This document shows positions 1 to 60,935 of a stretch of 60,935 bases of DNA, in pieces (position 1 is the stretch's first letter; each line of letters starts with the position of its first letter). A program made the position numbers and the translations under genes. Source of the stretch: Hyphomonas sp. (GTDB lineage Bacteria > Pseudomonadota > Alphaproteobacteria > Caulobacterales > Hyphomonadaceae); contig NZ_WGLO01000017.1 of NCBI RefSeq assembly GCF_016125515.1, positions 1 through 60,935 of the forward strand, read 5' to 3'. The notes below the pieces were generated by a model. It had not been told where the DNA came from. It saw only the letters and a program-made list of their open reading frames with translations, and searched no databases.

Positions 1-139
1 CAAGAATAGCTCGGCGCAGAAGCCGAAATCGAAAAAGGAGAAGGCATCGTCTTGACCCGCAAATGAAACTCGAAAGATAGTCTAAAGGCGGGTCAGTTCT
101 CGATGGAAACCCCGGGTCAGTTCTCAGCAGAAATCAACA
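1..139. mobile_element. Terminal part of an IS21-like insertion sequence
   Basis: A 13-bp sequence, CGGGTCAGTTCTC, occurs at 89-101 and again at 113-125, exactly 24 bp apart. The segment then ends in ...AAATCAACA at 139. Closely spaced direct repeats of this kind next to a TG...CA terminus are typical of IS21-family ends. Bases 2-55 hold the last 17 codons and stop of a lysine-rich reading frame on the plus strand, possibly the 3' end of the element's istB-like gene, though too short to identify. The element continues beyond the left edge of the window. The family assignment is inference from the end structure only. Confidence 0.6.
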
Positions 140-305
140 GCCCAGCGGAAGTATCAGCCAAGGGTTCGTCCGGCGAGATCAGGATGCGAACCGCCGACCC
201 TTCGGGGTCGTCGAATTGACCCGTGCGAACCGCCCAGAAGAAGGCCACGAGGCCGGTAAGCCCCATGAGCAATGCGATCGGGATGAGCAAGACGAGTCCG
301 GTCAT
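117..305 (-). CDS. ccoS: cbb3 oxidase assembly protein CcoS, 3' end altered by IS
   Basis: This 62-residue protein has one N-terminal membrane helix (LVLLIPIALLMGLTGLVAFFWAV) followed by the GQFDDPEG motif typical of CcoS. CcoS is needed for cofactor (haem/copper) insertion into the cbb3 oxidase in the inner membrane. The start overlaps the ccoI stop by 4 bp (ATGA), so the two are translationally coupled as in other ccoGHIS operons. The last seven residues (LISAEN and the codon before) and the stop codon lie inside the IS21-like end. The native C-terminus has therefore been replaced, but the conserved part is intact and the protein is probably functional. Confidence 0.88.
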   Translation of the reverse strand: MTGLVLLIPIALLMGLTGLVAFFWAVRTGQFDDPEGSAVRILISPDEPLADTSAGLLISAEN

Positions 306-2518
306 GCGGCCACCTTTTCTTTGACGTTGAGGCGCAGGGCGTTGAGGCAGACGATGGTTGAGGAGGTGGACATGGCGATTGCGGCGACAAGTGGTGTAGC
401 GTGGCCCAGCACGGCAATCGGAACGGCCACAAGATTGTAGGCTGCCGCAAAGCCGAAATTCTGCAGCATGGCGGAGCGTGCGCGCCGTGCGGTGCGGATC
501 AACACGGGCAGCGATGCGAGGCCGTTCGAGTACACGGCGTCAGACGCGGACTGACTGATGTCCAGCGCGCCGCCTGGCGCTGCCGATGCATGTGACAGCG
601 CCAACGCGCCGGCATCATTCAGACCATCACCCACCATCAGCACGCGCCGGCCCGCCGATTCGAGGGCGCGTAGCCGCTCGACCTTGGCCTGCGGAGACGC
701 CGCTGCCGTCCAATGCTCGACGCCCAGCCGCCGCGCGGTCTCCTCGACTGCGCTGGTGTGGTCGCCCGAGACGATCTCGAAAGAAAGGCCCAGTCGCTGA
801 AGCTGCACGATAGTCGCGTCTGCGCCGGGTTGGATATCGTCTTCAAAACGCAACTCGACGGGCAATTCGTTGCCACGCACGAAGAACAAGGAGGCGCCGG
901 TGTGTCCCGAAGCGCGCGCTCCGGTCCATTCCGCGGAGCCGAGCCGGCACATGGTGCCGTCGATCTCCGCTTCGAGGCCGAGGCCTGGACGTTCTTGCAC
1001 GTCGCGGGCAACCGGGCCGGGGCCTGCAAGGGCGGTCAGCGCGCGGGAGAGGGGATGACGGCTCGCGCGTGCAAGACGGGCGGCGTCAGCAAGAATGGCC
1101 GGATCGACGTTGGTGGATGAAAGGCGCGGTGTGCCGAGCGTGAGCGTTCCGGTCTTGTCGAACACAATATGGTCGCACGCCGCTATGCGCTCGAGCGCAT
1201 CGCCAGAGCGCAGGAAAATACCGCTGCGGAACAGACGGCCGGCTGCGACGACCTGCACCACCGGGGCGGCCAGTGCGAGCGCGCAGGGGCAGGTGATGAT
1301 CAGGGTCGAGACCGCGATCAGGATGGCTTCGCGCACGCCGGTTCCGGTGAGCCACCAGCCTAGGAACGTGAGCAGGGCCGCAGAATGAACAAAGGGCACA
1401 TAGAACGTCACTGCCCGGTCGGCGATCCGGCGATAGGTCGACCGTTTCTGTTCGCCTGCATCAAGCATCCGGCCGATGTCGGACAGAAGGGAGTCGGCCG
1501 CCGCGGCGGTCGCGCGGCCGGTCAGCGTGTGGGTCAGGTTGATCGCGCCCGCGAGCATTTGTGAGCCCGGCGCCGCGCAGCGTGGCAGGCTTTCGCCGGA
1601 GACCAGGCTCTCATCGACTTCGGATGTTCCCTCTTCGATGACCATGTCCACAACAGCGCGCTCTCCCGGCGCCAGCAGGATACGGTCGCCGGGCCGCACA
1701 TCTTCGGCGCGCGCTGGTATCGGCGTGCCGTTGGCGCCCAATCGTGTGACCGTGCGGTTCGACAGGGCGGCGAGATCGCGCGCTGCGGAATAGGCACGAC
1801 GGCGCACGCGGGCATCCAGGAAACGTCCGATCAGCAGGAAGAACAGCAACATGCACGCCGCGTCGAAATAGGCGTGCTCGCCGCCCGAGATCGTTTCGGC
1901 GACGCTGACGCCGAACGCCAGGATCAGGGCGAGCGAGATCGGCACGTCCATGTTCGTACGGGCGTGTTTCAGCACGTTCCATGCGGAGCGGAAGAAGGGG
2001 CGGCCGGAGAAAAGGAGCGTCGGCAGGGCGATCAAGCCAGAGAGGGCATGGAGGCCTCGGCGAGTCGCCTCGCCCATCTCGCCATGACCGCCCCAAACCG
2101 AGACAGACAGAAGCATGATGTTGGCGGTGGCGAAACCGGCGACACCCATCGCCAGCAGCAGTGATTGTTCGTCCTTCCGGTTGGCGTCGTCGCCCTTGCC
2201 GGTGTCCAGCGGCGCGACACCGTAGCCGAGTGCGCTGACGGTTTCAGAGATACGCCGCGCGGCAAGATCGCCGCGCCAGCTGATGTCGAGCTGTCCAGAG
2301 GACAGGTTGAGGCGAACCGCGTCAACGCCCGGCAGCTTGGTCAGCGCCCCCTCGATCTTGGACATGCAGCCGCCGCATTTGGCGCCGCGCACAGACAGTG
2401 ACAGGCGGTTCTGACCGCCAACCCGGCGGACGAACGGCGCCGGGTCCGTTACGTCTGATCCGCTGGGTGGGGCGAGGCCGCTCGGGCATCCCTCTGCGCT
2501 GAACGCTGCGTCGGTCAT
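302..2518 (-). CDS. ccoI: Copper-translocating P-type ATPase CcoI/FixI
   Basis: This 738-residue P1B-type ATPase supplies copper for the binuclear centre of cbb3 oxidase. It has an N-terminal HMA metal-binding domain with CGGC (Cys48, Cys51), membrane helices from about residue 120, the phosphatase motif SGES near 308, the transmembrane metal site CPC at 410-412, the phosphorylation motif DKTGTLT (Asp454), and the hinge motif GDGLND near the end. It sits between ccoH (4-bp overlap) and ccoS (4-bp overlap), the usual ccoGHIS order. The length is normal for the family. The context separates it from general copper-export CopA. Confidence 0.95.
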   Translation of the reverse strand: MTDAAFSAEGCPSGLAPPSGSDVTDPAPFVRRVGGQNRLSLSVRGAKCGGCMSKIEGALTKLPGVDAVRLNLSSGQLDISWRGDLAARRISETVSALGYGVAPLDTGKGDDANRKDEQSLLLAMGVAGFATANIMLLSVSVWGGHGEMGEATRRGLHALSGLIALPTLLFSGRPFFRSAWNVLKHARTNMDVPISLALILAFGVSVAETISGGEHAYFDAACMLLFFLLIGRFLDARVRRRAYSAARDLAALSNRTVTRLGANGTPIPARAEDVRPGDRILLAPGERAVVDMVIEEGTSEVDESLVSGESLPRCAAPGSQMLAGAINLTHTLTGRATAAAADSLLSDIGRMLDAGEQKRSTYRRIADRAVTFYVPFVHSAALLTFLGWWLTGTGVREAILIAVSTLIITCPCALALAAPVVQVVAAGRLFRSGIFLRSGDALERIAACDHIVFDKTGTLTLGTPRLSSTNVDPAILADAARLARASRHPLSRALTALAGPGPVARDVQERPGLGLEAEIDGTMCRLGSAEWTGARASGHTGASLFFVRGNELPVELRFEDDIQPGADATIVQLQRLGLSFEIVSGDHTSAVEETARRLGVEHWTAAASPQAKVERLRALESAGRRVLMVGDGLNDAGALALSHASAAPGGALDISQSASDAVYSNGLASLPVLIRTARRARSAMLQNFGFAAAYNLVAVPIAVLGHATPLVAAIAMSTSSTIVCLNALRLNVKEKVAA

Positions 2519-3036
2519 TGAATTTCGAGCTGCTTGCGGGCTTCGAACTCGAAGCCGTCCTTCTCGGGATCAATATCAGCCTCGACCCGCGCGGTCCATG
2601 TTCCGGCCTCCAGACCGGACAGGGCGCCAACATACTCACTGCCGCCTATTGCGGTCAGCTCGACCACCTGATCGAGGTTGCGGTCTGCCGGGTGGCGAAG
2701 CGTCACCGACACCGTTTCGGCGGCGAGCGGCGCATCCGCGCGGTTCAGCAGGCGGACCCGGAGCTCGGACGCCGCGCCGGCGGGCTCGACGCCGACCTCC
2801 GCGTGCCAGCCTTGTTCGGACTGGTAAGCCCGGCGGGCGAGTTCCTGATTGTAGTCAACACCGGCGAGATAGGACTTGTCCACGTCCTCGCCGGGGAAGG
2901 TGGTAATGGCGGTCCAAAGGAAGATGCCATTCACAACGAACATGAAGCCGAAGAAACCCCCAAACCACATCAGGGCGTGCCAGCCTTTCAGGGTGCCTTT
3001 GGGCGGCTTCGGGACGGCAGGGGATAAGGCGGTCAT
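2515..3036 (-). CDS. ccoH: FixH/CcoH family cbb3 oxidase assembly protein
   Basis: This 173-residue protein has one membrane helix near residues 22-45 (ALMWFGGFFGFMFVVNGIFLWTAI) and a periplasmic domain containing the conserved pattern SYLAGVDYNQELARRAYQSEQGW. FixH/CcoH proteins assist assembly and stability of the cbb3 oxidase. It lies 2 bp downstream of ccoG and overlaps ccoI by 4 bp, so the whole accessory block is one transcription unit. The ATG at 3036 has no competing in-frame start nearby. Confidence 0.92.
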   Translation of the reverse strand: MTALSPAVPKPPKGTLKGWHALMWFGGFFGFMFVVNGIFLWTAITTFPGEDVDKSYLAGVDYNQELARRAYQSEQGWHAEVGVEPAGAASELRVRLLNRADAPLAAETVSVTLRHPADRNLDQVVELTAIGGSEYVGALSGLEAGTWTARVEADIDPEKDGFEFEARKQLEIQ

Positions 3037-3038
3037 GG

Positions 3039-4505
3039 TCAGCGGTCTCCCATGGAGAAGGGGGCATCGGCCCGGGCGATTTCACCCGTCTGGGTGTCTT
3101 TGATCTCGACCGTGAGCGTGCCACGTCGCTCACTTTCGTTCTCCGGAACTGTGACGAGCAAGCGGTAGCGCCCAACGCCATAGGCTTGGGTCTCGATGTC
3201 GAGCGTACCGTTGGCCGGAGCCTCGCCGATGCCAACAATTTCAAATTCGGCATCATCCAGGCCAGACACAGACACGGTAACAGAAGACGGATCCGAATTC
3301 TTGTTGACGATCTTGAGCGTATAGCCGTTGCGGATGCGGCCATCCGACAACTGGATATAGGGCGGCGAGCGGTCCTTGAGCACGTTGAACTCATAGGTCG
3401 ACTTGGACGCATAGGCCCAAAGCAGGAGCGATCCGATGAGCGCGATCAGGACGGCGTAGAGCACGGTCCGGGTGCGGAACAGGTGATAACGCGGCTTCTC
3501 GCCAGCGACGCGCAGGCTGACGGCCTTGTCGGTATCGTAGGCAATCAGACCGGTCGGTCGGCCGACCTTGCGCATCATGTCGTCGCACGCGTCGATGCAG
3601 AGCGCGCAGTGAATGCACTCCAGTTGCGCCCCATCGCGGATGTCGATTCCCATCGGGCAGACCTGGACGCACTGATTGCAGTCGATGCAGTCGCCGCGGC
3701 CTTCCCACGGTTCACCCTTGCGGTGAGGCCCGCGCGGTTCGCCGCGGTCGTAGCGGTAAGTGACGTTCAGCGCGTGTTCGTCGGTCAACGCGCCCTGGAT
3801 GCGGGGCCAGGGGCAGAGATAGGTGCAGACCTGCTCGCGCATGGTTCCCGCCAGAGCATAGGTCGTGAAGGTCAACACGCCGGCGAAGAAATAAGCCGTG
3901 AGCGGGGACTCGCCCTTGAAGAAGGTGCGGGCGATGGTGGGCGCATCATGCCAGTAGAGGATGAAAGCGCCGCCCGTCAGGAAGGCGATGAGCAGCCAGA
4001 CTGCATGCTTGCCAATCTTCCGCGAGGCCTTGTTGAAGGTCCATGAGCTCTTGTCGAGACGCATGCGCGCGGCGCGGTCGCCTTCGAAGGCGCGCTCGAC
4101 CCAAATGTACAGGTCCGTCCATACCGTTTGCGGGCAAGTATAGCCGCACCAGACGCGCCCGAAGAGGGACGTGACCAGGAACAGGCCCAGCGCTCCCAGG
4201 ATCAGCAACCCGCCCAGGAAGTAGATCTCCTGCGGCCAGATCTCAAGGAAGAAGAAGTAGAATTTTTCGCCCTCGAAATCGGCCAGCACGGCCTGATCCG
4301 GGATCCCGTCGCCGCGCGGCCAGCGCAGCCAGGGGATTGCGTAATAGACCGTCAGGGTCGCGGCCATCACCAGCCATTTGACCATCCGGAACTTGCCATG
4401 GGCCAGTTTCGGATAAATCTGGTGACGCTTCTCATACAGGGAAGGGTGACGCTCCGGACCCGGAGCGCCACCTTCTTTCGATGAGATCAAGGTGACTTTC
4501 GTCAC
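3039..4505 (-). CDS. ccoG: Cytochrome c oxidase accessory protein CcoG (FixG/RdxA)
   Basis: This 488-residue membrane iron-sulfur protein has several membrane helices in the N-terminal half, a CGYTCPQTVWTD segment, and two ferredoxin-like 4Fe-4S motifs (CIDCNQCVQVCP and CIHCALCIDACD) in the middle. A C-terminal periplasmic Ig-like domain follows. CcoG is reported to act as a cupric reductase that delivers Cu(I) during cbb3 assembly. The start ATG shares one base with the ccoP stop region, so the structural and accessory genes run as one operon. Confidence 0.95.
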   Translation of the reverse strand: MTKVTLISSKEGGAPGPERHPSLYEKRHQIYPKLAHGKFRMVKWLVMAATLTVYYAIPWLRWPRGDGIPDQAVLADFEGEKFYFFFLEIWPQEIYFLGGLLILGALGLFLVTSLFGRVWCGYTCPQTVWTDLYIWVERAFEGDRAARMRLDKSSWTFNKASRKIGKHAVWLLIAFLTGGAFILYWHDAPTIARTFFKGESPLTAYFFAGVLTFTTYALAGTMREQVCTYLCPWPRIQGALTDEHALNVTYRYDRGEPRGPHRKGEPWEGRGDCIDCNQCVQVCPMGIDIRDGAQLECIHCALCIDACDDMMRKVGRPTGLIAYDTDKAVSLRVAGEKPRYHLFRTRTVLYAVLIALIGSLLLWAYASKSTYEFNVLKDRSPPYIQLSDGRIRNGYTLKIVNKNSDPSSVTVSVSGLDDAEFEIVGIGEAPANGTLDIETQAYGVGRYRLLVTVPENESERRGTLTVEIKDTQTGEIARADAPFSMGDR

Positions 4506-5392
4506 TATTCGCCTCCACCAAGGGAGTGCACGTAGACGGCCAGCGACTTGATCGTTGCGTCATCCAGGCGGCCCTGCCAGGCCGGCATGTGTGCGTTCCT
4601 TGCGTTGAAGATGGTTTGCTGGATGTCGCGGGGTTCACCGCCGAACAGCCAGTCGCGGTCGGTCAGGTTGGGTGCGCCCAGGGCGCGGTTGCCCTTGGCG
4701 TCTGCGCCGTGACAGACGACGCATTGCTGCGCGAAGATCGGGGCGGCGCGGCTCACCGCTGCGGCGTCCGCCTCGCGGCCCGAGACGTTGAGAACATACT
4801 GCACCAGATCATCAATCTGGTTGCCGGTCAAAAGGCCATCCCGGCCGAAAGCCGGCATGGCGTTCATCCGGGTCAGCGGATCTTCGGTGTGACGGATGCC
4901 ATGACGGAGCGTGGTCTCGATCCCGCCCAGTGTACCGTCCCAGAGCCAGACGTCGTCGGCCAGGACAGGATAGCCCTTGGCGCCGCGACCGCCCGCACCA
5001 TGGCAGGTGGCGCAGTTGTCGCCGAAGGCGCTTTCGCCCATGGCCAGAGCGAATTGCTGCAGTTCCAGGTCGTTCTCAATCTGGGTGAGCGAAGCGCCGA
5101 GCAGTTTGGTCGAGGCGGCCTTGCGGTCGGCGTGCAGCTTGTCGATGTCCTGAGCGACGAGCGCGCGGTCGGAATGGTGGCGCAGGCCCGGCGTGTTGGT
5201 GCCACCCATGCCAGGAAGGGCGGGAATGGCGGGCATGAAGATCATGTAGATCACGGCCCAGACGATCGTGCTGTACAGCACGAACAGCCACCAGCGCGGA
5301 AGGGGCGTATTGAGTTCCTTGATTCCATCCCAGCTGTGGCCGGTGGTTTCAACGCCAGATACTTCATCGATGTCCGGTTTATGGTCAGTCAT
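4505..5392 (-). CDS. ccoP: cbb3 oxidase dihaem subunit CcoP
   Basis: This 295-residue dihaem cytochrome c subunit has an N-terminal membrane segment around residues 33-58, then two c-type haem sites, CATCH at 127-131 and CVVCH at 224-228. Methionine-containing segments after each could supply the distal ligands. It passes electrons from soluble cytochrome c to CcoO and CcoN. It overlaps ccoQ by 8 bp and adjoins ccoG. The length is normal for CcoP. Confidence 0.96.
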   Translation of the reverse strand: MTDHKPDIDEVSGVETTGHSWDGIKELNTPLPRWWLFVLYSTIVWAVIYMIFMPAIPALPGMGGTNTPGLRHHSDRALVAQDIDKLHADRKAASTKLLGASLTQIENDLELQQFALAMGESAFGDNCATCHGAGGRGAKGYPVLADDVWLWDGTLGGIETTLRHGIRHTEDPLTRMNAMPAFGRDGLLTGNQIDDLVQYVLNVSGREADAAAVSRAAPIFAQQCVVCHGADAKGNRALGAPNLTDRDWLFGGEPRDIQQTIFNARNAHMPAWQGRLDDATIKSLAVYVHSLGGGE

Positions 5393-5546
5393 CGGACGGT
5401 GCCTTCTCAGTGAGGGGTTGGTGGGCGGCTTCCCGGAATGTCTCCCGGTTGCCGGGCCAGAGGGCGTAAGCCACTGCGACCGAGAACATCAGGACGAAGA
5501 GGCCAAGACCCCAGGTCTGTGCGAAGCTTGCGAGTGTTTCGTACAT
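5385..5546 (-). CDS. ccoQ: cbb3 oxidase small subunit CcoQ (FixQ)
   Basis: A 53-residue reading frame was found by translating the gap between ccoP and ccoO. It starts MYETLASFAQTWGLGLFVLM, has one membrane helix and the sequence YALWPGNRETFREAA that is typical of CcoQ. The protein stabilises the association of CcoP with the CcoNO core. Its stop overlaps the ccoP start by 8 bp and its ATG is 11 bp after the ccoO stop, giving the canonical NOQP order. Confidence 0.93.
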   Translation of the reverse strand: MYETLASFAQTWGLGLFVLMFSVAVAYALWPGNRETFREAAHQPLTEKAPSDD

Positions 5547-5557
5547 GGTGGGTTCCC

Positions 5558-6325
5558 TCAGCGCCTGTTGTTCAGGTCATCGGCTTCGTAGGTCGAGAAA
5601 TCGACCAGCGTGCCCGTCATCTGAAGATACGCGATCAACGCATCCATCTCGGTAGGTTCGCCCGGGTTGCGGTCAAAGTCGGAGACTTTCACCGAACCTT
5701 GGCGGCCCGACGCGGCCTCATACCGCGCGACGAGCGCGTCTTCAGCGTCATAGTCGGCGCCGGGCGAGGCTTGGGCGACCAGGTCGGCCTTGGCGTTCGC
5801 GATCATGTCGTCCGTGTAAGGCACCCCCGCCATCCGAAGGGTCTTCAGATGGTCCTCGATGTCATCAAAGCGCAGCTTCTTCTTCTTGAGGAAGGCGTAG
5901 GGCGGCATGACCGAGTCCGGCACCACCGATTTCGGCTCTGTGAGGTGATCGACGTGCCATTCATCCGAGTACTTGCCTCCGACGCGGGCGAGGTCTGGCC
6001 CCGTCCGTTTGGAGCCCCATTGGAAGGGGTGGTCGTACATGCTCTCGGCGGCCAGAGAGTAATGGCCGTAGCGTTCCACTTCGTCCCGGAGCGGGCGCAC
6101 CATCTGCGAGTGGCAGACATAGCAGCCCTCACGCATGTAGATGTTTCGGCCCTTCAGTTCGAGCGGCGTGTAGGGGCGCATCCCCTGGACTTTCTCGATC
6201 GTGTTGTCGAGATAGAAGAGGGGCGCAATTTCGACCAGGCCGCCGATCGCCACGACGACGAGGATACCGATGGTGAGGAGCAGCGAGTGACGCTCAAGCG
6301 TTTCGTGCCGTTTCATGAAAGCCAT
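5558..6325 (-). CDS. ccoO: cbb3 oxidase monohaem subunit CcoO
   Basis: This 255-residue membrane-anchored cytochrome c has an N-terminal helix at about 14-36, the haem c site CYVCH at 68-72 within [18 protein letters not shown], and conserved [21 protein letters not shown] and [11 protein letters not shown] segments. It transfers electrons from CcoP to the CcoN catalytic subunit. It lies 11 bp downstream of ccoN. Both start codons (MAFM) are possible; the first is kept. Confidence 0.96.
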
Positions 6326-6336
6326 GTCAGTGCTCC

Positions 6337-8013
6337 TTATTCAGCAGGCTGAAGGGCAGGGTTAGGGGTGGAGGTCTCATCGGTCGCGGTGCTGCGCGCT
6401 TCACCATGACCCATCGCCGTGCGGATGAGGTTGTAAGCCATCAGCAGAGCGCCGGTCAGGTAGAGCAGGCCACCTCCGGCCCGGACCATGTACATGATGT
6501 GCTTGGCCTTGACGGTTTCGATGAAAGAGTACTCGAGGAAGCCGAACTCGTTGTAGGCGCGCCACATGAAGCCTTCCATGATGCCGGCCACGTACATCGC
6601 AACGATGTAGAAGAGGATGCCGAGCGTCGCGAGCCAGAAGTGCCATTCAACAAGCGACTTCGAGTAGAGCGCGGGGCGTTTCCAGAGCCACGGCACGAGG
6701 CAGTACAGCGCGCCGAAGCTGATGAAGCCGACCCAGCCCATCGAGCCGGAGTGGACGTGGGCGATGCCCCATTCGGTGTAGTGCGATAGCGAGTTGACCG
6801 CACGAACACTCATCAGGGGGCCTTCGAAGGTCGACATGCCGTAGAAGGCAAGTGCGACGATCATCATGCGGACGACCGGGTCGGTGCGCAGCTTGTCCCA
6901 AGCGCCCGAAAGGGTCATGACGCCGTTGATCATGCCGCCCCAGCTGGGCATCCACAGCATCACCGAGAATACCATGCCGAGCGTTTGAGCCCATTGCGGC
7001 AGGGCGGTGTAGTGCAGGTGGTGCGGGCCGGCCCAGATGTAGATGAAGATCAGCGACCAGAAGTGCACGATGGACAGCCGGTAGGAATAGACCGGGCGGT
7101 TCACGCGTTTCGGGATGAAGTAGTACATGATGGCCAGGAAGCCGGTGGTCAGGAAGAAGCCCACGGCGTTGTGGCCGTACCACCACTGCGTCAGTGCATC
7201 CTGCACGCCGGCGAACAGCTGATAGCTCTTGGAGCCGGTCAGCGAAACCGGAATGGCCAGGTTGTTGACGATGTGCAGCATCGCAATGGTGACGATGAAG
7301 GAGAGGTAGAACCAGTTGGCCACATAGATGTGGGGTTCCTTGCGTTTCCACAGCGTGCCGAGGAACACGAGGAGGTAGACGACCCAGACGATGGTCAGCC
7401 AGAGGTCAGCGTACCATTCCGGTTCGGCATATTCCTTCGATTGGGTCACGCCCAGAAGGTAGCCTGTGCCTGCGATGACGATGAACAGGTTGTAACCCCA
7501 GAAGACGAACCAGGGCCACAGACCGCCGGCAAGACGTGTGCGGCACGTGCGCTGGACGACATAGAAGCTGGTCGCAATGAGAACGTTGCCGCCGAACGCG
7601 AAGATCACGGCCGAGGTGTGCAGCGGACGCAGACGCCCGAAATTGGTCCATCCGAAGTCCGGGAAATAGAGCAGGTTCGGGAAGGTCAGCTGAAGCGCGA
7701 TAATCAGCCCGACGAGGAACCCGGCGATGCCCCAGAACATGGCGGCGGCAACGCCGAACTTGACGATCGTATCTTCGTAGAAAGCTGGATCAAAAGGATC
7801 GCGCTTCTGGAGCGAGCCCGCCCAGAAGCCCGTGATCAGAAGGCCGGACACAGTCAGGAAAAAGAATATCCAGGCGTGTGCGGCCATCATGGGATCGGTA
7901 GCGTTCGCTGCGATCAGCAGCACGGCCAGAGAGACCGCGCCGACGAGTAGACTTACAGTGCCGACGCTGAAGCCCCAGCCCGTTCGTTGGTTTGCAGTAG
8001 TATGTGCGCTCAT
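6337..8013 (-). CDS. ccoN: cbb3 oxidase catalytic subunit I CcoN
   Basis: This 558-residue haem-copper oxidase catalytic subunit has about twelve membrane helices. The binuclear-centre segments are visible: [23 protein letters not shown] (Cu-B histidine with the cross-linked tyrosine region), [17 protein letters not shown], and [19 protein letters not shown] for the haem ligands. It reduces oxygen to water with high affinity in the inner membrane. It is the first gene of the minus-strand operon; its promoter faces the fixLJ side, and FixLJ control is likely by position. Confidence 0.97.
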
Positions 8014-8081
8014 GGATCAGCCCTTCGCGAGTCGTGTTGGCGACATTGATCGCTAACTGCCGTAGGGGGGGCGAGCCCTGT

Positions 8082-8099
8082 ATAGGGGGATGTACCTAT
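8082..8099. promoter_or_regulatory. TAGG-N8-CCTA dyad upstream of ccoN
   Basis: The divergent region between ccoN and the small plus-strand gene carries ATAGG-N8-CCTAT. A similar dyad with a 7-base spacer (CTAGG-N7-CCTAG) lies at 10243-10259. No standard FNR/FixK box (TTGAT-N4-ATCAA) is present. I infer a possible activator site, perhaps for FixJ, about 70-85 bp upstream of ccoN; similarity between only two places is weak evidence. Confidence 0.3.
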
Positions 8100-8155
8100 G
8101 GGCTGGCCTGTCGCACCCGCACTATTCCTGCGGCGAACTTCCAAGGAGCGCAGTC

Positions 8156-8431
8156 ATGTGGAAATGGATGATATCGGGCTTGGCCTTGCTTGTTGCCGGG
8201 AGTGTGCGGTTTGCATTCCATCTGAACCGGACGCCGACACTTGAGGACTATCTGGCATTTCGCTGCGGCGGGCAGACTGCTGGATCAAGCGGCGCGTTCC
8301 ATATCGATGCGCTGGCCTCAGCAGGTCACTGTTGGGGCTGCTATGCCATGGCAATCGGTGCGGCGATGATTGTGGTTGCGGCGGCGCAGATGGCCGGCCG
8401 TCACGTATCTGACGCGGCCTTGCGCCGCTGA
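8156..8431 (+). CDS. Small membrane protein with CxxC-type cysteines, unknown
   Basis: I do not recognise this 91-residue protein. The start at 8156 is chosen because AAGGAG lies about 8 bases before it; a start at 8090 would lack one. It has two predicted membrane helices (MISGLALLVAGSVRFAF and AMAIGAAMIVVAAAQMA) and between them three cysteines, the last two in GHCWGCY. It stands alone between ccoN and fixL, 43 bp before the kinase start and on the same strand. A role in oxidase biogenesis or redox/copper handling is possible from position and cysteines, but is not shown. Confidence 0.65.
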   Translation: MWKWMISGLALLVAGSVRFAFHLNRTPTLEDYLAFRCGGQTAGSSGAFHIDALASAGHCWGCYAMAIGAAMIVVAAAQMAGRHVSDAALRR

Positions 8432-8474
8432 GATTGTCCGGGCAGTGAAGAACGCGCCGGAGGTGCCGCTCGAA

Positions 8475-9620
8475 ATGGACAAGACATCGCTTGAAAAGCT
8501 GGATGCATCCGCACTCCAGCTTCATTTTGAGTCGATTCTTGATTCTGTGCCCGATGCGATGGTCGTGACCGACGAGGAAGGGACGATCCTGGCTTTCAGC
8601 CGGGCGGCCGAAAAACTCTTCGGCTACCTCGCCGCTGATATGACGGGCCAGCCGGTTGCGCGCCTGATGACAGGCCGAGACCGGACAAATCACGATACGT
8701 ACATCAAGACCTACCTTCAGACGGGCGAACGCCAGATCATCGGCAAAGGCCGCGTGGTCATTGCGGCGCGGGCGGATGGGGCGAATTTTCCCATCGACCT
8801 GAAAATCGGCGAAGCGCGGATTGGAGATCGCCACCTCTTCACCGCCTTTATCCGGGATCTCACTGAACAGCAGAGCGCTGAATTGCGGATGCAGGAAATG
8901 CAGTCGGAGCTGGTGCATTTCTCGCGGCTCAGCGCCGTCGGCACCATGGCATCGGCCCTGGCGCACGAACTTAACCAGCCGCTGACGGCGGTCGCGAACT
9001 ATCTCGAAGCGAGCCGGGACCTGATCGATTCGCCTGATCCCGACATGAAGGAAATCCTGCGCGAAGCTTTGTCCGAAGCGGCCGTGCAGGCCGTGCGTGC
9101 CGGCGAAATCGTTCGAAAGCTGCGCTCCTACGTTTCTCGCGGAGAGGTCGATGCGCATCCGGTGTCGCTCGCGCCGATTCTTGCGGACGCAATTGCGCTG
9201 TCCAAGATCTCCCGCGACCGTGCCGACATGCCGGTCAAAGTCGAGATCGCGAAGGGAATTGACCGGGTGCTGGCGGATCCGATCCAGATCCAGCAGGTCG
9301 TCATCAACCTCATCCGCAATGCCATGGACGCCCTCGCCGACCAGCCGGACGGCGCCATCCAGCTGCGGGCCTTCCTGGCGGACGAGCCGGGCTTTGTCGC
9401 GATCGAGGTCTGCGACAATGGGCCCGGCCTGCCACCGGAAATGAAGCAGACCGTGTTCAAGCCGTTCGCGACGACCAAATCACAGGGCATGGGCCTTGGG
9501 TTGTCGATCTGTCAGACCATCGTTGAAGCCCATGGCGGAACCATCCGCGTGGTTTCGCCGCCCCGGGGCGGGTCGTGTTTTCGGTTCACGCTTCGGCAGG
9601 AATTGGATAATACGGATTGA
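8475..9620 (+). CDS. fixL: Oxygen-sensor histidine kinase FixL (haem PAS)
   Basis: This is a 381-residue soluble kinase with a single PAS domain (about 20-130) and a histidine kinase core. In the PAS domain, HDTYIKTY carries His73 and GKGRVV carries Arg93, matching the proximal haem histidine and the oxygen-contacting arginine of Bradyrhizobium FixL. The kinase has the H-box ALAHELNQPL (His164), N-box VINLIRNAMDAL, DNGPGLP and GMGLGLS. No membrane helices are seen. The start is the ATG at 8475 after GGAGG; longer forms would run into the preceding gene. It overlaps fixJ by one base (TGATG). Confidence 0.9.
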   Translation: MDKTSLEKLDASALQLHFESILDSVPDAMVVTDEEGTILAFSRAAEKLFGYLAADMTGQPVARLMTGRDRTNHDTYIKTYLQTGERQIIGKGRVVIAARADGANFPIDLKIGEARIGDRHLFTAFIRDLTEQQSAELRMQEMQSELVHFSRLSAVGTMASALAHELNQPLTAVANYLEASRDLIDSPDPDMKEILREALSEAAVQAVRAGEIVRKLRSYVSRGEVDAHPVSLAPILADAIALSKISRDRADMPVKVEIAKGIDRVLADPIQIQQVVINLIRNAMDALADQPDGAIQLRAFLADEPGFVAIEVCDNGPGLPPEMKQTVFKPFATTKSQGMGLGLSICQTIVEAHGGTIRVVSPPRGGSCFRFTLRQELDNTD

Positions 9621-10246
9621 TGAACGACGCACGTTTGGTCCACTTAGTAGACGACGACGAGGCTATCCGGCATTCGGCAAGCTTCATGCTGCGCCATGCG
9701 GGCTTTCGCGTGAAGACCTATACCGACGGGGTCGCTTTCCTCGAAGCCGTCGGGGAGGCCGAGCGTGGCTGCATCCTGCTGGACGTGCAGATGCCCGGCA
9801 TGGACGGTCTTGAGGTGCAGGAAGTCCTGAACCAACGCGGCGTGGCGATGCCGGTCATCGTGCTGACCGGGCATGGCGATGTGGCGGTGGCTGTCCGTGC
9901 GATGAAAGCCGGCGCGACCGATTTCGTCGAAAAACCTTATGCCAAACAGACCCTTGTGGATGCTCTGACCCGCGCGTTCGAACGCATGGAGGCGCGCCGC
10001 AAGGAAGAGGTCCTCGCCGAGGAAGCGCGCGGACTGATTGAGCGGCTCACGGCACGCGAGCGCGATGTGCTGCTGGGGCTCGTGGAAGGGCATACCAACA
10101 AGGTGATTGCCGAATCGCTGGATATCTCGCCGCGCACGGTCGAGATCCACCGCGCAAACCTGATGGAAAAGATGGACGCCGCGAACCTGTCCACCGTGCT
10201 GCGCATCGCATTTGCAGCAGGTTACGGTCTTTCGGCAACGCCCTAG
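9620..10246 (+). CDS. fixJ: Two-component response regulator FixJ
   Basis: This 208-residue FixJ/NarL-type regulator has an N-terminal receiver domain with acidic residues 11-13, phospho-acceptor Asp55 in LLDVQMPGMDG, Thr83 and Lys105. A C-terminal LuxR-type helix-turn-helix (LTARERDVLLGLVEGHTNKVIAESLDISPRTVEIHR, from about residue 143) follows. Partner of the adjacent FixL: low oxygen would lead to phosphorylation and transcription activation, most plausibly of ccoNOQP across the divergent region. The ATG at 9620 shares one base with the fixL stop; a TTG three bases earlier is less likely. Confidence 0.92.
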   Translation: MNDARLVHLVDDDEAIRHSASFMLRHAGFRVKTYTDGVAFLEAVGEAERGCILLDVQMPGMDGLEVQEVLNQRGVAMPVIVLTGHGDVAVAVRAMKAGATDFVEKPYAKQTLVDALTRAFERMEARRKEEVLAEEARGLIERLTARERDVLLGLVEGHTNKVIAESLDISPRTVEIHRANLMEKMDAANLSTVLRIAFAAGYGLSATP

Positions 10247-10259
10247 GAACTCTACCTAG
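10243..10259. promoter_or_regulatory. CTAGG-N7-CCTAG dyad before the lone receiver gene
   Basis: The dyad overlaps the fixJ stop codon and lies about 60 bp before the receiver-domain gene at 10318. It resembles the dyad at 8082-8099 upstream of ccoN. Binding of FixJ is inference only. Confidence 0.28.
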
Positions 10260-10317
10260 AGATTCGATGGGGCAAATCGCCCTAGATGGCGCATCGATGT
10301 AAATTCGGCGCATCCAT

Positions 10318-10701
10318 ATGGCTTTACCTGCTTCTGTTGAACCCATTCGTCGTGTTGCCGTCGTTGACGACAGCGAGGCCGTGCGTCTGTCGCTGCGGCT
10401 ATTGCTTGGGCGGCGCGGATTTCTGGTCGATACCTATGCCAGTGCGTCGGACCTGTTCGCGGGTATGGTGGACGTCGACTATGATTGCTTCGTGATCGAC
10501 TTCAAACTGGACGATCTCGATGGCTTCGGAGTGCTCGCGCAGATCAGAGGCAGCGGCTACGAGTCGCCGGCCATCCTGATTTCGGGTTGGGATTCGGGCA
10601 CGCTCGACGCAAGGTCGCTGAAAGCCGGGTTCGTGGCTTTCGTGCGCAAGCCGATGCTGGAGACCTCCCTCGCCGACGTGCTGGACAGAATCCTCGGCTG
10701 A
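10318..10701 (+). CDS. Single-domain response regulator (receiver only)
   Basis: This 127-residue CheY-like receiver with no output domain has Asp17/Asp18, phospho-acceptor Asp61 in VIDFKLDDLDGFG, Ser89 and Lys111, so all residues for phosphotransfer are present. It lies 71 bp after fixJ on the same strand. A stand-alone receiver next to FixLJ could accept phosphate from FixL and damp FixJ activity, similar in effect to FixT, or relay to another kinase. Function is inferred from position only. It converges on dnaE2, the two ends being 9 bp apart. Confidence 0.85.
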   Translation: MALPASVEPIRRVAVVDDSEAVRLSLRLLLGRRGFLVDTYASASDLFAGMVDVDYDCFVIDFKLDDLDGFGVLAQIRGSGYESPAILISGWDSGTLDARSLKAGFVAFVRKPMLETSLADVLDRILG

Positions 10702-10710
10702 CATCCCTGC

Positions 10711-13700
10711 TCAGTGAAAATCCCGGCTCTTGGGAATGACGCGCACATTGCGGGGATGACGGGCGCCGTCGCGTCTGGCACCCGGCGCCGTGCGCTCGCC
10801 GACCGGATGCGCCACCTCATCGGACCGCGCCAACACGCCCTTCATGGCATCGCGTATCGAGTCTTCTGACAATAGCTGCAGGTCGTCCGTACAGTCGGTC
10901 AGCTGTTCGGCGACGATATGGGTCACATTGTCGGCCGTCTGGACCCTCCCTTTGACGTGCAGGATGCGCGCACCCATGACGACGGGGCGGAAACGCTCCA
11001 TCACCCGCGGCCAGACGACGAGGTTTGCAATCCCGGTTTCGTCCTCAAGGGTTATGAATACAACACCGCTGGCCGACCCGGGCCGCTGGCGCACCAGTAC
11101 CAACCCCGCTGTCTCCACGCGCCTTCCACTGGGCAGGGCCACCGCCTCCGCGGTGGGAAGGATCCGGCGTGCCCCGTATCCCTCACGGAGAAAGCTCATC
11201 GGGTGGCCCTTCAGGGACAGGCGCGCGGTCTGGTAATCCTGGATCACCTGTTCTGAAGGTGGCATCAGCGGCAGCCGCGTTCCGGCTTCCTCGCCCTGTT
11301 CGGAAACGCCGGTGGCCGCAAACAAGGGCAGGGACTGGTGCACCACTTCGCCGCGCACCTGCCACAGCGCCTCGCGGCGCGACAGGCCCATGGATCCGAA
11401 GGCATCGGCCGTGGCCAGACGCTCCAGCGGTGCGCGGTGGAGGCCAGTGCGCTGACGCAGGTCTTCCGTCGAGGTGTAGCCCGGCCCCCGGGCCGCCATC
11501 AGTGTTTCCATCTCGCTCTCGCGCAGACCGTCCAGCTGGCGGAATCCAAGCCGCACCGCGCAGAGACCATCGCCCTTGTCCACCGGCTCCAGCGTATTGT
11601 CCCAGTCGGAGTAGTTCACATCGACCGGGCGAACCTCCACCCCATGCTCACATGCGTCGCGCACGATCTGCGCCGGCGCATAAAACCCCATGGGCTGGCT
11701 GTTCAGCAGCGCGGCGCAAAACACATCCGGATGGTGGCACTTCAGCCATGAGGAAACATAGACCAGCAGAGCAAACGAAGCGGCATGGCTTTCCGGAAAG
11801 CCATACTCGCCGAAGCCTTTCACCTGATCGAAGCACCGCTTGGCGAATAGCGGATCATATCCGCGTGCCATCATCCGCGAGACCATCATCTCCTCATAGT
11901 TCTGGATCGTGCCGACCCTCCGGAACGTCGCCATCGCCCGGCGCAGTCCGTTGGCTTCTTCCGGCGTGAACTTGGCGGCGTCGATCGAGATCTGCATGGC
12001 CTGCTCCTGGAACAGCGGCACGCCCAGCGTGCGCTGCAGGATGCGCGAAAGCTCATCGGCTGGGCCATGGATCGGCGAGGGGCTGGGGAAGTTGACCGGC
12101 TCCAGCTTCTTCCGGCGGCGGAGATAAGGGTGCACCATGTCGCCCTGGATCGGCCCGGGGCGCACGATGGCGACTTCGATCACGAGGTCATAAAAGGTGC
12201 GCGGCCTGAGGCGCGGTAGCATGTTCATCTGCGCCCGGCTCTCCACCTGGAACACACCCAGGCTGTCGCCTTCGCACAGCATGTCATAGGTGGCGGTGTC
12301 ATCCGGCGGGATGGTGGCGAGGTCAAAGCGAAGGCCCTTGTGCAGTTCGAGAAAATCGAAAGCCTTCCGGATACAGGTCAGCATGCCGAGTGCCAGGACA
12401 TCGACCTTCAGGATGCCCAACGCGTTGATATCGTCCTTGTCCCACTCGATGAAGGTGCGCGCCTCCATCGCCGCATTGCCGATAGGCACGGTCTCGATCA
12501 GCGGGCCGCGCGTCAGTACGAAACCGCCGACATGCTGCGACAGATGGCGGGGAAAGCCGATCAGCTGCTGTGTCAGCTGGATGGCACGCCGGATCAGCAT
12601 ATTGGCCGGATCCAGGCCCGCGCCCGCGATCTGCGCCGCCGAGATGCCGCTACCCCAGCTTCCCCAGACCGAACCTGCCAGTGCGCCTGAAATGTCCTCG
12701 CTGAGCCCCAGCGCCTTGCACACCTCGCGCACGGCGGAACGTGGGCGGTAACAGATGACCGTTGCCGTCAGCGCCGCGCGGTGGCGCCCATACCGTTCGT
12801 ACACATACTGGATGACTTCCTCGCGCCGCTCATGCTCGAAATCGACATCGATGTCTGGCGGTTCCTTGCGCTCGCGCGAAAGGAAACGTTCGAACAGCAG
12901 GCTCGTCTCCGCCGGGTCGACACTGGTGACCCCGAGACAGAAACAGACTGCCGAATTCGCCGCAGAGCCGCGCCCCTGGCAGAGGATGCGCTGAGCCCGT
13001 GCCCACGCGACTATGTCATGCACTGTCAGGAAGTAGGGCGCGTAGGAGAGCTCCTCGATCAGCTGAAGTTCCTTGCGTACCTGGATCGCGACACTCTCGG
13101 GAATACCCTGGGGATAGCGCCAGCGCGCGCCTTTCCAAGTGAGGGATTCAAGATGCAGCTGCGGGGTGGTGCCGGGCGGCACAGGCTCGTCCGGATATTC
13201 ATAGGCAAGCTCATCGAGACTGAACTTGCACCGTTCGGCAATCTCCAGCGTCCGCGCCAACGCCGGCTCAAACCCCTTGAACAGGCGCGCCATCTCCTTC
13301 GCGTCCTTGAGGTGGCGCTCGGCATTTGCCTCAAGCCGGAAGCCAGCCGTGTCGATGGCGCAATGCTCGCGGATACAGGTCAGCACATCCTGCAGCGGGC
13401 GGCGCTCCGGCTGATGATAGAGCACGTCATTGACAGCGATCAGCGGCGCGCCGTGCCGCGCGGCCAACTCGGCCAGTCGCGCAAGGCGCTCACGGTTGCG
13501 TCCGGCATAACTGTAGCGTGCGGCCAGATAAGTCCGCCCCGCCGCCGCCTCGGCGATGTGCGATAGTTGCGCCTCGAAAGCGGCCTCCGGCCGGTCCGGC
13601 GGCAGTACGATGAGGATCATCCCCTCGGCCGCGCGGAGGATGTCCCCCAGTTCCAGATGGCACGCGCCTTTCTCCGCCTTCAACTTGCCCTCCGACAGGA

Positions 13701-13974
13701 GGCGCGACAGGCGGCCATAAGCGGCGCGGTCCATCGGGTAGGCGAGCAGTTCCGGCCCATCTACCGGCACCAGCCGCGCGCCGACCAGCAGCTTCAGCCC
13801 AACCTCCTTTGCGGCGAGGTGCGCGCGCACAACGCCTGCCAGCGTGTTGCGGTCCGCCACGCCGATCGCCTGCAGTCCAAGCCCGGCGGCGTGTTTCACC
13901 AGTTCCTCCGGATGGCTTGCGCCTCGCAGGAAGGAGAAGTTCGTCGTCACGGCGAGTTCTGCATACCCGTTCAT
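10711..13974 (-). CDS. dnaE2: Error-prone DNA polymerase DnaE2 (ImuC)
   Basis: This 1087-residue C-family polymerase performs translesion synthesis with ImuA and ImuB after DNA damage. The N-terminal PHP domain begins ELAVTTNFSFLRGASHPEEL, the catalytic palm includes KEPPDIDVDFEHERREEV (about residue 380), and QGRGSAANSAVCF, FPESHAASFALLVY and a C-terminal OB-fold follow. I chose the ATG at 13974, which overlaps the imuB stop as ATGA, over an in-frame start 24 bases upstream inside imuB. It is the last gene of the LexA-controlled imuA-imuB-dnaE2 operon. Confidence 0.96.
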   Translation of the reverse strand: MNGYAELAVTTNFSFLRGASHPEELVKHAAGLGLQAIGVADRNTLAGVVRAHLAAKEVGLKLLVGARLVPVDGPELLAYPMDRAAYGRLSRLLSEGKLKAEKGACHLELGDILRAAEGMILIVLPPDRPEAAFEAQLSHIAEAAAGRTYLAARYSYAGRNRERLARLAELAARHGAPLIAVNDVLYHQPERRPLQDVLTCIREHCAIDTAGFRLEANAERHLKDAKEMARLFKGFEPALARTLEIAERCKFSLDELAYEYPDEPVPPGTTPQLHLESLTWKGARWRYPQGIPESVAIQVRKELQLIEELSYAPYFLTVHDIVAWARAQRILCQGRGSAANSAVCFCLGVTSVDPAETSLLFERFLSRERKEPPDIDVDFEHERREEVIQYVYERYGRHRAALTATVICYRPRSAVREVCKALGLSEDISGALAGSVWGSWGSGISAAQIAGAGLDPANMLIRRAIQLTQQLIGFPRHLSQHVGGFVLTRGPLIETVPIGNAAMEARTFIEWDKDDINALGILKVDVLALGMLTCIRKAFDFLELHKGLRFDLATIPPDDTATYDMLCEGDSLGVFQVESRAQMNMLPRLRPRTFYDLVIEVAIVRPGPIQGDMVHPYLRRRKKLEPVNFPSPSPIHGPADELSRILQRTLGVPLFQEQAMQISIDAAKFTPEEANGLRRAMATFRRVGTIQNYEEMMVSRMMARGYDPLFAKRCFDQVKGFGEYGFPESHAASFALLVYVSSWLKCHHPDVFCAALLNSQPMGFYAPAQIVRDACEHGVEVRPVDVNYSDWDNTLEPVDKGDGLCAVRLGFRQLDGLRESEMETLMAARGPGYTSTEDLRQRTGLHRAPLERLATADAFGSMGLSRREALWQVRGEVVHQSLPLFAATGVSEQGEEAGTRLPLMPPSEQVIQDYQTARLSLKGHPMSFLREGYGARRILPTAEAVALPSGRRVETAGLVLVRQRPGSASGVVFITLEDETGIANLVVWPRVMERFRPVVMGARILHVKGRVQTADNVTHIVAEQLTDCTDDLQLLSEDSIRDAMKGVLARSDEVAHPVGERTAPGARRDGARHPRNVRVIPKSRDFH

Positions 13975-15572
13975 CCGAACAGTCCCTGTACGAACCATTC
14001 CGGCATTTGCCCGCGCCCGTCATCATAGAGGCCTTCGCGGAATACCCAGTAGCGCCGGCCTTCCGCATCCTCGATCCGGTAATAGTCCCGCGTGCGGGGC
14101 AGTGGGGCGGGTTTCGCGTCCGTATCGGGCAGGTGCGTCCACCATTCCGGCGAAATCCGCTCCGGTCCGTCCGAACGCACGACCCGCCGCATCACACGCC
14201 GCCAGATGAAGCTGAGAGGCGGTCCGTCCGGCACCTGTGCGATCACGTCCACGCGCTCCGGCCAGTCCAGCATGCGCACCGGGCGCGGTGCCTCACCGGC
14301 CGGCATTGCGGGTGCAGCTGGGGCCAGTTCACCCGTAAAGGGCATGCGCCGCTCGGCTTTGTCAGGGGCGTACCGGGCCTCACAGCGGATCAGGCTCACG
14401 GTCCCGTCGCCCAGTCTCGCATTGATCCGGTCTGCCAGCGCCGACAGCGCAATCTCATCCATTGCCGAGCCGGCGAGGTCGCCCGAAAGGGGCCGGCTGC
14501 CCACGTCCATCGGCCCCGTCCGCCGGGCCTCCAGCAGCAGCAGGTCGACACCGAAACCCGGATTGATCGTTCCGATCTTTTCCCGGAACAGCCGCAGGAT
14601 ATGCTCCGGCGTACGCACAGGCCGCGCGGCCTGGGCGGAAGCCTCGGAGACCTGCCCATCCGAATGGAACGCGCTGAACACGAAATGCCGCGCGCCGACG
14701 CCCTTGTCCGACAGGTCTGCGCAGAGCGCCTGTGTCAGTTGCTGCAAGCCTGCCTCAAGGCCAGCGCCTTGTGTGAGCGGTTCGGGGCAGGGCTGGCGCG
14801 CTTGATATTCCGGCGGCGGACAAAGCGGCACCATCGGCTCAGCCCGCAGGCCCAGGGCCTGGTCGAGCCTCAGGCAGACCGCATCCGCCGCGCGCCGCGA
14901 CTGGAACCGCCGGGCCAGTGCCTTCCGGTCGATCCCGTAGAGCTGGCCGATCCGCGTGAGGCCGAACCGGCGCAGCAGTGTGGCCGCCTCCGGCGACAGG
15001 CGCAGCGCCTGTGTGGGCAGGTCTTCCAGCCCCGCGCGCTCGGCTCCCGGCGGCAGGATCTGCGGCGCCCCCTCTGCGGCCGCGTAGCGGGCCAGCGCCT
15101 GCGCCGCACCAGGCGTACTGGCCAGCGCGATCCGGTGGCCATAGCCCGTCCGGGTCAGGCGCTCTGCCAGCCGCGCGGCCATCGCCGTCTCGCCGCCGAA
15201 CAGGTGATCGCAGCCGGTTGTCTCCAGCAATACCCCATCGAGCCCGTCGACAGCGACGATCGGGGAGAAGCCGGTCATCCACCGGGCCAGCACGCTCAGC
15301 GCGCGGGCGTCCTCCTCGCGGTCGATCTCCTCGGCGATCAGGTTCGGCAGGCAGACTCGCGCATCGCTGAAGCGCATGCCCGCATGGATGCCTGCCGCGC
15401 CTGCCGACGTGTTCGCGGCAGCCACCGTCAGCCCATGGGCGAGCTTCTCATGCAGGACAAAAGGCGGCGGTTTAGCTGGCCTTGCGGCGGGCAATGGCTT
15501 CCCGCGCCACCGGACACGGCGCAGCCGGTCCAGCGGCCAGTCCGGAAACCACACCGAGAGATAGCGTTTCAT
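13971..15572 (-). CDS. imuB: Y-family polymerase-like mutagenesis protein ImuB
   Basis: This 533-residue protein is related to Y-family DNA polymerases (MKRYLSVWFPDWPLDRL at the N-terminus; VDGLDGVLLETTGCDHLFGGE; helix-hairpin-helix segment near LRRFGLTRIGQLYGI). It is thought to lack polymerase activity and to act as the adaptor linking DnaE2 to the beta clamp and ImuA. Two adjacent ATG codons (15572 and 15575) are possible; the second gives the usual N-terminus. The start lies about 100 bp inside imuA in another frame, and the stop overlaps dnaE2 by 4 bp. Confidence 0.94.
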   Translation of the reverse strand: MKRYLSVWFPDWPLDRLRRVRWRGKPLPAARPAKPPPFVLHEKLAHGLTVAAANTSAGAAGIHAGMRFSDARVCLPNLIAEEIDREEDARALSVLARWMTGFSPIVAVDGLDGVLLETTGCDHLFGGETAMAARLAERLTRTGYGHRIALASTPGAAQALARYAAAEGAPQILPPGAERAGLEDLPTQALRLSPEAATLLRRFGLTRIGQLYGIDRKALARRFQSRRAADAVCLRLDQALGLRAEPMVPLCPPPEYQARQPCPEPLTQGAGLEAGLQQLTQALCADLSDKGVGARHFVFSAFHSDGQVSEASAQAARPVRTPEHILRLFREKIGTINPGFGVDLLLLEARRTGPMDVGSRPLSGDLAGSAMDEIALSALADRINARLGDGTVSLIRCEARYAPDKAERRMPFTGELAPAAPAMPAGEAPRPVRMLDWPERVDVIAQVPDGPPLSFIWRRVMRRVVRSDGPERISPEWWTHLPDTDAKPAPLPRTRDYYRIEDAEGRRYWVFREGLYDDGRGQMPEWFVQGLFG

Positions 15573-16206
15573 CATTCCACTCGAGATCAAAGACGGTGCC
15601 GGCCGCGTTCGGCGCTGTGCGGCAACGTTCCAGAACGGCCCGCCAGCGGGGGTGTCCGGGGGCGTGCGGGTCGTACCGGTTCGGGGCAGAGGGGCGGGGG
15701 CTGATCCGCCAGCGCGTGGCAGCGGCTGTTGCGCCTTCGCAGGTCGGCGGCATCAGTAGCACGACCGGTACTCCATGACGCCCGGAGGCCAACGTCAGGC
15801 GCCGCGTTGCCGTGAAGTCTGCGGCCTCGATCTCGGCCACGACAAGGCTCACCGCTCCGGAGACCACCGCCTCCTCAACGGCCCACAGCGCATCCGGCAG
15901 CGTCCGCGCGGTCAGGCTGAGGCGAGGGGGCGGCGCGCCGCCGGTCACCTGGCGCAGCGCGGCCTCCGGCACCAGTCCAAGGTCGCCGGCGAATTTCGTC
16001 TGGGTGATCCACAGCCAGGCGCCTGCCTGCGCTGGCCGGGCCGCCGTCAGAACGAAGCCGGTCATCGCGGCCCGGTCGCCATAGGCGGCCTCCGCCACCT
16101 CATGCAGGCCGCGCGTGCCCAGCCCGAAGGGAAAGCCCACCGCCGCTACCGGCGGGGCCGAAACGGCCCTCAACAGACCCTTCGACTTGAGTGTGGCAAT
16201 GTCCAT
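15472..16206 (-). CDS. imuA: SOS mutagenesis protein ImuA (RecA-like)
   Basis: A 244-residue ImuA protein, a shortened RecA-like protein that works with ImuB and DnaE2 in damage-induced mutagenesis. Segments typical of the family are GFPFGLGTRGLHEVAE near residue 23 and the DALWAVEEAV region. It is the first gene of the operon and sits directly behind a LexA box. The reading frame runs about 100 bp into imuB (C-terminal AREAIARRKAS), an unusually long overlap. With the box ending 3 bases from the ATG there is no room for a normal ribosome site, so a leaderless transcript or a later start is possible. Confidence 0.9.
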   Translation of the reverse strand: MDIATLKSKGLLRAVSAPPVAAVGFPFGLGTRGLHEVAEAAYGDRAAMTGFVLTAARPAQAGAWLWITQTKFAGDLGLVPEAALRQVTGGAPPPRLSLTARTLPDALWAVEEAVVSGAVSLVVAEIEAADFTATRRLTLASGRHGVPVVLLMPPTCEGATAAATRWRISPRPSAPNRYDPHAPGHPRWRAVLERCRTAPNAAGTVFDLEWNDETLSLGVVSGLAAGPAAPCPVAREAIARRKAS

Positions 16207-16208
16207 AT

Positions 16209-16223
16209 GTTCTTATTTTGTTC
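16209..16223 (-). promoter_or_regulatory. LexA (SOS) box of the imuA operon
   Basis: GTTC-TTATTTT-GTTC is a perfect match to the alphaproteobacterial LexA consensus GTTC-N7-GTTC. It lies three bases before the imuA start codon. LexA bound here would block transcription of imuA-imuB-dnaE2 until DNA damage. Confidence 0.9.
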
Positions 16224-16391
16224 TTTTGGGTTTGAGTCAATCCCTTGCCCCGCCCGCAAGTCCGGCAGCGGGCTGGTTTGTGTCCGCCTGCGGCGCCACG
16301 TCTCGCCATGGCGCCATGTTCACGCTAGAGGCTGGCCCTACATCCAGGTCACTGGATCAACCCCGGCTCCGCCCGGATACCGAGGACCGCC

Positions 16392-17612
16392 ATGGCACAC
16401 ACGCAGTTCAAAGGTTTCGCCGGCATCCTCCTGAGGGGCGATGTCTATGGCGATCCTGACGATCCGCTGGTGTTGCTGGTGCATGGCGGTGGCCAGACCC
16501 GCGACATCTGGAAGGAAACGGCCTCCGCCCTCGCGCGTGCCGGACGCCAGGTGATCGCGCTGGACCTGCGCGGCCACGGCGAAAGCGAATGGCCCGACGA
16601 CGGCCGATATGATTTCAGCGCCTATGTCGAAGACCTGCGCGCTGTGCTGGCCCAGCTGCCCTCCCGGCCCGTGATCGTGGGTGCGTCCTTGGGCGGATGG
16701 GTCGCCGCAGCCGCTGTAGGCGAGGAAGGGGCGCATCTCGCATCCGGCCTCGTGCTTGCCGATGCGCCGCCGGATCTCGACCTCACCAATATCCGCGCGG
16801 CCGCCGGCGTGCTGCGCGCCGCCTCCGAAACCGCCAAAGGCGCCTGGGATCCCCGCATGCTGGAACGCTTCCAGCTCGAAGACGCCCTGGCCCGGTTCAA
16901 GGCGGCGGCCCCCAACATCCAGATGCCGGTCCTGTTCGTGCGCGGCGCGCTCAGCGACATCACCGATCCGGTTTCGGCCAGCCGCATCGTCGAACAAATT
17001 CCGGGTGCGGAATATGCCGAGATCGGCGATGCCGGGCATGTGGTTGCTGCAGACCGCGCTGACCTGTTCAGCGCGACGCTGTTGGCCTTCATGGAGCGGC
17101 GTGTGCCGCGCTTCGTGCCGGAATACCGTTCAGGATCAGATGCGCGCACCCTGCGCGAGGCGCTCGGCTGCTTCGCCACCGGCGTCACTGTTGTGACGGC
17201 TTTCGAAAAGGACGGCGAACCGGTGGGCCTGACGGCCAATTCTTTCACATCGGTTTCTCTTGATCCACCTTTGTTGCTCGTCTGCGTGGCCAAGACATCC
17301 AACAGCCTGAAGGCCCTTGAGGCAGCCGAACACTTCGCGGTCAATGTGCTCCATATCGGCCAGCAACCCGCCTCGCGCCTGTTCTCAAAGCCGGGCGAGG
17401 AACGTTTCCAGCAAACGCCATGGAAACGCGGCCGGCATGATGCGCCGCTGCTGTCCAACGCGCTCGCCAACTTCGAATGCCGGCGCCACCAGATACATGA
17501 CGGGGGCGATCACATCATCCTCGTCGGCGAAGTCCTGCGCGCCAATTTCGACCCACGCCGTGATCCGTTGCTCTACTTCCGGGGCAAGTATCGCCGGCTG
17601 CACTTCTCGTGA
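16392..17612 (+). CDS. Alpha/beta hydrolase fused to flavin reductase domain
   Basis: This 406-residue protein joins two domains. Residues about 1-235 are an alpha/beta hydrolase (LLVHGGGQTRDIW oxyanion region, nucleophile in GASLGG, Asp in ALSDITDP, His in GDAGHVV). Residues about 250-406 are a flavin reductase-like split-barrel (LREALGCFATGVTVVTAFEKDGEPVGLTANSFTSVSLDPPLLLVCV), as in small components of two-component monooxygenases. No stop or frameshift separates them. The pairing suggests NAD(P)H:flavin reduction coupled to ester or ring-product hydrolysis, but no monooxygenase partner lies beside it. Substrates are unknown. Confidence 0.88.
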   Translation: MAHTQFKGFAGILLRGDVYGDPDDPLVLLVHGGGQTRDIWKETASALARAGRQVIALDLRGHGESEWPDDGRYDFSAYVEDLRAVLAQLPSRPVIVGASLGGWVAAAAVGEEGAHLASGLVLADAPPDLDLTNIRAAAGVLRAASETAKGAWDPRMLERFQLEDALARFKAAAPNIQMPVLFVRGALSDITDPVSASRIVEQIPGAEYAEIGDAGHVVAADRADLFSATLLAFMERRVPRFVPEYRSGSDARTLREALGCFATGVTVVTAFEKDGEPVGLTANSFTSVSLDPPLLLVCVAKTSNSLKALEAAEHFAVNVLHIGQQPASRLFSKPGEERFQQTPWKRGRHDAPLLSNALANFECRRHQIHDGGDHIILVGEVLRANFDPRRDPLLYFRGKYRRLHFS

Positions 17613-17622
17613 TTCAACCCGC

Positions 17623-18489
17623 CTAAAGGAAGGCCTTCAGGTCCGCGACAAAACGGTCAAACTGGTCATGGTGCAGCCAGTGTCCTGCGTTGTCGTAGAC
17701 GCGCACCTGTGCATTTCTGAAGTGGGTGATGCGGCCATCCTTTTCAGGGTTCGAGGCCCAGCTGTTCTTGCCATACAGCAGCAGTGTCGGGCAGGTGATT
17801 TCCTGCCACAACGCTTCAACATCCTCGTTCGCCATGTCGTAGGGCGCCATGACGCGGAAATGGTTATCGAACTTCCAGGAATAGGTGCCGTCCTCATTCT
17901 GGCTGATGCCGTGGATCGTCAGGTGACGCGCCTGGGCATCATTCAGGTAGCCGTTCTCTTCCTTCATGCGCTGATAAGCTTCTTCCAGCGTCGCATATTT
18001 CCTGGGATTGCGCCCCGCCGCTGCCCGCTTCGCATCGATCCACTCGCGCATGCGCTGGCCGATGGGAACGCTCAGGCGCTGCTGCAGCATCTTGGGTGAC
18101 GGTCCGAGCCCTTCGATGGCGACAACCTTGCGCACGTTTTCCGGATAAATTCCGGAATAGCGCAGCGAGATGTTCCCGCCATAGGAATGCGCCACGATCG
18201 TCACGGGGGAGAGATTTTTCTGGTGGATCAGCTGCGCCAGGTCATAGACGCAGGACCTTAGCGTGTAGTCGCCATCGGCCGACCAGCTGCTGTCGCCGTG
18301 TCCTCGCAAATCCGGCGCGATCACATGCCAGTTATGGCGCAGCTCATCGGCGACCCAGTCCCAACTGCGGCAATGATCGCGCCCGCCATGCAGCAGGATC
18401 AGCGGTGGCGCATCGGCATTACCCCAATCGACATAATGAAGGCGCAGGCGCTGCGAGAAATAGCTGTGGGAAGTGGGACCAGTAATCAT
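17623..18489 (-). CDS. Alpha/beta hydrolase family protein
   Basis: This 288-residue alpha/beta hydrolase begins MITGPTSHSYFSQRLRLHYVDWG at the ATG at 18489; longer reading frames run into the divergent gene. It has the oxyanion motif LLHGGRDHCRSW, nucleophile serine in AHSYGGN, and a C-terminal catalytic histidine in DNAGHWLHHDQ. The segment WVADELRHNWHVIAPDLRGHGDS is typical of esterase/epoxide-hydrolase-like members. It is convergent with the fusion hydrolase (10-bp gap) and divergent from the alkylsulfatase. The substrate is not predictable. Confidence 0.88.
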   Translation of the reverse strand: MITGPTSHSYFSQRLRLHYVDWGNADAPPLILLHGGRDHCRSWDWVADELRHNWHVIAPDLRGHGDSSWSADGDYTLRSCVYDLAQLIHQKNLSPVTIVAHSYGGNISLRYSGIYPENVRKVVAIEGLGPSPKMLQQRLSVPIGQRMREWIDAKRAAAGRNPRKYATLEEAYQRMKEENGYLNDAQARHLTIHGISQNEDGTYSWKFDNHFRVMAPYDMANEDVEALWQEITCPTLLLYGKNSWASNPEKDGRITHFRNAQVRVYDNAGHWLHHDQFDRFVADLKAFL

Positions 18490-18652
18490 CGCTCCAGTTA
18501 GCCCCAGCCGTGCAGCAGCGTCCAGCCTTGGCGTTGACTGCTGCCGTTGGGGCAGGGCATCCCCCCGGTTGCGCCATTCCGGAGGCGCGATAGTCTGCGC
18601 GCACAGAGCGCGGGCGGATGAGTCTCGCGAAACATGTTCCTGGGAGACGTCC

Positions 18653-20620
18653 ATGCAGAAAATCCTCGCAGCCTTGGGCGCGGCCGCCTTCTGTGCCGCC
18701 TGTACCGTGTCCGGCGCGCCAGTGACGCCGTCGACCGGGGAGGCGACCGAAGCCACCATCGCGGCGAATGAGGCGTTTGCACAGGGCCTTCCGTGGGATG
18801 ATGACAGCGAAGCGCGGCTCGCGGGCAAAGGCTTCATCGCCACGCTCGATGATCCGAAGATTCGCGCCGCAGATGGCCGCGTTGTGTTCGATGCCAGTGC
18901 TTACGACTTCGCCGATGGCGAAGCGCACGACACCATGAACCCGAGCCTCTGGCGTCACCTTAGCCTGATGAACAATCACGGCCTGTTCGAGGTTGTGCCC
19001 GGTCTCTGGCAGGTGCGCGGGCTCGACTTGTCGGTGATGAGCGTGATCGCTTCGGAAACAGGTTACATCCTGGTCGATCCGCTCACCTCGGTCGAAACCT
19101 CCGCGGCCGCCTTGTCGCTCGTGCGCCAGCATCTTGGCGACAAGCCGGTGGTCGCGGTGATCTACACGCACAGCCATGGCGACCATTTCGGCGGCGTGAA
19201 GGGCGTCGTCAGCCAGGCGGATGTGGATGCCGGCAAAGTGCAGATTATTGCGCCGGACGGATTCATGGAGCACGCGGTCAGCGAAAACCTGATCGCCGGC
19301 CCGGCCATGACGCGCCGTGCGAACTACCAGTTCGGAACGCGCCTCACGCCAGGACCAACGGGTCAGGGCGGCGCAGGCATCGGCACCGGACTGCCCAGCG
19401 GAACGTTCAGCCTGATCGCGCCGACCCATACTGTTGAGGAGACAGGCGAGAAGCTGGTCATCGACGGTATCGAGATCGAATTCCAGGTGACGCCGGGCAC
19501 CGAGGCGCCGGCGGAAATGAACTTCTACCTGCCTCACCTGCGCGCGCTCTGCCTTGCAGAAAATGCCAATGCCACGATGCACAATGTGCTTCCGCCCCGC
19601 GGCGCGCTGGTGCGCGATTCCAAGGCGTGGGCGGATTATCTCACCGAGTCGATCCACCTGTTCGGCGATCGTACGGATGTGATGTTCGTCTCGCACGGCT
19701 GGCCGCGCTGGGGGCAGTCCGATGTGGTCACCTTCATGGGCTTGCACCGCGATGCCTACAAATACCTCCACGACCAGTCGGTGCGCCTGATGAACAAGGG
19801 CTACACCGCCGAGGAGATTGCCGAGGTCATCGCCTTGCCCGAGCCGCTGGCCACGAAATGGTACAATCGCGGATATTACGGCACCATGGCCCATAATTCG
19901 AAAGCCGTGTATCAGCGCTATCTTGGCTGGTATGATGGCAACCCCGCCAATCTCAATCCCTGGCCGCCCGAGGAAGCCGGCAAGCGCTATGTCGATGCCA
20001 TGGGCGGCGCCGGCAAGGCGCTTCGCATTGCGCAGAAAGCCTACAAGGACGGCGACTATCGCTGGGCCGCTGAAGTCGCCAGCCATATCGTGTTTGCGGA
20101 TGCGACGAACATGGACGCGCGAGAGGTGCTCGCGCAGGCGTTCGAGCAGATGGGCTATCAGGCCGAAGGTTCGCTTTGGCGGAACATGTACCTGACCGGC
20201 GCCGCCGAAGCCCGGGTCGCACCAGAAGCCGCCTCCATCTCTGCACTGTCACAGGATGTCGTTTCCGCGATTTCCATCGAACAGGTTTTCGACATGCTTG
20301 CGGTGCGTGTGGATCCCGACCTGGCGACCGGCAAATCCGTTTCGATCCTGTTCGACTTCCCGGATGTCGGCGAAAGCCGGCTTGTGACGATCCGCAACGC
20401 GGTGCTGGTCCACGAGGCTGGCGAGGGTCAGATGGCTGACGCCACCTTGCGCCTGCCCAAGATGGCCTTCCTGGGCATGATTTTCGGTGGTCAGAAGGCC
20501 GCCGATCTCGTTGCCAAGGGCGTGTTGCAGATGGATGGTAATCCTGCGGCCGCCGCCACCTTGCTGGGCGTGCTGGACCCGCCTGCGCCGCCGGAGCCGT
20601 TCGCGATTGTGACGCCCTAG
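18653..20620 (+). CDS. Alkylsulfatase-type metallo-beta-lactamase protein
   Basis: This 655-residue protein is related to linear alkyl (sodium dodecyl) sulfatases such as SdsA1/YjcS. It starts MQKILAALGAAAFCAACTVSG, a hydrophobic export signal with a probable lipidated Cys17. The metallo-beta-lactamase zinc motif THSHGDHFGG is followed by a second metal-ligand region, an alkylsulfatase dimerisation helix region (GDYRWAAEVASHIVFAD...ALEQMGYQAEG-like) and a C-terminal SCP2-like lipid-binding domain. Start 18653 is chosen because the signal follows and GGGAG precedes it. Expected role is periplasmic removal of sulfate from alkyl sulfate esters. Confidence 0.9.
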   Translation: MQKILAALGAAAFCAACTVSGAPVTPSTGEATEATIAANEAFAQGLPWDDDSEARLAGKGFIATLDDPKIRAADGRVVFDASAYDFADGEAHDTMNPSLWRHLSLMNNHGLFEVVPGLWQVRGLDLSVMSVIASETGYILVDPLTSVETSAAALSLVRQHLGDKPVVAVIYTHSHGDHFGGVKGVVSQADVDAGKVQIIAPDGFMEHAVSENLIAGPAMTRRANYQFGTRLTPGPTGQGGAGIGTGLPSGTFSLIAPTHTVEETGEKLVIDGIEIEFQVTPGTEAPAEMNFYLPHLRALCLAENANATMHNVLPPRGALVRDSKAWADYLTESIHLFGDRTDVMFVSHGWPRWGQSDVVTFMGLHRDAYKYLHDQSVRLMNKGYTAEEIAEVIALPEPLATKWYNRGYYGTMAHNSKAVYQRYLGWYDGNPANLNPWPPEEAGKRYVDAMGGAGKALRIAQKAYKDGDYRWAAEVASHIVFADATNMDAREVLAQAFEQMGYQAEGSLWRNMYLTGAAEARVAPEAASISALSQDVVSAISIEQVFDMLAVRVDPDLATGKSVSILFDFPDVGESRLVTIRNAVLVHEAGEGQMADATLRLPKMAFLGMIFGGQKAADLVAKGVLQMDGNPAAAATLLGVLDPPAPPEPFAIVTP

Positions 20621-20626
20621 GCGGGG

Positions 20627-21004
20627 TCAGCCTTTGCGAGTGCACCGCGTGTTGAACGCCGCGACGTCGGCATTGAACTGTTGCAGCGTATCCTGCAGCG
20701 CCGTCTCATCCTGCTCCAGTTGCGCGCGGGCCGCCTCATAGGCCGCTTTGCCGGCATCCGCAGCTTCGGCATGGCCCTTTGACACGAGCCGGTGGATCTC
20801 GACATCCTCCCAGGCCTGACCTGCGTCCTCGAGCGCGACTGCGGACGCATCACGTTGCGCGACGAGGTCGTTGATCCCGGTCTGCCGGGGAACAAGCGCC
20901 GCCTGCATGGCCTTGCATGTCGTAAGGTCGGTCTTGCCAGCAGCCATTGCCGGGCTGGCAAGGGCTGCGGTGAAAGCGGTGAGGATCAGGAAGTTTCTCA
21001 GCAT
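20627..21004 (-). CDS. Small exported coiled-coil protein, unknown
   Basis: I do not recognise this 125-residue protein. From the ATG at 21004 it has a clear Sec signal peptide (MLRNFLILTAFTAALASPAMAA, cleavage after AMA) and a mature part rich in Ala, Glu and Gln with heptad-like spacing, so probably a periplasmic helical protein. Two cysteines (TTCKAM and NTRCTRKG) near the two ends of the mature part could form a disulfide. It converges on the alkylsulfatase gene with a 6-bp gap. Confidence 0.7.
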   Translation of the reverse strand: MLRNFLILTAFTAALASPAMAAGKTDLTTCKAMQAALVPRQTGINDLVAQRDASAVALEDAGQAWEDVEIHRLVSKGHAEAADAGKAAYEAARAQLEQDETALQDTLQQFNADVAAFNTRCTRKG

Positions 21005-21079
21005 GAAGACTCGTCTCGCAACGCACTGCGGCAATTATTCGGCAGCATCATGAAGCCCGTATGAACGCCTGCGCGCCGC

Positions 21080-22087
21080 TCAGCCTGCGGGCGGCGGCAT
21101 CCGGCTGCGGCCGGCGGTGACCGCGTCGATCAGCTGGAATACCGCCGCAAAATCCTTCAGCAATTCTTGCACCCGGTCGACACTGTCGAGCGGCTTGAAC
21201 ATCGACCCGGGCTCGAACAGGTTCCCGCCCTGCACGGTGATGAACATTTCGCCGCCGTCGAAGGCAGCCTTCAGTTTCCCGCCATGGAAGACCTCTTCAA
21301 GGTCCACCAACTTCTGCATCAGGTCCGGTGTGAGCAGATACCGGCTCTCGACCTGGTCGGTCGTATAGACTTCGAAAATCTTCTCGAACTTAGGGTCTTC
21401 CAGTGCTGCCCGCTGCATGCCCTTGGCGCCGCCGAAGCGGTTGAAGAAACCTGCATCGCGGGTGATCAGCGTGCGGCCATAGAATTTCTTGTGGAAGTCG
21501 AGGCGTAGGCACTGGCCCCGGAACACGGTCACCCAGGTCGTCTGTGTACGTCCTTTGGAATCCGTCGTCGTGCGGCGTTCTTCGAGATGGGCCTCGAACA
21601 GCTCGAAATTCACTTGTCCGCGGCTGCCCGTCACGAGGTCCTCATACTTCGACCTGTCCCAACCCGGCACCACGCCGACTTCGCGGTGACGCATGATCGA
21701 TTCGCACTGCCCGGGAGCGGCCGTGAAATAGAGGTTCAGTCTGTTGGCAATCGGCTCCACGATCAGCGCCTTGGCTTCGCTTGCCATGCGCATGATGCCC
21801 ATGTTGCCCCAGCCTATGACGCCGAAACCGATGATCGCGATCATGATTGCGGCAACCGGCGTCTTCAAGACGATCAGCCCGAGGGCGGCTCCGGCGGCGA
21901 TGATCGCGCCGCCCGCCCAGCGTGTCTGGATTGCCTTACGGGCCGCGGCTTCCCGCTCCGCCTCCCGGGCGAGCAGGCTGGGGCGGATCTCCTGTTCGTA
22001 AACCCGCCCGAAATCGGCGAACTCGGAAGGCAGGTGTGCAAGATCCAGTCCCGCCGTGGGCGTCGCGGCTTCGTCGGGTTCACTCAT
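21080..22087 (-). CDS. DUF3137 domain membrane protein
   Basis: This is a 335-residue protein of the DUF3137 family. It has a cytosolic N-terminus, two closely spaced membrane helices at about residues 60-95 (AGGAIIAAGAALGLIVL and AAIMIAIIGFGVIGW), and a large C-terminal domain with GSRGQVNFELFEAHLEERR and FRGQCLRLDFHKKFYGRT, which are typical of the family. The function of the family is not established. The ATG at 22087 is preferred to one 15 bases upstream because GGGGGAA precedes it. Confidence 0.82.
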   Translation of the reverse strand: MSEPDEAATPTAGLDLAHLPSEFADFGRVYEQEIRPSLLAREAEREAAARKAIQTRWAGGAIIAAGAALGLIVLKTPVAAIMIAIIGFGVIGWGNMGIMRMASEAKALIVEPIANRLNLYFTAAPGQCESIMRHREVGVVPGWDRSKYEDLVTGSRGQVNFELFEAHLEERRTTTDSKGRTQTTWVTVFRGQCLRLDFHKKFYGRTLITRDAGFFNRFGGAKGMQRAALEDPKFEKIFEVYTTDQVESRYLLTPDLMQKLVDLEEVFHGGKLKAAFDGGEMFITVQGGNLFEPGSMFKPLDSVDRVQELLKDFAAVFQLIDAVTAGRSRMPPPAG

Positions 22088-22154
22088 GCCGGGTTCCCCC
22101 ATTGCGGCTCACGCGCAGCCTAGAGGCCGCTTTCGTGGACGGAAAGAGACGTAC

Positions 22155-23882
22155 TCAGATATCGGCGTAGACGTGGCGCTCGCCTTCGAAACCCGGATGC
22201 GTCACCGCGCCTTCATGGGCCGGGCCCACGAGCTTGGCGAATTTCTGCAGCGCGCCCGATCCGTACATCGTGCTGCGCGGCTTCCACTCCCGCTTGCGGT
22301 CCTGCATCTCGGCCGGTGTCAGGCGCACGTCGATGGTGCCCTTGATGGCGTCCAGCGTGATGATGTCACCGTCCTTGATGAGGCCGATCGGGCCGCCATC
22401 CGCTGCTTCTGGACCAACATGGCCAACGCAGAAGCCGCGCGTTGCGCCAGAGAAGCGGCCGTCGGTGATCAGTGCCACCTTGTCGCCCATGCCCTGTCCA
22501 TAGAGCGCCGCTGTCGTCGACAGCATCTCGCGCATGCCCGGGCCGCCTTTGGGGCCCTCATAACGGATGACCAGCACGTCGCCTTCCTTGTAGGCGCGCT
22601 CCGAGACGGCCTTGAAGCAGGCTGCTTCGCCGTCGAACACGCGCGCCGGTCCGGAGAAGGTCAGGTTCTTGAGGCCAGCCACTTTCACGATCGCGCCATC
22701 CGGCGCCAGCGAACCCCACAGACCGACGACGCCGCCATTCGGCGAGATCGGATCGTGCGCCTCGCGGATCACCTTCTGGTTCTTGTTGAACACGATGTCC
22801 TTGATGTTTTCCGCCACCGTCTTGCCGGTCACGGTCATGCAGTCGCCATGGATCAAGCCGGCATCGTAGAGCGTGCGCAGCAGCATCGGCACGCCGCCCG
22901 CTTCGCCGAAATCCTTGGCAACATATTCGCCGCCCGGCTTCAGGCTGACGATGTAAGGCGTCTTCGCGAAGATCTCCGCCACATCCTTCAGGTCGAACTG
23001 GACGCCGCATTCATGCGCCATCGCCGGCAGGTGCAGCGCGGCGTTGGTCGATCCGCCGGTCGCCGCCACAACGACCGCCGCGTTCTCGAACGCCTTGCGC
23101 GTGCAGATGTCCCGTGGACGGATGTTTTTCTCGATCAGGTTCATCACGGCCTTGCCGCTTTCGACGCAGTATTCATCGCGGTCGAGGTTGGGCGCAGGCA
23201 GTGCAGACGACAGCGGCAGGGCGAGGCCGATGGCCTCCGACACGCAGGCCATCGTGTTCGCGGTGAACTGGCCGCCGCAGGCGCCGTCACCGGGACAAGC
23301 CAGCTTCTCGATGGCGTGCAGTTTTGCTTCCGTCATGTCGTTCGATCCGGCGGCGTGCGCACCAACCGCTTCGAACACATCCATGACGGTGATGTCCTTG
23401 CCTTCGAAATGGCCGGGCATGATCGAGCCGCCATAGATGAACACGGACGGCACATTGAGGCGCAACATGGCCATCATCATGCCGGGCAGGGACTTGTCGC
23501 AGCCCGCAATGCCGACCAGCGCATCATAGGAATGCCCGCGCATCGTCAACTCTACAGAGTCCGCGATCACTTCGCGGCTCACCAGCGACGAACGCATGCC
23601 TTCATGGCCCATCGCGATGCCGTCAGTGACAGTGATGGTACAGAACTCGCGCGGCGTGCCGTCCGCTACTTTGACGCCCTTGCTGGCGGCATGCGCCTGA
23701 CGCATCAGGGCGGTGTTGCAGGGCGCGGCCTCGTTCCAGCACGACGCCACGCCGACGAACGGTTTCTTGATGTCCTTCGTCGTCAGGCCCATCGCATAAT
23801 AATAGCTGCGGTGCGGCGCCCGTTCGGGGCCTTCCGTCACATGGCGGGAGGGCAGGCGGGATTTATCCCAAGTCTTGGTCAT
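22155..23882 (-). CDS. ilvD: Dihydroxy-acid dehydratase IlvD
   Basis: This 575-residue enzyme dehydrates dihydroxy acids in the isoleucine/valine pathway. Cluster ligands are visible in [23 protein letters not shown] and [14 protein letters not shown], and the C-terminal [19 protein letters not shown] segment is characteristic. The length is normal. It is followed by no co-directional gene, and valS lies 117 bp upstream on the same strand, so both branched-chain-related genes may be co-expressed. Confidence 0.97.
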
Positions 23883-23998
23883 TGACGTATTCCCGTTCGG
23901 TGTTCCTGATTGGGCCTAGCGCGCAATTTCCTTCCGGAAAAGGGCCAAATGATCGCCGCCAGCGGCAATATTTGCCCCGCTCGCGCGACGCCCGGCCT

Positions 23999-26722
23999 TT
24001 ACGAAATTCCCGCCAGCGCTGTGCGCGCAGCCTTCAGCTTGTCGCGGCGCAGCGTCCAGTCTTTCACCCGCTCGCGGTTCTCCTCGACAATCTCCTCCGG
24101 CGCCCGCGCCACGAAATCCGCATTGGCGAGCTTCTTCTCGGTCGACGTGATGTCCTTCTCGAGTTGGGCGACTTCCTTGTCGAGACGCTTCTGGGCTTCG
24201 CTGATGTCGATCAGGTCCGCGATCTTGAGAGCGACGACAGAGGTGGCGACCATGGTCGACACCGCGCCCTCCGGCAGGCCGGTCGACGTGCCCGTATCGT
24301 CCAGACGCGCCATGCGGCGCAGCACATCGTCGTGCCGCTCAAGGCGCTCAGCGTCCACATCGGCCGGATTGACCAGCATCATCGGAACCTTTGCGCCCGC
24401 CGGCACGCCCAGATCGTTACGCAATGAGCGAATCTCGGAGATCATCTCAATCAGCCATTCGATTTCCTCAGTCGCCGCCGCGTTGCCGAAGCCGGTGATT
24501 TCCGGCCAGGCCTGCAGCATCAGGAAGCCCTGCTCGTCGGCGCGTCCGGGCGCGCGGCGCTCCCAGAGTTCCTCGGTCACGAACGGCATGAACGGGTGCA
24601 GCAGTTTCAGCGACTCGTCGATCACGTAGCCGCAAACGGCGCGTGTTTCGGCCTTGGCGGCGTCATCCATGCCCATCAGCAGCGGCTTGATCAGTTCGAG
24701 ATACCAGTCGCAGAGCGTGTTCCAGATGAACCTGTAAAGCGTCCCGGCCGCCTCGTTGAACCGGTATTCCTCGATGCCCTTGGTGACATCGGCGACGCAG
24801 TCGGCGAGTTCGCTGAGGATCCATTGATTGACCGGACGTTCAGCCGAACACGGATCAAACTCGCCCGGCGCGCCGCACTCGTTCATCTCGGCGAAGCGCG
24901 CGGCGTTCCACAGCTTGGTCGAGAAGTTGCGATAGCCTTCCACGCGCTGCTTTGACAGGCGGATATTGCGGCCCTGCGCGGCCATGGCCGCCATCGTGAA
25001 GCGCAGCGCGTCGGCGCCGAACTCGTCCACGAGTTCCAGCGGGTCCATGGCATTGCCCTTGGACTTCGACATCTTCTGCCCCTTCTCGTCGAGGACGAGG
25101 GCGTGGATGTAAACATCCTTGAACGGAACTTCTCCGGTAAACTCGATTCCCATCATCATCATGCGGGCGACCCAGAAGAAGATGATGTCGAACGCCGTGA
25201 CCAGCGTGCTCGTCGGATAGAAGGTCTTCAGCGCCTCGGTCTCGTCCGGCCAACCTTGCGTCGAAAACGGCCAGAGCGCGGAGGAGAACCAGGTGTCGAG
25301 AACGTCTTCGTCCTGCTTGAGCGCAACGCCCTTTCCAGCTTTCGCCCGAGCCTCCGCTTCGGTGCTGGCGACATAGACTTTTCCGTCGTCGGCATACCAC
25401 GCCGGAATCCTGTGGCCCCACCAGAGCTGGCGGCTCACGCACCAAGGCTGGATATTGTCCATCCAGTTGTAATAGGTCTTCGACCAGTTCTCCGGCACGA
25501 ACCGGGTGAGGCCGTCCTCGACCGCCTTGCGCGCCGGCTTGGCCAGCGTCGCGGCATCAACATACCATTGATCCGTCATCCACGGCTCGATCACGACGCC
25601 CGAACGGTCGCCGAACGGCTGTTCGATCTTCAGATCCTCGATGCGCTCCAGAAGGCCTGCCGCTTCGAACGCTTCGACCACCTTCTTGCGCGCCTCGAAC
25701 CGGTCCAGTCCGCGCAGTGCTTCCGGTATCTCGGCCGCATCGGCCTCCGCACCATCGACGATTGCGGCGACGGCGTTGAGGATGTTGAGGGGCTTGTGGC
25801 CTGCGCGTTTGCCGACTTCAAAGTCGTTGAAGTCGTGCGCCGGGGTGATTTTCACCGCGCCCGAGCCCTTTTCCGGGTTTGCATAATCGTCGGCAACGAT
25901 CGGCACGCGGCGGCCTACGATCGGCAGCTCCACGAACTTGCCGACCAGCGCCTTGTAGCGTTCGTCCTCGGGGTGCACCGCAACGCCAGTATCGCCCAGC
26001 ATCGTCTCGGGCCGGGAGGTCGCGACCACGATATAGTCCCGCGTTTCCAGTGTAATGTTGCCGTCGTCATCCTTGACCGGATGGTCATAGGTCACGCCGT
26101 CCGCCAGCGGATAGCGCAGGTGCCAGTAATGGCCCGCCACTTCCTTGGTCTCGACCTCGAGATCCGAAATCGCCGTTTGAAAATGCGGGTCCCAGTTCAC
26201 CAGCCGCTTGTCGCGGTAGATCAGGCCCTTGTTGTAGAGGTCCACGAACACCTTGGTCACGGCCCTGGACAGGCCCTCATCCATGGTGAAGCGCTCGCGG
26301 CTCCAGTCGCAAGATGCGCCGAGGCGCTTCAGCTGGTTGACGATGCTGCCGCCGGACTCCTCCTTCCAGGCCCACACGCGTTTGACGAATTCTTCGCGTC
26401 CGAGGCTTGCGCGGCTCTCATTGCCGCCCGCAGCGGCGAGCTGGCGCTCGACCACCATCTGCGTCGCGATGCCCGCATGGTCGGTGCCGGGCTGCCACAG
26501 CACGTTCTTGCCGCGCATCCGCTCGAAGCGGACCAGCAGGTCCTGCAGCGTGTTGTTCAGCGCATGGCCCATGTGCAGCACACCGGTCACGTTCGGCGGC
26601 GGGATCACGATCGAATACGCCTGCGCGCTCGTGTCGCCCGAAGGATAGAAGCAGCCGGCTTCCTCCCAGGCTTTGTACAGCCGCGGTTCGGCGCCGGTGG
26701 GATCGAATCTCTGGTCAAGCAT
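23999..26722 (-). CDS. valS: Valyl-tRNA synthetase
   Basis: This 907-residue class I aminoacyl-tRNA synthetase charges tRNA-Val. It has the HIGH-type motif in PPNVTGVLHMGHALNNT near residue 45, an editing domain with TSRPETMLGDTGVAVHPED, the KMSKS motif in DEKGQKMSKSKGNAMDP, an anticodon-binding domain, and a C-terminal coiled coil (EAQKRLDKEVAQLEKDITSTEKKLANADFVARAPEEIVEENRERV). The gene lies downstream of the popZ terminator. Confidence 0.98.
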   Translation of the reverse strand: MLDQRFDPTGAEPRLYKAWEEAGCFYPSGDTSAQAYSIVIPPPNVTGVLHMGHALNNTLQDLLVRFERMRGKNVLWQPGTDHAGIATQMVVERQLAAAGGNESRASLGREEFVKRVWAWKEESGGSIVNQLKRLGASCDWSRERFTMDEGLSRAVTKVFVDLYNKGLIYRDKRLVNWDPHFQTAISDLEVETKEVAGHYWHLRYPLADGVTYDHPVKDDDGNITLETRDYIVVATSRPETMLGDTGVAVHPEDERYKALVGKFVELPIVGRRVPIVADDYANPEKGSGAVKITPAHDFNDFEVGKRAGHKPLNILNAVAAIVDGAEADAAEIPEALRGLDRFEARKKVVEAFEAAGLLERIEDLKIEQPFGDRSGVVIEPWMTDQWYVDAATLAKPARKAVEDGLTRFVPENWSKTYYNWMDNIQPWCVSRQLWWGHRIPAWYADDGKVYVASTEAEARAKAGKGVALKQDEDVLDTWFSSALWPFSTQGWPDETEALKTFYPTSTLVTAFDIIFFWVARMMMMGIEFTGEVPFKDVYIHALVLDEKGQKMSKSKGNAMDPLELVDEFGADALRFTMAAMAAQGRNIRLSKQRVEGYRNFSTKLWNAARFAEMNECGAPGEFDPCSAERPVNQWILSELADCVADVTKGIEEYRFNEAAGTLYRFIWNTLCDWYLELIKPLLMGMDDAAKAETRAVCGYVIDESLKLLHPFMPFVTEELWERRAPGRADEQGFLMLQAWPEITGFGNAAATEEIEWLIEMISEIRSLRNDLGVPAGAKVPMMLVNPADVDAERLERHDDVLRRMARLDDTGTSTGLPEGAVSTMVATSVVALKIADLIDISEAQKRLDKEVAQLEKDITSTEKKLANADFVARAPEEIVEENRERVKDWTLRRDKLKAARTALAGIS

Positions 26723-26749
26723 GTGTCTGGTTCAGTCTGGAAAGGGCAC

Positions 26750-26778
26750 AAAAGAAAAGCGCGCCTGTGAAGGCGCGC
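26750..26778 (-). terminator. Rho-independent terminator after popZ
   Basis: On the minus strand a 7-bp GC stem (GCGCGCC/GGCGCGC, loop of 6) is followed by a T-rich run (TTTTCTTTT). It lies between the popZ stop and the valS start, so it should separate the two transcripts. Confidence 0.75.
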
Positions 26779-26808
26779 CGTTCCCTATATCAAGTTTGGG
26801 AAATGAGG

Positions 26809-27453
26809 CTAGCGCGCCATGCGGGCGATGCGCTGTACTTCAGCCTCTACTTTCTCTTCAACGATCTTGGCCAGGTTGGCGTCGAGCCAGTCCTTGATCA
26901 TCGGCTTGAGCATCTCCTTGACGAGGCCCTCGATCGTGTTGTCGCCGGAAATCTCCATCTTGGAGATCAGCTTGCCGAGCGCGCCGGCAGCCAGATCGGC
27001 GGTCGAGTCGTCAGTGAGTACGGTCTGTGCGTAGCGGGCGCTCGTGGTCATGTCGGTCTCCGGGGCGTGGAATGTGGGCCGGGCAGGAACTGCGCGGGGG
27101 ATCTGGGTGACCGGAGCGGGCTCCGGCGGGGCTTCTTCTGCGGCCTGGCGGGCGGTTCCGAGCATCTCCTCGAAGGAGAATTCCGGCCCGGTCACCTGCG
27201 GTGCGGGCGTCGTTTGCACGGGCGCCGGCGCGAAGGTGTCCTCTTCGTCTGCCTCGATCTCGAACATCGACTGGTCGGTTTCGTCGAGGGCCTCTTCGCC
27301 GAGTTCGGTGAGGTCGTTGACCGGTTCGGGCGGAACCTCGCGCAGGGGCGCAGCCGAAGCGCGCGCCGTCATCGGCTCATCGTCCGAGATGATCTTGCGG
27401 ATCGATGCGAGGATCTCCTCCATCGTCGGTTCTTTGTGTGCTTCGTTGGCCAT
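26809..27453 (-). CDS. popZ: Polar organizing protein PopZ (DUF2497)
   Basis: This 214-residue PopZ-type protein forms a polar hub that tethers the centromere and cell-cycle factors in Caulobacter relatives. The conserved N-terminal helix EPTMEEILASIRKIISDDE is at residues 8-26, a long acidic proline-rich linker (about 40-130) follows, and the C-terminal oligomerisation helices end in NTIEGLVKEMLKPMIKDWLDANLAKIVEEKVEAEVQRIARMAR. Position next to valS and a TolC-type gene is as I know it from Caulobacter. A terminator follows. Confidence 0.93.
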   Translation of the reverse strand: MANEAHKEPTMEEILASIRKIISDDEPMTARASAAPLREVPPEPVNDLTELGEEALDETDQSMFEIEADEEDTFAPAPVQTTPAPQVTGPEFSFEEMLGTARQAAEEAPPEPAPVTQIPRAVPARPTFHAPETDMTTSARYAQTVLTDDSTADLAAGALGKLISKMEISGDNTIEGLVKEMLKPMIKDWLDANLAKIVEEKVEAEVQRIARMAR

Positions 27454-27565
27454 TTTAGCCCCTCGTTACTGGAATCGCTTCCCAGACCTGGAGTCAGGGG
27501 TAGGCCGAATCCGGTTAACAACCCTTTGACAAAGTTAACGCGTTCGGGGCGCGAAAGCCAGCGGT

Positions 27566-28846
27566 TCAACCGATAGTGTCGAGACCACCCGTGGCACGCA
27601 ACAGCTGGTGGGCGGCCACATAGGCGTCCCGCTCCGCGCCGACCAGAGCCAGACGCGCTTCAAACAGCTGCTGTTCCTGGTCCAGAACGTCCAGCGTGGT
27701 GCGCACGCCGACCGCCAGTTCTTCCTTGGCGCCCTCATAGGCGATCTCGGCCGCTTCGACCTGACGGCGCGAGGCCTCGATGGCCCGAGTAGCCGCCTCA
27801 TAGCCGTACCAAGCCTGCGCAACCTGCGCCCGAACCTGCGTTTCCAGCGAATCGACCCGGCGGCGGGCCTGTTCGCGCTGCAGCTTGGCGGCATTGACCG
27901 AGGCTTTCACCGATCCGCCGTTGAACAGCGGGATCGACCCCTGTGCGACCGCCGACACGCTCGTGTCGCGGCGATCAAGATCGCCCCAATATTCCTGCAC
28001 ACCGGCCGTACCGACCAGGTTGATCTGTGGCCGGCCGTCCGCCTTGGCAGAATCGACGCCGGCATTGGCGGCGCGCAATTCCTCGCGGGCGGCCCGGATC
28101 GACGGGTTGTTCTCATTCGCGTCCGAAAAAGCGGTCTCGATATCGACCGGGAGCGGCGGCAGGGCCGGCGGCGTCACCAGATCGCCCGGTCGCTGGCCCG
28201 TCAGGTATTCATAGACCGCTTCGCTGCCCTGCAGGGTCGCTTCGGCCCCGGCCAGCGCCGCGCGGGCGCCTTCGAGACGCGCCTGCGCCTGCGCCACGTC
28301 GGTGCGCGTCACGACGCCCACTTCAAACCGGTCTTCGGCCGCCCGGACCTGCTCGCCCGTTACTTCAACGTTGTTCTGGCGAATCGCCACGGCCTCACGA
28401 TCACGGCGCACATCGACATAGGCCGTGATCACGTCGAGGATCAGGTTTTGGCGCGCGGCGTCGAAACTGCGGTCAGCCGAGTCGATTCCAGCGCGGGCCT
28501 GACGGATGCCGGCCGAGATCTTGCCGCCCGCGTAAAGCGGCTGGACGGCCTGCAACTGGGCGCTGGCGCTCGGGCTTTGCCCGGTGCCGGTGTTGAAGAA
28601 GGCGGTCGTGTCGGTCGATTGATAGCCGCCGCTCGCAGAAAGGTTCACTTTCGGAAGTCCGGCCGACCGGGCGAGATTGAGATTTTCCTTCGCAATATCC
28701 GTGCGGTAGCGCTCGATCTCCAGTTGAGGGTTCGTCGCAAAGGCCGCCGCGACGGCGTCCTGAAGCGTCTCCGCTTGCGCCGGGGCTCCCAGGATAAGGC
28801 TGGACAGGCTCACGCTGATCAGAAGCGGCAATTTGTAGACGCGCAT
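27566..28846 (-). CDS. tolC: TolC family outer membrane channel protein
   Basis: This 426-residue TolC-type protein begins with a signal peptide (MRVYKLPLLISVSLSSLILGAPAQAE). Two homologous outer membrane efflux protein repeats follow: the first has NLNLARSAGLPKVNLSASGGYQ, the second ANAGVDSAKADGRPQINLVG, and the end DALVAAHQLLRATGGLD is typical. It would form the outer membrane duct for drug or protein export with inner membrane partners encoded elsewhere. It lies upstream of popZ on the same strand with a 112-bp gap. Confidence 0.93.
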   Translation of the reverse strand: MRVYKLPLLISVSLSSLILGAPAQAETLQDAVAAAFATNPQLEIERYRTDIAKENLNLARSAGLPKVNLSASGGYQSTDTTAFFNTGTGQSPSASAQLQAVQPLYAGGKISAGIRQARAGIDSADRSFDAARQNLILDVITAYVDVRRDREAVAIRQNNVEVTGEQVRAAEDRFEVGVVTRTDVAQAQARLEGARAALAGAEATLQGSEAVYEYLTGQRPGDLVTPPALPPLPVDIETAFSDANENNPSIRAAREELRAANAGVDSAKADGRPQINLVGTAGVQEYWGDLDRRDTSVSAVAQGSIPLFNGGSVKASVNAAKLQREQARRRVDSLETQVRAQVAQAWYGYEAATRAIEASRRQVEAAEIAYEGAKEELAVGVRTTLDVLDQEQQLFEARLALVGAERDAYVAAHQLLRATGGLDTIG

Positions 28847-28948
28847 TGGAATGTCCCTCGACTAGGCAGTGGCAATATAGGGGCGGCTCCACAGAAGGTG
28901 AACAGTGTTCACCTTGTAGCAGAGTCGCACTCGCGCCTTGTCTAAAGG

Positions 28949-29602
28949 TCAGAAGCTAAAGGTCGGTTTCCGGTCGAAGGCCGAAAAACGCGGCGGGCAG
29001 GCGTCAAAGCCTTCCCGCGAGGCCAGCGTCTCGCCCGCTTTCGTGAACACTTTGCCGCGGCCCATGCCGCCGGGGCCTGCCATTACTGCGACCAGCCGTC
29101 CGCCGTCGCGCAGCTGTCCGGCCCAGGCTTGCGGCATCTCTTCGATCATGCCGGCCACATATATAACGTCAAAGGGCGCCTGTTCGGGCAGACCTTTGGC
29201 GAGTGGTCCGGCCACCGGCGCGGCCCGGTCGATACCAATGGCGGCAAACCGCTGCGACATCGCCTCCACCAGCGCTTCAGTCTCGTCGAGCGCAATCACC
29301 GTGTCGGCCAGGTGGCTGATGAGGGCGGCCTCATAGCCTGCGCCCGCGCCGACAACGAGCACCACATCCGTCGGCTTGATTCCTGCCAGCTTGATCAGCT
29401 TGGCGGTATCACGCGGCGTCCAAAGCGCGCGGCCCGGCGACGTGGTGATCTCCATCTCGGAATAGGCGACGCCCTTGCGCGAATTCGGCACGAACACTTC
29501 CCGGGGCGTGCGCAGGAAAGCCGAGACGATCGGCGGGTCTGTCACGTCATCCGGGCGGATCTGGCTGTCCACCATGATCTCACGGGCTTTGTCGAAATCC
29601 AT
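28949..29602 (-). CDS. pcm: Protein-L-isoaspartate O-methyltransferase-like
   Basis: This 217-residue protein is of the PCMT family that repairs isoaspartyl residues with S-adenosylmethionine. It begins MDFDKAREIMVDSQIRPDDVTDPPIV and has TSPGRALWTPRDTAKLI and the SAM-binding stretch VVLVVGAGAGYEAALIS. The ATG at 29602 is preferred to 29644 because GGAAG precedes it by 8 bases. Alphaproteobacterial members of this branch are often found beside tolC and may have a different target, so the enzyme assignment is by family only. Confidence 0.85.
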   Translation of the reverse strand: MDFDKAREIMVDSQIRPDDVTDPPIVSAFLRTPREVFVPNSRKGVAYSEMEITTSPGRALWTPRDTAKLIKLAGIKPTDVVLVVGAGAGYEAALISHLADTVIALDETEALVEAMSQRFAAIGIDRAAPVAGPLAKGLPEQAPFDVIYVAGMIEEMPQAWAGQLRDGGRLVAVMAGPGGMGRGKVFTKAGETLASREGFDACPPRFSAFDRKPTFSF

Positions 29603-29751
29603 GCGAGTCACTTCCGTTTGCGAGGGCCGGTTGTCCTGCGCCATGTATCATGCCCGCGCGCCGGTGCAATCTTGCCCGTGCCGCGAATTTAGCCTGCGCG
29701 GACCGATTGTCTCAACCGGCAAGCCTTGCTAGGGACGGCGCGTCTGTCCGA

Positions 29752-29825
29752 GGCTCCATGGCGGAGTGGTGACGCAGCGGATTGCAAATCCGTGCACCCC
29801 GGTTCGATTCCGGGTGGAGCCTCCA
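29752..29825 (+). tRNA. tRNA-Cys (anticodon GCA)
   Basis: The 74-nt sequence folds as a cloverleaf: acceptor GGCTCCA paired with TGGAGCC, anticodon stem GCGGA/TCCGT with loop TTGCAAA (anticodon GCA at 29784-29786), T arm CCCGGTTCGATTCCGGG, and encoded CCA at 29823-29825. Confidence 0.97.
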
Positions 29826-29985
29826 GACCAGCCCTCAGGACCCCGCCGATCCAGGATCCGCTTGGCGTCCCAACCCGTAAACGCGCGCCGGCCAGATTGT
29901 TTCAACTCGTTAACCCTGAATTAACCATATCGGGTGACCTTGTGCATGTCTTCTTTGGAGACACCCACCATCACCCAACGCCTTT

Positions 29986-30017
29986 GGCGGGAGCTCACGC
30001 TCCCGCCGTTTTTCTTT
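29986..30017 (+). terminator. Strong hairpin terminator between the two tRNA genes
   Basis: A perfect 9-bp stem GGCGGGAGC/GCTCCCGCC with loop TCAC is followed by GTTTTTCTTT. It could end the tRNA-Cys transcript (160 bp upstream) or that of a small RNA starting in the C-rich segment just before it. Confidence 0.8.
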
Positions 30018-30117
30018 CGGGGCAGGGGTTTGTGGAAACTTCCCAGAAATTGTGCAGCTGCCGCACTTAGGCACTTGAACCGGGTGCGCGGTCTGCTATT
30101 CCCCCGTCTCCGGCTAT

Positions 30118-30193
30118 TCCGTGATAGCTCAGTTGGTAGAGCAGGCGACTGTTAATCGCCCGGTCGCAGGTTCGAGTCCTGCTCACGGAGCCA
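30118..30193 (+). tRNA. tRNA-Asn (anticodon GTT)
   Basis: A 76-nt cloverleaf: acceptor TCCGTGA/TCACGGA, D arm with AGCTCAGTTGGTAGAGC, anticodon stem GGCGA/TCGCC with loop CTGTTAA (GTT at 30151-30153), T arm with GGTTCGAGTCC, discriminator G and encoded CCA. Confidence 0.97.
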
Positions 30194-30223
30194 CTTTTCC
30201 CGAACCATTTCAAACGTGTGCGG

Positions 30224-32053
30224 CTAGAGGCCGAGCCAGGTTGCCGTCCAGTATGTGGCGCCCGCGGCGACATAGGCCATGGCGAAGAGGTAGACGATCA
30301 GCAGCGCCGTCCAGCCCCAGGAGTTCATCTCCCGCCGGGCCACCGCGAGGCTCGCCAGGCATTGCGGCGCGTAGACATACCAGGCGAGGAAGGCGAGCGC
30401 GGTCGGCAGCGACCAGGCGGTCTGGAGCAGGGTCGCAAGGCCCGCCTCGTCATTGCCCTGCAACGCATAGACGGTGCCCAGTGCGCCGACGGCGACTTCC
30501 CGCGCGGCCATGCCCGGCACCAGTGCGATGGCAATCTCGAGGTTGAAGCCGATGGGCTTCAGGATGGGTTCAAGGACCGAGCCGATCATGCCTGCGAACG
30601 AGCCGCGGATGCCATTGTCCGAGGCCGGATAGCTGGCCAGGAACCATAGGACGACCGATACCGTGAAGATCACCGTGCCCGCCCGGCGCAGGAAGGCCCA
30701 GCCGCGCGAATAAAGGTTGATCACGAAATCCTTCAGGTCCGGCATCTTGTAGGTCGGCAATTCCATCAACAGCGCCTGCGGCGGCCCCTTAGTCACCGTG
30801 CGCTTCAGGATGAAAGCCACCACCACCGCACTGACGATGCCAGCGAGATAGAGCCCGAACATCACCAGCCCCTGCAGGCCGAACGGACCCACACTGGTCG
30901 GCGGAATGAACGCGGAGATGATCAGCGTATAGACCGGCAGACGCGCTGAGCAGGTCATCAGCGGCGCCACCATGATCGTGGTCAGCCGGTCGCGCTCGTT
31001 TTCGATGGTCCGCGCGGCCATTATGCCCGGAATGGCGCATGCAAAGCTCGACAGCAGCGGGATGAACGCCCGGCCGTTCAGGCCGACCCGCAGCATGATC
31101 TCGTCCATCATAAACGCGGCCCGTGCCATGTAGCCGGACGCTTCCAGGATCAGGATCAGGGAGAACAGGATCAGGATCTGCGGCAGGAAGATGATGACGC
31201 TGCCGACGCCCGCGATAATGCCGTCCGTGATCAGGCTGCGCAGCCAGATGTCGGGCATCGTCGCCGAGATCCAGTCGCTGATCGCCGCAACGCCCGTATC
31301 AATCGCATCCATCGGTGCTGTCGCCCAGGAGAACACCGCCTGGAACATCAAGAACAGGATGGCCGCCAGGATCAACGGTCCGGCAAACTTGTTCAGCACG
31401 ACCCGGTCGATGGCGCGCGTGGCCCGGTTGATGGCGGGCTCTTCCAGGATCACCTCGCGCGCCACGTGGCGCGCTTCGCGTTGCAGCGCCTTGAGATCGG
31501 CGCTGTCCGGCGCCTTGCCCTCGGTCGCGGTCCAGCCCTCCGAGGCGATGGCCGCGTCGAGCCGCTCCAGCAGAGCCGCGCGCCCGCTCGCCCGCGTCGC
31601 GCGGGTCGGCACCACTGGCACACCCAACCGCCGCTCCAACGCTGGCACATCAATCCGTACCCCGTCGCGCTCGGCGAGGTCGATCATGTTCAGCGCCACC
31701 ACCATCGGCCGGCCCAGCGCACGGACCTGGAGGATGAAGTGCAGTTGCGTGCGAATGTCGCCGGCATCGATCAGCACCAGCAGCCCATCCGGCGCCGGCT
31801 CGTCCGGATTGCGCCCGAGAATCGTGTCGACCGATACCCGCTCATCCAGCGAGCGCGTCGTGAACCCGTAGATACCCGGCAGGTCCAGCAGGTCGACCGC
31901 ATGGCCCGCCGGCGTCGTGAACACGCCGTGGCGGCGTTCCACCGTCACGCCGGCATAGTTCGCCGTCTTGGCCCGTCCACCGGTGAGACCATTGAACAGC
32001 GTGGACTTGCCACTGTTGGGCGCCCCGACCAGCGCCAGCCGAACCCTGTTCAC
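30224..32053 (-). CDS. feoB: Ferrous iron transporter FeoB
   Basis: This 609-residue inner membrane Fe(II) transporter has an N-terminal G domain with GAPNSGKSTLFNGLTG (G1, residue 10 onward), the DLPGIYGF G3 motif and ALNMIDLAERDG (G4). A helical GDI-like region and a membrane domain with two Gate motifs follow (MLRVGLNGRAFIPLLSSFACAIPGIMAARTIENERDR and the LEPILKPIGFNLEIAIALVPGMAAREV segment). The length is at the short end for FeoB. It overlaps feoA by 4 bp and is probably Fur-regulated. Confidence 0.96.
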   Translation of the reverse strand: MNRVRLALVGAPNSGKSTLFNGLTGGRAKTANYAGVTVERRHGVFTTPAGHAVDLLDLPGIYGFTTRSLDERVSVDTILGRNPDEPAPDGLLVLIDAGDIRTQLHFILQVRALGRPMVVALNMIDLAERDGVRIDVPALERRLGVPVVPTRATRASGRAALLERLDAAIASEGWTATEGKAPDSADLKALQREARHVAREVILEEPAINRATRAIDRVVLNKFAGPLILAAILFLMFQAVFSWATAPMDAIDTGVAAISDWISATMPDIWLRSLITDGIIAGVGSVIIFLPQILILFSLILILEASGYMARAAFMMDEIMLRVGLNGRAFIPLLSSFACAIPGIMAARTIENERDRLTTIMVAPLMTCSARLPVYTLIISAFIPPTSVGPFGLQGLVMFGLYLAGIVSAVVVAFILKRTVTKGPPQALLMELPTYKMPDLKDFVINLYSRGWAFLRRAGTVIFTVSVVLWFLASYPASDNGIRGSFAGMIGSVLEPILKPIGFNLEIAIALVPGMAAREVAVGALGTVYALQGNDEAGLATLLQTAWSLPTALAFLAWYVYAPQCLASLAVARREMNSWGWTALLIVYLFAMAYVAAGATYWTATWLGL

Positions 32054-32283
32054 AGCGATTGATCCACCTGGATGGCGCGTGCTTCCTCGCGGCGCATGGC
32101 AATGATCCGCCGGTTCAGCCGGATCGCCAGTGGCTGACCCGCCAGCGGCCCGCGTGTCAGCAACTGCACATCGTCGCCCTCGCAGAATCCGATCTCGCGC
32201 AGTTTCGCTGCAAGATCGGCCACCCCGTCATCGATCGAAACGATGCGGGCGCTCGCGCCTTCGGTCAGTTGATCCAGATTCAT
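32050..32283 (-). CDS. feoA: Ferrous iron transport protein FeoA
   Basis: This 77-residue cytosolic SH3-like partner of FeoB (MNLDQLTEGASARIVSIDDG...LREIGFCEGDDVQLLTRGPLAGQPLAIRLNRRIIAMRREEARAIQV) matches the family throughout. I use the ATG at 32283; a longer frame would run through the Fur-like site. It overlaps the feoB start by 4 bp (ATGA), so both form one operon. Confidence 0.94.
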   Translation of the reverse strand: MNLDQLTEGASARIVSIDDGVADLAAKLREIGFCEGDDVQLLTRGPLAGQPLAIRLNRRIIAMRREEARAIQVDQSL

Positions 32284-32317
32284 GGTGCCATTCCTCGTGG
32301 AACGATCCCTGACGGCT

Positions 32318-32334
32318 TTGCGAATGATTTGCAA
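32318..32334 (-). promoter_or_regulatory. Fur-like box upstream of feoAB
   Basis: The minus-strand sequence TTGCAAATCATTCGCAA is an interrupted palindrome (TTGC...GCAA) that fits the alphaproteobacterial Fur/Mur pattern TGCAAAT-N-ATTYGCA. It lies 35 bp before the feoA start. Repression by iron-loaded Fur is inferred. Confidence 0.7.
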
Positions 32335-32418
32335 GTACGTAATCGCCGCAGCTCTGCCAAACGCAACTCGACCCCGCATCGGAAATGGCGGGCGTCAGGC
32401 AAACAAGGCGGGAAATAC

Positions 32419-32550
32419 GGTGCTGGGGGCGGAATCGCGACCGCTCTTAGATCGTTGTTTTAAAATAAATTTTTTACTGTTGGCATCGACCTGTGCCATG
32501 AATTCTGCCAACAGGCGGATTTCGCAAATGGTTCGGTTCCGAATTCCACA
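32419..32550 (+). repeat. Structured non-coding direct repeat, copy A
   Basis: This 132-bp segment matches 57590-57722 in the same orientation: over the last 74 positions only 8 differ, the first 43 are also similar, and the AT-rich middle has diverged. It contains a perfect 9-bp inverted repeat (CTGTTGGCA at 32477-32485, TGCCAACAG at 32506-32514) with an inner TGGCA/TGCCA alternative. No coding sense is seen. The region 32284-32686 otherwise holds only the Fur-like site and the vapB promoter. It may be a recombination site or a dispersed repeat. Confidence 0.85.
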
Positions 32551-32619
32551 ATAAGGAAATTCGAAGCTTATCCCTGAGTCTCCTAGGAGCGTCAATTCGC
32601 CGGAAAATTGCGTAGAAAG

Positions 32620-32636
32620 TGACAGTATTGCTGTCA
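32620..32636. promoter_or_regulatory. Inverted repeat upstream of vapB remnant
   Basis: TGACAG-TATTG-CTGTCA is a perfect 6-bp dyad about 50 bp before the vapB start, a position expected for a VapBC autoregulatory operator. Function is inference. Confidence 0.4.
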
Positions 32637-32686
32637 ATGGATGCGTCGTGACAACATGCTATGGCTGACTCAAAAGGAAATGAACG

Positions 32687-32938
32687 ATGGCGACCCTTAC
32701 CATCAGGAACCTGGATGATGACGTGAAGGAGCGGCTACGCGTTCGCGCCGCTTTGCGCGGCCGATCAATGTAAGAAGAATCGCGCGATATTCTACGCAAA
32801 GCAGTCGGCGGCGCGACCGGGCCTTGCCTTTGGAAGCGGTCGCGCACGCTGTTTGGTGGAGACAAAGGCATCGAGCTAGAGTATCCGCCGCGCATTGAGG
32901 ATCGAAGACCGGCCACTTTCGATTGGTGCGCTGTCTGA
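32687..32938 (+). pseudogene. vapB: VapB/FitA-type antitoxin with a nonsense codon
   Basis: The frame starts MATLTIRNLDDDVKERLRVRAALRGRSM, a clear FitA/VapB ribbon-helix-helix domain. It then meets TAA at 32771-32773 where family members carry Glu (GRSMEEE; GAA to TAA by one base). The same frame stays open afterwards and encodes a recognisable C-terminus (EESRDILRKAVGG...LFGGDKGIELEYPPRIEDRRPATFDW) to a TGA at 32936. The gene is therefore a single-mutation pseudogene, or a 28-residue truncated DNA-binding peptide. AAAGGAA precedes the start. The vapC start follows within 2 bases of the old stop. Confidence 0.85.
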
Positions 32939-32939
32939 G

Positions 32940-33359
32940 ATGATCGTCCTCTATACAAACATTGTCTCCGAGCTGTTGCGGCCCGTTCCCGATCCGGTCA
33001 TCGGGCGATGGATGTTGGGGCTGGGCGAAACCCCTCTGTCGACCACCTCGGTGACCATTTCCGAGATCGCCTGCGGACTTGAGCGGTTGGAAGACGGGCG
33101 CCGAAAGAATGATTTGATTGCGCGCTTCGAACAGCTGGTTGCCCCGGTTAGTGATCTGACCGTCCTGCAATTTGACGAGGCAGCGGCGATGCTTTGTGGA
33201 AGATACAGAGCCCTGAGAGAGCGGCAGGGATTGCATGCTCCGCTTTCGGACATGATGATCGCTTGTATTGTTGACGCATTCGGGGCCGACATCGCAACGA
33301 GAAACACAAAGGACTTTTCTGGCCTGCATTTGGTCGTCGTTGATCCCTGCCGCAATTGA
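32940..33359 (+). CDS. vapC: VapC/FitB-type PIN toxin lacking first catalytic Asp
   Basis: This 139-residue PIN-domain protein starts MIVLYTNIVSELLRP. FitB/VapC RNases have Asp at the fifth position (MIVLDTN); here it is Tyr5 (TAT for GAT/GAC). Other PIN residues remain (TVTISEIACGLERL, LSDMMIACIVDAFGADIATRNTKDF). Loss of the first metal-binding Asp should abolish RNase activity. Together with the broken antitoxin upstream this indicates a decayed toxin-antitoxin pair in which the toxin has become harmless. The start immediately follows the vapB frame. Confidence 0.85.
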   Translation: MIVLYTNIVSELLRPVPDPVIGRWMLGLGETPLSTTSVTISEIACGLERLEDGRRKNDLIARFEQLVAPVSDLTVLQFDEAAAMLCGRYRALRERQGLHAPLSDMMIACIVDAFGADIATRNTKDFSGLHLVVVDPCRN

Positions 33360-33433
33360 AGAAAGATCTTGGTACCAGCGGCAATGCAGGTCGCGGGTAC
33401 CAATGACGATCGGCACCGTCTGGACCGGGGCGT

Positions 33434-33790
33434 TTGTATCAGCGACTTTCACCGGGCCTTCGATGCGTTTGGGAACCGGTCTTTGTAAAAGGTGACAAGA
33501 CCAACGACGCGCCAAGCATCAAACAAGGCCTCCACTGGGCTCTTACCCACGCCAAAGGTCACGAGGCGGGCGCGCGGGTTCATCATATCGACGTGCCGGA
33601 GCTGGATGTGGCCGCAATCCACCAGCGCTCGGGACTGTCGCCGGCCGAATTCGCTGGCAGCATTGGCATCGCCGCTGGAACGCTGCAAGGCTGGGAGCAG
33701 GGGCGCTGGCGCCCTGAAGGACCGGCGCGGGTCTTGCTCGCGCTTATAGAAAAGCTCCCCTGGATCGTGCGCGACGAGCTTCGGCGCTAA
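33434..33790 (+). CDS. HigA/NadS-like XRE antitoxin, orphan, start unclear
   Basis: The frame encodes a helix-turn-helix protein ending LSPAEFAGSIGIAAGTLQGWEQGRWRPEGPARVLLALIEKLPWIVRDELRR, as in HigA/NadS-type antitoxins that pair with RelE/HigB toxins. The only usual start codon is a TTG at 33434; homologous sequence begins near KGDKTNDAPSIKQGLHWAL about 18 codons later, where no ATG, GTG or TTG exists. No toxin gene is upstream. The 5' end has probably been damaged or replaced, leaving an orphan or a remnant. Bases 33360-33433 hold nothing recognisable. Confidence 0.6.
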   Translation: MYQRLSPGLRCVWEPVFVKGDKTNDAPSIKQGLHWALTHAKGHEAGARVHHIDVPELDVAAIHQRSGLSPAEFAGSIGIAAGTLQGWEQGRWRPEGPARVLLALIEKLPWIVRDELRR

Positions 33791-33986
33791 TCTGGGGTTG
33801 TCAGAGCCCAGTTCTGTTACAAAGGCGCGCTCTTCTTCTAGTCCATTGCCTCGTTCTGTCTGGAGTGGGGTACCCCGAGAGGATGCGGGTTGCTGCACGC
33901 GCGTTTGCTGCGGGCCCGGCGGGGCTTTTGTTCCGGGTCTCTTCAGGCAATGGCGCATTGGAGTGCATGATAAAAACGTTGCAATA

Positions 33987-34015
33987 ATCAAACATAAACC
34001 TATTTAAAGTTTGAT
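33987..34015. promoter_or_regulatory. Inverted repeat at the hipBA promoter
   Basis: ATCAAAC (33987-33993) and GTTTGAT (34009-34015) form a perfect 7-bp dyad around a likely -10 (TATTTA at 34001-34006, with TTGCAA 16 bp upstream). This fits an operator for the HipB-like repressor encoded just downstream. Confidence 0.55.
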
Positions 34016-34038
34016 ATATGAAACATTTGGGTGTTTTG

Positions 34039-34374
34039 ATGGCTAAGCAGACCCGTACCTATGCGTCGATGACAAAGGAAGCGCTGGCCCTCATGGGCAA
34101 GCAAATCCAGCTTGCCCGCAAGGCGCGCCACATGTCAGCCACTGATCTGGCAGAGCGCGTCGGCGTCGCGCGCTCTACGCTTTGGCGTATCGAGCAGGGT
34201 GAGCCCGGCGTCGAGATTGGCCTGGTTTTTGAGGCGGCAATACTGGCTGGCGTCCCGCTCTTCGAAAACGCGAGCGGTTCACTGGGGAAGGAAATTAACC
34301 GGCTGAACGACAAACTGGCGCTGCTCCCGGCATCCATCCGTGACCGTCCTGCGGAGTTGAAAGATGACTTCTGA
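34039..34374 (+). CDS. hipB: HipB-like XRE family antitoxin/repressor
   Basis: This 111-residue helix-turn-helix protein (MAKQTRTYASMTKEALALMGKQIQLARKARHMSATDLAERVGVARSTLWRIEQGEPGVEIGLVFEAAILAGVPLF) is of the HipB type. Start 34039 gives the usual N-terminus; an ATG at 34018 in frame is also possible but would lie almost at the predicted transcription start. It overlaps the hipA-like gene by 11 bp, as expected for a co-translated antitoxin-toxin pair, and probably autoregulates through the dyad at 33987-34015. Confidence 0.85.
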   Translation: MAKQTRTYASMTKEALALMGKQIQLARKARHMSATDLAERVGVARSTLWRIEQGEPGVEIGLVFEAAILAGVPLFENASGSLGKEINRLNDKLALLPASIRDRPAELKDDF

Positions 34375-35653
34375 GGCGCCAGCCAGCGAAGCCTATGTCT
34401 GGGTCTGGCTGCCAGGCTGCGGGGAGCCAGTGGTGGCGGGCAGGATATCGCGGGACGCAGACCTGTTGGTGTTCAACTATGGCCAATCCTACCTCAGCCG
34501 CCGCAATGCGATCTCTCTGTTTGCGGATGAACTCCCTCTTCGTGCCGGACTGCAGCGTCCGAGGCCGCCGCTAACCATGCCCGGTTGCCTCAGGGATGCA
34601 TCCCCGGATGCCTGGGGACGCAGGGTCATCATCAATCGACTGACCGGCCTGAAGGGGCAGGCGGCCGGCGCGGCCGAACTCGACGAGCTGACCTTTCTCC
34701 TCGAATCCGGATCGGACCGGATTGGCGGCCTCGATTTCCAGGCTCAAGCGGATGCCTACATTCCCCGAGGAGGAAGCCAAGCCACGCTCGAGGAACTGCA
34801 GGCCTCGGCCGAAAAGGTGCTCGCGGGTGAACCGCTGCATCCTGAAATCGACCGGGCCCTGCATCATGGCAGCTCCATCGGCGGGGCGCGGCCCAAAGCG
34901 CTCCTCGCAAGCGGCGACCGGAAGCTGATTGCGAAGTTTGCCGCCTCGTCGGACACCTACAGCGTCGTGAAGGCTGAATACACCGCGATGCGCCTCGCAG
35001 CCCTGTGCGGCATCGATGCCGCTCCCGTTGACCTCGTTTCGGTGTCCGGCAAAGATATCCTTCTCGTCGAGCGCTTCGACCGCGTCGCAGCAGGCGGGCA
35101 ATCGTCGCGCCGGATCATGATTTCTGCTCTGACGCTGTTCGGGCTCGACGAGATTGCGGCGCGCCATGCCTCCTACGAGGACCTCGCCGAAATCATCCGG
35201 GTACGGTTTACTAAGCCCAAGCAATCACTGCGCGACCTGTTCCGCCGGCTCGTGTTCAACATTCTCGTGGGCAACACCGATGATCATGCCCGCAATCATG
35301 CCGCCTTCTGGGATGGACAAAACCTCACCCTGACTCCCGCCTATGACATTTGTCCCCAGTCACGCACTGGCCGCGATGCCAACCAGGCGATGAAGATTCA
35401 CGGCGAGGCGCGTCAGAGCCAACTGGTGACAGCACTCCGCTTCGCGCCGGCGTGCCTGCTGGATGACGCCGAGGCGGCGCAGATCACCATCGGCCTCGTT
35501 GAGCAGATTGCCGGGCTCTGGGGAGGTATTGCCGATGAAGCGGGCCTGACCGACGTTGATCGTCGGTTTTTGTGGCGACGCCAGTTCTTGAACCCCTATG
35601 CCTTCGAAGGGGTTGGAGGCGTGCTCGGCAGGCTGGCGCGTTGGGCGGAGTGA
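34364..35653 (+). CDS. hipA: HipA-type toxin serine/threonine kinase
   Basis: This 429-residue HipA-family kinase includes the N-terminal subdomain (residues 1-100), SIGGARPKALL (Gly-rich phosphate loop, about residue 168), LLVERFDRV, and the catalytic segment LVFNILVGNTDDHARNHA followed by LTPAYDICP (metal-binding Asp). HipA kinases inactivate targets such as aminoacyl-tRNA synthetases and induce persistence; the target here is unknown. The reading frame and the motifs are intact, unlike the neighbouring vapBC. Possibly functional stability module of the accessory segment. Confidence 0.9.
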   Translation: MTSEAPASEAYVWVWLPGCGEPVVAGRISRDADLLVFNYGQSYLSRRNAISLFADELPLRAGLQRPRPPLTMPGCLRDASPDAWGRRVIINRLTGLKGQAAGAAELDELTFLLESGSDRIGGLDFQAQADAYIPRGGSQATLEELQASAEKVLAGEPLHPEIDRALHHGSSIGGARPKALLASGDRKLIAKFAASSDTYSVVKAEYTAMRLAALCGIDAAPVDLVSVSGKDILLVERFDRVAAGGQSSRRIMISALTLFGLDEIAARHASYEDLAEIIRVRFTKPKQSLRDLFRRLVFNILVGNTDDHARNHAAFWDGQNLTLTPAYDICPQSRTGRDANQAMKIHGEARQSQLVTALRFAPACLLDDAEAAQITIGLVEQIAGLWGGIADEAGLTDVDRRFLWRRQFLNPYAFEGVGGVLGRLARWAE

Positions 35654-35965
35654 CCGGTATTTGTCGGGGGTGACCGTATTGGCACGACCCGCCAGGGTGA
35701 GTTCTACAAACAGCGCGATAGTCTCAAGATCTGCCGCGCGTGGTTGCTTGCCCAAACACACATAGCTTCAGGCCCAGACAGGGCCTTTGGATCTTTTCAT
35801 AGAGTCATTGCTTTGCGTAATTTTTGTTGATCAAATTTTATATCTGAGAGGTTATCTGCGCCGAATCGCACGTATAGCTCAGAAGCAATTCCCTCAATCG
35901 GGATGCAGAGCGCCGGTAATGCGCCAACTCAGTCGGTTTACGTAAAGCTTGATGGGGCAGACCAA
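35654..35965. other. Intergenic region, no gene seen
   Basis: About 310 bp between convergent hipA and the acyl-CoA synthetase gene. The 35800-35860 part is AT-rich compared with its surroundings. I see no supported gene, hairpin terminator or repeat. It marks the junction between the toxin-antitoxin block and the degradation cluster. Confidence 0.5.
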
Positions 35966-37570
35966 TCAGGATCCCGAGCCGAACAGGGCCCTTGCGGACG
36001 TATAGTCGGCCTTTCCATTGGGGCCGCGAGGCACCTGATCAACAACCCTGATCGCTTTCGGGACCTTGTATCCGGCAAGCTTCTGCCGAACGAAGGCGGT
36101 CAGTGCATCGAAGTCGGTTGGTGCCTTCTGCGAAACGATCGCCACAACCCGTTGTCCAAGCCTTGGATCTGCTTCGCCGAATACCAGTGCATCAATGATG
36201 CCAGGAAACTGTTTCAGCACTTCCTCGACTTCTTCCGGGTAGACCTTCTCCCCGGCCGTGTTGATGCAATGATTGCCGCGGCCGAGCAGCGTGATGGTTC
36301 CATCCGCCTCGAGACGCGCATGATCGCCGCTGATCATGTGCCTCACGCCGTCGACGATGCGGTAGGTCGACGCCGTGCGGTCCGGATCCTTGTAATAGCC
36401 CAGCGGCAGGGCACCAGCCTTGGCGATGACGCCGATCTTTCCGGAACCTTCCTTGACCGGTTCAAACGTCTCCGGATCGACAACAATCACGTCGACCGGC
36501 GAGAACCGCGCTGCCTCCGGCACGATGTCTTTGGTCGTGACCGAAAAGGCGATGCTGGAGGCCTCACTCGCGCCCAGGCCATCTGAAAGCACCGCCTGCG
36601 GCAGATGCTTCAGGAGGCCTTGCTTTGCTTCATGACTCCACATCATTCCGCTCGAGACGATGGCTTCAACGAACGTGAGATCATAAGCGCCGGGTGCCGC
36701 GTCGAGCGCGTCGACGATCGGGCGGGCAAACGCGTCCCCGACGATGACGACACCGGAACATCTGTGCGCTTCAATCGCGCGCAGGGCGGCGGCTGCCTCA
36801 AAGCTTTTTGCGGCGCTGCAGACGACGGCTCCGCCGCGCGACAGGACGCTGACCGCCGAGAACAGTCCCGTGCCATGCATCACTGGCGGCGCAATATAGT
36901 AGGCTGGCGGTGTCTTGCTCACGCGCAGGAGCGCTGCGAGCGCGTCCAGCGTCATGGCTGAAGGATCGTTCAGCCCGGCGCGGCGCGCCGACGCGAGCGC
37001 TTCCCACATGGACTGAGAGGGCCACATCACGCCCTTCGGCATGCCCGTGGTTCCGCCCGTGTAGAGCAGGAAGATATCGTCGCCGCTGCGGCCACCTGGC
37101 AAAGGGCCGGTGGCTTCTGCATAAAGCGTCTCGATCGCTTCTACGCCGGGGGAAGGGCCGCGGGCTGATATCTTCAGCTTTAAAGTTGAGGAGTTCGCTT
37201 TCTCGAGGGTGCCAGAAAACTCGGCGTCAAAGATCACCGCTTCAGCATCGGCGTTGCTCAGAAGGTAGCTCAGCTCTCCGGGGCCATACCGGTAGTTGAT
37301 GTTGACTGAGACGAGGCGCGCTTTGAAGCAGGCGGCAAAAGCGATCAGGTAATCAGCGCCGTTGCGCATGTAGAGCGCAACCTTTGAGCCCGGCGCGAGG
37401 CCTCGCCGCAGCAGCGCGCTCGCCAGGGCGTCCGACCTTGCCTGAAAGGTCTGCCAGTCCGTCTTGTCACCGTCGCAGATGATCGCCGGAGCCCCCGGAT
37501 CGATGGTTGCCGCGACCAGGTCGAAGACATCGCCATAGCTGATCGAGGCGGGCATGTTTGGTTCAGGCAT
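35966..37570 (-). CDS. Acyl-CoA synthetase (AMP-forming), first copy
   Basis: This 534-residue ANL-superfamily ligase has the ATP motif LLYTGGTTGMPKGVMW (about residue 170), the YGP/YKDP core near GYYKDPDRT, hinge GRGNHCINTAGEKVYPEEVE and catalytic lysine in RGPNGKADY at the C-terminus. It would activate a carboxylic acid to its CoA thioester. The ATG at 37570 follows GGAGGAG and overlaps the upstream SDR by 8 bp. It is the last gene of the phyH-hydrolase-SDR-ligase operon, which begins near the operator at 41333. The variant SVTTKDIVPEAARFSP suggests a non-fatty-acid substrate but cannot define it. Confidence 0.9.
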   Translation of the reverse strand: MPEPNMPASISYGDVFDLVAATIDPGAPAIICDGDKTDWQTFQARSDALASALLRRGLAPGSKVALYMRNGADYLIAFAACFKARLVSVNINYRYGPGELSYLLSNADAEAVIFDAEFSGTLEKANSSTLKLKISARGPSPGVEAIETLYAEATGPLPGGRSGDDIFLLYTGGTTGMPKGVMWPSQSMWEALASARRAGLNDPSAMTLDALAALLRVSKTPPAYYIAPPVMHGTGLFSAVSVLSRGGAVVCSAAKSFEAAAALRAIEAHRCSGVVIVGDAFARPIVDALDAAPGAYDLTFVEAIVSSGMMWSHEAKQGLLKHLPQAVLSDGLGASEASSIAFSVTTKDIVPEAARFSPVDVIVVDPETFEPVKEGSGKIGVIAKAGALPLGYYKDPDRTASTYRIVDGVRHMISGDHARLEADGTITLLGRGNHCINTAGEKVYPEEVEEVLKQFPGIIDALVFGEADPRLGQRVVAIVSQKAPTDFDALTAFVRQKLAGYKVPKAIRVVDQVPRGPNGKADYTSARALFGSGS

Positions 37571-38339
37571 TGGCGGCGACTCCTCCGTCCACGATGAGGG
37601 TGGCGCCCGTGACAAAAGCCGCGGCCCTGGAGGCGAGGAAAATGGCCGGGCCTGCCGCATCCTCCCAGTCACCGCTGCGCCCGAGCGGGACCATGGCGTC
37701 CGTGCGCCGGCGCTGTTCTTCAGTTTCATAGAGAAACGCTGTCATGCGGCTCGGGAACATGCCCGGGGCGACCGCGTTCACGGTAATGTGCGAGCGGGCG
37801 AGATTTGCAGCGAGATGACGTGTCAGTGCGATCAGGCCTGCTTTGCTCGCGGAATAGCTGAAATTGTCCATATGCGAATGGCGCATCGCATTGATGGAAG
37901 AGACATTGATGATCCGGGCCGGCGCTTCGGGCGAGGCGGACGCTTTCAGAAGCGGCAGGCATTTCTGCACAAGGAAGAACGGCGCTTTGAGGTTCAGGTC
38001 GAGGACCCTGTCCCATCCGGATTCCGGAAACACATCGATCGGAGCGCCCCAGGTCGCGCCGGCATTGTTGACCAGTATATCGAGTCGGCTTTCACGGCCC
38101 GCCAGTTCCTGCGTCAACTGTGAAATGCCCTCTGCTGTCGACAGGTCGGCCGGGACCGGGATACAGTGTCCGTAGGCGGATAAACCCTCGGCCGTCGCAA
38201 CAAGCTCTGCCTCCTTGCGGGCGCTGATATAGGTCTTCACGCCAGCTGCAACGAGGCCGCGGGCAATCATGGCCCCGATCCCGCGGGAGCCGCCGGTTAC
38301 CAGCGCTGTCTTGCCCTCAAGACTGAAGAGATCAGACAT
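37563..38339 (-). CDS. Short-chain dehydrogenase/reductase (SDR)
   Basis: This 258-residue SDR has the NAD(P) motif TGGSRGIG near residue 15, NNAG, catalytic Ser in INVSSIN, and YSASK. Start ATG 38339 overlaps the hydrolase stop by 8 bp (a longer frame to 38432 would lie inside the hydrolase), and its stop overlaps the ligase. Expected to oxidise an alcohol or hydroxyacyl intermediate to the ketone. Substrate not predictable. Confidence 0.9.
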   Translation of the reverse strand: MSDLFSLEGKTALVTGGSRGIGAMIARGLVAAGVKTYISARKEAELVATAEGLSAYGHCIPVPADLSTAEGISQLTQELAGRESRLDILVNNAGATWGAPIDVFPESGWDRVLDLNLKAPFFLVQKCLPLLKASASPEAPARIINVSSINAMRHSHMDNFSYSASKAGLIALTRHLAANLARSHITVNAVAPGMFPSRMTAFLYETEEQRRRTDAMVPLGRSGDWEDAAGPAIFLASRAAAFVTGATLIVDGGVAANA

Positions 38340-40230
38340 GCTCGTCCTCCAGGTAATGGAACGCGGCGGCGTGCCGGCCTTCGAACCGCGCGCGAGGCTC
38401 GAGAGCGGCGGTTTGTGGGGCACATTCATCAATCAGAGGCAGGTAGAGGCAGCTTGCCGGCTCGCCGCCGGTCAGAAGTGTCAGCGTCGGCGCGGGGGTT
38501 TCGGGCAGGACGAACAGGTTGTCTGCATCCGCGCCGGCGAGGGTCATTCTTACCCGGCTTTCCGGCTGCAGCCGCCAGGCGACCGGATAGAATTCAAGAG
38601 CGACCTCCAACACCTCGCCCGGGGTGACGTCCTTCAGATCACGAGCTGACTGGCTGTGGAACGCGCGCCCGTCATGCGGGCGCGGGCTGTCTGAGATCTG
38701 GCGGTGGAAGAAGTTCAGCCAGCCCTCGGTGATGTAATGGGCCCGGCCATCACTGAGGACTTCTTCGAGCGTCGCAATGAGCGCGCCCGAGCGGCCTGTC
38801 GTCTTCAGGTAAGCAACAAGCTCAGGACGGCCGTTGAGGCGCCCGCCGTCTCTGAATGGCTCTGTGTGGAATGCGAGGCATCGCTGCGACCGGCGGTTCA
38901 GGTCCGGGGGCGAAATCCGCTTGTCGCTGCGAAAGAAGAAGCGTGACCGGCTATGGTCGCCCAGCGTGACGCCGTAGTCGACGGCGTAGGTCAGCTCGGC
39001 CTTCCTTGCAGCCCCCGGCTCGGAAAGGTTGCCCTCGCGATCAAGGTCGAGGCGCTGCTTGCGGCTTTCGGGCAGCGGATAAGTCTCAGCGCTGAACCAG
39101 CGTTCCCGGCCAAACGTATCGACCTCAGCGAAGCAGAAAGGCGCCTCCGACATTGTCCCGTTGTCGATACCCTTCAGCCAGTAATCGAACCAGCGGTGTT
39201 GCTCGATATAGGAGACTTGCGGACCCAGATGGTTCCACGGACCCATCAGGAGCCGCTTCGGAACCGTCAGTGCCCTGTAGAAATCGAGTATGTGCCCGTT
39301 GAAACTGATATCCCACCAGCCGCTGACCAGCAGGATCGCAGTACCCGACGCATTGAGGCGCGCGGTTTCATCCAGGCTGTCACCGAGTGGCCCGAGTTCG
39401 GGCAGCGGCGGGTCAGGGGCGTCCTGGCGCACGGCCTGAAGCATCGGCTCCCGAACCATCTTCATCAGCGACAGCGGGTCCGGCGTGTCTGTCGGCAGCG
39501 ACCGAGGCCGACGCTGCAGGACAGCCTCCTCCATCAGGCGCGGCCCCTCATTGCCATCAACGGGCAGGGCAGGAGCCTGTCCCTGCTGGTTGGCAACCAT
39601 GCCCGCCCAGTCGACGGAGTAGAAGCCATGCAGGTACAGTCCTCCGTCGCAGACGGCGGAGAAGCCCTGCGAGGTAGCCATAGGGGCAATCGCGGTCAGG
39701 TGACGCGGATGATAGGCCGCCGTCGTCAGCTGGATCGTTCCCTCCCAGGAAATGCCGATCATGCCGATCCTGTCCGTCGACCAGTCCTGCGCGGCAATCC
39801 AGTCGATGATGAAGGCAATGTCAGCACTGTTGCGCCACATCAGGTTCGAGCCCTTCCCGAAGGAGGCGCCTGTGCCGCGAAGATCAATGCAGACGAGGTT
39901 GTATCCATGGTCAACCAGCCGTTTGGCGAGCAGGCTTTTCTCATAACCGGTTACGAGGTCGCCGACTTTCAGCTTCTTCCAAGCGGGCTGGTCGCCGCTG
40001 AGCGCCAGATCGGTTTCGCCAAAGAAGTAGGCCCTCCTGTATCCCGTCGCCTGAATGATCGTCGGAAGCGGGCCCTCGAGGACTTCGCCATCGAGGCATG
40101 GCCGCAGGATGTCGATGGCAATCCGGCAGCCGTCATCGACCGCAACATAGATCGACCGGCGCTCATAGCCGTTCGCAACCTCCGAGGTGTAACCCTCATA
40201 AACCCCCGGACCCGATATCCGGGCGCTCAT
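38332..40230 (-). CDS. CocE/NonD family hydrolase
   Basis: This 632-residue hydrolase is of the X-Pro dipeptidyl-peptidase/cocaine esterase family. The N-terminal catalytic domain has the nucleophile in GMIGISWEGTIQL (about residue 155), followed by the helical cap and the C-terminal jelly-roll domain (EVALEFYPVAWRLQPESRVRMTLAGADADN). No signal peptide is seen. It probably cleaves an ester or amide of the degraded compound. It overlaps phyH by 4 bp and the SDR by 8 bp, so it is tightly coupled in the operon. Confidence 0.88.
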   Translation of the reverse strand: MSARISGPGVYEGYTSEVANGYERRSIYVAVDDGCRIAIDILRPCLDGEVLEGPLPTIIQATGYRRAYFFGETDLALSGDQPAWKKLKVGDLVTGYEKSLLAKRLVDHGYNLVCIDLRGTGASFGKGSNLMWRNSADIAFIIDWIAAQDWSTDRIGMIGISWEGTIQLTTAAYHPRHLTAIAPMATSQGFSAVCDGGLYLHGFYSVDWAGMVANQQGQAPALPVDGNEGPRLMEEAVLQRRPRSLPTDTPDPLSLMKMVREPMLQAVRQDAPDPPLPELGPLGDSLDETARLNASGTAILLVSGWWDISFNGHILDFYRALTVPKRLLMGPWNHLGPQVSYIEQHRWFDYWLKGIDNGTMSEAPFCFAEVDTFGRERWFSAETYPLPESRKQRLDLDREGNLSEPGAARKAELTYAVDYGVTLGDHSRSRFFFRSDKRISPPDLNRRSQRCLAFHTEPFRDGGRLNGRPELVAYLKTTGRSGALIATLEEVLSDGRAHYITEGWLNFFHRQISDSPRPHDGRAFHSQSARDLKDVTPGEVLEVALEFYPVAWRLQPESRVRMTLAGADADNLFVLPETPAPTLTLLTGGEPASCLYLPLIDECAPQTAALEPRARFEGRHAAAFHYLEDEHV

Positions 40231-41279
40231 TGGCCGGCTTTCTTGGCGCGCGCCTTCTGCCGCGCCCGCGATACGAATGCGTCAATGTCGGCGCCGCCGA
40301 CCTCTGTGACCGACGGCCACTGGAACGTCTTGGGGGGCGGCGCGGCCGTCCTTGAAGCAAGTCCCGCAGCAACGCGCCAGGGGGCAGAGTTCCAGCGCGG
40401 AAACCTTGCCTCGACCCCTCTGATCGTGCGCTCTGTCCAGTAAGGGTTGCCGGGTCTTGGTACACCGTAGACGGACAATTGTTCGGGGCCAGCCATTTCC
40501 ATGATGTCACGCCAGATCGGCAGAACAGGATGGAAATCGCCCCGGCGCGGACCAATCCAGGGCATGTCGCTGCGCCGGTATCCCGCGCCGACCACATGCC
40601 GGAAGGCGCCTGGCTCTGTGAGGTCCGTGCCCCGGTGAAAGGTCTCGCCCGAATAGAGCAGCACCGTGCCGCGCGGGCCGACCGCGCGGCGTTCGCCCCT
40701 CGCAAGCTCTGCCTGCCCTTCGCTGCCGGGCTGGCCGGCCTCGATACCGAAGCGCCGCGCCTCTGAGTTACGGACATAGGCGAGCGCGCCGTTCCCGAGG
40801 TCCACATCGGTAAGGTAGATGAACATCAGCACGGCGCCGTGCTCCGGCCGATCCGGCGGCACGAGCAGCTGATGGGTCGGATAGTCCCGGTGAAAGGGCT
40901 GGGCGTAATTGGTCTGGCCAGCGTCCTTGCGCCACGCATAGGACGTGTAGAGGAAGACGTCCCCGGTCCCCAGCAGCGACTGTACGGCCCGGATCAGCCG
41001 CGGATGCGCGGCCAGCAGGTTGAGGTCAGGGGCGCCGAGCGATGGCAGCGGGCGGATCGCTTCGAGCTGGTCGACATGGAACTTCGCCGTCTCGGCCGTA
41101 TTGCCGGCCTCTGCTGTCGCCTTGCGCGCCGCAGGCGGCAGCATCTCGTAGATCGTCTGAAAGTCTTCGTGCGGTTTTTCGAGTTCTTCGGCGCTAAAGA
41201 AACCGGGCAGGATCAGGACGCCCTCTTCCCTCCAGGTCTGTATGTCGGCTTCGCTCAGCGGTGAGGCGTGCGTTTGCAT
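40227..41279 (-). CDS. Phytanoyl-CoA dioxygenase family protein
   Basis: This 350-residue Fe(II)/2-oxoglutarate oxygenase family protein begins MQTHASPLSEADIQTWREEGVLILPGFFSAEEL. Metal ligands are visible as H-x-D in QPFHRDYPTHQ and distal His in GETFHRGTDLTEPG, with a 2-oxoglutarate-binding Arg likely downstream (RHVVGAGYRR). It would hydroxylate a substrate. The ATG at 41279 follows GGGGAAG. First gene of the minus-strand operon ending at the acyl-CoA synthetase; the operator at 41333-41350 lies 54 bp upstream. Confidence 0.88.
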   Translation of the reverse strand: MQTHASPLSEADIQTWREEGVLILPGFFSAEELEKPHEDFQTIYEMLPPAARKATAEAGNTAETAKFHVDQLEAIRPLPSLGAPDLNLLAAHPRLIRAVQSLLGTGDVFLYTSYAWRKDAGQTNYAQPFHRDYPTHQLLVPPDRPEHGAVLMFIYLTDVDLGNGALAYVRNSEARRFGIEAGQPGSEGQAELARGERRAVGPRGTVLLYSGETFHRGTDLTEPGAFRHVVGAGYRRSDMPWIGPRRGDFHPVLPIWRDIMEMAGPEQLSVYGVPRPGNPYWTERTIRGVEARFPRWNSAPWRVAAGLASRTAAPPPKTFQWPSVTEVGGADIDAFVSRARQKARAKKAGQ

Positions 41280-41332
41280 GGCGTCTTCCCCGATCCGGCG
41301 CATTCGGCATGATGCGCTCTCCCACCGAAGAA

Positions 41333-41350
41333 ACTATACAAACGTTCAGT
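41333..41350. promoter_or_regulatory. Shared operator site 1 (phyH operon)
   Basis: On the minus strand the sequence reads ACTGAAC-GTTT-GTATAGT, a 7-4-7 dyad. Closely similar 18-bp sites lie at 43072, 49584 and 52631, each in another promoter region of the cluster. The site is upstream of the phyH-like gene. A TetR-family operator is inferred. Confidence 0.72.
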
Positions 41351-41370
41351 CTTCAAGGCCTGGTTCGAAA

Positions 41371-42012
41371 TTATCTCTCGGGCGGCGGCAGGATCGTGCC
41401 TGAGGCAAGCACGCGCACAGTGCGGGACCAGTTGTCGAACCGCGCGCGGTGCGCACTCAGATTGCCGCCGATGGACAGATCGAGCCCGATCCCCCGCACC
41501 AGATGAACGGATGTCTGGAGCGCGCTCCTGACGAAATCGGCTGAGCCCACCGGGACATCTTCAAGTGCGCTATCGATGAACGCGTCCAGAAGTGTTGAAA
41601 GCTCGTCGGCCCCCTTCCGGATCGCTTCGCCGAGTTCGGGCTCTGTGCGCGCGGCGGTGAGCACTTCAAGGCCCACCACGAAGAAGTCACCCTCAAGCGT
41701 CGACCAGAGCCAGTCCAGAAAGACATCTATTCTCTGGCCTGGCGCGGCGGTCTTCATCGCCGCGTCGAGCGAGGCCAGACTGCGCAGGCCGAGATCCACG
41801 ATCAGCGCGCCGAACAGATCCGTGCGCTGCCGGAAATGATGCAGCAGCGTGCCTTTCGAAAAGTCGCCGGTTTCACACACGGCCCAGGTTGATGCCCCGG
41901 CATATCCGCGGGCCATCAGCGTATCATGCGCTGCCTTGAGGATGCGCTCGCGCGTGGCGCGGGTTCGATCGGCCTGGGTGCGGCGTAAGGGAAGTTTTTC
42001 AGTATCCGGCAT
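41371..42012 (-). CDS. TetR family transcriptional regulator (first)
   Basis: This 213-residue TetR-type regulator has an N-terminal helix-turn-helix at about residues 17-65 (RTRATRERILKAAHDTLMARGYAGASTWAVCETGDFSKGTLLHHFRQRTDLF) and a divergent ligand-binding domain. It is 9 bp downstream of the epimerase gene and so co-transcribed from the promoter carrying site 2, which would make it autoregulated. It is one of two candidates for the protein that binds the shared operator. Confidence 0.9.
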   Translation of the reverse strand: MPDTEKLPLRRTQADRTRATRERILKAAHDTLMARGYAGASTWAVCETGDFSKGTLLHHFRQRTDLFGALIVDLGLRSLASLDAAMKTAAPGQRIDVFLDWLWSTLEGDFFVVGLEVLTAARTEPELGEAIRKGADELSTLLDAFIDSALEDVPVGSADFVRSALQTSVHLVRGIGLDLSIGGNLSAHRARFDNWSRTVRVLASGTILPPPER

Positions 42013-42021
42013 GGCGCGAGT

Positions 42022-43041
42022 TTAAGCCCGTTCGCCAGAACCGGGAATGGCCGCGGCCGGGATCGATCGCCGCATCTGTTCAAGGGCTTCAGGATAGCGG
42101 ATCTGCGGCGTCCAGCCGAGCTCGCGGCGGATCCGCGCGTTCGGGATCCGGTTATCAAAGCCAACGAGATTGACCCCCTCCATGAAGGGCAGCGCAGCAT
42201 TTTCCGGGCCTTTCAGCTCGGCCGGGCTTTCATTGGCCTTCACGAGATCGAGGACGTCCTGAAGCGGAAAGAGCGGCGGGCGCTGCCGGCCCGCGAGGGC
42301 GGCCATGTCGGTCATGAAGCGGGCCCAGGTCACGTCTTCGCCGTCGCAGACATTGTAGGTGCGTCCGATGGCGGCCGGGTGCGTGCCCGCAAGGAAAATG
42401 GCATCCGCCAGATTGTCGACATGCGTCAGTCCGGCATTGTTCGTATCCGCTTCGCCAATCAGCGCGCCGCCGGACGCCCGGATCGCCTCGATCAGCCGGT
42501 CGCCCCAGGCCCCGCCGCCGCCGAGCCCGTAGACATTTGCCGGACGTATGAGCGTCAGGGGCAGTGACAGCCTTGAGGTGACCTGCAGCGCAGCAGCTTC
42601 CTGGCCCTGCTTGGCCCGGCCATAGGCCCCCGCCCAGGGCCCGTGACCGGCCTCCTCGTCGCAGACGCGTGTCTGAATGTGTGTACCATAGACCGCGATC
42701 GAAGTCGCAACGACGAGCCGCGCACCTACGCGGCCAGCCGCCTCGCAGACATGGCGTGTGCCATCAACGAAGATGCGCCACTGGAGGTCATAGTCGCCGC
42801 CATGTCCGACGAGCCCCGCCAGATGGATCACGAGATCGCGGTCCTCGCAGGCCGCGGCCAGGCTTGTCGGCTCGAGGAGATTTCCCGAACGCGCGGCGAC
42901 CCGGCCTTCCCAGTCACGGGGCAGCGCTTCTCCGGGCAGGGCAAAGGAGGCGACATCGTCTCCATCGCTCAGGAAGCGGCTGACGACCCGGCGGCCGATA
43001 AACCCCGTTCCGCCGGTAACCAGGACGCGTCGCTGCTGCAT
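42022..43041 (-). CDS. NAD-dependent epimerase/dehydratase (extended SDR)
   Basis: This 339-residue extended SDR has the NAD motif VTGGTGFIG near residue 9, an IHLAG segment, the active-site Tyr/Lys in YGRAK and an N-terminal Rossmann fold. Similar proteins include 3-beta-hydroxysteroid dehydrogenase/isomerase-like enzymes, which would fit a terpenoid or steroid-like substrate, but this cannot be decided. Start ATG 43041 follows GGAGG; earlier in-frame starts run through the operator. It leads the operon with the TetR gene. Confidence 0.9.
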   Translation of the reverse strand: MQQRRVLVTGGTGFIGRRVVSRFLSDGDDVASFALPGEALPRDWEGRVAARSGNLLEPTSLAAACEDRDLVIHLAGLVGHGGDYDLQWRIFVDGTRHVCEAAGRVGARLVVATSIAVYGTHIQTRVCDEEAGHGPWAGAYGRAKQGQEAAALQVTSRLSLPLTLIRPANVYGLGGGGAWGDRLIEAIRASGGALIGEADTNNAGLTHVDNLADAIFLAGTHPAAIGRTYNVCDGEDVTWARFMTDMAALAGRQRPPLFPLQDVLDLVKANESPAELKGPENAALPFMEGVNLVGFDNRIPNARIRRELGWTPQIRYPEALEQMRRSIPAAAIPGSGERA

Positions 43042-43071
43042 TTTGACCTCCGTATTCATCCGCATATTGAC

Positions 43072-43089
43072 ACTGAACAAACGTACAGT
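43072..43089. promoter_or_regulatory. Shared operator site 2 (epimerase/di-iron divergent promoters)
   Basis: ACTGAAC-AAAC-GTACAGT, a 7-4-7 dyad, lies in the 102-bp gap between the epimerase gene (start 43041, minus) and the di-iron hydrolase gene (start 43144, plus). One site could control both operons. Confidence 0.75.
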
Positions 43090-43143
43090 CCATATGGACG
43101 GTAAGTGGAGTCGAGCGCCGCTTGTCAACGCGAGGAGCAGGTC

Positions 43144-43977
43144 ATGAGCATTGCTGAAGACATTCCGATCCGCCGGATGAACTTCGAGTTTCCCGACGAC
43201 ATGGATCTCGTCTTCATCGAAGACGATCCGGCTTTGTCCTACCTGTTTGTCGGGGCCTGGATGATGTTGCCCTACCTTGAACCTTTCCTGATCCGGACCG
43301 TCCAGGCGGCAATGCCCCGGATCAAGGACGAGAACCTCAAGGAAGAAGCGCTGCGCTTCTGCGCGCAGGAAGGCCAGCACTTCCGCCAGCACCAGAAAAT
43401 GAACGATGTCGTTAAACGCGTGCACCCGGCGGGCCGGCGCCTTGCAGAGCTCGAAAAGGAAGTCGAAGCCCTGTTCGACGACTGGAGCCGCAACAAGCCG
43501 CTCAAGTTCTGCCTCGCCTATGGCGAAGGCTTTGAATCGATGACCTGCGCGGCTGCCCGTGCCCAGATCGAGACGGGCATGTTCGACCATATGAAGGAAC
43601 CCATCCGTGGGCTGATGTACTGGCACATCATGGAGGAGGTCGAGCACCGCAGCGTTGCGCATGATATCTATCATGCTTGCGGCGGCGACTATTTCCACCG
43701 GATGAAACTCGCGATGTTCTTCCAGCGCCATTATCTCGGCCTGTGCGGCCGTTTCCAGGCGGCCATGATCGAGGCCGATCCTGAAACCATCGCGCGCTAC
43801 CAGACACCGGAACTCGAAGCCAAGCGTGCGGCCCGGATGAAGGCCTATAACAAGGTCTTCCTGCCAAAATTGCTGGCGACCTACATGCCCTGGTACAACC
43901 CCTCACGGGTGCCGCTGCCGGGGGGCTACGAGACGGCGAGGACGACCTACTCGAACCTCGCTCTCAGCATTCGCTGA
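43144..43977 (+). CDS. Metal-dependent hydrolase family (PF10118-like)
   Basis: This 277-residue protein resembles the predicted metal-dependent hydrolase family PF10118, which has a ferritin-like di-iron fold. Glu/His motifs are present: QEGQHFRQHQ near residue 79 and MYWHIMEEVEHRSVAHDIYHACGG near 160-180. The start at 43144 follows GGAG; an earlier in-frame start at 43105 lacks it. The family is often found with lipid, terpenoid or steroid degradation genes, but the reaction is unknown. It heads the operon that includes cupin, alcohol dehydrogenase and hydrolase genes. Confidence 0.85.
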   Translation: MSIAEDIPIRRMNFEFPDDMDLVFIEDDPALSYLFVGAWMMLPYLEPFLIRTVQAAMPRIKDENLKEEALRFCAQEGQHFRQHQKMNDVVKRVHPAGRRLAELEKEVEALFDDWSRNKPLKFCLAYGEGFESMTCAAARAQIETGMFDHMKEPIRGLMYWHIMEEVEHRSVAHDIYHACGGDYFHRMKLAMFFQRHYLGLCGRFQAAMIEADPETIARYQTPELEAKRAARMKAYNKVFLPKLLATYMPWYNPSRVPLPGGYETARTTYSNLALSIR

Positions 43978-44017
43978 ACTTCAAGACAACTTCAAAGACA
44001 GATCCCGGGAGGACAAG

Positions 44018-44566
44018 ATGGCAGACGGACAGGCTAAGGTCAGCATGGAAGAGAAATTCGCTCAGTATGCAGCGAAGGTCGCCGCGCGCGGTACGTTCCC
44101 GGTTTGGGACGCACCGACACAGCTGGTGCGCGACGAGGACCTTCCCTGGGCGGTCGCCCCGGACGGTACCGCCATCAAGCTGCTGCATGTGGATCTCAAC
44201 CAGGGGCTCTGGATCTCGATGACCCGGCTTCCCGCAGGCGCAAAAGTCATCAAGCACTTCCATACAGGGTTCGTCTATGCCGTCACCCTGCAGGGAAGCT
44301 GGTACTATCTCGAGAGCCCAGAAGAAGTCTCCGGGCCCGGCTCCTACCTCTTCGAGCCCGCCGGCTCGACCCATACGCTTGTGACGCCGCCGGACCAGAC
44401 CGGTGAGACCATCGTCTGGTTTGCGATCTACGGCGCTAACATCAATCTGGATGAGGAAGGCAAGCCGGTTTCCGTCGTTGATGCCCGCGCCGCACTCGAA
44501 ATGTACCGGGTCTATTGCGACGCCATCGGCGCAGATTGCTCCAAGCTGATCGTTCACGGTGAATGA
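44018..44566 (+). CDS. Cupin, 2,4'-dihydroxyacetophenone dioxygenase-like
   Basis: This 182-residue single-domain cupin has the metal motif HFHTGFVYAVTLQGSWYYLE and the second motif EPAGSTHTL, resembling 2,4'-dihydroxyacetophenone dioxygenase, an Fe enzyme that cleaves a C-C bond of an aromatic hydroxyketone. Related cupins of other function share this fold, so the assignment is tentative. It is 41 bp downstream of the metal-dependent hydrolase and overlaps the alcohol dehydrogenase by 4 bp (ATGA). Confidence 0.78.
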   Translation: MADGQAKVSMEEKFAQYAAKVAARGTFPVWDAPTQLVRDEDLPWAVAPDGTAIKLLHVDLNQGLWISMTRLPAGAKVIKHFHTGFVYAVTLQGSWYYLESPEEVSGPGSYLFEPAGSTHTLVTPPDQTGETIVWFAIYGANINLDEEGKPVSVVDARAALEMYRVYCDAIGADCSKLIVHGE

Positions 44567-45630
44567 TGATGACGGGCATGCGGGCAAGCGTCCTTTACGG
44601 CCAGACGTTCCGGACTGAAAACCGTCCCGTACCTGAACCGGGGCCCGGCGAGGTGCTGATCAAGGTCCGCTCCTGCGGTATCTGCGGATCGGACCTGCAC
44701 GTCTTCAAGCACCAGAAGCACACGATCGAAACGGCGCGTTCGCTCGGCGCGGATGTGACCGAACTCGAGCGCGCCTACAATCAGGGCGTCGTCCTCGGGC
44801 ATGAGTTCGTCGGCGAAGTCTGCGCCTTCGGGCCAGGGACCGAGCGCGCCCTCGCCGTCGGCGACCGTGTGGTCTCGATGCCATTTGTCCTGAAGCAGGG
44901 CGCGCCTGTTCTCATCGGATCCAATCCGGAAACGACAGGCGCCTATGCCGAATACATGACCCTTACAGAAGCCATGCTCCTGAAGGTACCAGAGACGGTT
45001 CCGACAGAAGCGGCTGCCTTCGTCGAGCCGCTCGGGATTGCTGTTCATTCAGTAAACAAGGCCGCCCTGCCTGACGGCGCAGCGGCTGTGATTGTTGGCG
45101 CCGGGCCGATTGGCCTCGCCATCACCGCCGTGCTCAAGGCCCGGGGCGTGAAGACCATCATCGCGTCAGATCTTTCACCGAAGCGCCGGGAACTCGCCGC
45201 CCGGATGGGCGCAAGCGATGTCGTCAACGGCGCCGAGCAGAGCCCGATCGCGCTCGCTGCGGAAAAAGCGCCCGGCGCCCCGCTGGTCATCTTCGAGAAC
45301 ACCGGAGCGCCCGGCATGCTCGGACGGCTTGTGCTCGAAGCCCCTCAGAATGGCCGGATCGTGGTGACTGGTATCGCCTCCGGCAATGAGAGTTTCCTGC
45401 CAATGTTGGCCATCGCCAAGGAACTCTCCATGGTGTTTGTCATCTATTACTCGCCGGAAGAGTTTACCGATGCGCTTCGCCTGATCGAGCAGCGCCTGTT
45501 TGACTGGCGAGCGCTGCACACAGGCACCGTCGGCCTCGACGGGATTGCCGTCGCCTTCTCTGAGCTCGCAGATCCGGAAAAGCATGCCAAGATCCTGATC
45601 GATCCGTGGTCGGACGGGAGCCTGAATTGA
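44563..45630 (+). CDS. Zinc-dependent alcohol dehydrogenase family protein
   Basis: This 355-residue medium-chain dehydrogenase has catalytic zinc ligands in CGICGSDLH (Cys/Asp region) and GHEFVGEV (His/Glu), and the NAD fold motif VIVGAGPIGLAI. The usual four-cysteine structural zinc loop of horse-liver-type ADH is absent. It begins in the cupin stop (ATGATGATG run) and ends over the hydrolase start. It probably oxidises an alcohol intermediate; a substrate cannot be named. Confidence 0.9.
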   Translation: MMMTGMRASVLYGQTFRTENRPVPEPGPGEVLIKVRSCGICGSDLHVFKHQKHTIETARSLGADVTELERAYNQGVVLGHEFVGEVCAFGPGTERALAVGDRVVSMPFVLKQGAPVLIGSNPETTGAYAEYMTLTEAMLLKVPETVPTEAAAFVEPLGIAVHSVNKAALPDGAAAVIVGAGPIGLAITAVLKARGVKTIIASDLSPKRRELAARMGASDVVNGAEQSPIALAAEKAPGAPLVIFENTGAPGMLGRLVLEAPQNGRIVVTGIASGNESFLPMLAIAKELSMVFVIYYSPEEFTDALRLIEQRLFDWRALHTGTVGLDGIAVAFSELADPEKHAKILIDPWSDGSLN

Positions 45631-46526
45631 CCCTGCCGCCGATCGACGGCGCGGCCGTCCGAACCCTCAAAGTGGGCGGGCTGTCCTTTACCGCGCATGA
45701 GATGGGGGAAGGCCCGCTCGTTCTCTGCCTGCATGGGTTTCCCGATACGCCGCAGACCTTCCGGTTGATGCTGCCGGCGCTCGCCAAGGCAGGCTTCCGG
45801 GCGGTCGCGGTCACGCTGCGCGGGTATGAGCCCTCCTCGCAGCCCGCAGACAATGATTACAGCGTCGCTAGCCTCGCAGAGGATGTGCGCGGATGGATTG
45901 ACGCGCTTGGCGCAGACAAGGCCCACCTCATCGGTCATGACTGGGGCGTCAATCTCGTCTACAGCGCCGCCGCGCTTTGCCCCGAGCGGATCGGCCGGGT
46001 CGTCATGATGTCCGTGCCGCAACCCGCCGCCTTCGCAGGGGTCATGGCCGCAGACTATGACCAGACGCGCAGGTCCTGGTATGTCTACTGGTTCCAGGTA
46101 CGCGGCGCGGCTGAGCTCCTGTTGCCGGCCAATGCGTTTGCCTTCCTTAAGCGCCTCTGGCGCGACTGGTCTCCGAACTGGAGCGATACAGCGTCCCTCA
46201 CCAACGCAGAGGCGGCGCTCTCCGGTCCCGGCGTGCTGGGCGCCGCGCTCGAATATTACCGGTCGGCCTTTGACTTCGCCCATCCGCGTGCTGCCGAAAG
46301 CCAGCGCTTGCTCTCGTCGCCAATTGCGGCGGCGACGCTCGGGCTCTGCGGCGCCGACGATGGCTGTATCAGCGCGGCGATCTTCGAGGCCGCTATGCCG
46401 GCCGCCTTCTTTACCGGCGGTGTGCGTACGATGACAGTTCCCGGTGCAGGTCACTTCGTTCATCTGGAACAGCCAGGCTTGGTGCACGACGCGATCCTGG
46501 CTCACCTCGATGCCGAGAATCGTTGA
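45627..46526 (+). CDS. Alpha/beta hydrolase, epoxide hydrolase-like
   Basis: This 299-residue protein is like soluble epoxide hydrolases/haloalkane dehalogenases: LCLHGFPDTPQTF oxyanion motif (HGFP), nucleophile Asp in LIGHDWGVNL, and catalytic His in GAGHFVHLE. The TTG at 45627 (overlapping the dehydrogenase stop as TTGA, with GGGAG upstream) is preferred to a GTG at 45606 without a ribosome site. It is the last gene of the di-iron-cupin-ADH-hydrolase operon. Its role could be hydrolysis of a reactive ring-oxygenation product. Confidence 0.82.
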   Translation: MTLPPIDGAAVRTLKVGGLSFTAHEMGEGPLVLCLHGFPDTPQTFRLMLPALAKAGFRAVAVTLRGYEPSSQPADNDYSVASLAEDVRGWIDALGADKAHLIGHDWGVNLVYSAAALCPERIGRVVMMSVPQPAAFAGVMAADYDQTRRSWYVYWFQVRGAAELLLPANAFAFLKRLWRDWSPNWSDTASLTNAEAALSGPGVLGAALEYYRSAFDFAHPRAAESQRLLSSPIAAATLGLCGADDGCISAAIFEAAMPAAFFTGGVRTMTVPGAGHFVHLEQPGLVHDAILAHLDAENR

Positions 46527-46583
46527 AGCTCGAAGACCAGAGCCTGATCGTTCAATTGCATCGGGCATTGCTCCTGGCGATAG

Positions 46584-46599
46584 CGTTCAGGCCTGAACG
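46584..46599. promoter_or_regulatory. Perfect palindrome upstream of peptidase-like gene
   Basis: CGTTCAGGCCTGAACG is a 16-bp perfect palindrome about 100 bp before the peptidase-like gene. It contains the half-sites GTTCAG and CTGAAC of the shared operator in the opposite arrangement (outward rather than inward). Binding by the same regulator is speculative. Confidence 0.35.
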
Positions 46600-46696
46600 T
46601 GCTCGCGTTTTTGCTTGTTCCGGAGATTGATCGGAGCAGGCATATTTGCAGGTCAGTCGAGGCAATGCGACGCTGAACCTGACAGGAGAGGTAAGG

Positions 46697-47947
46697 TTGA
46701 GAATTTCCCGACCCAGCAGGCGCCAGGCCCTGTCACTTCTGTTGGCGTCTGGTTTGTCAGCCTGCATGACGCGAGGAGGGCAGCCGACTGAAGTCCCGAT
46801 GTCCGAAAAACTTCTCCAACTCGCGTCCTTTGGCATAAGGCGAACCGGCTCTGCAGGTGAAGAACGCACCCGCGACTGGATTTCCGCGGCCCTTGAGTCT
46901 GCCGGATACAGAATCCGATCGACAGCATTTTCGGCAAACACGCTCGTCTATCCGGAGGTGAAAATTGGACTGGGCAGCGAAACTTGCGAGGGGTTCCTGC
47001 AATGGATGCCGCCTGTCGCCCTGCCGGCTCCTTTAGAAGGGGGTGTTCATTTGTCCCTGCCTGGCGACGCCCGTCCTGGGGACTGCGTTGTTCGTGCCAT
47101 GCCTGGTCCGTTTTCCGCCTACTGGACGGATGCACTTGAAGCAGAAGTTAAGGCAGCGGCCCATCGCGGGGCGGCCGCTTACCTCATGTGCACCGAGACA
47201 CCGTCCGGTTCGATCTTTGCCTACAACCGGTCCATCAGGTTGCCAGACCTTCCCATCCCGGTGGTCCTTTATGCGCGGCGTGATCACGACCTGATCCTGG
47301 CAGCAGCTGTGCAGAAGCATGAGACTCGCCTGTCGCTTTCGGCGACACGTACCGCCGTGTCCGGAGTAAGTCTGATAGGGGCGAGACCTGGAAAGGGGGC
47401 CGGACTTGTCATCTCGACGCCGATGACGGGATGGTTCGGATCGGTGGCCGAGCGCGCGCCCGGGATCATCCTCGCGAGGCAACTGGCCGAAGCCTATGCC
47501 GAGGCCTCGTTCCCGGTCTGGATTGTCGCCAGCAGCGGTCATGAAATCGGCCACCTTGGTATGCAGCAAATACTCGGGGAACTGGCCCCCTTGCCGGAAG
47601 AGGTCGGCCTCTGGATTCATCTGGGCGCTAGCCTTGGCGCAACCGCGCAGGATGAAGACTATCTGCTGAAATCGCTGCACTTTCGTATGGCAACGCCTGG
47701 CATTGCAGCCCTTGTTGACGAGGCCTTTGGCCCGATGGGGCTCTCGCCACTCGATCCGTCTCAGATGCGTAATGGCGAAACAGGAGACGTTCTGTCCGCC
47801 GGCTACAAGGACGTCCTCGGGCTGACCGGAGTCGCGGCGACATTTCATACGCCGGTCGATGATGGAGCCGCAGTCAACACGGGCCGTCTGGAACAGTATG
47901 AACGGGCCCTGCGCGGTGTGATCGACCACAGGTTTGGACAAGCCTGA
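46697..47947 (+). CDS. M28 peptidase-like lipoprotein
   Basis: This 416-residue exported protein starts at TTG 46697 (LRISRPSRRQALSLLLASGLSACMTRGG) after AGGAGAGGTAAGG. Two arginines before a hydrophobic stretch resemble a Tat signal, and the lipobox LSAC places the lipidated Cys at 23. It resembles M28/PA-containing aminopeptidases (GEERTRDWISAALESAGYRI and ASSGHEIGHLGMQQI), but the usual HxD metal ligands are not seen; the equivalent segment reads STPMTGWFGSV. It may be a catalytically changed member. It is co-directional with the preceding operon after a 170-bp gap. Confidence 0.72.
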   Translation: MRISRPSRRQALSLLLASGLSACMTRGGQPTEVPMSEKLLQLASFGIRRTGSAGEERTRDWISAALESAGYRIRSTAFSANTLVYPEVKIGLGSETCEGFLQWMPPVALPAPLEGGVHLSLPGDARPGDCVVRAMPGPFSAYWTDALEAEVKAAAHRGAAAYLMCTETPSGSIFAYNRSIRLPDLPIPVVLYARRDHDLILAAAVQKHETRLSLSATRTAVSGVSLIGARPGKGAGLVISTPMTGWFGSVAERAPGIILARQLAEAYAEASFPVWIVASSGHEIGHLGMQQILGELAPLPEEVGLWIHLGASLGATAQDEDYLLKSLHFRMATPGIAALVDEAFGPMGLSPLDPSQMRNGETGDVLSAGYKDVLGLTGVAATFHTPVDDGAAVNTGRLEQYERALRGVIDHRFGQA

Positions 47948-47959
47948 CCTTTGGCGGTC

Positions 47960-49513
47960 TCAACCCGCTGGCTGGTAGGCAGCCCTGAGACCGCGCTTGT
48001 CCGTCTTGCCGTTTGGCAGGCGAGGAAAGGCCTCGAGGATCTGCCAGGATTTCGGGATCTTGTAGCCGGCGATCCTGTCTTTGAGGAAAGCCTTGAGGTC
48101 ATCTCCAGCGAGACTGGAGCCCGGGCGCAGGACGAGGAAGGCATGGCCGACTTCCTGAAAGGTGTCGTGCGGGACTTCAATCACGGAGGCTTCCATCACG
48201 TCAGGATGCTCGCAGATCGCAAGTTCCACCTCTACCGGATAAACATTGTATCCGCCCGACTTGAACATCTCTTTCAGGCGGCCGGCAAAGACTATGTTTC
48301 CATCCAGGCGCTGAATGCCAAGGTCCCCCGTCTTCAGCCATCCATCTGCTGTGAACGCCTCTTTGCTGGCGTCCGGCTTGTTCCAGTAGCCCGACATGAC
48401 CGAGACACCGCGAACCTGGATTTCGCCAGTTTCACCAACAGCAATAGGCGCGCCATCGGGAGCCGCAATCCGGATCTCGTTTCCGCGTATGGGTTTGCCG
48501 ATGGTTTCAGACATGACGTCGAGGCCGGCGTCTTCCTCCGTATACGTCATCATTCCGGTTGTCTCGGTTTGTCCATAGACACTTGACATGCGCGCGCCGG
48601 TCTTGCGCACATGCTCAAGCTGGGCGATCGTCGATGCCGCACCGCCGAAGACAATCAGTTTAAAGAAACTTGCCGCCGAGAAGTCCATGCCGGCAGCGAT
48701 CATCATCGCCCAGGCGGTCGGGCTGCCAACGAGATAGGTGGGCTGCTCGCGGGCGTTGAGAACCGAAATGGCCGAGCGGTCAACGCGCGGAAAGAAGATG
48801 ATCCGCCCGCCGGCGGCGAATACAGTAAAGCAGACATTGTTGAGCCCGCCCACGTGATTGATCGGCGCCGCGCAGAGTGTAGCGCTGAGGCCTTCGGTGG
48901 GCATCCACGCGATATTTGACAGCGCCGTCTGGACGACCGCGCGGTGGGAAAGCATGGCGCCTTTGGGCTGACCCGTTGTGCCAGACGTGTAGACGATCAC
49001 GGCAATATCCTCTGGATCGACGGCAGCTCGGGCGCTTTTCAGGGACCCTTCCGGCAGGCTCGAACTTAGCTCAAGTCGTGTGTCACCCGTCCCTAGCGCT
49101 TCAGCATACAGAGGAACCAATTGCGCGCTTCCGTCCGAGATTGCCTCAAGCTCCTCGAAATAGTTGCGTCCATCGAAGTCAGTATGCGCAAAGATGAGGC
49201 TGGGGGAGGCGTCGGCAAGAAGGTAAGCGTACTCGTTACGCTTGTAGGCCGGATTCAGGCCCTGCCAGATAGCGCCAATTGAGGTTGCAGCCAGAAAGGT
49301 TATCCAGAAGTCGAGACATGGCGGGGCGAGTGTCGCAACCCTGTCGCCTTTGCGGATCCCGGAAGCCAGAAGAAAGGTAGCGACCGTGTCGATTCGTCCG
49401 GCCAGGTCCTGATTTGTAAGCCTCAGGCTGTCCTGCAGCACGGCTTCTCCGTTTGGCGCTGATTCCACGCGCCAACGCAGCACGTCATAAATATTCTTGG
49501 CGGTTTCCATCAT
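47960..49513 (-). CDS. Acyl-CoA synthetase (AMP-forming), second copy
   Basis: This 517-residue ANL ligase has the ATP motif VYTSGTTGQPKGAMLSH, YGQTETTG, the hinge TADGWLKTGDLG, FKSGGYNVYPVEVE, and the catalytic lysine near LPNGKTDKRGLRAAYQ. It activates a carboxylate to CoA thioester; together with the first copy it suggests two acid intermediates. Start 49513 follows GAGGG. It converges on the M28-like gene (12-bp gap) and is divergent from the TonB receptor, sharing operator site 3. Confidence 0.92.
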   Translation of the reverse strand: MMETAKNIYDVLRWRVESAPNGEAVLQDSLRLTNQDLAGRIDTVATFLLASGIRKGDRVATLAPPCLDFWITFLAATSIGAIWQGLNPAYKRNEYAYLLADASPSLIFAHTDFDGRNYFEELEAISDGSAQLVPLYAEALGTGDTRLELSSSLPEGSLKSARAAVDPEDIAVIVYTSGTTGQPKGAMLSHRAVVQTALSNIAWMPTEGLSATLCAAPINHVGGLNNVCFTVFAAGGRIIFFPRVDRSAISVLNAREQPTYLVGSPTAWAMMIAAGMDFSAASFFKLIVFGGAASTIAQLEHVRKTGARMSSVYGQTETTGMMTYTEEDAGLDVMSETIGKPIRGNEIRIAAPDGAPIAVGETGEIQVRGVSVMSGYWNKPDASKEAFTADGWLKTGDLGIQRLDGNIVFAGRLKEMFKSGGYNVYPVEVELAICEHPDVMEASVIEVPHDTFQEVGHAFLVLRPGSSLAGDDLKAFLKDRIAGYKIPKSWQILEAFPRLPNGKTDKRGLRAAYQPAG

Positions 49514-49583
49514 GAAGATATCCCTCGCAGTGTGTCCGAAAGGCCTCATGCCTTCCCGAAAGTAAACTCAGGCCTTGTGAAAG

Positions 49584-49601
49584 ACTGAACAATTGTATAG
49601 T
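49584..49601. promoter_or_regulatory. Shared operator site 3 (ligase/TonB receptor promoters)
   Basis: ACTGAAC-AATT-GTATAGT matches the 7-4-7 dyad of the other three sites. It lies in the 143-bp gap between the minus-strand ligase and the plus-strand TonB receptor, and is followed by TTCTTGGATCAAAG, similar to the right flank of site 4. Confidence 0.75.
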
Positions 49602-49656
49602 TCTTGGATCAAAGCGGTCTGTCCGACAAGTGGCAGCGCGTATCTGGGAGGATTTA

Positions 49657-51825
49657 ATGAACAACCGTGCAATGCTTTTGTGTAGTGCAAGTCTGATCGG
49701 CGCTCTGTCTTTCGCGCCGGCCCTCGCGCAGGAAGCTGATGACGAGTCAGGCGCCAAACGCCTCGGCACTGTCACTGTGACCGCCCAGAAACGGGAGGAG
49801 TCGATCCTTGATGTTCCGTTGTCGGTTCAGGCAATCGAAAGCGAAACGCTTGAGAATGCCGGTATCAAGGATGTCGCGGGCCTCGTAAAGCTGATCCCCG
49901 GCGCTTCGGTGGTGTCGGCCAGCTCGCGTGGTTTTGAAACCATCCAGATCCGCGGGATTTCAGCAGGCACAACAGGCGACGGGCTGACCGGGTATTATGT
50001 GGATGACTTTGCGTTCGGCGTGCCGAACCTCCAGCTTTCGCCGCCAGCGCGTCTTCTCGACCTCGATCAGGTTGAAGTTATCCGCGGCCCGTCCGGTACC
50101 ATCTGGGGGCAGGGGTCGATGGGCGGAAATATTCGCCTGATTACAGCAGATCCAGATACGGACGCATTCTCCGGAAAGCTTGTCGGGGAGTACTCGAATA
50201 CTGAGGGCGGCAGTGACAATTATGCCGTCGATGGTGTCGTCAATATCCCCATCGCCAAGGACAAGTTCGCAATTCGTTTGTCGGGCGGCTATGATGAACT
50301 TGGCGGTTATGCAGACGTGCTCCAGACCGGCCAGACGGACGCTAACGGGTCGAACGGGTCTAACTTCCGCATAAAGGCGCTCTACACACCGACCGACCGG
50401 TTGTCCGTCCGGGCGACATACTGGACGATCGACAACGAGCAGGGGTTCAGCAATTCGGTCATCACGACCAATCCAGCCACAGGCCTTCCGCTTTCCGAGC
50501 CCGCACTGAACGGCGCCGGAAGCGTCACGAACGGTCCGGTAGACGGTTTCGTCGACACGTCGATGGATATCGGCTCAGTCGCAATCAAGTATGACTTTGA
50601 CAAGGTGACGCTCACCAGTTCGACGTCTTATACTGAGCATGAACTGGATTTCGAAGCGCCGCTCACGCTCGGGGCTTTCAACTACAACAATGACTCCACT
50701 TTCAAGACCGATTCTTTCACTCAGGAATTCAGGCTGACGAACACGAATGAGGCCGTCTTCAACTGGATTGCAGGTGTTTATTACCGCGATGCGACGATAA
50801 ACAGCGACATCGACTTCTATCTTGATGGCACGGACTTCGCCCTGGGTCTGATCCCGCTGATCAGCATTACTGGCCCGCTCGAAACGAAGTCCTGGTCGGT
50901 ATTCGGAGAAGCGTCCTGGAAACTGTTCGATGGAAAGCTCGTGCCGCTCATCGGCGTTCGCTATTTTGAAGACGAGCGCTCCTCAGGTCCCGGCTTTGAC
51001 CGTGTGACCAGTCTGCCGAGACCCAAACTGTCTGAAACCTTCGACAGTGTAAGCCCGCGCTTCAGCCTGAAGTACCTTCCGAACGCCAATACGACAATCT
51101 ATCTCAACGCCGCGCATGGCTTCCGAAGCGGCACCATTCAGACGGACGCGCAGGTTGCTGCCGCAAATACGCTTGGCGTTCCGGCCCAGCGCGGCGTCGA
51201 TCCTGACGAACTTTGGACTTATGAGCTCGGCGGAAAATTTTCGCTAGCCAATGGAACAGTCCTGATTGATGGCGCTCTGTATCGTACTGACTGGACCGAC
51301 GTGCAGCAGCCATTCGGTCCTCTGTCTTCAGTCGCCAATGTCGGCGATGCTAAGATCGAAGGCATCGATATCGGACTGGCCTGGTTGACGCCGGTGGATG
51401 GCCTGTCGTTGCAGGCGAATGCCAATATGCAGAATGCTGAGTGGGACACGGTTCGACCCAACGTCACCGCGTCTCTTCCGTTTGTCACGCCGGGCGCAGA
51501 AGTCCTCGCGGTTCCCGAGCAGACGTTTTCGCTCGCGGCAAACTATGAGCGGGACGTCAGCGTTTTCGGAGGTTCGGTCCTGTCGCTGAATTCGACCTAC
51601 GCCTACAGGTCTGACAGCCTTCAGCAAACAGGTACGCGAACGGACGATATCAAGGATCTGTCCCTCAGCGCCAACCTGAAAACAGCCTCGGGCGTCACGC
51701 TCGGCGTATTTGCGTTCAATGCGCTCGATGAAGACGGCGCGGCGCAAAGGATCATCTATGCAGGGGACCCGATCGTTCGCCCATATCCGCGCCGTATTGG
51801 TGTCAAGCTTGGGGTAGAGTTCTAA
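49657..51825 (+). CDS. TonB-dependent outer membrane receptor
   Basis: This 722-residue outer membrane receptor has a signal peptide (MNNRAMLLCSASLIGALSFAPALAQ), a TonB-box-like start of the mature part (GTVTVTAQKREESILDVPLSVQAI), a plug domain (residues about 60-180), and a beta-barrel ending in aromatic-type residue Phe (LGVEF). Start 49657 follows GGGAGGA. It probably imports the hydrophobic substrate of the degradation cluster, sharing operator control with the ligase. A hairpin terminator follows. Confidence 0.94.
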   Translation: MNNRAMLLCSASLIGALSFAPALAQEADDESGAKRLGTVTVTAQKREESILDVPLSVQAIESETLENAGIKDVAGLVKLIPGASVVSASSRGFETIQIRGISAGTTGDGLTGYYVDDFAFGVPNLQLSPPARLLDLDQVEVIRGPSGTIWGQGSMGGNIRLITADPDTDAFSGKLVGEYSNTEGGSDNYAVDGVVNIPIAKDKFAIRLSGGYDELGGYADVLQTGQTDANGSNGSNFRIKALYTPTDRLSVRATYWTIDNEQGFSNSVITTNPATGLPLSEPALNGAGSVTNGPVDGFVDTSMDIGSVAIKYDFDKVTLTSSTSYTEHELDFEAPLTLGAFNYNNDSTFKTDSFTQEFRLTNTNEAVFNWIAGVYYRDATINSDIDFYLDGTDFALGLIPLISITGPLETKSWSVFGEASWKLFDGKLVPLIGVRYFEDERSSGPGFDRVTSLPRPKLSETFDSVSPRFSLKYLPNANTTIYLNAAHGFRSGTIQTDAQVAAANTLGVPAQRGVDPDELWTYELGGKFSLANGTVLIDGALYRTDWTDVQQPFGPLSSVANVGDAKIEGIDIGLAWLTPVDGLSLQANANMQNAEWDTVRPNVTASLPFVTPGAEVLAVPEQTFSLAANYERDVSVFGGSVLSLNSTYAYRSDSLQQTGTRTDDIKDLSLSANLKTASGVTLGVFAFNALDEDGAAQRIIYAGDPIVRPYPRRIGVKLGVEF

Positions 51826-51856
51826 GCGGTCAGACTCCTCCCTTCCGCTCTCATCT

Positions 51857-51888
51857 GGGCCGCCTCTTAATGAGGCGGCCCTTTTTTT
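51857..51888 (+). terminator. Rho-independent terminator of the TonB receptor gene
   Basis: A perfect 10-bp stem GGGCCGCCTC/GAGGCGGCCC with loop TTAAT is followed by seven T. It begins 32 bp after the receptor stop and reaches the 3' end of the convergent TetR gene. Confidence 0.9.
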
Positions 51889-52525
51889 ATCTGGGTGAGG
51901 CCCCATTCCAAAATAGGTGCTTCATTGCTTTCTGGAATCTGCCCCACATTTCCGGATCGTAGGTGGACTTGCCCATCATCGCCTTGACGTAGGGATCGAG
52001 CATGAGGGGGCCGATCAGCATGAACATATACAGCAATGGCAGCCAAAGCCGGTCCGCGTCCTCCGATACGCGCCCCTCAGCGTCAAAACGCATGATCATC
52101 TTCGAGATTGAATCATAGTACTCGCGAAACAGGTGCTCGCCCCACTCGCTGTTCTCGGTAATGGCCCGGCGCAGATAGGCGGCAAAGCTCGGCCATTCCT
52201 CGGCATACTGGCGGATCCAGTTGCGCTGGTACTCGGCAACCTTGTCGAGATCCGGGCTGGCCATCTCTCTGGACGCGCGCGTAATTGCCTTCGACGTTCG
52301 TTCGAGGAAATGCGCATCGACCGCAGCGCGGAGTCCCTCCTTGGAGTCAAAATGGTGGTTGATAAGACCGATGGAGACGCCGGCCTCCTTGGCAATGTCG
52401 CGGACCGTGACCCCATCAAACCCGCGTTCTGCGAAAAGCTGCATGGCGACCATGATCAGCCGGTCGCGGCCCTTCAGGGCAGGGCGTTCGGGTTCCAAGG
52501 CTGAGGGCGGAATGTTGTCAGGCAT
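51887..52525 (-). CDS. TetR family transcriptional regulator (second)
   Basis: This 212-residue TetR-type regulator has its helix-turn-helix at about 20-65 (GRDRLIMVAMQLFAERGFDGVTVRDIAKEAGVSIGLINHHFDSKEGLRAAV), followed by a C-terminal domain with likely ligand pocket. It is divergent from the thiolase gene, and the strongest copy of the shared operator, site 4, lies in the gap between them, so it is the better candidate for the cluster's repressor and would repress itself. Confidence 0.92.
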   Translation of the reverse strand: MPDNIPPSALEPERPALKGRDRLIMVAMQLFAERGFDGVTVRDIAKEAGVSIGLINHHFDSKEGLRAAVDAHFLERTSKAITRASREMASPDLDKVAEYQRNWIRQYAEEWPSFAAYLRRAITENSEWGEHLFREYYDSISKMIMRFDAEGRVSEDADRLWLPLLYMFMLIGPLMLDPYVKAMMGKSTYDPEMWGRFQKAMKHLFWNGASPR

Positions 52526-52618
52526 AACTTGGACCCTAACGGACTGGTGATCGAACGCGAAGCCTTTGTTCAGTCCTACACGCCAAAAATTACGAAAATG
52601 GTCAATTTCCGGCCGGGA

Positions 52619-52660
52619 CTTGATCTAAGGACTGAACTAATGTTCAGTTCTTAGATCAAG
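52619..52660. promoter_or_regulatory. Shared operator site 4 within a 42-bp dyad
   Basis: The core ACTGAAC-TAAT-GTTCAGT (52631-52648) is perfectly symmetrical, and symmetry extends to 19-bp arms (52619-52637 and 52642-52660) with one mismatch. It lies in the 209-bp divergent region between the second TetR gene and the thiolase operon, 74 bp before the thiolase start. A further GTTCAGT half-site is at 52568-52574. Confidence 0.82.
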
Positions 52661-52734
52661 GAAAGCGGTGCTTCGCTGATCAGGACTGTTCAGCCGCCGG
52701 GGCCGCAAAACAAAGCAAAATCAGGGAGCACCTT

Positions 52735-53940
52735 ATGCGCGAGGCCGTCATTGTTTCTACAGCCCGGACGGGCATGCCGAAGGCTGTCAAAGGCAGCTTC
52801 AACAACACTCATCCCATCGCCTTTACCGGTCACGCGCTGAAAGCGGCGATCGCGCGCGCAGGGATCGACCCAGGTGAAGTCGAAGATGTGGTGCTCGGCT
52901 CCGGCATGCCGGAGGGCGCAACCGGTTTCAACATCGCGCGCAACGCCGCAATCAAGGCGGGCTGCCCGGTGACGACCTCCGGCGTGACCGTCAACCGCTA
53001 TTGCTCCTCCGGTCTCCAGGCGATTGCGATGGCCGCCGGGCGCATCATCAATGAAGGCGACACCATCGTCGCAGGTGGCGGCGTCGAGTCGATCTCGATG
53101 GTGCAGCTCTCCGGCAAGATGAACATGACGGGCGCCGTCGAAGAGACCCTCTTCGCAGACAAGCCGTCGCTCTGGATGCCGATGATCGAGACCGCCGAAA
53201 TTGTTGCGCAGCGCTATGGCATCTCCCGGGAAGCTCAGGACAGATACGCGCTCCAGTCCCAGCAGCGCACAGCAGCCGGCCAGCGTGAGGGCAAGTTTGC
53301 GGACGAAATTGTTCCGATGGATGTCGTCTGGAAACGTCCGAACAAGGAAACAGGCGAGCCCGAACTCATCAATGTCCGGGTTGAACGGGACGAGTGCAAC
53401 CGCCCTGAGACGACACTCGACTCGCTTGCAACACTGAGCCCTGTCCTTCGCAGCGGCATGGTCGTGAAGGAAGGCAAATACGTCACAGCGGGCAATGCCT
53501 CCCAGCAGTCCGACGGCGCCAGCGTCTGTATTCTCGTGGAGGGCAAGGAAGCCGAACGCAGGGGCCTCAAACCGCTGGGCATCTTCCGCGGCTTTGCCGT
53601 TGCCGGCTGCGAGCCAGACGAAATGGGGATCGGTCCCGTTTATGCAGTCCCCAAACTCCTCAAGCGCGCCGGCCTCAAAGTCTCCGACATCGGCGTCTGG
53701 GAGCTCAACGAGGCCTTTGCCAGCCAATGCCTCTATTGCCGCGACGAACTCGGCATCGATCCGGCAAAATACAACATCAATGGCGGGGCGATCTCGATCG
53801 GCCATCCCTATGGTATGACGGGATCGCGCTCGACCGGGCACGCGCTGATCGAAGCGAAACGCCGGGGAGAAAAATATGTGGTTGTCACCATGTGTGTCGG
53901 CGCCGGTATGGGCGCGGCCGGCCTGTTCGAGGTAGCCTGA
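52735..53940 (+). CDS. Acetyl-CoA acyltransferase (thiolase)
   Basis: This 401-residue thiolase performs the last cleavage step of beta-oxidation. The nucleophile is Cys in [12 protein letters not shown] (about residue 91), with the second-site motifs [19 protein letters not shown] and [14 protein letters not shown] at the C-terminus. It opens the five-gene operon thiolase-hydratase-MaoC-SDR-MFS, under site 4. Fatty acid, terpenoid or steroid side chain substrates are all possible. Confidence 0.95.
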
Positions 53941-54755
53941 TGTCCGACTACGAACATCTCATCGTCGAGGAGGCAGACGGCATTGTTACCGTCCGCCTCA
54001 ACCGCGAACCGGAGCGCAATGCGCTGAACCGGAAACTGATGGCAGAGCTGACCGAGTTCGCGAGAGCCTACCGCACGGCGCCGCATGTGCGTGCCATCAT
54101 CCTGCGCGGCGCAGATACGTTCTTCTCCGCTGGCGCCGACCTCGGCAGCTTTGGAGAGGACCGCGGCCAGAAGCCGGAAAGCTCCGAAAGGCCAGGGCTC
54201 ATGGTGCTGCGCGAAGCGGTGCTCGCGGGCCCTGACATGTGCAAGGCATGGGAAGAAATCGAGCCCGTCACGATCGCCGCGATCGAAGGCTACTGTGTTG
54301 GCGGCGCCGCTGCACTTGTCCTCTGCTGCGACTTCAGGATCGCCGGCGAGGGCGCCATGATGCGACTTCCGGAAGTCCCCCTCGGCATCAATATGAGTTG
54401 GCGCACCCTGCCGCGCCTTGCAACGATTGCCGGGCCGTCGCGCGCCAAGCGGTTCACGATGTTTGGCGAGCCCACGAAGGCAGACACTTTGCACGCCTGG
54501 GGCATGGTGGATGAACTCGCCCCCTCTGGCGGCGCCTATGCCGAAGCTTTCGCCTGGGCGCAGAAGCTCGCCGCGCTACCGCCCATTCCGGTGCGCATGA
54601 CCAAGGAAGCGATCAATGCGGCGGCCAATGCGCTGCATCATGCCTCGACCTTCATGGACCGCGATCAGTACCTGCTGACTTTCCTGTCAGAGGATTTCCA
54701 GGAAGGGGTCAAAGCCTTCTTTGAAAAGCGCAAACCAGACTTCAAGGGGAAGTGA
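53940..54755 (+). CDS. Enoyl-CoA hydratase/isomerase family protein
   Basis: This 271-residue crotonase-family protein ([30 protein letters not shown]...) has the oxyanion segments ADTFFSAGADLGSF and AIEGYCVGGAAALVLCCDFRIAGEGAMMRLPEVPLGI. The start ATG shares one base with the thiolase stop (TGATG). Expected to hydrate an enoyl-CoA intermediate, but isomerase or hydrolase members share the fold. Confidence 0.92.
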   Translation: MSDYEHLIVEEADGIVTVRLNREPERNALNRKLMAELTEFARAYRTAPHVRAIILRGADTFFSAGADLGSFGEDRGQKPESSERPGLMVLREAVLAGPDMCKAWEEIEPVTIAAIEGYCVGGAAALVLCCDFRIAGEGAMMRLPEVPLGINMSWRTLPRLATIAGPSRAKRFTMFGEPTKADTLHAWGMVDELAPSGGAYAEAFAWAQKLAALPPIPVRMTKEAINAAANALHHASTFMDRDQYLLTFLSEDFQEGVKAFFEKRKPDFKGK

Positions 54756-54759
54756 TCTC

Positions 54760-55224
54760 ATGACCGTCAAACTTCATACAGTGGACGAAATCCGCGCGAA
54801 GATCGGTACTGAAATCGGCGTGTCCGACTGGATGATGATCGATCAGGACATGATCAACCGCTTTGCCGACCTGACCGATGATCACCAGTTCATCCACATC
54901 GATCCGGAGGCTGCCGCCAAAACGCCTTTCGGCGGCACGATTGCCCACGGGTTCCTCGTCCTCTCGATGCTTGCCAGTATGGGAAAGGCGGCAAGCTTTG
55001 CGATGCAGGGCATCTACATGGGGGTCAATTACGGGTTCGACAAAGTGCGCATCATGGCGCCGGTGCGGTCCGGCAAGCGGATCCGCGGACGTTTCGCGCT
55101 GAAGGACATGGTCGAGCGCTCGCCCGGCCAGTGGATGGCAACACTCGACTGCACGATAGAAATCGAAGGCGAGGACAAGCCGGCCGTCAAGGCCGAGTGG
55201 CTTTCCTTGCAGTTTGTAAAATAA
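54760..55224 (+). CDS. MaoC family dehydratase
   Basis: This 154-residue single hot-dog domain protein has the hydratase motif FADLTDDHQFIHIDPEAAAKTPFGGTIAHGFLVLSML (catalytic Asp/His as in R-specific enoyl-CoA hydratase). Start 54760 is used because the longer frame reads into the hydratase gene. Paired with the following HSD17B4-like SDR it may handle (R)-3-hydroxyacyl-CoA chemistry. Confidence 0.92.
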   Translation: MTVKLHTVDEIRAKIGTEIGVSDWMMIDQDMINRFADLTDDHQFIHIDPEAAAKTPFGGTIAHGFLVLSMLASMGKAASFAMQGIYMGVNYGFDKVRIMAPVRSGKRIRGRFALKDMVERSPGQWMATLDCTIEIEGEDKPAVKAEWLSLQFVK

Positions 55225-55242
55225 TCAGGAGACGGAATTATC

Positions 55243-56178
55243 ATGTCGATTCGATTTGACGGGCGTGTCGCCATCGTCACGGGCGCAGGCGCCGGGCTCG
55301 GCCGGGCTCACGCTCTGGAACTCGGCCGCCGCGGCGCAAAAGTCGTCGTCAATGACTTTGGCGGCGGGGTGGACGGAACCGGCGGCTCCTCTGGCCCTGC
55401 TGAGAAAGTCGCGGAGGAAATCCGCGCCGCCGGCGGGCAGGCGATCTCGAACGGCGCCGATATCACGAACCGAGAGCAGGTTGAGAACATGGTTGCCGGC
55501 GCCCTGGAAGAATGGGGCAGGGTGGATATCCTGATCAACAATGCCGGCATCCTGCGTGATGCGAGCTTCGCCAAGATGACGATCGCGGATTTCCAGAAGG
55601 TGATGGATGTCCACCTGATGGGCTCTGTCATCTGCACCAAGGCGGTCTGGGGACACATGCGCGACGCAGGCTATGGCCGTATCCTGATGACGACCTCCTC
55701 GTCCGGGCTTTACGGCAACTTCGGGCAATCGAACTACGGCGCCGCGAAGATGGCGCTCATCGGGCTGATGAACACGCTGCAGATCGAAGGCGAAAAGAAC
55801 AACATACGCATCAACGCCCTCGGGCCAGGTGCAGCAACCCGCATGACGGAAAGCCTGCTGCCTGCGCCGATCGTCGCCCTGATGACCCCGGAATCGGTCA
55901 CACCCGCTGCGATCTACCTCGTCAGTGAAGATGCACCGCGCCGCACCATCCTGAATGCGACTGCCGGCGGTTATTCGCACACCATCATTCACGAAACCGA
56001 TGGCATCTATCTCGGCCCGGCAGACCAGTCCGCCGAGAACATCGCTGCGCGCTTCGGCGAGATCTCGGATGAGGCAGGCCAGTCAGCCTATGCCAATGGC
56101 GGGCAGCAGGTGACCAAGTTCATCACAAAGGCCGCACAAGCTGCCGGGGTTTCGCTCGCGCCGAAGGCGACCGGATAG
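55243..56178 (+). CDS. SDR, (3R)-hydroxyacyl-CoA dehydrogenase-like (HSD17B4 type)
   Basis: This 311-residue SDR resembles the dehydrogenase part of multifunctional enzyme type 2. It has TGAGAGLG, the long insert NDFGGGVDGTGGSSGPAEKVAEEI typical of this type, NNAG, Ser in TTSSSGLYGNFGQSNYGAAK (YxxxK). The C-terminal extension (YSHTIIHETDGIYLGP onward) is retained without the hydratase and SCP2 domains of the eukaryotic protein. Works with MaoC and thiolase. Confidence 0.93.
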   Translation: MSIRFDGRVAIVTGAGAGLGRAHALELGRRGAKVVVNDFGGGVDGTGGSSGPAEKVAEEIRAAGGQAISNGADITNREQVENMVAGALEEWGRVDILINNAGILRDASFAKMTIADFQKVMDVHLMGSVICTKAVWGHMRDAGYGRILMTTSSSGLYGNFGQSNYGAAKMALIGLMNTLQIEGEKNNIRINALGPGAATRMTESLLPAPIVALMTPESVTPAAIYLVSEDAPRRTILNATAGGYSHTIIHETDGIYLGPADQSAENIAARFGEISDEAGQSAYANGGQQVTKFITKAAQAAGVSLAPKATG

Positions 56179-56179
56179 G

Positions 56180-57496
56180 ATGTCGAAAGGCATCACGACC
56201 GTCTCTATCCCGCCGGCAAGCCTGCCGGTCACCGGATGGGCCCGCCGCTGGGCAATGGTCCTGATTTTCCTGATTGCCGTAGTCAATTATGCAGACCGCT
56301 GGATCTTCTCGGTCCTGATCGAACCCATCAAGGCCGAGTTCGGCCTGTCCGACACGATGGTCGGCCTGCTCACCGGGCCCGCCTTCGCGATATTCTACGC
56401 ACTCGTCGGTATCCCGCTGGCCCGGATCGCCGACAGCTGGAACCGGCGCGTACTGATCTCTGCCTGCGTCTCCTTATGGAGCCTCATGACGGTGATGTGC
56501 GGGATGGCGGGTAATATTGTTCAGCTCTTCCTGTTCAGGGTGGGTGTCGGCGTCGGCGAAGCCGGCGCCACACCGCCGTCCCACTCGCTGATTGCGGATT
56601 ATTATCCGCCGGCTGAACGAACCGGCGCGCTGTCAGTGTTCAATCTGGGCCCTGTCATCGGCTCACTGGTCGCGGGCATCGGCGGAAGCGTCCTCGTCGC
56701 GCTGATTGGCTGGCGCGAGACCCTGATCTGGATGGGGCTGCCCGGCATTGTGATCGGTCTTCTTGCCTATATCTTCCTCAAGGAACCACGCAGCGCGCCA
56801 GTCATGCCGTATCTCTCGCGATTGTGGCCTGACATGATGTCAGCGCTCAAGCCGGCGCTTCGCAAACCGGCCTTTGTACACCTCCTGATCGGGTTCACGC
56901 TGAACGGGTTCCTGCTCTACGGCGCGTTCATCTGGACGCTGCCTTTTGCGATGCGCCACTACGATATTTCGGTCGAAGAGCTTCCATCGATCGCAGTGCC
57001 GATGTCACTGATCCAGGCCGCGATGGGGCTGATCGCTATTCCACTGAGCGGCTGGCTCGGCAATCGTCTGATACGGCGGGACATCAGATGGCTTTGCTGG
57101 ATCTGCACTCTTGCGCTGCTGATCAGTTTTCCATTTTACCTGCTCAAATTCTCGACCGACAACTTCCAGCACTTTCTTATACTCGCGGGTATTTCGCACC
57201 TGGTGCTTCTGCTGCTGGCTTCGCCGGCCTATGCAGCGATACACCTCGTCATCGATGCGGGCCACCGGGCGATGGTGATGGCGTTCATTCTGCTCGTATC
57301 TAACCTTGTGGGAATGGGCGCAGGGCCTGTGTTGACAGGTCTGCTGTCCGATACGCTTCAGCCTGTCTTCGGTGACGCGGCGCTCCAAGCGGCGATCATT
57401 GCGCTCCTGTTTCTGATGCCCTGGGCGGCACTACATTTTTTTCGGGCAGCACGGTTCTTGAGGCGAGATATGATTGAACTTGAATCAGCGCAGTGA
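56180..57496 (+). CDS. MFS transporter (spinster-like)
   Basis: This 438-residue major facilitator protein has about twelve membrane helices. The motif LVGIPLARIADSWNRR between helices 2 and 3 and VGVGEAGATPPSHSLIADYYPPAERTGAL resemble spinster-type members. It starts one base after the SDR stop and ends the thiolase operon. Likely inner membrane uptake of the substrate after TonB-receptor passage, inferred from co-location. Confidence 0.93.
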   Translation: MSKGITTVSIPPASLPVTGWARRWAMVLIFLIAVVNYADRWIFSVLIEPIKAEFGLSDTMVGLLTGPAFAIFYALVGIPLARIADSWNRRVLISACVSLWSLMTVMCGMAGNIVQLFLFRVGVGVGEAGATPPSHSLIADYYPPAERTGALSVFNLGPVIGSLVAGIGGSVLVALIGWRETLIWMGLPGIVIGLLAYIFLKEPRSAPVMPYLSRLWPDMMSALKPALRKPAFVHLLIGFTLNGFLLYGAFIWTLPFAMRHYDISVEELPSIAVPMSLIQAAMGLIAIPLSGWLGNRLIRRDIRWLCWICTLALLISFPFYLLKFSTDNFQHFLILAGISHLVLLLLASPAYAAIHLVIDAGHRAMVMAFILLVSNLVGMGAGPVLTGLLSDTLQPVFGDAALQAAIIALLFLMPWAALHFFRAARFLRRDMIELESAQ

Positions 57497-57589
57497 AGGC
57501 GGGTTGAGCCAACATAAGGCCGGTTGCGAACAGGCAAACTGCGGGAAAAATGACCTAACTCGTAATGCCTTGATTTTATTGTAAAAAAT

Positions 57590-57722
57590 GGTGCCCGGGG
57601 CGGAATCGCGAGCGAGCTTAGCATGTTGTTTTTTATTGAAAATACAAACTGTTGGCATCGGTCGGTGCCATGAATTCTGCCAAGAGGCGGATTACGCAAA
57701 AGGTTCGATTCCGAAATCCACA
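57590..57722 (+). repeat. Structured non-coding direct repeat, copy B
   Basis: This 133-bp segment is similar to 32419-32550 in the same orientation. The hairpin arms CTGTTGGCA and TGCCAAGAG carry one mismatch. Its first 25 bases, read on the minus strand, end CCCCGGGCACCA and resemble a tRNA T-arm/acceptor 3' end, as found at att sites, but the rest is not a tRNA. It lies in the 361-bp gene-free gap between the MFS gene and the PIN-like gene. The remainder of the gap shows no gene. Confidence 0.85.
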
Positions 57723-57857
57723 GGAAACTGGAATTGAGAGTTCATTTCGCGTCTTAATTTGCGTATGGAGCGCCTGACGCAATGGACTGCACCGTGATCG
57801 GACGAGATTGAACCGGCAAGAAGTCCTGCGTCGCCGAGTTCCTGCTGATCAATTGGT

Positions 57858-58790
57858 TTAGAGGTCGTGGATCGAGGTCAGAAGGATTGTGCCATAGCGT
57901 TCGTCCAGTCGGGCTTGCCGCGTCAAGTTCACAAACTGCTTCTCAGCGATCATCACATCCGCGAATGGCAGCACAGTGATGAACGCCATCATGTCGCGCA
58001 GGTCGTTCTCCGACACAGCCCGGTCCTGATCTTCGAGGCGGACCACCAGCTCCCTTTCTGTGTTCAAGACGGGAACATCAACCACGATGCTGCGCACCAG
58101 CGATGATCCAATGTCGATGGCCATCGACCACTTCAGCCCGAGGCTTCGGGCTATCGCGAGGATGAAATCAAATTCGTCGATGATGAGCCGGGCGCCGTAG
58201 GCGCGCTTTCTTATCGCGAGGGGCTGACCAGACACAAGCGCACGCCGTGCCTCAATCCTCTCAATGAGTTCAGCGGAGCTCGCACTGTAGCGACGTACAG
58301 TCTCTTGCCGGACGTTGTCGTCGGCGGAAGCGAGGTAGTCGAGGAGTGCGTGGGCGGGATCTTCCCGAATGTACGCGATAACGCTCGCCGCTATCTCGAA
58401 GCCATAGTTTTGAGGCGAGTAGTCACCCGCTCCTTCGAACCACAAATCGGACAAGAACCAGTGGTCGATCGGATCTGGTTGCAGAATTCCGAGCTTCTTC
58501 GCGAGATAACCTGCCAAGGTCTCAGTTAAAATTCGTCGCCGTCCGCGAAATACTGTTCCGCCACTGATCAGCGACTGCACCTGCGCAATGTTCAATCGTC
58601 GGCTAGGATCGTTGATCTTCGAGGTCTCGTAGATGTTAGAGAAGCTGAGCGGTACGGCAATTGAACCGGTCCGGACCATGCCAACTATCCGGGTCAGTGC
58701 GGCATGCTCGTCCTTGTAGCGCTCCTTGTCCCACGCCCCCTTGGCGAGTACTATCCAAGCGTTCTGATCGAGATAGACGAGGCGTGCCAT
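57858..58790 (-). CDS. PIN-like domain protein, probable defence nuclease
   Basis: This 310-residue protein begins MARLVYLDQNAWIVLAKGAWDKERY, the Y/V-L-D-x-N pattern of PIN-like nuclease domains (Asp8), and ends DMMAFITVLPFADVMIAEKQFVNLTRQARLDERYGTILLTSIHDL, which places a second acid as in PIN folds. The middle part is mostly helical without recognised motifs. AAGGGCG precedes the start. It lies next to an AbiE pair, so a defence or toxin role is likely but unproven. Confidence 0.6.
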   Translation of the reverse strand: MARLVYLDQNAWIVLAKGAWDKERYKDEHAALTRIVGMVRTGSIAVPLSFSNIYETSKINDPSRRLNIAQVQSLISGGTVFRGRRRILTETLAGYLAKKLGILQPDPIDHWFLSDLWFEGAGDYSPQNYGFEIAASVIAYIREDPAHALLDYLASADDNVRQETVRRYSASSAELIERIEARRALVSGQPLAIRKRAYGARLIIDEFDFILAIARSLGLKWSMAIDIGSSLVRSIVVDVPVLNTERELVVRLEDQDRAVSENDLRDMMAFITVLPFADVMIAEKQFVNLTRQARLDERYGTILLTSIHDL

Positions 58791-58911
58791 TTCGCCCTTA
58801 TCTCTGATGGTCTGCGCGCAGTCGAGCGTTTGCTGGCGAGCCGGCGTGGCCCAGCTGAGGTAAGTGCGGGCTGCTAAAGATGAGCTCTGGCTTAGTGGGA
58901 AATTTCAGAAA

Positions 58912-59844
58912 CTATGCCGGTTTTTCGGAAGTTTTCCAGGGACCGAGCGGCGTCCATAAGCAACTAAACTTGGTTTTTGATCGAGCTGCTGTGGCAGCCG
59001 GCAGTACAAATTCAGCAATCGTCTCAATCGTCGAAGCGAGGTTTCCGACTTCCAGAGAAAGGGCTTCACGCCGTGTGAAAGCGTTCCACTGTTCTTGCTT
59101 TGCCCGGTCGCCGAAGAACAGTTTGCTAAGGCCGTTCGGCACGCCTTCGGGCAACGGTGTTGCGCGGCGCTCAAATGTGGCCGCAATTGCTGCCGAGAGG
59201 ATTTGTCCATCAAACTCGAAGAGCGCGGCCAACACAGCGAGGTCATAGAAATCTTTCATCCTGCTATTCGCAATCCCGAGCGACACAATTGCTTCAAATT
59301 TTTCAGCGACAACCGTCTCGCGTGGATAAGTGAGAACTGTTGGCGTTTCCATTCCCAGCAGGGACGGGAAGTCTGCTTTTACCGGAGCAGGGGTCACGGC
59401 ATCGCCGAAGCCAATGTCTGCCTGGATCGGAATACGTGTTTTGCCCAGATTTGCTGTCGTTGTGACCCTTGCGCCTCCATAGCGCTGCTCTTCCCGAATT
59501 ACCTCAACTTTCAGTGAATGCTGATCAAATATTAGTCCGTCGTCGGATACTTCGGTGCCGCAGATTTCTTTGAACGTACTGACAATCGCTGCTGCATCGG
59601 AAGCACCGGAGCCCAGCAGATCCAGATCCCGCGTCGGCCGCGTTGGGTCATCATGCCATAGGGCGAATAGCATCGCGCCTTTCAGGATGAATGTGTCGCT
59701 GTGCTTCGACATGCTTATCCTAAGCAGCAAGCGCTCCAGCGCATAACGCCGCAACAGCAATTCCATATCAAGCTGCATTTCGCGTGCCTGATTGCGCAAG
59801 CGTGCGCTGATCGATGCTGGCAGGTTCGTTGGCTTATCCTTCAT
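58912..59844 (-). CDS. AbiEii nucleotidyltransferase toxin
   Basis: This 310-residue AbiEii-type nucleotidyltransferase carries ILKGAMLFALW...RPTRDLDLLG (nucleotide-binding and metal Asp residues, about residue 55-75), IPIQADIGFGDAV, and YPRETVVAEKFEAIVSLGIANSRMKDFYDL. AbiEii toxins modify nucleotides/tRNA and give abortive infection. It overlaps the AbiEi gene by 11 bp, the normal antitoxin-toxin arrangement. Confidence 0.92.
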   Translation of the reverse strand: MKDKPTNLPASISARLRNQAREMQLDMELLLRRYALERLLLRISMSKHSDTFILKGAMLFALWHDDPTRPTRDLDLLGSGASDAAAIVSTFKEICGTEVSDDGLIFDQHSLKVEVIREEQRYGGARVTTTANLGKTRIPIQADIGFGDAVTPAPVKADFPSLLGMETPTVLTYPRETVVAEKFEAIVSLGIANSRMKDFYDLAVLAALFEFDGQILSAAIAATFERRATPLPEGVPNGLSKLFFGDRAKQEQWNAFTRREALSLEVGNLASTIETIAEFVLPAATAARSKTKFSCLWTPLGPWKTSEKPA

Positions 59845-60457
59845 CGGCGGCCGTTGTCACAATGTAGGGTTGCAACACGCTCCATATTCGAAGTGCCTTG
59901 GCGTATTCTGCTATGGAATCTGGGCTGGCCTTGCGCTTGCGGATGGCCACCCTCAGTGCTTCAAGTGCAACGTCGAGCCCCACTGTATTGCGATATCGAA
60001 AACAATCGACCACGCTTTTGGCCGGATCAAAAATCCGCACGGCGACGCCGTCAATCCGATGGCTCTCTATCCCTCGTTCAAAAGCTTTTTCCCCAAACCT
60101 CACAATCCGGACCTTCGGATAGTGCAGTTGTGGTTTCCGGTCGCTTTCCCCGATAGCTACCCAGACCCGGTTTGAAGTCTGCAGTGTTATGTCATGATAT
60201 TGAAGTGCAGATATCAGGCAGATCACACCTCTGGGCACGCGTTTGGTGACTGTCGCGAGGGTGTGCGTCAGTTCGAATTCTGTTTCTGCAAGCTCGTAGA
60301 GTCCTCTCGCCGGACGGACAAGCTCTCCGGCATTGACCAACCGGCTTAGCGTGGGCTGGCTTATGCCTTCGGCCATCAGTTCGGACAGACGCATGATCCC
60401 TTTGCGCTTCAGAAGCGAGATTGTTTTTTCTCTTTGAGTTCGGTTCAGCTCTGTCAT
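59834..60457 (-). CDS. AbiEi antitoxin/repressor
   Basis: This 207-residue protein has an N-terminal winged helix (TQREKTISLLKRKGIMRLSELMAEGISQPTLSRLVNAGELVRPARGLYEL) and the C-terminal AbiEi domain with RGVICLISALQYHDITLQTSNRVWVAIG and DPAKSVVDCFRYRNTVGLDVALEALR. It neutralises AbiEii and represses its own promoter. No ribosome site precedes the ATG at 60457; a -35 (TTTACA) and -10 (TGTAAC) lie so close that the mRNA may be leaderless. Confidence 0.92.
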   Translation of the reverse strand: MTELNRTQREKTISLLKRKGIMRLSELMAEGISQPTLSRLVNAGELVRPARGLYELAETEFELTHTLATVTKRVPRGVICLISALQYHDITLQTSNRVWVAIGESDRKPQLHYPKVRIVRFGEKAFERGIESHRIDGVAVRIFDPAKSVVDCFRYRNTVGLDVALEALRVAIRKRKASPDSIAEYAKALRIWSVLQPYIVTTAADEG

Positions 60458-60506
60458 GTTACAAAACGTCTGGGATTGGATGTAAATTCAGACGTTTTGT
60501 AACATG
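60455..60506. promoter_or_regulatory. Perfect 18-bp inverted repeat at the abiE promoter
   Basis: Arms CATGTTACAAAACGTCTG (60455-60472) and its exact reverse complement (60489-60506) are separated by 16 bp. The inner arm covers the AbiEi start codon and the predicted -10. AbiEi proteins are known to bind inverted repeats in their promoter, so this is the likely autoregulatory operator. Confidence 0.88.
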
Positions 60507-60797
60507 ATCTGATCAGGCTTGGAATGAAATTCCGACGCTGGCGTCCGCTTTCGCCAGAAGAGGGATGGTGAGTTCAGATACCGCCAAGGTCCAATTTCAG
60601 CTCCACCTGACACGCCTTCTCGCCGGATCTCGAAGCCTCGCTCGAACGAGGCCGTTTAAATCGCGGCCTCACTCCGAAAGGGAGGCGAGGGCCGATTATG
60701 CAAGCCCTTTTCAGCGAAATCGGCAACCGCCAGTAGCGAGCGCCTCGCCACTACATGCGGCGATGTGCGACAGATTCACCACTATATGTGGACAAAC
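60507..60797. other. Intergenic region, no gene seen
   Basis: About 290 bp between the abiE operator and the IS21-like end. Small GC hairpins are visible (CCTCGCTCGAACGAGG near 60640) but no supported gene. Confidence 0.5.
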
Positions 60798-60935
60798 TGT
60801 CAATCGGCGCGCAAAATTGACCCCCTATCGGCGTGCAAAATTGACCCCACCTGCGCGGTGGTAGCTGGCCCAGGCCGGTGCAACTTTTCAAACGAGTGGA
60901 ACCGGCCTGGGCCAGCGGGCGGCAAGGCGCTCAGG
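60798..60935 (+). mobile_element. Left end of a second IS21-like insertion sequence
   Basis: From TGTCAATCGG at 60798, two near-identical 22-bp repeats (60803-60824 and 60827-60848, one mismatch, core GCAAAATTGACCCC) are spaced 24 bp apart, the arrangement of IS21-family termini. A perfect 16-bp inverted repeat follows, GCTGGCCCAGGCCGGT at 60864-60879 and its complement at 60901-60916. The transposase genes would lie beyond the window edge. It differs in sequence from the IS at the left edge. Confidence 0.6.

Follow-up and report, generated by a model that had tools for sequence, protein, structure and literature searches.

FabR and DesT, whose targets are fatty acid biosynthesis genes, use an 18-bp dyad with an arm of the TGAAC/GTTCA type, similar to the one considered here. 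For degradation genes, the closest described systems are those of PsrA and FadP, presented in the available part of PMC5343134 as TetR-family regulators of fatty acid degradation, and that of EdcR, according to the available part of PMC8700777 a TetR-family repressor that controls the edc cluster of Caenibius tardaugens in an estrogen-dependent manner.

The cluster analysed here belongs to Hyphomonas sp., and the window is an entire contig of 60,935 nucleotides from a genome of 3,221,494 bases in 26 contigs. The original prediction placed the dyad ACTGAAC-N4-GTWYAGT at four positions, each in a different promoter region; a pattern scan finds all four without mismatch (dyad A, Table 1; site 1 in the minus-strand reading), and the gene starts read from the sequence agree with four separate promoter regions. 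Site 1, which precedes the phyH ORF by about 30 bp, is kept in G259 (L031:10079). Site 2 lies between the epimerase gene (ATG 43041, minus) and the di-iron gene (ATG 43144, plus), site 3 between ligase B (minus) and the TonB receptor gene (ATG 49657, plus), and site 4 between TetR2 (ATG 52525, minus) and the thiolase gene (ATG 52735, plus), where it forms the core of an inverted repeat with 18 of 21 arm pairs complementary. Two of the four sites have a partly common right-hand flank. At up to three mismatches on both strands, the window holds 20 matches; over 100 dinucleotide shuffles the mean is 4.2, and no shuffle has more than 11. The weak candidate over the TonB start codon reaches 19.9 bits in G259.

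Table 1 Features of the cluster, in window coordinates.
Feature	Coordinates	Strand	Basis or context
CoA ligase A (AMP-binding)	35966..37573	-	profile matches
SDR oxidoreductase	37563..38336	-	profile matches
CocE/NonD-family hydrolase	38332..40230	-	TIGR00976 above its cut-off
PhyH-family dioxygenase	40227..41303	-	PF05721
Dyad A site 1	41333..41350	-	exact; promoter of phyH-CocE-SDR-ligase A
TetR1, likely local second repressor	41371..42012	-	TetR_N; dyad B co-occurrence
NAD-dependent epimerase/3beta-HSD-like reductase	42022..43041	-	PF01370, PF01073; start from sequence
Dyad A site 2	43072..43089	+	exact; divergent promoter epimerase-TetR1/di-iron-cupin-ADH-hydrolase
Dyad B (ACAGTCCATATGGACGGT), likely TetR1 operator	43085..43102	+	overlaps dyad A site 2 by 5 bp
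PF10118 protein, di-iron type, candidate oxygenase	43144..43977	+	PF10118; ExxH motifs; structure model
Cupin_7 protein related to 2,4'-dihydroxyacetophenone dioxygenase	44018..44566	+	family and structure alignments
Zinc ADH nearest to (R,R)-butanediol dehydrogenase	44563..45630	+	6ie0, E 2.7e-38
Alpha/beta epoxide hydrolase	45606..46526	+	5ng7, E 1.9e-38
ORF, possibly last gene of di-iron operon	46646..47947	+	relative 87% identical in G259; no Pfam or NCBIfam match
CoA ligase B	47960..49549	-	profile matches
Dyad A site 3	49584..49601	+	exact; divergent promoter ligase B/TonB receptor
Weak fifth dyad A candidate	49656..49673	+	13.0 bits; spans TonB start codon
TonB-dependent receptor	49657..51825	+	profile match; start from sequence
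TetR2, likely cognate autoregulated repressor	51887..52525	-	TetR_N; co-occurrence with dyad A
Dyad A site 4 (52631-52648) and surrounding 42-bp inverted repeat	52619..52660	.	divergent promoter TetR2/thiolase operon
Thiolase	52735..53940	+	profile match
Enoyl-CoA hydratase	53937..54755	+	PF00378
MaoC dehydratase	54760..55224	+	PF01575
SDR, 3-hydroxyacyl-CoA dehydrogenase-like	55243..56178	+	profile matches
MFS transporter	56180..57496	+	PF07690

The gene set suggests a catabolic pathway, which the enzyme families lead us to predict as cleaving a carbon-carbon double bond. In the epoxide hydrolase, the HGFPD oxyanion motif, the GHDWG nucleophile, the lid Tyr and the Asp/His pair align with 5ng7; we take these to be the catalytic residues, and both motifs are invariant in 10 sequences. 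The cupin HxH and a later His, presumably the metal ligands, align with 5bpx and 4p9g and are invariant in nine sequences. For the PF10118 protein, the reference was the di-iron carboxylate oxygenase, defined by a helical bundle carrying two ExxH motifs and two further carboxylates. Its two ExxH motifs are invariant in 38 sequences, and a Foldseek search with its model returned weak fold matches, none at E 0.001 or better. There is a somewhat better than even chance that the regulon is real but that it serves another hydrophobic substrate (steroid, terpenoid or aromatic) through other steps. PF10118 is annotated only as a predicted metal-dependent hydrolase, which together with its weak fold matches and the breadth of the cupin and ADH families leaves room for such a substrate, and the 3beta-HSD-like and PhyH genes could suit polycyclic or branched compounds. 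Against this, 11 of 25 loci have the di-iron, cupin, ADH and hydrolase genes in that order on one strand, and the three enzymes for which relatives of solved structure exist fit successive steps of double-bond cleavage.

Dyad A is confined to the cluster in its own genome. A genome scan with ACTGWAC-N4-GTWCAGT, the check that the original prediction called for, yields two perfect matches and three more at one mismatch; all five fall in the window, which supports the prediction. These five are the four promoter sites and 58284-58301, a one-mismatch place that we take as chance because it lies inside a coding ORF. Elsewhere in the genome three places occur at two mismatches. Up to three mismatches, the 80 matches fall below the 104 of a reversed-pattern control, so that there is no genome-wide excess of the dyad, and no wider regulon was seen in this genome.

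The comparative evidence was obtained with a scoring matrix built from the four window sites only and applied unchanged to relatives. In 23 relatives' loci (416 kb) it finds 78 sites of at least 18 bits, of which 72 precede cluster genes by no more than 350 bp; 100 permuted matrices on the same loci give a mean of 0.11 and a maximum of 2 in total. A site stands within the same distance upstream of ligase B in 21 of 23 loci and of the TonB receptor in 19 of 20, and all eight scorable loci have one no more than 350 bp from the di-iron gene. Among 25 close orthologues, the TetR2 match itself has a site at most 350 bp upstream in 24, with a score of at least 15 bits in 23 and of 13.5 bits in one; there, no more than one of 200 permuted matrices does equally well. 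The ten other TetR2-bearing neighbourhoods each hold at least one site of at least 13 bits, and seven hold at least three. Dyad A is thus conserved together with TetR2 and the gene set in related Alphaproteobacteria, the orthologue group extending over Hyphomonas, Phenylobacterium, Sphingomonadales and other members of the class; culturable carriers of TetR2 include Erythrobacter oryzae and Glacieibacterium frigidum. A plasmid location of the cluster was rejected, as a search of 72,556 plasmid records at E 1e-20 gave no TetR2 homologue. The consensus of 38 sites (four from the window, 34 from relatives), RCTGAACA-WW-TGTTCAGY, includes an inner A/T pair beside the arms, which we therefore count as part of the motif.

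Taken by itself, the strict pattern marks the system poorly, because at up to one mismatch it matches 54 of the order's 299 genomes, of which 48 lack TetR2, and misses 5 of the 11 TetR2 genomes (G012, G142, G147, G177 and G261). Perfect copies occur in five of the 299, four with TetR2; the fifth, on contig C2 of G029, a genome without a match to either TetR, is taken as chance. A matrix-free palindrome search gave little information for many relatives' loci. In G147 and G261, which have TetR2 and no TetR1 match, dyad A takes the form of a TATAC-type variant, and TetR2 relatives with the recognition stretch VSLGLVRTHF have dyads of this type; at the level of sequence, the TetR2 recognition stretch and its putative operator change together.

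TetR2, with an N-terminal helix-turn-helix (PF00440, 67.2 bits, cut-off 24), is the likely reader of dyad A, because the dyad tracks it even where a TetR1 homologue is absent. It reaches the cut-off of none of the named NCBIfam TetR regulators (PsrA, KstR, BetI, RutR, AcuR and others), its best score being 62.9 against 180 for RefZ. TetR2 is likely the cognate, autoregulated repressor of the cluster, and about 18 genes, tetR2 among them, are probably under the control of a single TetR-type protein. This agrees with the regulator originally envisaged, for which the choice between the two TetR proteins had been left open, and with the grouping of several operons, whereas the regulon of about 20 genes shrinks to about 18 by gene list (19 if the ORF at 46646 belongs to the di-iron operon). 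TetR2 might instead act as an activator, or as repressor or activator according to promoter. Some TetR proteins do activate, FasR being described, in the part of its account available, as a TetR-like activator, and a sigma-70 scan of 41200-57700 (seven sites, 4.1 expected) placed no promoter at the dyads. We consider this unlikely, since a TetR site next to the regulator's own divergent promoter is the usual layout for autorepression, and repression is what the available part of PMC8700777 reports for the related catabolic EdcR.

TetR1 also carries the helix-turn-helix (PF00440, 32.4 bits, cut-off 24), and one of the four sites precedes the operon that contains its gene, as it would if TetR1 rather than TetR2 read dyad A and ran the regulon, with the TetR2 target elsewhere. 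This is very improbable and was set aside, given the dyad A sites upstream of TetR2 and the seven of ten other TetR2 genomes that carry dyad A without a TetR1 match. Moreover, a different dyad goes with TetR1. This dyad B, absent from the site list of the original prediction, is found in all four of the 299 genomes that have TetR1 and in five overall; the fifth, G029, has a one-mismatch copy on contig C1, again taken as chance. The 5-bp overlap with dyad A is present in the two Hyphomonas-type clusters. At distant TetR1 relatives (five loci, about 3.5 kb each) the best match to dyad B has five mismatches. TetR1 probably reads dyad B, and the cluster probably has two repressors, because this second dyad, in TetR1-bearing clusters, overlaps the 43072 site. 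An origin of the four dyads by chance, or by duplication of a promoter that left copies behind with no regulator, as the partly shared flank might hint, has a very small probability, given their confinement to the cluster and the 78 sites in relatives of diverged sequence.

We propose a model in which TetR2 would bind dyad A as a dimer and repress four promoters, its own included, until released by a pathway compound, possibly an intermediate or its CoA ester. TetR1 would bind dyad B at the epimerase-TetR1/di-iron promoter, such that the entry module (di-iron protein, cupin, ADH and epoxide hydrolase) would open only once both repressors leave, and the uptake and beta-oxidation genes would need only the departure of TetR2. 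A substrate imported by the TonB receptor would be oxygenated at its double bond by the di-iron protein, and the resulting epoxide opened by the hydrolase to a vicinal diol. The ADH would oxidise the diol to an alpha-hydroxyketone, which the cupin dioxygenase would cleave into two acids, and these would enter beta-oxidation after CoA ligation. To the explanation as a whole (repression by TetR2 at dyad A, TetR1 and dyad B as a second tier, and the double-bond pathway) we assign a probability of about 0.8. Only tentatively, as less likely than not, do we advance the picture of a regulon, sporadic in Alphaproteobacteria, that serves a hitherto undescribed "ozonolysis" of a hydrophobic substrate by enzymes (PF10118 epoxidation of a carbon-carbon double bond, hydrolase, diol dehydrogenase, cupin cleavage, beta-oxidation), whose oxygen-consuming entry is gated by two TetR proteins with overlapping operators, both ligands being required.

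For the TetR2 orthologue group across Alphaproteobacteria, dyad A supplies a DNA code together with a list of targets. These allow the pathway to be found, and promoter reporters to be used in the search for its inducer, before the substrate is known. Two subgroups in which the recognition stretch and the putative operator have changed in a matched way offer a test case for DNA reading by TetR proteins. If the predicted chemistry is true, PF10118 proteins would acquire a function in the oxygenation of carbon-carbon double bonds.

In the open-licence literature, nothing could be tied to dyad A or the cluster; PheR was set aside as a comparison, being an IclR-type regulator in the available part of PMC13273656. 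The DesT operator string does not occur among the matches listed. As predicted for TetR2, PsrA and FadP are TetR regulators of multi-operon beta-oxidation regulons deduced from comparative genomics, but in the available part of PMC5343134 these regulons are scattered over the genome and belong to other lineages, FadP being unique to Betaproteobacteria; TetR2 also scores far below the PsrA NCBIfam cut-off (39.8 versus 300 bits). The EdcR system, as far as the available part of PMC8700777 describes it, differs in serving an estrogen pathway and in having one palindrome, compared with two dyads here; by eye, its operator TnnCnnTACnAnTnGTAnnGnnA has an odd centre, which neither dyad A nor dyad B, both with even centres, shares. 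Its layout, an alphaproteobacterial TetR repressor inside a multi-promoter catabolic cluster with a TonB-receptor gene (edcT) and partial autoregulation, is similar to the one predicted for the TetR2 cluster. The cluster adds to this known class of TetR catabolic regulons.

The original prediction had placed an 18-bp dyad (dyad A) in four promoter regions of the cluster and named limitation to this cluster as the outcome that would support it. All four sites were recovered by pattern search of the window at the predicted positions. In the whole genome (3.22 Mb, 26 contigs, the window being one entire contig), dyad A with at most one mismatch was confined to the window, where a single match in a coding region (58284) adds to those in the four promoters. 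At three mismatches the pattern was not commoner than its reversed control in the same genome (80 matches vs 104).

The cluster encodes two TetR proteins, TetR1 at 41371-42012 and TetR2 at 51887-52525. At E 1e-20, homologues of TetR2, the proposed reader of dyad A, occur in 11 of the 299 genomes of the order and those of TetR1 in four; within the genus, TetR2 is present in 2 of 25 genomes, and G259 is the closest relative, belonging to the same genus. A matrix derived solely from the four window sites was run over the TetR2 neighbourhood of every one of the ten remaining carriers. No neighbourhood lacked a site of ≥13 bits, and seven contained at least three; the sites lie in the divergent promoters of ligase B/TonB, TetR2/thiolase, and epimerase/di-iron wherever these were present. 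Seven of the ten genomes lack a TetR1 match, yet all seven carry dyad A, two of them (G147 and G261, TetR2 33-34% identical) as a TATAC-type variant.

An independent test came from a TetR2-alignment scan of named genomes, in which 80 of 179 confirmed loci were kept, 25 of them (L044-L068) close orthologues from Hyphomonas, Hyphomonadaceae, Parvularculaceae, Phenylobacterium, Sphingomonas arenae, Glacieibacterium frigidum, Erythrobacter oryzae, Porphyrobacter, and other Alphaproteobacteria. A dyad A site lies within 350 bp upstream of TetR2 in 24 of the 25 (23 at ≥15 bits, L067 at 13.5 bits); the matrix scan found none in this interval in L063. With two Hyphomonas loci at 95-96% identity excluded, 23 loci (416 kb) contained 78 sites of ≥18 bits, a count from loci not all independent, as six overlap genomes of the order's neighbourhood scan and several are closely related to each other. 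Seventy-seven of these sites fell in no mapped cluster gene, and 72 stood at most 350 bp upstream of one; with 100 column-permuted palindromic matrices the mean count was 0.11 (maximum 2), with zero upstream of a mapped gene. Low coverage of individual promoters would mostly fit genes internal to operons. Immediately upstream of the TonB gene, five loci (L056-L060) have paired sites 28 or 33 bp apart, a spacing that would suit two adjacent dimers.

Positions of features, and promoter coverage by dyad A sites of ≥15 bits in the 23 loci
Feature	Position	Coverage
TetR2		21/23
Ligase B		21/23
TonB		19/20
Thiolase		17/19
Di-iron gene		8/8
MaoC		6/13
ECH		5/21
Epimerase		4/12
SDR of thiolase operon		3/17
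Cupin		2/11
MFS		2/4
SDR of 37.5 kb		2/3
ADH		0/14
Hydrolase		0/14
Ligase A		0/6
TetR1		0/1
ORF of 46.6 kb		0/1
Dyad A, window	41333, 43072, 49584, 52631	
Paired dyad A, L056-L060	near 13552/13580, 13067/13100, 13109/13142, 13072/13105, 6731/6764	
Dyad B	43085-43102	
Terminator-like hairpin	51857-51881	
AbiEii-type nucleotidyltransferase	58912-59844 (minus)	
AbiEi-type antitoxin	59834-60457 (minus)	
cbb3-type oxidase cluster, FixL/FixJ-like pair	302-10246	
Tandem repeat	60803-60848	

Among the 25 orthologues, 23 have VS[IV]GLINHHF as the TetR2 recognition stretch. L050 has VSVGLINHHY; L063, the sole orthologue without a site before TetR2 (one persists near ligase B), has VSIGLIKHHF. Seven relatives of ~34% identity (L072, L073, L074, L076, L078, L080, L082) have VSLGLVRTHF and a TATAC-type dyad upstream of 8 to 26 bits, the weakest being that of L074, a score that 18 of 200 permuted matrices also attained. 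No 7-bit site was found before the gene in ten relatives with VSIGLIRTHF (L069-L071, L075, L077, L079, L081, L083-L085) or in L086 (VSIGLVRTHF), whose locus has two sites elsewhere.

A finding on the opposing side is that strict dyad A at ≤1 mismatch occurs in 54 of the 299 genomes, of which 48 have no TetR2; G259 has one such match beyond its own cluster. When this match was compared with four from TetR2-less genomes of the same genus, three of the five (G259, G036, G180) shared flanking sequence, so that they look like a separate genus element, not members of the TetR2 regulon. This recurring one-mismatch dyad, e.g. TCTGAACAGGCGTTCAGT, occurs outside any TetR2 cluster in this genus (G001, G006, G021, G036, G180, G200, G205, G210, G254, and contig C1 of G259); it is possibly the site of another regulator, or a genus element.

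A second dyad, ACAGTCCATATGGACGGT (dyad B, the proposed TetR1 operator), overlaps dyad A by 5 bp in the epimerase/di-iron promoter. At ≤1 mismatch, ACAGTCCA-NN-TGGACTGT is found in 5 of 299 genomes, namely the four TetR1 carriers and G029; the pattern was written after viewing the four genomes, and therefore only its absence elsewhere counts as evidence. Genome-wide, it is absent at this threshold from every TetR1-less TetR2 carrier, including G177 and G212, whose di-iron promoter is as in TetR1 carriers. In G187 and G142 dyad B is perfect and does not overlap dyad A, the two standing 23-24 bp apart; at the loci of five more remote TetR1 relatives from the class (29-35% identity) it was not found. 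A two-repressor layout is likely for the cluster.

The convergent TonB and TetR2 genes are separated by a strong terminator-like hairpin of 10 pairs followed by seven T. The AbiEii and AbiEi genes adjoining the cluster are likely a type IV toxin-antitoxin pair; ORF reading alone gave the oxidase cluster, and a 24-bp unit is repeated 1.9 times at the contig end.

The PF10118 protein has two ExxH motifs, both invariant, and a helical model (pLDDT 94.5) whose best structural matches, all weak, are R2, MMO hydroxylase, toluene monooxygenase, CmlI, and AurF. The motifs of the hydrolase and its closest solved relative mark it as an epoxide hydrolase; the ADH has (R,R)-butanediol dehydrogenase as its closest match, and the cupin matches 2,4'-dihydroxyacetophenone dioxygenase (E 1.3e-10, histidines aligned), a match outscored by two function-unknown cupins. 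The di-iron protein, hydrolase, ADH, and cupin would convert an alkene successively into epoxide, diol, hydroxyketone, and two acids, which CoA ligases and the thiolase operon would then take. The main support for this putative order is that 11 of 25 loci have the genes arranged as di-iron, cupin, ADH, hydrolase along a single strand. Five further loci have a partial module (three without di-iron, two with ADH and hydrolase only), and nine have none of the four genes within the stretch examined.

The cluster's regulator reached no cut-off of the NCBIfam named TetR regulators, and dyad A is unlike the EdcR palindrome. The predicted pathway would be new; the regulon itself is of a TetR catabolic type already known, and would work like those of EdcR, PsrA, and FadP.
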